NCBI GenBank assembly: GCA_900696645.1
Contig: CAADGV010000015.1
Coordinates: forward strand, 1-18,728
Length of the DNA stretch: 18,728 bases
Direction: 5' to 3'
Source of the DNA: an uncultured Chlorobiota bacterium
Lineage (GTDB): Bacteria; Bacteroidota; Ignavibacteria; UBA10030; UBA6906
Numbering within the stretch: position 1 is the stretch's first letter; each line of letters begins with the position of its first letter. The notes below the pieces were generated by a model. The model was not told the origin of the DNA, did not search any database, and was given only the letters and a program-made list of their open reading frames with translations. Positions 1-18,728 of the stretch are shown here, piece by piece. The translations under genes and the position numbers were made by a program.

Positions 1-132
1 ACTCTGTTGATCAACGGAGAGGATGTCGAGAACATGCCGGCACCCGAACGACCGTCCGTTGCCTGCCGCTACTATTTGAACGGAATTCCATCACCGGAAG
101 CAATCCGCTCCAGAATTGAGCAACACCTTTAA
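1..132 (+). CDS. 3' end of a probable thioredoxin-fold protein (partial)
   Basis: The first frame is open from the window edge to a TAA at 130-132 and gives 43 residues, so only the C-terminus is visible. The pattern is an LLINGEDVE strand, then a VACRYY segment with one cysteine, then a short helix IPSPEAIRSRIEQHL. From memory this resembles the C-terminal part of thioredoxin-fold proteins related to alkylmercury lyase and glutaredoxin-like families, where a '(S/A)CR(V/L)Y...G.P' segment precedes the last helix; that assignment is inference. A redox role would fit the exported thioredoxin and CcdA-like genes that follow. The next gene starts 19 nt downstream, so this is probably the first visible gene of the same operon. 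Confidence 0.55.
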   Translation, partial: TLLINGEDVENMPAPERPSVACRYYLNGIPSPEAIRSRIEQHL

Positions 133-151
133 TGGATCAAGGAATAACCCA

Positions 152-565
152 ATGAAAAAATATTCTCTCATTCTTGTTGCCCTGATTGCGGTCGGCATGT
201 TCGCAGCAGGTACAGAACAATCGAGAAAAGGCGAATCAGCATCGACCGCCAACGCAAGCAGCAACAAGCCACTGGTGACGTTTGTGGAGTTGGGCTCAGT
301 CAAGTGTATTCCCTGTCGCCAGATGCAACCGGTGATGAAAGCGATTGAAGAAAAGTACGGCGAACAGATAAGCGTCGTGTTCTATGACGTCTGGAAGGAT
401 GACCAGGTACAGTATGCGGACAAGTACCGCATCCGTGTCATTCCCACACAAGTCTTTCTCGACAAAGATGGCAAGGAATTCTTCAGGCACGAGGGGTTCT
501 ACCCTGAAGCAGAAATCGACAAGATTCTTCAGAAACGTGGTCTGAAGATCCTCAAGGGGAAGTGA
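152..565 (+). CDS. Exported thioredoxin-like protein (CIPC active site)
   Basis: A protein of 137 residues. The N-terminus (MKKYSLILVALIAVGMFAAG) is a signal peptide or membrane anchor, followed by a Ser/Ala/Asn-rich linker and a thioredoxin domain. The active site reads VKCIPCRQMQPV, so the classical CGPC is CIPC here. The cis-proline loop is VIPTQVF and the last strand and helix are DGKEFFRHEGFYPEAEIDKIL. The ATG at 152 is preferred over one at 116 because 116 lies inside the preceding frame, whereas 152 has AAGGA eight bases upstream and begins directly with the signal peptide. The next gene, a CcdA-like membrane protein, starts 1 nt after the stop. The pair probably moves reducing equivalents from the cytoplasm to the periplasm, where they could keep the cysteines of c-type cytochromes reduced. 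Confidence 0.9.
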   Translation: MKKYSLILVALIAVGMFAAGTEQSRKGESASTANASSNKPLVTFVELGSVKCIPCRQMQPVMKAIEEKYGEQISVVFYDVWKDDQVQYADKYRIRVIPTQVFLDKDGKEFFRHEGFYPEAEIDKILQKRGLKILKGK

Positions 566-566
566 C

Positions 567-1268
567 ATGCTTGACGAACTGTTTATCTGGCTCAGCACGG
601 CAATCGGCGGAACTTTCGGCGTTGCTCTGTTTGCGGCATTAGGCTGGGGCGTCATCAGCATTATTCTCAGTCCATGCCATCTCTCCAGCATTCCTCTTGT
701 GGTCGGATATATCAGCAGTCAGGGAAAGGATGGAATCCGGCGCTCGTATTCCATCGCTTTAGTGTTCGGAATCGGGATCCTGATCACCATTGGGTTGATT
801 GGGGCGATCACAGCGTCCGCGGGAAGGATGATGGGCGATGTCGGCGTATGGGGAAACGTCATTGTGGCCGGAGTGTTTTTTGTTGTCGGTCTCTACCTCA
901 TGGATGTAATCAATCTGTCGTGGAACGGTTTCATGCCGCAAACCTCGTTTGCCCGCGGTTGGAAAGGCGCGTTGTTGTTGGGACTCATTTTCGGCATCGG
1001 TCTCGGTCCGTGCACATTTGCTTACATGGCACCGGTTCTTGGTGTAGCATTCAGCGTGGCAACGACGAATATGCTTCAGGCCCTCTCCCTCATCGCTGCA
1101 TTCGGGATCGGTCACTGTGCCGTGATTGTCGTAGCGGGAGGTACAGCCGGTACAGTACAGAAGTACCTCAATTGGACGGAACAATCGAAGGGCGCAATAT
1201 GGCTGAAGCGTGGCGCCGGTGTGTTGGTGATGTTGGGGGGAGTGTACTACATCTATACCGCATTCTAA
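567..1268 (+). CDS. CcdA-like membrane thiol electron carrier
   Basis: A 233-residue hydrophobic protein with about six membrane segments (roughly residues 17-34, 38-50, 62-84, 95-115, 134-160 and 168-192, with a further C-terminal hydrophobic stretch at 215-231). Two prolyl-cysteine motifs, SPC at about residue 37 and GPC at about 149, lie in equivalent places of the two halves. This is the hallmark of the CcdA/DsbD family, where the paired cysteines carry electrons across the membrane. A third cysteine is in GHC at about 184. It begins 1 nt after the thioredoxin stop with GGGGAAG just upstream, so the two genes are translationally linked. By family knowledge it would take electrons from cytoplasmic thioredoxin and pass them to the exported thioredoxin. 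It is slightly longer than minimal CcdA. Confidence 0.85.
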   Translation: MLDELFIWLSTAIGGTFGVALFAALGWGVISIILSPCHLSSIPLVVGYISSQGKDGIRRSYSIALVFGIGILITIGLIGAITASAGRMMGDVGVWGNVIVAGVFFVVGLYLMDVINLSWNGFMPQTSFARGWKGALLLGLIFGIGLGPCTFAYMAPVLGVAFSVATTNMLQALSLIAAFGIGHCAVIVVAGGTAGTVQKYLNWTEQSKGAIWLKRGAGVLVMLGGVYYIYTAF

Positions 1269-1358
1269 GGGTTCTCAACAGTCCCGACTTTCTGTAGCTA
1301 TATTCAACACAGCAATAACGTTCTTCAACACTTCATAGCACCCTCCCTCCCAATATAC

Positions 1359-1401
1359 TTGCCATTCGGCAACTATTGCCTTGGAACAATATTTGCCATT
1401 C
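1359..1401 (+). promoter_or_regulatory. Candidate operator: repeated TTGCC sites before the MarR gene
   Basis: TTGCCATTC occurs twice, at 1359-1367 and 1393-1401, 34 nt apart. The first copy continues into GGCAA (1368-1372) to form TTGCC-N4-GGCAA, and GGCAA then pairs again with TTGCC at 1376-1380 across a 3-nt gap. Interleaved inverted repeats just ahead of a MarR-type gene are what an autoregulatory operator usually looks like. That this regulator binds here is inference. Confidence 0.45.
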
Positions 1402-1425
1402 CTGAAGTGTCTCCCTCAAACGATT

Positions 1426-1857
1426 ATGGATGCTCTCCGGGCCGAAGGCCTTTTGCAACTTACATTGGTAACTCAGAAGATCGCCCGCTGTCTGGCAGAC
1501 GATGCCGGACTCAGCGTAAGCGAACTCAACTGTATGCTGCAACTGTATCTTGAAAAGCCGTGCTGTGTTCGCAAACTTACCGAAATGCTCGGTATCGGAA
1601 CAACTTCCACGTCGAAACTTCTTCGTTCATTGGACGGACGGGGATGGTTGACACGCGAGTTGGACCCTGCCGATCGGCGTATGGAGCGGGTTGCACTGAC
1701 GGATAAGGGAGCAGAAGTGGCAAAGCAGATACTCCTCGCAGCGGATAATATCGCAATCCAGATCCTCGATAAACTTCCGGATGAACGTCGCCTGCCATTC
1801 ACAGAGTGTATCACCACCGTAACCCAACACATTAAGACAATATCCAACCACAAATAG
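1426..1857 (+). CDS. MarR-family transcriptional regulator
   Basis: A protein of 143 residues if the ATG at 1426 is the start. A TTG start at 1381 in the same frame would add 15 residues, but it would place one of the repeated TTGCCATTC sites inside the gene; neither start has a strong ribosome site. The fold shows helix 1 (LLQLTLVTQKIARCLADD), then LSVSELNCMLQLYLEKPC, the helix-turn-helix CVRKLTEMLGIGTTSTSKLL, and the wing LDPADRRMERVALTDKG, which is the typical MarR wing signature (D-x-R-R). Cysteines occur in ARCLAD, ELNCML, an adjacent pair at KPCCVRK just before the recognition helices, and TECITT near the end. A thiol-based sensor would suit the neighbours, but this is inference. The split-Soret cytochrome starts 12 nt after the stop, so both are probably one transcript. 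Confidence 0.85.
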   Translation: MDALRAEGLLQLTLVTQKIARCLADDAGLSVSELNCMLQLYLEKPCCVRKLTEMLGIGTTSTSKLLRSLDGRGWLTRELDPADRRMERVALTDKGAEVAKQILLAADNIAIQILDKLPDERRLPFTECITTVTQHIKTISNHK

Positions 1858-1869
1858 AAAGGTTCTCCC

Positions 1870-2988
1870 ATGGATCAATCCATTACCAGAAAAGAATTCC
1901 TGAGGAACGGCACCAAGGTTGCCGCGGGTGCGGCACTCGGTGTGGGGACTCTCCACATGCTCACCGGTTCCCCGGCTCATGCGGACAAGATGGTCACCCC
2001 GTGGCCGTGGCCATATCAAGCGCTTGATGTCGAAGCTGCTCGTATTGCCGGGCATGATGCATATTGGGAAGGAAAGGGATGCTCCTACGGGGCGTTTCAT
2101 GCTATTGCATCACAGTTGCGCACTGTTCTACCCGATCCCTGGAACCAACTGCCGTCAGAGATCATGATCTACGGACACGGCGGCGGTGCCGGCTGGGGGG
2201 CAACGTGCGGCGCATTGAACGGCCCAGCTGCATTGATTTCCCTCGTACTTCTCAAAGCGCGATCCGACGTTCTTATCAGCGACATGTACGGCTGGTACAC
2301 GCAGACATTGTTCCCGACGGACATCAGTAACCAGTATGCTGTGAACCATGTGTTTCACGATAATCGTTGCGATATTATTCTGCCTCAGAACGCCGCCGGC
2401 TCACCTCTTTGTCATCCGTCGGTAACGGAGTGGTGCAAGGTTGCAAACTACACCTCTGACGCGCTCCAGCGCAAGGAACGGTGTGCACGCATCACCGGCG
2501 ATGTTGCCGCCTTTGCAGCGCAGATCCTGAATGAAGAACGTGGCGGAACATTTGTCCCTCGCTACGTGGCTCCATCTATCATTGGCGTGTGCATGAGCTG
2601 TCATGGCGCGGGCCTGACGAACAGGGTCGCTGCCAAGATGGAGTGCACGCAATGCCACGGCACGAACCCGCATCAGACTGCCGTGCAGCACGTCGGCGAT
2701 CCTGCACCTACGTATAAGCTCGGACAGAACTATCCGAACCCGTTCAACCCGGCGACCAATATCGAATTCTCGATTCCGGAGGCCGGAGCGGTGACGCTTG
2801 CGGTGTACGACGTTCACGGACGTCTTGTGAAGAACATTATTGCCAACGAGACTTATTCCAGCGGTACATTCAAGGCTCAATGGGATGGAACGAATGATGC
2901 AGGCATGCGTGCAGCAAGCGGAATCTATTTTGCACGGCTGACCGCAGGAACCTTCAGTGCCGTACAGAAGATGAATCTGGTCAAGTAA
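1870..2988 (+). CDS. Split-Soret-type (C_GCAxxG_C_C family) cytochrome c with type IX sorting domain
   Basis: A 372-residue exported protein. The N-terminus ITRKEFLRNG followed by a hydrophobic stretch (about residues 17-33) and an Ala-rich site resembles a Tat signal with RK in place of RR. Residues about 60-230 carry the cysteine pattern of the split-Soret / C_GCAxxG_C_C family (EGKGCSYGAFHA, WGATCGALNG). Two haem c sites follow: CMSCH at 241-245 and CTQCH at 259-263. From about residue 280 there is a type IX secretion (Por) C-terminal domain: LGQNYPNPFNP, a FlgD-like VYDVHGRLVKN strand pair, GIYFARLTAG and a final KMNLVK. The start has AAAGG seven bases upstream. A hairpin terminator follows. 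Sequence alone suggests a dihaem cytochrome carried to the cell surface or outside; substrate and partner are unknown. The nearby hydrogenase is a possible electron donor. Confidence 0.85.
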   Translation: MDQSITRKEFLRNGTKVAAGAALGVGTLHMLTGSPAHADKMVTPWPWPYQALDVEAARIAGHDAYWEGKGCSYGAFHAIASQLRTVLPDPWNQLPSEIMIYGHGGGAGWGATCGALNGPAALISLVLLKARSDVLISDMYGWYTQTLFPTDISNQYAVNHVFHDNRCDIILPQNAAGSPLCHPSVTEWCKVANYTSDALQRKERCARITGDVAAFAAQILNEERGGTFVPRYVAPSIIGVCMSCHGAGLTNRVAAKMECTQCHGTNPHQTAVQHVGDPAPTYKLGQNYPNPFNPATNIEFSIPEAGAVTLAVYDVHGRLVKNIIANETYSSGTFKAQWDGTNDAGMRAASGIYFARLTAGTFSAVQKMNLVK

Positions 2989-3014
2989 GACCGGTTTTCT
3001 TATCATCTCGCAAT

Positions 3015-3053
3015 AAACCCACATGCTGCAGAGCAGCGTGTGGGTTTGTTTGT
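3015..3053 (+). terminator. Rho-independent terminator after the cytochrome gene
   Basis: A stem of 15 base pairs (one G-U) runs from AAACCCACATGCTGC (3015-3029) to its complement at 3033-3047 around a 3-nt AGA loop. The T-rich tract TTTGTTTG overlaps the end of the stem. It sits 26 nt after the cytochrome stop codon and should end the upstream transcript. Confidence 0.85.
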
Positions 3054-3253
3054 GATTAGAAAGATAACCGGTGTGTTGCTTGCACCGGCGAGCGTCAAGC
3101 GCAAGTTGAGCGCGAGCACGATACGCTGCAATGCGTACGCAGTGCCTGCATGAGTCAGGTATGTAGCAGCAATGAGCGAGCTATGTACCAGCAATGTGCC
3201 CGAACGGGGCGGACAACGTAGAGCGCGTTTACGTTGGGCAACGTAGAGGAAGT

Positions 3254-3291
3254 GCCTGTTCGCCTCGCGGTATGAGGTGTCTTCGACAGGC
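3254..3291. repeat. Nested palindrome
   Basis: GCCTGT at 3254-3259 pairs with ACAGGC at 3286-3291. Inside it CCTC pairs with GAGG around GCGGTAT, giving a hairpin within a hairpin. It looks like a dispersed palindromic element; function unknown. Confidence 0.5.
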
Positions 3292-3310
3292 CTGCAGTGA
3301 GCTTGCTTGA

Positions 3311-3361
3311 GGAAAGACTTGGATTTCTTGTTGACCATTTCTTTAAGAAAGAAATGGTCGA
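3311..3361. repeat. Dispersed repeat, copy 1, with perfect 12-bp hairpin
   Basis: The segment 3311-3351 matches 3533-3573 at 37 of 41 positions. In this copy GACCATTTCTTT (3333-3344) is followed by AAG and its exact complement AAAGAAATGGTC (3348-3359), a 12-bp stem with a 3-nt loop. No T-run follows, so it is more likely a mobile or structural repeat than a terminator. Confidence 0.7.
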
Positions 3362-3373
3362 AAGAAATGATCT

Positions 3374-3494
3374 CATTGAAATCGTAACGCACGTCCCGGA
3401 AAAGCAATCGTGGGTTGGGACGATTTCAGTTTGAAAAGCAACTGAAATCGTAATCACGTCTGGATTGCCGTCCCGCACGCCGACGATTTCAATG
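3374..3494. repeat. Nested inverted repeats around GAAATCGT
   Basis: An outer pair, CATTGAAATCGT (3374-3385) and ACGATTTCAATG (3483-3494), is perfectly complementary over 12 bp. Inside lies a second perfect 12-bp pair, ACGATTTCAGTT (3420-3431) and AACTGAAATCGT (3440-3451), with an 8-nt loop. CGTCCC at 3392-3397 can also pair with GGGACG at 3417-3422. All four arms share the core GAAATCGT or its complement, so alternative folds are possible. It could be a structured RNA, a regulator-binding cluster or the remnant of a small palindromic element. Confidence 0.55.
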
Positions 3495-3532
3495 CATGAT
3501 AGTCAATTGCTCCGTGGCGGGTGTTATGCTAT

Positions 3533-3573
3533 GGAGGGACTTGGGTTTCTTGGTGACCATTTCTTTAAGAAAG
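3533..3573. repeat. Dispersed repeat, copy 2 (truncated hairpin)
   Basis: This matches 3311-3351 at 37 of 41 bases. The 3' arm of the hairpin is missing and replaced by unrelated palindromic DNA (CCCGC...GCGGG), so this copy appears interrupted by another repeat. Confidence 0.65.
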
Positions 3574-3745
3574 TCCCGCTAATGGGGATTCCGCAATTGC
3601 GGGATTCTGCCCGCCGCGCGAGGGTCCCTGCCCGAGGCAGGCGGACGTGACACCTGCCCTTCTCAGCATATACGGATACCGTTTTTGGTCGTGGCATGAA
3701 ATCTGAAATCAAAATCTGATATCATTTGAACGTTCGTCTCGGCTC

Positions 3746-3860
3746 GATGAGGAAGAACGCTCAAACTGTCCGGAATTCGGTTGGCTTATGTTCACCGATG
3801 AAGTGCATTGCGCAGACAATGTGTTGAGAAACGCAATTTTGTGTTGAGTTCTTCCTCATC
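3746..3860 (+). promoter_or_regulatory. Candidate control region upstream of the hydrogenase operon
   Basis: GATGAGGAAGAAC (3746-3758) is the exact reverse complement of GTTCTTCCTCATC (3848-3860), a 13-bp inverted repeat with 89 nt between the arms. Within the span, GTGTTGAG occurs twice exactly 20 nt apart (3821-3828 and 3841-3848), about two helical turns. The block ends 55 nt before the small-subunit start. Such spaced repeats are typical of activator or repressor sites, but no known consensus is recognised and no convincing -24/-12 or -35/-10 pair was found. Confidence 0.35.
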
Positions 3861-3915
3861 ATCCTTCGATATGTGTCGCATCACAACAAGTTCTCTCTCA
3901 TGAAAGGTCAAGTGT

Positions 3916-4869
3916 ATGGCGCATCAGCACGGAATAACACGGAGGGATTTCATCCGTTGGGCTGTTGCAGCGCCGATTGCGGCGAGTACACTGGAGAGTT
4001 TTCTCCCCAAACTTGCCGGCGCTTTGCAAGATGCCATCAAGGAGTATCCCATCATCTGGCTGCAGGCATCCACATGCAGTGGATGTTCCGTATCGGTTAT
4101 CAACACTATTCACCCAAGCATCAAGAACGTCATTCTCGAACAGGTTCTTCCGGGTCACCAGTTAAAACTGATGTATCATGGCACGCTGATGGCCGCAGCC
4201 GGAGAGCTGTCGCTGCAAGCGGCCCGCGAAGCAGCGGAGAAATACCGCGGAAAATACGTCTTGGTAGTCGAGGGCGCAATCCCGACGAAACAGAACGGGA
4301 TCTTTGGTTCGCTCGGAGAGAAAGAAGGCAAGGCCATCAGCATGCTCATGTGGCTGGATCAACTGGGTCGCGATGCAATGGCGACTCTGGCAGTGGGAAC
4401 GTGCGCGGCATACGGCGGATTGTCGGCGGCGAGTCCGAACCCGTCGGGGAGCAAAGGAGTGACCGACGTTTATAAGATGTTGAATATAGCAACGCCGGTC
4501 ATCAACATCCCCGGATGCCCGCCGCATCCCGACTGGTTCATCGGGACAGTGGCGAAGATACTCTTGTACGGTATGCCACAGCCAAAGGAACTCGACGATA
4601 ATGGACGGTTGAAGTTGTTCTATGGACGCTCGATTCATAGTCGATGCATCTATCGAGATTACCTTGATCTTGGCATCTTTGCATCGAACTTCGGGCAGGA
4701 AGGCTGTTTGATGGAACTCGGCTGCAAAGGCCCTTTCACGAATGCCGATTGTCCTGTCCGCTTATGGAACGGCAGTGTCAACTGGTGCATTAATGCAGGT
4801 GGTCCGTGTATCGGATGCACAGAGCCCGGTTTTCCGGATGCCCATTCCCCAATCTATCAGAGAAGGTGA
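3916..4869 (+). CDS. hyaA: [NiFe] hydrogenase small subunit, Tat-exported, no membrane anchor
   Basis: A 317-residue electron-transfer subunit of a group 1-type (periplasm-facing uptake) hydrogenase. The Tat signal is ITRRDFIRW at residues 7-15. Proximal cluster ligands are C54 and C57 (STCSGC), C163 (GTCAAYGG) and C201 (PGCPPHPDW). The distal cluster is H241, C244, C264 and C270, and the medial 3Fe-4S cluster uses C279, C298 and C301 within DCP...PCIGCTEPGFPD. The proximal site has the standard Gly rather than the extra cysteines of oxygen-tolerant enzymes. The protein ends nine residues after GFPD, so the C-terminal membrane helix of HyaA-like subunits is missing. AAAGG lies eight bases before the start. 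The large subunit begins 6 nt after the stop. The gene symbol denotes family membership only. Confidence 0.95.
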   Translation: MAHQHGITRRDFIRWAVAAPIAASTLESFLPKLAGALQDAIKEYPIIWLQASTCSGCSVSVINTIHPSIKNVILEQVLPGHQLKLMYHGTLMAAAGELSLQAAREAAEKYRGKYVLVVEGAIPTKQNGIFGSLGEKEGKAISMLMWLDQLGRDAMATLAVGTCAAYGGLSAASPNPSGSKGVTDVYKMLNIATPVINIPGCPPHPDWFIGTVAKILLYGMPQPKELDDNGRLKLFYGRSIHSRCIYRDYLDLGIFASNFGQEGCLMELGCKGPFTNADCPVRLWNGSVNWCINAGGPCIGCTEPGFPDAHSPIYQRR

Positions 4870-4875
4870 CACACC

Positions 4876-6366
4876 ATGGAAACGATCAGAGCACATGTGG
4901 TTATAGATCCGCTGACACGGATTGAAGGTCACCTCAAGATCGAGGCAACGGTCGAAAACAAGAAGGTCGTTGAAGCAAAATGTGCAGGGACACTGTACCG
5001 GGGATTCGAACAGATTCTTGCGGGTCGGAATCCCCTGGATGCGATTCAGATTACGCAGAGGTTCTGCGGTGTCTGTCCGACCCCGCATGCAATAGCATCT
5101 GCACAGGCGCTGGAGAATGCATTTGGCATCATGCCCCCTGACAATGGGCGGGTTATTCGTAATATCATGCAGGGTGCAAACTACATTCAGTCACATATCT
5201 TGCATTTCTATCACTTGGCATCTCTCGATTACTTCCGCGGTCCCGACGTGCCGCCGTTCATTCCACGGTATGAGTCCGATTACCGGGTCCCGCAAACGGT
5301 GCACGACCAGCTTGTGAGCCACTACGTACAGGCGTACCAGATTCGTCTCAAAGCGCATGAGCTTTCGGCTATATGGTCCGGGAAGATGCCTCACGTTGCT
5401 TCCATGGTTCCGGGCGGCGTCAGTATCATCCCCCGCCTCGACAATATCACCACATCCCTGTGGCGCCTGAAGGAACTGACGGACTTCATTGACAATGTCT
5501 ACATTCCCGATGTGATGACGCTGGGCGAGATTTATCGTGACTGTTTCCAGCTCGGCATCGGCAACAAGAATCTTCTTTCGTTTGGACTGTTTGATCTTGA
5601 TGCCGAACCCGACGTGATGAAGCGAAAGCGATTCTTCCCCATGGGGAGAATGACGAAGGGAAAAATCGAGCCGGTCGATGCACAAAGGATAACGGAAGAT
5701 GTGAAATCGTCGTGGTACGATTCGCCGAGCCGGGTACACCCGACGAGAGGTGAAACCATGCCCAACCCTGTAAAAAAAGGGGCGTACAGTTGGCTCAAGT
5801 CACCCCGATACGAAGGAGAAGTATACGAGGTCGGCCCGTTGGCACGGATCGCCATGGCATATGAGCGAAAGACAAATCCCAAGGTCGTACAACTTGTAGA
5901 CAGTAAGTTGCAACAGCTTCAGCTCGGCCCTGATGCCCTCTATTCCGTTATGGGAAGGCATCTTGCACGGGCACTGGAATGTAAAATAGTTGCCGATGAA
6001 ATCAGTTCGATGATTATGCAGGTCAAGTTGGATGAACCCGTATGCACCAATCACACAATTCCCGATAGTGCGCAAGGGATGGGACTTTGGTGTGCTGCGC
6101 GCGGGGCACTCGGTCATTGGATTGAGATCAAGAACGGAAAGATTGCACGCTACCAAGCCGTCGTTCCCACAACTTGGAATGCGTCACCGAAAGATGATAA
6201 AGGGAAACCGGGTCCGATTGAACAGGCAATGATCGGAACGACGGTTGAGGATACGGAGAACCCGTTTGCGTTGGCACGGATTGTTCGCTCGTTCGATCCG
6301 TGCATTGCTTGTGCAATTCATATACTTGAGCCCGGGAAATCCCTCAAGAAGTTCAGAGTGGTGTAG
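4876..6366 (+). CDS. hyaB: [NiFe] hydrogenase large (catalytic) subunit
   Basis: A 496-residue subunit that carries the NiFe(CN)2CO centre and interconverts H2 with protons and electrons. The conserved L0 motif DPLTRIEGH is at 11-19 and the N-terminal nickel motif RFCGVCPTPHA gives C64 and C67. The C-terminal motif DPCIACAIH gives C476, C479 and H482. Fourteen residues follow His482 and would be removed by the maturation endopeptidase encoded by the next gene. There is no signal peptide of its own, as usual, because the folded subunit is exported with the Tat-tagged small subunit. Length and motif order match group 1 enzymes and all nickel-ligand cysteines are present as ordinary Cys codons. 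Metal-centre assembly genes (hypA-F) are not in the window. Confidence 0.96.
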   Translation: METIRAHVVIDPLTRIEGHLKIEATVENKKVVEAKCAGTLYRGFEQILAGRNPLDAIQITQRFCGVCPTPHAIASAQALENAFGIMPPDNGRVIRNIMQGANYIQSHILHFYHLASLDYFRGPDVPPFIPRYESDYRVPQTVHDQLVSHYVQAYQIRLKAHELSAIWSGKMPHVASMVPGGVSIIPRLDNITTSLWRLKELTDFIDNVYIPDVMTLGEIYRDCFQLGIGNKNLLSFGLFDLDAEPDVMKRKRFFPMGRMTKGKIEPVDAQRITEDVKSSWYDSPSRVHPTRGETMPNPVKKGAYSWLKSPRYEGEVYEVGPLARIAMAYERKTNPKVVQLVDSKLQQLQLGPDALYSVMGRHLARALECKIVADEISSMIMQVKLDEPVCTNHTIPDSAQGMGLWCAARGALGHWIEIKNGKIARYQAVVPTTWNASPKDDKGKPGPIEQAMIGTTVEDTENPFALARIVRSFDPCIACAIHILEPGKSLKKFRVV

Positions 6367-6384
6367 GAAGCAGAGCCGGATCAG

Positions 6385-6867
6385 ATGAAGAAGGACGTTC
6401 TCATTCTCGGCGTTGGCAATCTTCTGCTGGGTGATGAAGGAGTTGGTGTGCATGTGGCTCAACAACTCCTTCAATTGCCTTTGCCCGGCAACGTGGAGGT
6501 GCTTGATGGTGGAACAGTAGGATATGAACTGCTTCCCTATTTGGAGGGAAAAGCGCAAGTAATTCTCGTGGACGCTGTCCATGCCGATTGTGAACCGGGT
6601 ACGTTGCTCCGTTTCAACGAGGCGGATGCGGAGTTGCAGTGGCCGCCATCATACTCTTCCCACCAAAGTGGACTTCGTGAACTGCTCGATGGGGCGAAGA
6701 TGCTTGTCCCGCCTCCCGAAATCGTTGTATATGGGATTGTTCCGCGTGACATGTACCGCCTGACAATTGGACTCAGCCGCGAGGTGCATCGTCGGATACC
6801 CGCCATTCTTTCAGTGATCATGGATGAAATCCAGAGTCTGAGCCGAAAGACCGGTGCTGTTCCGTGA
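6385..6867 (+). CDS. hyaD: Hydrogenase maturation endopeptidase (HyaD/HybD family)
   Basis: A 160-residue cytoplasmic protease that clips the C-terminal peptide off the large subunit once nickel is inserted. The N-terminal ILGVGNLLLGDEGVGVH is the family signature. The three expected nickel-sensing residues are present: E18 in GDEGVG, D63 in LVDAVH and H93 in SSHQSG. The length is normal for the family. It starts 18 nt after the large-subunit stop, with only a weak purine-rich stretch upstream, and probably shares the hydrogenase transcript. Which of the hyaD, hybD or hupD names applies cannot be decided from sequence. No obvious terminator follows. A loose GTGAAAACAAA / TTTGTTTTTCAC pairing about 20-90 nt downstream is the nearest candidate. 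Confidence 0.93.
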   Translation: MKKDVLILGVGNLLLGDEGVGVHVAQQLLQLPLPGNVEVLDGGTVGYELLPYLEGKAQVILVDAVHADCEPGTLLRFNEADAELQWPPSYSSHQSGLRELLDGAKMLVPPPEIVVYGIVPRDMYRLTIGLSREVHRRIPAILSVIMDEIQSLSRKTGAVP

Positions 6868-7023
6868 AGCACGATATCCATGCCCGAGTGTGAAAACAAA
6901 AAGTCTGATTCAAAGACGGAGCACACACACCCTGCAAATCTCATTTGTTTTTCACTTGGCCGTGACGAACCATCCCATGACGACGACACAGAATGTCCGA
7001 TTTGAGGAGGGCTTTTCTTGTTT

Positions 7024-7065
7024 CCACGAGCTATTCCGAAGGAATGGCTTCGCCAAAGCTCGTGG
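7024..7065. repeat. Three-way-junction palindrome
   Basis: CCACGAGCT (7024-7032) pairs perfectly with AGCTCGTGG (7057-7065). The interior holds two further hairpins, ATTCC-GAA-GGAAT (7033-7045) and GGC-TTC-GCC (7046-7054). The full 42-nt element folds as a stem with two side hairpins, the architecture of dispersed palindromic repeats. It lies in the gene-free stretch 6868-7864. Confidence 0.7.
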
Positions 7066-7100
7066 CTAGACAGGTTTTCGCAGTTGTCGTGGACCATTGG

Positions 7101-7550
7101 TTGGGTGCGGATAACATCGTGTCCTTGCAAGACATGGTACGGGACGGAGTCCCGCGCTACGCCTTGTTGTAGGGCGATTCTCCTGAATCGCCTTACGCGG
7201 ATTCAGCCACGACGGGCCCCGTTGGGGTCGGGTGCGGGTGGCCTTGTGGCTTTGGTAAGGCATGATACGGGACGGAGTCCCGCGCTACGCCTTGTTGTAG
7301 GGCAATTCTCCTGAATCGCCTTTACGCGGATTCAGCCACGACGGGCGCCGTTGGGGTCGGGTGCGGGTGAGTTCGTGTCCTTGCAAGACATGGTACGGGA
7401 CGGAGTCCCGCGCTACGCCTTGTTGTAGGGCGATTCTCCTGAATCGCCTTACGCGGATTCAGCCCGACGGGCCCCGTTGGGGTCGGGTGCGGGTGAGTTT
7501 GTGTCCTTGCAAGACATGGTACGGGACGGAGTCCCGCGCTACGCCTTGTG
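7101..7550. repeat. Tandem repeat array, about 3.5 copies of a 128-bp unit
   Basis: The landmark GGGACGGAGTCCCGCGCTAC recurs at 7141, 7269, 7397 and 7523, giving spacings of 128, 128 and 126 nt. The last copy breaks off at CTACGCCTTGTG near 7550. Each full unit holds the hairpins GGGAC-GGA-GTCCC and CCCC-GTT-GGGG. Each also holds a 28-29 nt palindrome that begins GTAGGGC and ends TTAC (7169-7196, 7297-7325, 7425-7452). Copy 2 differs in the stretch before its landmark (7240-7264). Open frames cross the array on both strands, but only because the sequence is repetitive. There are no unique spacers, so it is not a CRISPR array. Confidence 0.85.
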
Positions 7551-7864
7551 GACACTTGATAATTTCGGTTGCTTTTGCTATTGTACATGCCAAGGATTTG
7601 ACTCCCCTACCCGTCTGCGCTATCAGGGGCGCGGACAACAATATCTACAAGTGTTACCCACCTCGGTCCAGGTAACGGGGTGCCGTACGCTGAGGCGTAC
7701 ATACGTTTATTCGTGACCGCGTATTATGCCGGTCGTTGATTTGGCACAAAGACCTGTTATAGGGGAAATGATTCACAAGCGGAACAACCAGCGCTATAGG
7801 GGCGACACTGCTTCAACAAATGAATTTTTCCATTGACCTCTGTCCCATAGATACCTGATACTGC
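7551..7864. other. Leader region before the defence operon
   Basis: No gene is seen. GTTACC (7653-7658) pairs with GGTAAC (7671-7676), and GTACGC-TGAG-GCGTAC forms a hairpin at 7685-7700. A weak promoter-like pair, TTGATT (7736-7741) and TATAGG (7758-7763) with 16 nt between, matches the sigma-70 consensus at only four of six bases each. TATAGGGG recurs at about 7794. No ribosome-binding site is evident before the ATG at 7865. Confidence 0.35.
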
Positions 7865-10800
7865 ATGCCCAAAATATTCGACAACATTGAACTGCAACTT
7901 CTTGAGGGTTTGAAATACACTCTTGATGTTTCACATCGAGCAGATTTCTGCGTTGGGTATTTTAACCTGCGCGGGTGGAAACAAGTTGCTGACAGTATTG
8001 AAACCTGGGTCGGCGGCGAGGGGAAACAATGCCGGCTGCTTGTGGGAATGCAGCGCAGACCGGAGGAGTTGGTGCGTGAGATGTTCTCAACAAAAGAACC
8101 TGAGCTCATAGATCAGGCAACAGCGGTCAAACTCAAGAAACTGCTGGCGCAAGATTTCAAAGATCAACTCACAATCGGATTGCCCACTGAAGCAGATGAA
8201 AAAGGATTGCGTAAGCTCTCCACTCAAATCAAGAGCAAACGGGTTGTTGTCAAGTTGTTTCTGCGACATTCCCTACATGCCAAGTTATATCTCCTCTTCC
8301 GAGATGACAAGATCAGCCCCATTATTGGATACGTCGGCAGCAGTAATCTGACCCTTGCCGGGCTGAAGAACCAGGGAGAACTCAACGTTGATGTCGTGGA
8401 GCAAGATGCCGCACAGAAGCTGTCAACGTGGTTCAATGACAGGTGGGATGACCGTTGGTGCATTGACATCTCCGACGAGCTTGCTCAGATCATTGATGAG
8501 AGCTGGGCCACTGAGCAACTGCGGTTACCCTACCATATTTACATCAAGATGGCGTACCATCTTTCACGGGAGGCGATTGCTGGCATCTCACAATTCACAA
8601 TCCCGCCAATCTTTCAGAAAGAATTGCTGGAGTTTCAACAGAAGGCGGTACAAATTGCAGCCCATCATCTCAACAGTCCGAATCGGGGCGGAGTGCTTAT
8701 TGGTGACGTTGTTGGCTTTGGGAAGACGATTACCGCAACAGCACTCGCAAAGGTATTCGAAGAAGACTTCTTTCTTGAAACGCTCATCATCTGTCCAAGG
8801 AATCTTGTGAGAATGTGGGAAGACTACGTGTACAAATACAAGCTACACGCCCGAGTCATCTCTATCTCACAAGTGCAGTCGATCCTACCGAAGGAACGTC
8901 GCTACCGGGTCGTACTCATCGACGAGAGCCACAATTTGCGCAATCGTGAGGGTAAGAGGTACAGGGCAATCCATGAGTACATTCAGTTGAATGAGAGCAA
9001 GGTCATTCTCCTTACTGCGACACCGTACAACAAAACCTATTACGATCTGTCGAACCAACTACGGCTATTCATCCAGGAAGACAAAGATCTTGGCATTGCA
9101 CCCGAACGCTTCATTGCAGATTTGGGGGGACAAGTGCAATTCATGGCAAAGTACCAATATCCGGCACGATCACTTCTGGCCTTTGAAAAAAGTGAGTACG
9201 CCGATGATTGGCGTGAACTGATGCGATTGTTCATGGTTCGACGGACACGGAGCTTCATAAAGGACAACTACGCCAAGACTGATCCGGCAGATACCAGGAA
9301 GTACCTTGAATTCGCCGACGGACGACGTTCGTATTTCCCAGATAGAATTCCCAAGAAAGTAGAGTATGAATTCGACCCCGCGGATCCATCCGACCAGTAT
9401 GCGAGGCTCTATTCGCAAAAGGTTGTTGACACACTTGATCGACTGACGCTCGCCCGCTATGGACTCGGCAGGTTCCTGGAAGACAGGCCCCTCATCAAGC
9501 CAACGAAAGAAGAGCTTGTCGTTATTGACAACCTTTCACGGGCCGGAAAGCGCCTGATGGGATTCTGCCGCACGAATTTATTCAAACGGCTGGAAAGCAG
9601 CGGACACGCATTCCTGCTCTCAATTGCACGGCATGTTCTCAGAAATTTTGTGTATGCCTATGCGCTGGAGGAGAACCTCGCTTTGCCCATCGGTCCCCAG
9701 GAATCGAACCTGCTCGATGAGTTTCTCGATGACGAGGATTTTGACAAGCCCGCGGGAAACCAACTCAGGCTGATGTTGAGGGAAGACGAGTATTACGAGC
9801 AAGCAAGCGCTGTGTATGATTTGTATCGCCGAGAATTCAAAGACCGACTCGATTGGATTCGTGCCGGCCTGTTTCAGCCGTCACTGAAACAATCCTTGAT
9901 CGATGATGCGAAAGAGCTTCTGAAGATTCTCAACATGGCGAAGACTTGGAATGCCGATAAAGATCGCCAGCTGAAAGCTCTTCAAGAACTCTGCTCCGAG
10001 CGCCATCCCAAGGAAAAGATACTTGTATTTACGCAGTTTGCAGATACAGCCGACTATCTCTACGAGCAACTCAAACGAACGGGAATAGACCGGATAGAAT
10101 GTGTTACGGGAGATTCGGAAGATCCTACGGAATATGCTTACCGGTTCAGCCCGGTAAGTAACGAAAGAACCGAGGTAAAGGGAACGAAAGAGGAGATCCG
10201 TGTTCTTATCTCAACTGATGTACTGAGCGAAGGACAGAATCTCCAAGACTGCCACATTATAGTGAACTTTGATTTGCCTTGGGCACTTATTCGACTGATT
10301 CAGCGGACAGGGCGCGTCGACCGGATTGGCCAGCAATCCGAGAGAATCCTATGCTATTCATTCCTTCCGGAAGACGGACTTGAGAACATCATTCAACTCC
10401 GCACAAGACTCAGAAATCGGATTCAGCAGAATGCGGAAGTGGTCGGTTCTGATGAGGTGTTTTTTGAAGGAGACCCTATCAATCTTTCAGATCTCTATAA
10501 CGAGAAAGCAGGCATACTCGATCAAGAAGACGAGGGGGAAGTTGATCTTGCCTCTTATGCCTATCAAATCTGGAAGAATGCTATTGATGCGGATCCGTCT
10601 CTCAAGAAAACCATCAGCGAGCTTCCCAACGTCGTGTACGCAACAAAGGCACATCCTGATGCCGATAAGGCAACCGAAGGTGTGGCTGTGTACACACGAA
10701 CAGCAGATGACAATGATATTCTTGCCTGGATGAACGCCAAGGGAGAGATTGTTACGCAATCACAACTTGCAATACTGAAGGCAGCGGAGTGTACATCGGA

Positions 10801-11203
10801 GACGAAGGCACTCCACCGGTTGGAGAATCACCATGAGCTGGTGCAGTCTGCGATGGGTCAAATACGCGAGGTTGAAAGTAACGTCGGGGGGCAATTGGGA
10901 AAGAAAACGGGCGCAAAGTACCGAACGTTCATGCGCCTGACACGATACCTCGAAGAAAACAAGGACACACTGTTCGCAACCGAGGCATTGAAGAGGGCGC
11001 TCGATGACATCTACAAGTACCCGTTACGTGAGTCTGCGCGAGAAACTCTGAACCGGCAACTCAAAACCGGACTTGATGATGCTCAGCTTGCCGACCTTGT
11101 TGTTGCCCTGCGCGAGGAAGATAAGCTCTGCATCATAGATCAAAAGGAAGTAGAGCGGCGCGAACCTCAAATCATCTGTTCACTTGGATTCAAAGTAGAA
11201 TAG
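7865..11203 (+). CDS. PLD-nuclease / SNF2-type helicase fusion, defence-associated
   Basis: A protein of 1112 residues. Residues 1-200 form a phospholipase-D-like nuclease domain with one HxK site (H138, K140) followed by YVGSSNLT (about 156-163). The helicase half has Walker A GDVVGFGKT (280-288), DESH at 353-356 and LLTATPYN (382-389). The C-terminal RecA lobe runs from KILVFTQF (about 718) through STDVLSEGQNLQ to QRTGRVDRIGQ (813-823). About 290 further residues show no motif I recognise. The start is supported by the family-like opening MPKIFDNIE...RADFCVGYFNLRGW. By family knowledge this is an ATP-driven DNA translocase with a nuclease head, paired with a methyltransferase that marks self DNA. 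The methyltransferase starts 3 nt after the stop. It resembles the SNF2 component of DISARM class 1 in size and pairing, but drmA, drmB and drmC are absent here. Confidence 0.9.
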   Translation: MPKIFDNIELQLLEGLKYTLDVSHRADFCVGYFNLRGWKQVADSIETWVGGEGKQCRLLVGMQRRPEELVREMFSTKEPELIDQATAVKLKKLLAQDFKDQLTIGLPTEADEKGLRKLSTQIKSKRVVVKLFLRHSLHAKLYLLFRDDKISPIIGYVGSSNLTLAGLKNQGELNVDVVEQDAAQKLSTWFNDRWDDRWCIDISDELAQIIDESWATEQLRLPYHIYIKMAYHLSREAIAGISQFTIPPIFQKELLEFQQKAVQIAAHHLNSPNRGGVLIGDVVGFGKTITATALAKVFEEDFFLETLIICPRNLVRMWEDYVYKYKLHARVISISQVQSILPKERRYRVVLIDESHNLRNREGKRYRAIHEYIQLNESKVILLTATPYNKTYYDLSNQLRLFIQEDKDLGIAPERFIADLGGQVQFMAKYQYPARSLLAFEKSEYADDWRELMRLFMVRRTRSFIKDNYAKTDPADTRKYLEFADGRRSYFPDRIPKKVEYEFDPADPSDQYARLYSQKVVDTLDRLTLARYGLGRFLEDRPLIKPTKEELVVIDNLSRAGKRLMGFCRTNLFKRLESSGHAFLLSIARHVLRNFVYAYALEENLALPIGPQESNLLDEFLDDEDFDKPAGNQLRLMLREDEYYEQASAVYDLYRREFKDRLDWIRAGLFQPSLKQSLIDDAKELLKILNMAKTWNADKDRQLKALQELCSERHPKEKILVFTQFADTADYLYEQLKRTGIDRIECVTGDSEDPTEYAYRFSPVSNERTEVKGTKEEIRVLISTDVLSEGQNLQDCHIIVNFDLPWALIRLIQRTGRVDRIGQQSERILCYSFLPEDGLENIIQLRTRLRNRIQQNAEVVGSDEVFFEGDPINLSDLYNEKAGILDQEDEGEVDLASYAYQIWKNAIDADPSLKKTISELPNVVYATKAHPDADKATEGVAVYTRTADDNDILAWMNAKGEIVTQSQLAILKAAECTSETKALHRLENHHELVQSAMGQIREVESNVGGQLGKKTGAKYRTFMRLTRYLEENKDTLFATEALKRALDDIYKYPLRESARETLNRQLKTGLDDAQLADLVVALREEDKLCIIDQKEVERREPQIICSLGFKVE

Positions 11204-11206
11204 CCT

Positions 11207-14200
11207 ATGTCTATCAAGAAAGCCGATTTCTTCCGCTACATCAAACAGTTTGAACTGAAGGAACTCTTCAACGAACTTGGTTGGAATCGGGTAAAGCTCT
11301 CCTATCCCGTGCCTATTGATGAGCAGAACTATTCCCTCATAGGCATCGCCGAGAAGAAGAATTTTGTGATTTTCCTCTGTGAAACACCGCAAGGAAAGAA
11401 CATCCCGGATTCAGCGGTACGGCGTAAGATTGACAATGTGATTGCAAAACTCCACCACGAGCATCTGATCATCTATGCCGACGGGAACAAGACCCGCCAG
11501 CGATGGGAGTTGCTCATTCGAGAAGAAAACAAGCCGGTAGTCTGTCGCCCTGTCGATTACTACAAGGGACAGGAACCCGAATTGCTGTTCCAAAAACTTG
11601 AAGGACTCTTCTTCTCGTTCGACGACGAGGAGAAATTGACGATCGTGGATGTTCGCTCCCGTGTGATGGCAAACTTCGAGAAGAACGCAGAGGTCGTCAC
11701 CAAGAAATTCTATGAGAAGTTCAGCAAGGAACACGGGAAGTTCCTCGGCTTCATCAAGGGCATCCAGAGCAAGGTGGATCAGGAGTGGTATGCCTCACTC
11801 ATGCTCAACCGGCTCATGTTCATCTACTTCATTCAGAAGAAGGGCTTCCTCGATAAGAACAAGGACTACCTTCGTACCCGGCTCAAGGCTGTCCAATCAA
11901 GGAAGGGAAAAGACAAGTTCTACTCCTTCTACAGAAGCTTCCTCCTCGTCCTCTTTCACAAAGGACTCGGCTCTCCGCTTCGGGATGCGGAGATCGAGGC
12001 AGAAATCGGCAAGGTTCCCTACCTCAACGGCGGTTTGTTTGATGTACACAAGCTCGAACAGGAAAACAAGAACATCACCATCGAGGACAAGGCCTTCGAG
12101 CGGATCTTCGATTTCTTCGACGAATACAACTGGCATCTCGATACACGCGTCACAGCCACCGGCAAAGACATCAACCCGGATGTTATCGGGTACATCTTCG
12201 AGAAGTACATCAACGACCGGGCGGCGATGGGGGCGTATTATACCAAAGAGGACATCACCGAGTATATCAGCAAGAATTGCATTGTGCCGTGGTTGTTCGA
12301 TGAGGTGAAGAGGAATTATCCAAAGCCGTTTTCCGTAGGGACGCACGGCCGTGCGTCCCTACAAGGAAACATCTGGTCCTTCCTCCAGCACAGCGGCGAT
12401 ACATACATCTATCCCGCCGTCAAGCATGGGATCCCCAACGCAGGTGTAGGGGTGGAACATGTTCCGCCCGCACAGGTCGAGGAGGATTTCTCCGATCTCC
12501 CTGAAGACGTTCGTTCCTGCATAGACCCCAACACCCCCGACCTTGTCGAGAAGCGCAAATGCTGGAACCGTCCCGCCCCGCCGGAGATTGCCCTGCCAAC
12601 CGAGATTTACCGTGAAGTGATTGCCCGCCGCAAGCGCTACTACGAGGTGCGGAAGAAGATAGAGCGTGGCGAGATCACCGAGATCAACAACTTCATCACC
12701 TACAACCTCAACATTCGTCAGTTTGCGCAGGATGTGTTGGAGCAGACGGATGACCCGAAGCTGATCATGGAGTTCTACAAAGCCGTGCGCAAGATTACCG
12801 TGCTCGACCCGACGTGCGGCTCAGGGGCATTCCTCTTCGCAGCGCTCAACGTCTTGGAGCCGTTGTACTTTGCGTGCGTGACTCGTATGCGCGAGTTCAT
12901 TGAACAGGATGCCCGCCACGAAGGGGACGGGCAGGGCAAGCCCGCCACAAAGAGGGCAGGCAGGCACAAGTTCTTCGAGGAGCAGATTGCGCTCATAGAC
13001 TCCGACGACCATCCCAGCGAGGAGTACTTTATCTACAAGTCCATCATCCTGCACAACCTGTACGGCGTGGACATTATGAAGGAGGCGGTAGAGATTGCCA
13101 AGCTCCGTCTCTTCCTCAAGCTTGTGGCAACGTGCGACGTGGACTATGCAAAGCCTAACCTTGGACTTGAGCCGCTGCCGGATATTGACTTCAACATCCG
13201 CTCGGGCAATACGCTCGTTGGCTATGCGACTCTTGCAGACCTCGACAAAGGCGAGCAGGGTGGGTTGTTTGGCAACGAAGAGAAGCAGGCGATACTCGAA
13301 GAATCCGACGTGGTGAGCAGGGCGTACGCACGGTTTAAGGATGCGCAATTGGTGATGAACACCAACCCGAAGTCGTACAAGGATGCAAAAGACGATCTGA
13401 ACAAGCGTCTAACAGTCCTCAACGACAAGCTCAACAAGTATCTTGCAGTAGCGTATCTCGACGCCTCGTACAGCAAGAAGGCTTTTGATACGTGGATCGC
13501 CTCTCACCAGCCGTTCCATTGGCTGGCGGAGTACTACTGGATTATTGCTGAGGGTGGGTTTGATGTGATTATCGGGAATCCACCTTTTATCGAAGTCAGG
13601 GATATACCTTACGAGGTGAAGGGATTGCGTACGCTTGATACAGCAGCCGTTCATGCAATGTGTGTTGAACGCAGCCTGCAAGTCTCGGGCGAAAAGGCCA
13701 GCATCAGTATGGTATACCCGATGTCATTGGTATCAACGCAAAGAATGAAATCTGTCCAGATTCTCTTGGAGAGCGAGGGCGAATCTTGGTATGCAAATTT
13801 TGCCTGGAGACCAGCGAAACTGTTCGATGAGGTGAATAGGGCAATCTCGATTCTTGTCCATCGTCCTGCTGCGCAAACTCGGGCGTGGTCCACAGGGTAT
13901 GTGAAATGGACTTCCGAAAACCGGTGCAATCTTATTCCTACTGTGGCGTATGTCGAAGTCCCAACCACAAGAAGCTACCACTGGATTCCAAAGTTCTCAA
14001 ACAGCGTTGAGAGCACTATTCTAAAGAAGATGTTTGATTCCAAGAACACTCTTTCCAAATTCTTCTCGTCATCAAAATTCCGTGTATACTACCGAACAAC
14101 CGGCGGTTTGTACTGGAAGGTATTCACAGACTTTGCTCCGGCATTCAAGGTTAAGGGGAAGAGTGGACATTCGTCTAGGGAGACGTGGTTCGCCGTTTCA

Positions 14201-14596
14201 TCTGAGGATCATGTTAAGCCAATCGTAGCATGTCTCAGCAGCAACCTGTTCTGGTGGTGGTATACAATCACCAGCAACCTCAGGGACCTAAACCCATCTG
14301 ACATTGCCAATTTTCCGGTTCGGGGATCCATCGTCAACGATGAAACAGCACGCAAGGTGGGTGCTAGGTACTTAGCTGACATTGTTGCCAAGAGTACGAT
14401 GCTCGTCAGAGAGCAGAAACAGACTGGACGAACAGAAACTCAATCGTTCAAGATTCAAGCCTCCAAGCCCATCATCGACGAGATCGACAAAGTGTTGGCG
14501 AAGCATTACGGCTTCACGCCGGAGGAGTTGGATTTTATTATCAATTACGATATCAAGTATCGGATGGGCAAGGAGCTGGGGGGAGAGGATGGCTAG
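11207..14596 (+). CDS. Eco57I/PglX-like adenine-specific DNA methyltransferase
   Basis: A protein of 1129 residues. The N-terminal 150 residues are a variable domain without a clear nuclease motif, followed by a helical region. The AdoMet site is VLDPTCGSGAFL (532-543), with NLYGVDIMKEAVEIAKLRL as the next motif and NPPF at 791-794, the N6-adenine methyltransferase signature. Residues about 800-1080 should be the target-recognition part. The end SKPIIDEID...YGFTPEELDFIINYDIKYRMG is the usual C-terminus of this family. Two 28-nt palindromes are inserted in frame at residues 377-386 and 414-423, and a repeat-like insertion lies near 569-586, all in or near linkers. There is no separate specificity subunit. 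Its last 8 nt overlap kwaA. The role inferred is host-DNA marking for the PLD-helicase, possibly with restriction by the same pair. Confidence 0.92.
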   Translation: MSIKKADFFRYIKQFELKELFNELGWNRVKLSYPVPIDEQNYSLIGIAEKKNFVIFLCETPQGKNIPDSAVRRKIDNVIAKLHHEHLIIYADGNKTRQRWELLIREENKPVVCRPVDYYKGQEPELLFQKLEGLFFSFDDEEKLTIVDVRSRVMANFEKNAEVVTKKFYEKFSKEHGKFLGFIKGIQSKVDQEWYASLMLNRLMFIYFIQKKGFLDKNKDYLRTRLKAVQSRKGKDKFYSFYRSFLLVLFHKGLGSPLRDAEIEAEIGKVPYLNGGLFDVHKLEQENKNITIEDKAFERIFDFFDEYNWHLDTRVTATGKDINPDVIGYIFEKYINDRAAMGAYYTKEDITEYISKNCIVPWLFDEVKRNYPKPFSVGTHGRASLQGNIWSFLQHSGDTYIYPAVKHGIPNAGVGVEHVPPAQVEEDFSDLPEDVRSCIDPNTPDLVEKRKCWNRPAPPEIALPTEIYREVIARRKRYYEVRKKIERGEITEINNFITYNLNIRQFAQDVLEQTDDPKLIMEFYKAVRKITVLDPTCGSGAFLFAALNVLEPLYFACVTRMREFIEQDARHEGDGQGKPATKRAGRHKFFEEQIALIDSDDHPSEEYFIYKSIILHNLYGVDIMKEAVEIAKLRLFLKLVATCDVDYAKPNLGLEPLPDIDFNIRSGNTLVGYATLADLDKGEQGGLFGNEEKQAILEESDVVSRAYARFKDAQLVMNTNPKSYKDAKDDLNKRLTVLNDKLNKYLAVAYLDASYSKKAFDTWIASHQPFHWLAEYYWIIAEGGFDVIIGNPPFIEVRDIPYEVKGLRTLDTAAVHAMCVERSLQVSGEKASISMVYPMSLVSTQRMKSVQILLESEGESWYANFAWRPAKLFDEVNRAISILVHRPAAQTRAWSTGYVKWTSENRCNLIPTVAYVEVPTTRSYHWIPKFSNSVESTILKKMFDSKNTLSKFFSSSKFRVYYRTTGGLYWKVFTDFAPAFKVKGKSGHSSRETWFAVSSEDHVKPIVACLSSNLFWWWYTITSNLRDLNPSDIANFPVRGSIVNDETARKVGARYLADIVAKSTMLVREQKQTGRTETQSFKIQASKPIIDEIDKVLAKHYGFTPEELDFIINYDIKYRMGKELGGEDG
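12335..12362. repeat. Perfect 28-nt palindrome inside the methyltransferase gene
   Basis: GTAGGGACGCACGG is followed immediately by its exact reverse complement, with no loop. It starts on the first base of codon 377 and, with two more bases, encodes VGTHGRASLQ, adding ten codons without breaking the frame. As I recall the family, homologues lack this stretch between the PKPF and GNIWSFLQ segments. Confidence 0.9.
12446..12473. repeat. Second, imperfect 28-nt palindrome inside the methyltransferase gene
   Basis: It begins GTAGGGGTGGAACA, and 11 of its 14 mirrored positions are complementary plus one G-U. It has the same length, the same GTAGGG start and the same codon phase as the element at 12335, beginning exactly 37 codons later. 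It encodes VGVEHVPPAQ. It looks like an older, partly decayed member of the same family. Confidence 0.7.
12911..12964. repeat. Two 25-nt direct repeats inside the methyltransferase gene
   Basis: The stretches 12911-12935 and 12940-12964 both start GCCCGCCAC and end GCAGG and agree at 21 of 25 positions, separated by GCAA. Together they encode a low-complexity ARHEGDGQGKPATKRAG stretch between two conserved helices. This suggests a third repeat-derived in-frame insertion. A similar GCCACAAGGACGGC motif occurs in the decayed copy near 16403. Confidence 0.55.
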
Positions 14597-15224
14597 CGCA
14601 CACAGACAACAACGCCTCCACCGCGGTGTGCAGTTTTCTTTGTTTGCCACCTCCTACACACCTCTGTTCGTTCTGATCATCCTGCGACAGCTGTTCCAAA
14701 ACGGAAACAAACTCACCAACGCATCAACCACGGGAGAGTTTGTCACCATCATCGCTGCGGATTTCCTCCTTTCGCTAATGCTAATAACTCTCATATGCAT
14801 GGGAATGTTTGGCTTGGTGGCATCCTTAAAGAACTTGAACGTCCGAGCGAAGCAGAACGGTGTTCGCGTGTCAATCACCAACGTTCAGAATCGAAGCGGC
14901 GAAGCGATAAGTTACATTGGAACGTATATCATCCCGTTCCTTTTCCAGGATTACTCCGGATGGTACGAGGTACTGTCCGTCCTGTTTCTATTGTATGTCA
15001 TTTACAGAATCTACATCCATTCGTCCCTGCTGCTCATCAACCCGCTTCTTAACCTTCGGTATTCTCTGTTTGAGATTGGCTTCATCGAGGAGCAGAACGG
15101 TCGACAAAGAACAGGCATGATGATTACTCGGAATAGATTTCTTCAAGAGGGTGATAGCCTCTTGATTTATCCACTGGGTCAAAAACTCTACTTGGGAGTC
15201 ATGAACGATGAAGAAGGAAGCTGA
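14589..15224 (+). CDS. kwaA: Kiwa defence membrane protein KwaA
   Basis: A 211-residue integral membrane protein. Hydrophobic segments lie at about residues 16-36, 51-79, 107-121 and 125-152, giving roughly four helices. A polar cytoplasmic loop with NVRAKQNGVRVS separates the second and third. The stretch ISYIGTYIIPFLF, then LLLINPLLNLRYSLFEI and a soluble C-terminal part fit my recollection of KwaA. The assignment is strengthened by the KwaB-type gene that follows. The ATG at 14589 overlaps the methyltransferase end by 8 nt, and a purine-rich AAGGAG/GGGGGAGAGG tract precedes it; the open frame extends further upstream only as a shadow of that gene. In Kiwa, KwaA is the membrane component thought to sense phage at the envelope and to act with KwaB. 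Confidence 0.8.
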   Translation: MASAHRQQRLHRGVQFSLFATSYTPLFVLIILRQLFQNGNKLTNASTTGEFVTIIAADFLLSLMLITLICMGMFGLVASLKNLNVRAKQNGVRVSITNVQNRSGEAISYIGTYIIPFLFQDYSGWYEVLSVLFLLYVIYRIYIHSSLLLINPLLNLRYSLFEIGFIEEQNGRQRTGMMITRNRFLQEGDSLLIYPLGQKLYLGVMNDEEGS

Positions 15225-16254
15225 ACTTCGCGGGCTCTTGGATTCCATATCAAGGCGGCCGCCACCCGCTGTGAGACTCTACTTCGTTTCAAGGCGGCTC
15301 AAATCCGAAACGACGAGGGCTTCTCGCGTTATGCAGAAGTACACGTTCCATCTCCACCAATTGGACATTGATGAAGATCTGCGCCGGATGTTTCTCGATA
15401 TGATGAGAGAACAGTTGGAGAAGATCATGGCAGATAATGACCTTAGCCTTGCCGCATATGAGATCATCGATGATGACGAACCGAAGCTGTATACGTATCA
15501 GCTGCAAAACAAGGCAATGTCGTTTGCGGATGTGACGAAACATCAGCTGATGCGGGGAGTCGATATCCCCTCGGTCCAGGACATAGGTGCATTTCTTGGA
15601 GAACATGAGTTGTGGGCGTTTTGCCTCGATGTCACACCTGAGAAGGGGGATCGGTTCACCACTTTCACGAAAACAACTCCCGGCAGAGTCGCAATTGACG
15701 AGAGGGAGAACCCTGAAAGGCTGCTGCCGTCAAGAGTCTTGCGTACCCTGTTCAACTCAACGAATTCCATGCTGGAGCTTCTCCACGGTGACACGGTCAA
15801 CTTCGATAAGAGAATGGACTGCTTGTATCGATTCAAAGATGATAGGTTCTTCATATTCCACAAGAAGCATTTTGAGAAGATAGTGTCACTGGAAGAAGAG
15901 TACAAGGAATCAGCCGGTCGTGTCGTTGATGACCTTGAGGCATCTACAATGATTGTTGGCCTTGATGCTGTGAAGGATGAGTTGGAAGGAAACCCGACAA
16001 TTCACAGGAGGCTGCACAAGATTGCACAAGCCGCCGACTATAAGAAATTGGACAGGACTCGAGTGAAGAAAATGATTATGACGGCGAAGTCATTTGGCCT
16101 GCAATTGAAAATCAAGAGTGGTAAACTCCACGTTGAGGATAGGCACGACTTAGACCTTGTTGTGAGGATGTTGGACGACTATTTCTTGGAGAGCAAGCAG
16201 ACCGGAAACAAGTATGGTGCGTCCGTGAAGAAGCGATGGATGGCCCAGGGGTGA
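15208..16254 (+). CDS. kwaB: Kiwa defence effector KwaB (DUF4868)
   Basis: A 348-residue soluble protein. The DUF4868 pattern is recognisable: LWAFCLDVTP...FTTFTKTTPGR, a GDTVNFDKRMDCLYRFKDDRFFIFHKKHFEKI core, and a C-terminal part with a SFGLQLKIKSGKLHVEDRHDLDLVVRMLDD segment and SKQTGNKYGASVKKRW. The start ATG at 15208 lies 17 nt before the kwaA stop and has GGGAG nine bases upstream. This tight overlap matches the two-gene Kiwa arrangement. By established knowledge KwaB partners KwaA and contributes DNA-directed anti-phage activity. Here it is the last gene of an operon that starts with a PLD-helicase and a methyltransferase, which is not part of the minimal Kiwa definition. Directly downstream lies a broken duplicate of the methyltransferase 3' end. 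Confidence 0.85.
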   Translation: MKKEAELRGLLDSISRRPPPAVRLYFVSRRLKSETTRASRVMQKYTFHLHQLDIDEDLRRMFLDMMREQLEKIMADNDLSLAAYEIIDDDEPKLYTYQLQNKAMSFADVTKHQLMRGVDIPSVQDIGAFLGEHELWAFCLDVTPEKGDRFTTFTKTTPGRVAIDERENPERLLPSRVLRTLFNSTNSMLELLHGDTVNFDKRMDCLYRFKDDRFFIFHKKHFEKIVSLEEEYKESAGRVVDDLEASTMIVGLDAVKDELEGNPTIHRRLHKIAQAADYKKLDRTRVKKMIMTAKSFGLQLKIKSGKLHVEDRHDLDLVVRMLDDYFLESKQTGNKYGASVKKRWMAQG

Positions 16255-16280
16255 CCATCGTTGGTATGCGGCGCGCTGAA

Positions 16281-16451
16281 AGAAACCGGCTTCGGCAACT
16301 ACTCCAAGCCCATCATCGACGAGATCGATCCCGCCCTTGGCGGGATTGGCGAAGCGTGGAGTTATCCCGTCCCGATGAGTCGGGACGGGAGGTTTACGCC
16401 GGCCACAAGGACGGCTGGCAAAAACAACCGGAGGAGTTAGGGGAGGAGTAA
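16281..16451 (+). pseudogene. Decayed second copy of the methyltransferase 3' end
   Basis: The 27 bases at 16302-16328 are identical to 14461-14487 and encode SKPIIDEID, the conserved C-terminal motif of the methyltransferase. Further matches are TTGGCGAAGC, a TTTACGCCGG / TTCACGCCGG block and CGGAGGAGTT, in the same order as in the intact gene. The stretches between are filled by palindromic insertions and the frame is broken. The residues before SKPIIDEID (ETGFGNY) differ from the intact gene (ETQSFKIQA), so it came from a related allele rather than a recent copy. It cannot encode a working protein. Confidence 0.7.
16328..16419. repeat. Cluster of palindromes in the decayed copy
   Basis: ATCCCGCC-CTT-GGCGGGAT spans 16328-16346. 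TCCCGTCCCGA (16365-16375) pairs over 11 bp with 16380-16390 across TGAG. GCCGGCC (16398-16404) pairs, with one G-U, with GGCTGGC (16413-16419). They interrupt the sequence that is continuous in the intact gene at 14480-14535. Confidence 0.7.
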
Positions 16452-16485
16452 TAGCTCAATAGGCTTATGGCTCAAGTGTTCTCTC

Positions 16486-18609
16486 ATGAAACATTTCAAG
16501 AATACAAATATGTCGAAATCAAAAAAGTATTTCACATACAATGACCTTATCGAATCTATTCGAGCCATGTTCCAACGAGGGGGGCAGGCACAATTAGCAG
16601 CAGAAGCTACAGACATGATCCTGGGAAGAATGGGGCGATCTGACGAGGAGCCCTTTCTTGGTTTGAAGTGTACAAAACATGGAGAGAACCGAATCCCTCA
16701 TTGTGTAAAGTATGATCTTAATGGCTTTTCGCGACTCATCACAATCCAGGACAGCGGCATTTGCGTGATTTGTTTTCTCGGTAATCACGACGAGTGTGAG
16801 AAATGGTTGACAAGAAACAAAGGTCTGGTACTGACAGTTAACAATTCCAAGGAATTGCAACCAGTTCGTACCACACGCGACATTTCCATCGATGACCTTC
16901 GGATTGATTCGAAGACGAATTGGTCAACCGGAAAACTCGTCTCGAAAATCCCGGCTAGGTATTATGACCGAATAGCAATAGGTGTGAAGAGGAGTACTTT
17001 GATAAAATTCGAGGCTCTAGAGTCCACCAACACTGAAGAAGAAATAATGGCAATTTCTTGTGAGATCGGTGAGATAGATCAGCAGAATGTGTTCTTTGAT
17101 GTGTTTAACAAACTGCGAGCGGGCGATAGCGATGGTGCGAAACAAAGTATTGATCTGTATACAAACCAGATAACGAAAGTCGAGAATCTCACGCTTGAAG
17201 AAATCGAACAAGTAGTCGAGGGTGATGCGTTTGCAGATCCCGAAACCGTTTCTCAGTTGTTAAACCATTTCATGACCACTGCTGACTATCGTGACTGGAT
17301 GCTGTTCATGGGTCGGGAGCAGAAGGAAGTTGTAAACCAAGACTTTAGCGGTCCAGCCAAACTAGCCGGGGTTAGCGGTTCCGGCAAAACGTGCGTTGTT
17401 GTGAAGCGAGCGATTCGATTGGCGCAGAAATACTCCAATCAGGAGGTCCTTGTGTTAACGTTGAATCCCTCCCTCTCACGACTGATATCAGTGCTGGTTG
17501 ACTATGCCTGCCCGCCGGAGTCCCGTGAAAAGATAACTGTCAAGTCGTTCTGGCAGCTATGTCAAGAGGAATTGAAGAAATTTGAACCAGAGCATTTCGA
17601 TCGTCTGTACGCAGACGTGACGTGGAAGAATGGAGAACATGTCTCTGAAATATGGGAGGAGTACTATGATATCTGGAACCAGCGCGAGTTTAACAATCGT
17701 GACGCTTCAGTGATGTTGCCTATTCATCGGGAGTTGCTGACCCGATCTGTTTGTCCGAAGGAATACCTAGCTCAGGAATTGGATTGGATTCGAAGTGCTG
17801 TGAGTTCTGACAACAGGGCTGATTACATCAGTATCGAACGAAAAGGAAGGCATGTTCCCTTTAACTCGGATTACCGCTCCTTGATTGTTCAGGGGCTTGA
17901 AGGATGGGAGAAGAAGATGAAATTCGTCGGAGTGACGGACGATTTGGGCTTGGCGCTGGCCTTACACCGGCACCTCGACGAGATTAGGCCAAACTTCAGA
18001 TGCATTCTGGTAGATGAAGCTCAAGATTTTGGAACAATTGAACTCGAAATAGTGCGAAGGCTTGTCAAGGAGGATGAGAATGACTTGTTCTTGTGCGGTG
18101 ACTTAGCCCAGAGGATCTCTACCAAGCATCATAATCTGAGGAGGGCAGGTATTGATGTTCACGGGCGATCGAAAGCTCTACTGAGGAACTATAGGAACAG
18201 CAAAGAGATCCTTCTTGCGGCCCATGAGGTCTTGTCAAAGCATCTCAGTGTCAACGATATACAGGACGAAGACTTTGAAGTCCTGGATCCTGAATTTGCA
18301 AACTTCTCTTCTCCCAAGCCGCTCGTGCTCGAGGCTGAGAATCTCGAATGGGAGTTAGCATCTGCACTTGACTATATTAGACAGAAATTCCAAAAAACAT
18401 CCCAGAACCAGAAGGCATGCATAGCTATTGCTGGGTTGAATTTTCTTTCGGTGAAGCAAGTAGGAAAGACATTTGATTTGCCCGTTCTCGATAATAGCAT
18501 TAGCATTCAGGAGGCACAGATTTTTCTTTCAGATCTCGCCCAGATAAAGGGCTATGAATTTGATTCGGTGTGCATATTGAATTGTGCGTTCGGTGTAATG
18601 CCTGTGTAA
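16486..18609 (+). CDS. UvrD-like superfamily 1 helicase, probably 3'-truncated
   Basis: A 707-residue protein. Walker A is GVSGSGKT (295-302), Walker B LVDEAQD (508-514), motif III FLCGDLAQRIS (about 539-549) and motif IV LLRNYRNSKEI. Motif V is IKGYEFDSV (687-695), after which the protein ends in LNCAFGVMPV. The motif VI region with the TRA-type arginine is missing, and none of the three forward frames after the stop resembles it. The first 100 residues contain CVKYDLNGFSRLITIQDSGICVICFLGNHDECEKWL across two strands and a helix, reminiscent of RelE/ParE-type folds; this is a weak resemblance. The start could also be the ATG at 16510 (MSKSKKYFTYND); neither has a clear ribosome site. The spacing and broken DNA before it suggest a separate transcript from kwaB. 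Confidence 0.8.
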   Translation: MKHFKNTNMSKSKKYFTYNDLIESIRAMFQRGGQAQLAAEATDMILGRMGRSDEEPFLGLKCTKHGENRIPHCVKYDLNGFSRLITIQDSGICVICFLGNHDECEKWLTRNKGLVLTVNNSKELQPVRTTRDISIDDLRIDSKTNWSTGKLVSKIPARYYDRIAIGVKRSTLIKFEALESTNTEEEIMAISCEIGEIDQQNVFFDVFNKLRAGDSDGAKQSIDLYTNQITKVENLTLEEIEQVVEGDAFADPETVSQLLNHFMTTADYRDWMLFMGREQKEVVNQDFSGPAKLAGVSGSGKTCVVVKRAIRLAQKYSNQEVLVLTLNPSLSRLISVLVDYACPPESREKITVKSFWQLCQEELKKFEPEHFDRLYADVTWKNGEHVSEIWEEYYDIWNQREFNNRDASVMLPIHRELLTRSVCPKEYLAQELDWIRSAVSSDNRADYISIERKGRHVPFNSDYRSLIVQGLEGWEKKMKFVGVTDDLGLALALHRHLDEIRPNFRCILVDEAQDFGTIELEIVRRLVKEDENDLFLCGDLAQRISTKHHNLRRAGIDVHGRSKALLRNYRNSKEILLAAHEVLSKHLSVNDIQDEDFEVLDPEFANFSSPKPLVLEAENLEWELASALDYIRQKFQKTSQNQKACIAIAGLNFLSVKQVGKTFDLPVLDNSISIQEAQIFLSDLAQIKGYEFDSVCILNCAFGVMPV

Positions 18610-18728
18610 TGCTTCAACGGAAAATGGACTTTTGGGGTAGCGTGATTTGTGAACGATGTTCATGACGTTGTAGTTCCAGACTGCCGCCGTCGCCTGCAAA
18701 GCGGCGACGTTGGCCCCTCGTGGTTCCC
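18610..18728. other. Unassigned DNA at the window edge
   Basis: The last 119 bases show no gene or helicase continuation. CGTCGCC (18688-18694) pairs with GGCGACG (18703-18709) across an 8-nt loop. Because the helicase appears cut off at this junction, the segment may belong to an inserted element whose body lies outside the window. Confidence 0.4.

Follow-up and report, generated by a model that had tools for sequence, protein, structure and literature searches.

A split-Soret cytochrome c of Ignavibacteria with a Tat-like RK leader and a type IX (type A) sorting domain

How a c-type cytochrome comes to carry both a leader resembling a Tat signal and the C-terminal tail of type IX secretion (T9SS) cargo, and where in the cell such a protein would act, is the question raised by a gene in the 18,728-nucleotide stretch of DNA from an uncultured Chlorobiota bacterium that was analysed here and is referred to as the window. 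The open reading frame is intact, begins with ATG and encodes 372 amino acids, with the N-terminal sequence MDQSITRKEFLRNGTKVAAGAALG. Its parts are as follows.

1870..2988, + strand: split-Soret cytochrome c with Tat-like RK leader and type IX (type A) sorting domain, 372 aa
1870..1986, + strand: leader, residues 1-39, with n-region MDQSI, then T6-R7-K8-E9-F10-L11-R12 and a weakly hydrophobic h-region
1987..2664, + strand: split-Soret domain, about residues 40-265, with conserved C71, C113, C181, H182, C189 and C205
2590..2604, + strand: haem c site 1, C241-M-S-C-H245 (CxxCH)
2644..2658, + strand: haem c site 2, C259-T-Q-C-H263 (CxxCH)
2704..2985, + strand: T9SS type A C-terminal sorting domain, about residues 279-372, YKLGQNYPNPFNP ... 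MNLVK

A sequence-only reading of the window had noted that a leader, a split-Soret domain, two CxxCH sites and a type IX tail are joined in one protein, and our analysis confirms this observation. The idea that the architecture is a chance or assembly fusion of unrelated pieces can for practical purposes be dismissed, as the same arrangement occurs in 56 distinct sequences from independent assemblies, some of them single-contig genomes. These 56 sequences form our family set, in which 53 leaders are readable and 52 relatives were aligned. Of the 391 genomes of the class that were sampled, 66 gave split-Soret matches in our family search (two of them through weak, short frames), with one copy in nearly all, and among 395 genomes drawn from the phylum the 26 hits all fell within the class Ignavibacteria. 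The closest relatives in named records come from metagenome assemblies of Ignavibacteriae, at 71% and 65% identity. In 50 or more relatives the leader, the haem sites and the tail are kept as a set and, judged by sequence, the pairing of a Tat-like leader with a surface tail is kept over much of the class.

The central domain is that of the split-Soret cytochrome c of Desulfovibrio desulfuricans ATCC 27774 (1h21; NF047622). Residues 40-265 match 1h21 with an E-value of 7.4e-32 (phmmer), and the Pfam family C_GCAxxG_C_C is matched at 40 bits against a cut-off of 27. The match to NF047622 (149.3 bits, E 1.4e-43) lies below the equivalog cut-off of 400, placing the protein outside that equivalog. 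The best structural match of an AlphaFold2 model (mean pLDDT 74, with the leader below 50) was again 1h21 (Z 26.3, rmsd 2.9, 219 of 240 residues), whose entry title names a novel iron centre. Besides the fold, the two proteins have in common the pair of C-terminal CxxCH sites, a further histidine and five non-haem cysteines; at 31-32% identity they differ in that the Desulfovibrio chain ends at the haem sites, whereas here the T9SS tail comes after them. C71, C113, C181, C205, H182 and both CxxCH sites show no change across the 52 aligned relatives, 92% of which also have C189; in the alignment all of these correspond to residues of 1h21. The cysteines from C71 to C205 are those of the C_GCAxxG_C_C pattern. 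H62 is likewise invariant in the Ignavibacteria family, with a tyrosine at the 1h21 equivalent, and is a candidate haem ligand. We take the iron centre of the Desulfovibrio protein to be [2Fe-2S] and each of its haems to be ligated by a histidine from the other monomer; with haem shared in this way, a dimer may have to pass the translocon protein SprA.

The tail had been described as a full type IX C-terminal domain, and its sequence matches one: residues 288-368 score above the curated cut-offs of both TIGR04183 (36.8 bits, cut-off 23) and PF18962 (30.6 bits, cut-off 27). The model of residues 279-372 matches the C-terminal domains of PorU (6za2, Z 10.4) and mirolase (8qb1, Z 8.3), which came among general beta-sandwich matches. 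SprA is encoded in the genome (850 bits, joined 1131), together with about 150 other T9SS tails. Tail sequence and modelled fold are shared with T9SS type A cargo. The earlier reading had also proposed looking for the domain in other family members, and all 26 full or nearly full members scanned match both the T9SS sorting domain and the split-Soret model. We conclude that the protein is T9SS surface cargo, with a probability of roughly 0.85, and probably a secreted, surface-anchored split-Soret cytochrome c. The proposal that a folded redox protein is placed on the cell surface is thus well supported, by the split-Soret domain, the intact tail, the SprA and TatC genes and the tailed relatives. 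T9SS substrates have been described as Sec-dependent (PMC9251779), and our literature search, which covered few subscription journals, returned no paper joining T9SS with cytochromes or Tat cargo. Typical type A cargo has a Sec leader, and in this genome the 156 other tailed frames are without a Tat-like leader, which the cytochrome has as the sole member of the 157.

This leader can be read in two ways: as a Tat signal in which lysine has become fixed in place of the second arginine, or as the relic of an ancestral RR substrate that is now RK and exported by Sec like other T9SS cargo, in which case the periplasm would be the place where cluster and haems are inserted, unless the cluster has been lost. 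The pair is RK in 50 of the 53 readable leaders and KR, RH and RG in one each, and the absence of RR from all of them favours a relic. By motif the protein is not a canonical Tat substrate, since ITRKEFLR lacks the consecutive arginines of S/T-R-R-x-F-L-K, and no model in a Tat HMM search reached its cut-off on this leader, a failure that also sits well with a relic. A relic would be expected to drift, yet the consensus, [LI]-[TS]-R-K-[DEQ]-F-L-x-N-x-x-K-Y-A-x-G, keeps the T, first R, F, L and later basic residue of the Tat motif, and R1 (52/53), K2 (50/53), F4 (53/53), L5 (52/53), K10 (50/53) and G14 (52/53) are near-fixed over many families of the class. Sec leaders need no such fixed positions, and this position-by-position fixation looks like selection on a motif. 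The h-region, too, argues against a relic, its hydrophobicity (Kyte-Doolittle, 13-residue window) being below that of almost all Sec leaders of tailed proteins: it is 1.39 here, with a family mean of 1.76, against a mean of 2.51 for 141 other T9SS-tailed proteins with an assignable leader, a mean that took in only leaders scoring at least 1.6, while values of 1.4 or less turn up in 7 of the 156 other frames once this cut is lifted. Some of the T9SS-tailed frames have no leader in the open frame. S-P-A-H-A stands ahead of the mature part and is a putative cleavage site.

Outside the family, 1.4 Mb of DNA contained two convincing Tat-like leaders, both RR, and RK as a habit of the whole clade was ruled out. 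One of the two belongs to the hydrogenase small subunit of the same window, and such retention of RR within one genome speaks for a relic, as does the Sec-type leader of every other multihaem T9SS cargo; the iron-sulphur cysteines, on the other hand, remain invariant. On balance a relic appears rather unlikely to us, and the more likely reading of the leader is that of a Tat signal inherited by the family, in which the RK variant has become fixed. What stands of the Tat-type leader claimed earlier is the Tat-like motif, with its R, F and L; the pair itself is RK rather than RR, and the Tat HMMs all stay below their cut-offs.

An inherited Tat signal makes Tat the route across the inner membrane that we favour from these sequences, with reasonable though not strong confidence. 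TatC is encoded in this genome (246 bits) and in all 52 good genomes having the cytochrome; because it is found in 327 of 337 good genomes of the class anyway (97%), its presence discriminates little, and co-occurrence with TatC was rejected as a test of Tat export. A cluster made in the cytoplasm, as the C_GCAxxG_C_C cysteines suggest, would give a reason for Tat. In E. coli, Tat export continues, though it can be slower, when lysine takes the place of the second arginine (summarised in PMC1182353). Salmonella TtrB (KR) and engineered variants of TorA and SufI (PMC1182353) likewise have one lysine in the pair and the remaining motif intact, whereas in the present case an entire natural family has RK as its norm. 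Twin-arginine leaders are predicted in archaeal split-Soret cytochromes (PMC4429474), and the Shewanella split-Soret cytochrome SO0939 is a putative Tat substrate (PMC3623810), so that Tat export would be an inherited trait of the family and not a new one. These proteins belong to the same family, with no T9SS tail reported, and are twin-arginine where those described here are RK throughout. Among the plasmid records that we searched there were no split-Soret relatives, and for leaders in other phyla we rely on the same two papers. In short, a known cytochrome fold has here received a new address label, and its leader is a natural RK variant shared by the family.

What the protein might do at the surface was approached through its gene neighbourhood, compared in 33 loci including the window. 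Three genes precede it here.

116..565, + strand: exported thioredoxin-like protein (CIPC), beside the CcdA-like gene
567..1268, + strand: CcdA/DsbD-like membrane protein, with weak NCBIfam matches
1381..1857, + strand: MarR-type regulator, 12 nt upstream of the cytochrome gene

The real start of the thioredoxin-like gene is probably an internal ATG at about 152. A thioredoxin lies within a few genes of the cytochrome in six loci and a CcdA-like gene in nine, and ArsR and permease genes are often present; it is plausible that the CcdA/DsbD-like protein supplies reductant for haem attachment, and a related role may be supposed for the thioredoxin-like protein. The MarR gene is paired with the cytochrome in nine loci, with the same gap of 12 nt at locus L104 as in the window. 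A different regulator, a sigma-54 activator with a PAS domain, occurs at the cytochrome in ten loci together with a small protein without a Pfam match. The latter is a conserved protein of about 150 aa encoded directly upstream of the cytochrome and behind the activator, as at L103 (9109-9564, - strand) and nine other loci. At L104, L108 and L119 the cytochrome gene adjoins genes for GcvH-like, 4Fe-4S and NrfD proteins, with a sensor kinase and a sigma-54 regulator (9706-15389 at L104, with equivalents at L108 and L119). The sensor kinase has CxxCH-like motifs in its sensor part.

It had been suggested that the protein could be an extracellular electron outlet. This is possible but doubtful: the cytochrome has two haems, and no MtrB/PioB porin of an Mtr-type conduit was found in this genome. 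Clear MtrB/PioB matches occur in 3 of 44 genomes having the cytochrome. In favour of the suggestion, the genome encodes three further multihaem cytochromes with T9SS tails.

L171, 61..2202, - strand: T9SS-tailed multihaem cytochrome, 8 CxxCH
L137, 52..1920, - strand: T9SS-tailed multihaem cytochrome, 5 CxxCH
L201, 194..3058, + strand: T9SS-tailed multihaem cytochrome, 4 CxxCH

These share c-type haem motifs and the T9SS tail with the protein at 1870-2988, and differ from it in having 4-8 haems, hydrophobic Sec-type leaders and MtrC/MtrF-like or ethylbenzene-dehydrogenase-like domains; two of them match the MtrC/MtrF-like domain above cut-off. With such proteins encoded, surface electron transfer stays plausible.

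The protein could instead be a surface redox enzyme, a scavenger or a sensor of small molecules (oxygen species, NO, metal or sulphur compounds) that is induced by a dedicated regulator and is no electron outlet. This alternative fits the Tat/T9SS route and competes on function only, and we consider it a real contender, if still short of an even chance. In its favour are the regulators directly upstream, MarR or PAS/sigma-54; ArsR, methyltransferase and permease genes lie close to several copies, and the mere two haems accord with it. When two split-Soret genes of D. alaskensis were mutated, no phenotype was seen in the conditions examined (PMC4215793), which weighs against an outlet and for a role outside energy metabolism, and ssc of D. 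desulfuricans is listed with lowered expression under NO (PMC5701242). Against it are the surface multihaem cytochromes just described and the NrfD/4Fe-4S membrane module that adjoins the cytochrome gene in three loci; in Melioribacter, NrfCD modules have been proposed to hand quinol electrons to periplasmic cytochromes (PMC3534657). A further possibility is that the cytochrome is a periplasmic partner of the [NiFe] hydrogenase (3916-6366), with its tail unused or secretion only partial. The hydrogenase genes do lie 0.9 kb downstream on the same strand, and the D. alaskensis split-Soret proteins have been called periplasmic (PMC4215793). The hydrogenase is, however, absent near the gene in all 32 other loci compared, so that a conserved partnership was ruled out, and the T9SS tail is intact in every member scanned; we regard such a partnership as improbable.

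The remainder of the window has features of its own. The region 3916-6867 (+ strand) encodes small and large subunits of a [NiFe] hydrogenase of the NiFeSe-like group and a maturation protease, with a cysteine at the usual selenocysteine place and an RR Tat leader on the small subunit. The long gap between cytochrome and hydrogenase contains two 41-nt direct repeats that are 90% identical (3311-3351 and 3533-3573), and between the hydrogenase genes and a defence island there are four tandem copies of a 110-nt unit, spaced at 126-128 nt (7099-7590). A PLD/SNF2-type helicase with an Eco57I-like methylase (7865-14596, + strand) and a UvrD-type helicase (16486-18609, + strand) make up an island of restriction or defence genes on this short contig. 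The Kiwa defence system is represented by a KwaB-like protein at 15208-16254 (+ strand; 47 bits, cut-off 26), and the membrane protein without a Pfam match just before it (14382-15224, + strand) is probably its KwaA partner.

The cytochrome itself looks like a small electron carrier with haem and iron-sulphur cofactors, and it seems designed for passage through the inner membrane in the folded state and later display on the surface. By analogy with 1h21, the apoprotein would gain its iron-sulphur cluster in the cytoplasm through the C_GCAxxG_C_C cysteines, and the folded protein would then pass the inner membrane by Tat, using the variant leader in which lysine replaces the second arginine. 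Two c-type haems would be attached in the periplasm by a CcmF/CcsA-type system, for which the genome encodes proteins (ResB of system II haem attachment was not found in it), while the adjacent thioredoxin/CcdA pair may keep the CxxCH cysteines reduced. The type A tail would direct the folded protein through SprA. T9SS cargo is trimmed and anchored by a sortase, and the same would be expected here. Once at the outer face of the outer membrane, the protein might relay electrons over short distances, perhaps in concert with the multihaem cytochromes of the same cell that also have a T9SS tail; a relay at this site is plausible. Taken as a whole, from cytoplasmic cluster to outer-face relay, we give this route about an even chance. 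A more tentative idea, which we would put a little below even, is that Ignavibacteria have a Tat-to-T9SS route dedicated to a cytochrome loaded with its cofactors, in which the natural, fixed RK signal perhaps serves to hold back export until the iron-sulphur cluster has been inserted.

Some uncultured Ignavibacteria of groundwater and sludge increase on Fe(III) supply (PMC11495043), and to the possible surface redox set of such organisms the present family adds a diheme, iron-sulphur type of protein. Its fixed RK leader offers a natural test case for the requirement of a second arginine in Tat export. Should Tat indeed feed into T9SS, the translocon of the outer membrane would take cargo that has been folded and loaded with a metal cofactor in the cytoplasm, and a wider range of proteins could be displayed on the surfaces of these bacteria.

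Follow-up and report, generated by a model that had tools for sequence, protein, structure and literature searches.

The PLD-SNF2, methyltransferase (MTase), kwaA and kwaB genes of the window, the stretch of 18,728 nt from an uncultured Chlorobiota bacterium analyzed here as a whole, are best explained as two defence systems placed in one transcription and translation unit. According to this reading, whose probability is put at roughly 80%, a Kiwa cassette has been inserted 3′ of a restriction-modification (R-M) operon, where it would serve as a second layer of defence. Kiwa is a known two-gene antiviral system.

Organization of the operon

The four genes lie on one strand in the order PLD-SNF2, MTase, kwaA, and kwaB, separated by a 3-nt gap and then by overlaps of 8 and 17 nt; the open reading frames were found just where the first-pass annotation had placed them (Table 1). 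The start of kwaA is the ATG at 14589, and an AG-rich Shine-Dalgarno-like sequence, GGGGGGAGAGG, stands immediately 5′ of it. The 5′ neighbour of the island is an unrelated NiFeSe hydrogenase operon. Just 5′ of the PLD-SNF2 gene, window positions 7099-7590 hold four tandem copies of a unit of about 128 nt, related copies of which occur elsewhere in the genome (best 93%, contig C4). On the other side, a UvrD/HelD-like ORF (16486-18609) begins 231 nt beyond kwaB, and the contig ends at 18728. This ORF may be truncated, since its match is to a partial UvrD C-terminal domain alone and a homologue was not found in other loci at E 1e-10.

Table 1. Features of the four-gene operon and of the repeated MTase 3′ end (window coordinates).
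Feature	Position	Strand	Description
PLD (HKD-like nuclease)-SNF2 translocase	7865..11203	+	1112 aa; restriction subunit of R-M-like pair
Eco57I-type N6-adenine MTase	11207..14596	+	1129 aa; PADLOC type IIG family PDLC03628
kwaA	14589..15224	+	Membrane protein with hydrophobic segments; 8-nt overlap with MTase
kwaB (DUF4868 / PF16162)	15208..16254	+	17-nt overlap with kwaA
27-nt stretch close to MTase 3′ end, repeated behind kwaB	14461..14487	+	
Fossil of MTase 3′ end	16302..16328	+	Exact 27-mer; in-frame reading KETGFGNYSKPIIDEID

Identity of the four proteins

The PLD-SNF2 protein matches the PADLOC HKD+Snf2 profile (5e-54), and the MTase matches REase_MTase_IIG (PDLC03628) over its full length with 913 bits. 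Pfam matches across the genes are to PLDc_2, SNF2, Eco57I, and KwaB. The catalytic motifs HxK, GSSN, DESH, DPTCGSG, and NPPF are all found in the proteins, and the MTase thus carries the DPxxGSG and NPPF pair of type IIG enzymes. In an alignment of 28 rows, K50 of the MTase N-terminal domain is invariant but is not preceded by any conserved D/E, which makes the PLD domain the more probable nuclease; a fold search with the MTase N-terminus for a nuclease gave no clear match (best Z 6).

KwaA is recognized as the membrane protein of Kiwa by its profile match (PADLOC PDLC00212, 5.7e-61), by the match of its sequence to KwaA of the solved Kiwa structure 9mrg (1.7e-7), and by three hydrophobic segments in a simple scan. 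The NCBIfam KwaA model also matches (2e-19), its 70 bits being below the curated cut-off of 100. The adjoining gene, the only kwaB copy of the genome, encodes a DUF4868-domain protein matching PF16162 (3e-12, above cut-off), PDLC00223 (3e-86), and NCBIfam KwaB (7.5e-13, below its cut-off), and the KwaB family profile matches the solved KwaB 9o0i/9mrx (8e-9).

The PLD-SNF2/MTase pair and its cargo slot

The first-pass annotation had proposed that the four genes form one fused system. The coupled operon is real, but conservation speaks against the fusion: a count across genomes finds kwaAB behind the PLD-SNF2 and MTase families only rarely, in 2 of about 97 loci of the pair. When genome contigs were scanned with an alignment of the MTase, 80 loci from many phyla were obtained. 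A PLD-SNF2 homologue is present in 72 of these and lies directly upstream of the MTase in 64 by a strict criterion (the set includes three plasmid loci), which is the two-gene neighbourhood of an R-M-like pair; PLD-SNF2 homologues that are 49-79% identical adjoin the same MTase in many phyla. Neither BLAST nor seven Kwa HMMs covering distant subfamilies detected kwaA or kwaB in any of the 80 loci, 70 of which (three plasmid loci again in the set) extend at least 800 nt 3′ of the MTase. A second, distant MTase family added 14 loci, mostly with PLD-SNF2, in none of which the seven HMMs found a Kwa gene. By these two counts, the family does not have kwaAB as conserved genes three and four, and the first two genes are a stand-alone R-M-like module. 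The closest relative of the pair (PLD-SNF2 79% identical) belongs to a genome without a KwaB match (G014), which is 92% complete and in which the MTase is interrupted by a contig end.

The pair is also carried by plasmids, namely, Pelobacter pPRO1, Synechocystis pSYSX, and one of Picosynechococcus. In two cyanobacterial plasmid loci (L044 and L045), a VapC toxin gene and a small partner ORF are inserted between PLD-SNF2 and MTase. Scans of viral contigs and of a phage collection revealed no phage relatives of Kiwa or of the MTase.

The slot 3′ of the MTase accepts cargo of many kinds. In 35 of 73 loci, the next gene is on the same strand and no more than 30 nt away, often at −4 (a 4-nt overlap). 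DprA-like proteins are the commonest of the 31 passengers scanned (10/31, across several phyla), and the others include DUF3644, OLD-type ATPases, RhuM, YhcG, XisH, reverse transcriptase, Schlafen, SIR2, DUF2513, and a Y1-type transposase. The DprA-like passengers, found in L061-L140, are small proteins (e.g., L112:11294-11758 and L138:11342-11800), and this family is a possible third component of PLD-SNF2/MTase operons. As tight coupling is ordinary in this slot, it is by itself no evidence for one machine.

Remnants of the MTase 3′ end

Behind kwaB, the MTase 3′-end stretch of Table 1 is repeated without a mismatch (27/27 nt; E 9e-7 in the whole genome), and a whole-genome search returned no other match to this intergenic stretch. 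The repeated residues are a conserved C-terminal motif of this MTase family, and the sequence preceding them in the fossil differs. The intact part is 27 nt only, and by eye decayed homology seems to run on to about 16452. A chance origin is ruled out by the blastn E value of 1.8e-8 in the window and by a score of 54 versus at most 25 in shuffled sequences.

In 15 of the 82 MTase loci with downstream DNA, some of the final ~150 nt of the MTase recurs in direct orientation behind at least one passenger, a count that includes the window, excludes L107, and contains three short or weak cases, L071, L206, and L209 (E ~3e-5). All 19 copies of the MTase 3′ end are direct, and no copy of the PLD-SNF2 3′ end was found behind passengers in the 82 loci. 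Two fossils each are found in L066, L093, and L135, as would be expected if passengers arrived in stacks, and many fossils are closer to the MTase of another locus than to their own, which fits displaced old alleles. The alternative that a scar is the end of another full MTase holds in L107 alone, which was hence left out of the count. In this locus (L107:7992-14975), the MTase has been duplicated in tandem: after the first copy and some small genes comes a large but partial second one, with 98% identity across 1430 nt.

The arrangement suggests a route by which kwaAB may have entered the cargo slot, namely, recombination at the MTase 3′ end. Such an exchange, anchored in the MTase, would bring a new 3′ end together with its passenger and leave the old 3′ end behind kwaB as a fossil. 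Translation of kwaAB would now be coupled to that of the MTase on the same message.

Kiwa in R-M operons of the phylum

The KwaB family alone (PF16162, PDLC00223) was used as query in about 1,390 genome look-ups within the same phylum, some genomes being repeated, and 20 kwaAB loci with readable neighbours were obtained. In nine of them, kwaAB is co-directional with an R-M gene and within about 45 nt of it. The partner is the PLD-SNF2/MTase pair in the window and in G559 (L163); type I genes in G190 (L050; M,S), G062 (L059), G650 (L160), G877 (L176), and G342 (L058, inside a type I operon), the type I genes of G877 and the HsdM of G650 being called from the first ORF residues and not from a profile match; Dcm plus an Eco29kI-type enzyme in G213 (L051); and an N6-MTase in G224 (L057). 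Type I and type II R-M operons are coupled alike, and Kiwa is promiscuous in its R-M partners. With the window excluded, 8 of 19 coupled loci against an assumed, unmeasured defence-island background of 10% give p = 3e-4. On the KwaB tree, the coupled label needs nine changes, all forced by supported branches, and the association with R-M has therefore been gained or lost many times. Among the other R-M-coupled Kiwa loci, a scar was found in L059 alone, where a copy of the hsdS 3′ end (30/33 nt, including the stop) stands behind kwaB.

Two further loci have unusual contents. In G650 (L160:3014-14122), the series HsdM-HsdS-KwaA-KwaB is followed within 12 nt by a protein of 2080 aa matching PDC-S68, a RecD-like helicase, and type I specificity domains. 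In G244 (L159:4557-6855), a lone KwaB-like protein with no evident KwaA is encoded directly 5′ of a type I specificity gene.

KwaB is found on plasmids in 16 records in all. Most of the plasmid kwaAB loci that were opened stand free, and none is tightly coupled to R-M. In one, a type I R-M operon precedes the cassette at a distance of 216 nt; in two, R-M genes occur close by on the opposite strand. The coupling pattern may thus be lineage-specific.

The possibility that kwaAB adjoins the pair in this genome only can be set aside, as G559 (L163) contains an independent operon with PLD-SNF2, MTase, KwaA, and KwaB in the same order, the gaps being about 288, 11, and 1 nt. Its MTase (PDLC03612), KwaA (PDLC00221), and KwaB (PDLC00222) all belong to subfamilies other than those of the window, which indicates that the arrangement arose at least twice; the four-gene arrangement is convergent and rare.

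Function of the coupling

From its family, the MTase is predicted to mark host DNA with N6-methyladenine, and PLD-SNF2 is likewise predicted to translocate on unmarked DNA and cut it. KwaA and KwaB would act as in the Kiwa systems already studied, forming a second layer of defence that is triggered independently. The first-pass annotation had taken the coupling as a sign of one system. Since most passengers of the slot are other genes that show the same tight or ATGA coupling, and since Kiwa is coupled equally to type I and type II R-M operons, the overlaps point to co-expression and not to a dedicated composite machine.

A composite that relies on the MTase for marking self, on KwaA for sensing entry at the membrane, and on KwaB for delivering unmarked injected DNA to PLD-SNF2 for cleavage is accordingly very unlikely. 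It would account for the overlapping genes, for the fact that different subfamilies came independently into the same gene order in G559, and for the strong enrichment of Kiwa beside R-M genes in general (9/20), but Kiwa is missing from the 94 other tested loci of the two MTase families and also partners unrelated R-M types, many other kinds of passengers are coupled likewise, and the insertion scar speaks against it as well. It seems doubtful as well that the coupling is functionally meaningless, a by-product of a 3′ end that recombines easily and at which defence genes pile up. The diverse cargo, down to a transposase gene, and the 3′-end fossils agree with such an origin, whereas the bias of Kiwa to R-M slots in the phylum and the good ribosome-binding site and overlap retained by kwaA do not.

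The presence of Kiwa at R-M operons far above random neighbours, together with the second four-gene operon, makes a functional interaction conceivable, and Kiwa may need or sense R-M. One refinement of the two-system reading holds that Kiwa backs up R-M in the manner of PrrC when a phage inhibits or evades restriction, co-expression being selected with no physical complex. That Kiwa has become embedded many times independently, and in different types of R-M operon, would suit it, and PrrC and PARIS are guardians of R-M (PMC12707154); however, many Kiwa loci are uncoupled to R-M (11/20, and nearly all of those on plasmids), and this refinement is rather improbable.

Relation to known systems

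A KwaA tetramer and KwaB make up the membrane supercomplex of Kiwa. This complex is recruited at phage attachment, and KwaB binds injected DNA and blocks replication and late transcription (reviewed in PMC12904381). The window holds both genes, in order and overlapping, with profile and PDB-sequence matches to both proteins. Unlike the free-standing system, they are embedded here behind an MTase and belong to a divergent subfamily (PDLC00212/PDLC00223).

The nearest precedent for the preferred reading of two co-expressed systems is TgvAB, which lies within a type I R-M operon of Vibrio VPI-2 and defends independently of HsdR restriction activity (PMC11411939). Layering by co-expression in the window would follow this example. 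Both cases have a complete two-gene defence in or behind an R-M operon; here, the cargo is Kiwa and the host operon is a PLD-SNF2/type IIG-like MTase pair, and the excerpts consulted on TgvAB mention no 3′-end scar. In EcoprrI, too, an R-M locus houses a second defence gene, PrrC. PrrC is a tRNA nuclease that senses inhibition of the R-M enzyme (PMC12707154), whereas such sensing by Kiwa would be hypothetical. Type-2 BREX-related systems consist of DUF499, an N6-MTase, and HKD-Swi2/Snf2 (PMC12839542). They share with the window an HKD nuclease N-terminal to a Swi2/Snf2 helicase, plus an N6-MTase, and differ from it by the DUF499 ATPase and DUF3780, for which no Pfam match exists among the five ORFs of the island. 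As for the DISARM core, neither DrmB nor DrmC is among the tested genes, and PLD-SNF2 scores 137 against the DrmD cut-off of 610.

Genes embedded in multi-gene systems were reportedly treated by Payne et al. in 2024. The literature searched, to which that work and the primary Kiwa paper did not belong, yielded no account either of Kiwa lying within R-M operons or of fossil MTase 3′ ends. The recurrent R-M coupling of Kiwa and the scars thus appear to be new, the novelty of the Kiwa part being provisional.

Tentatively, and at somewhat less than even odds, the 3′ ends of R-M MTase and specificity genes may be recurrent docking sites for defence cassettes stacked by recombination, Kiwa among them, with the old ends, displaced at each arrival, left behind the cassettes as in-frame fossils and the coupling making Kiwa a co-expressed second layer of R-M. 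One odd operon has in this way led to two testable patterns: Kiwa recurs in R-M operons of unrelated types, and passenger defences at MTase 3′ ends are accompanied by a remnant of the end that was displaced. Such scars offer a means of reconstructing the assembly order of defence islands and of finding more embedded defences.
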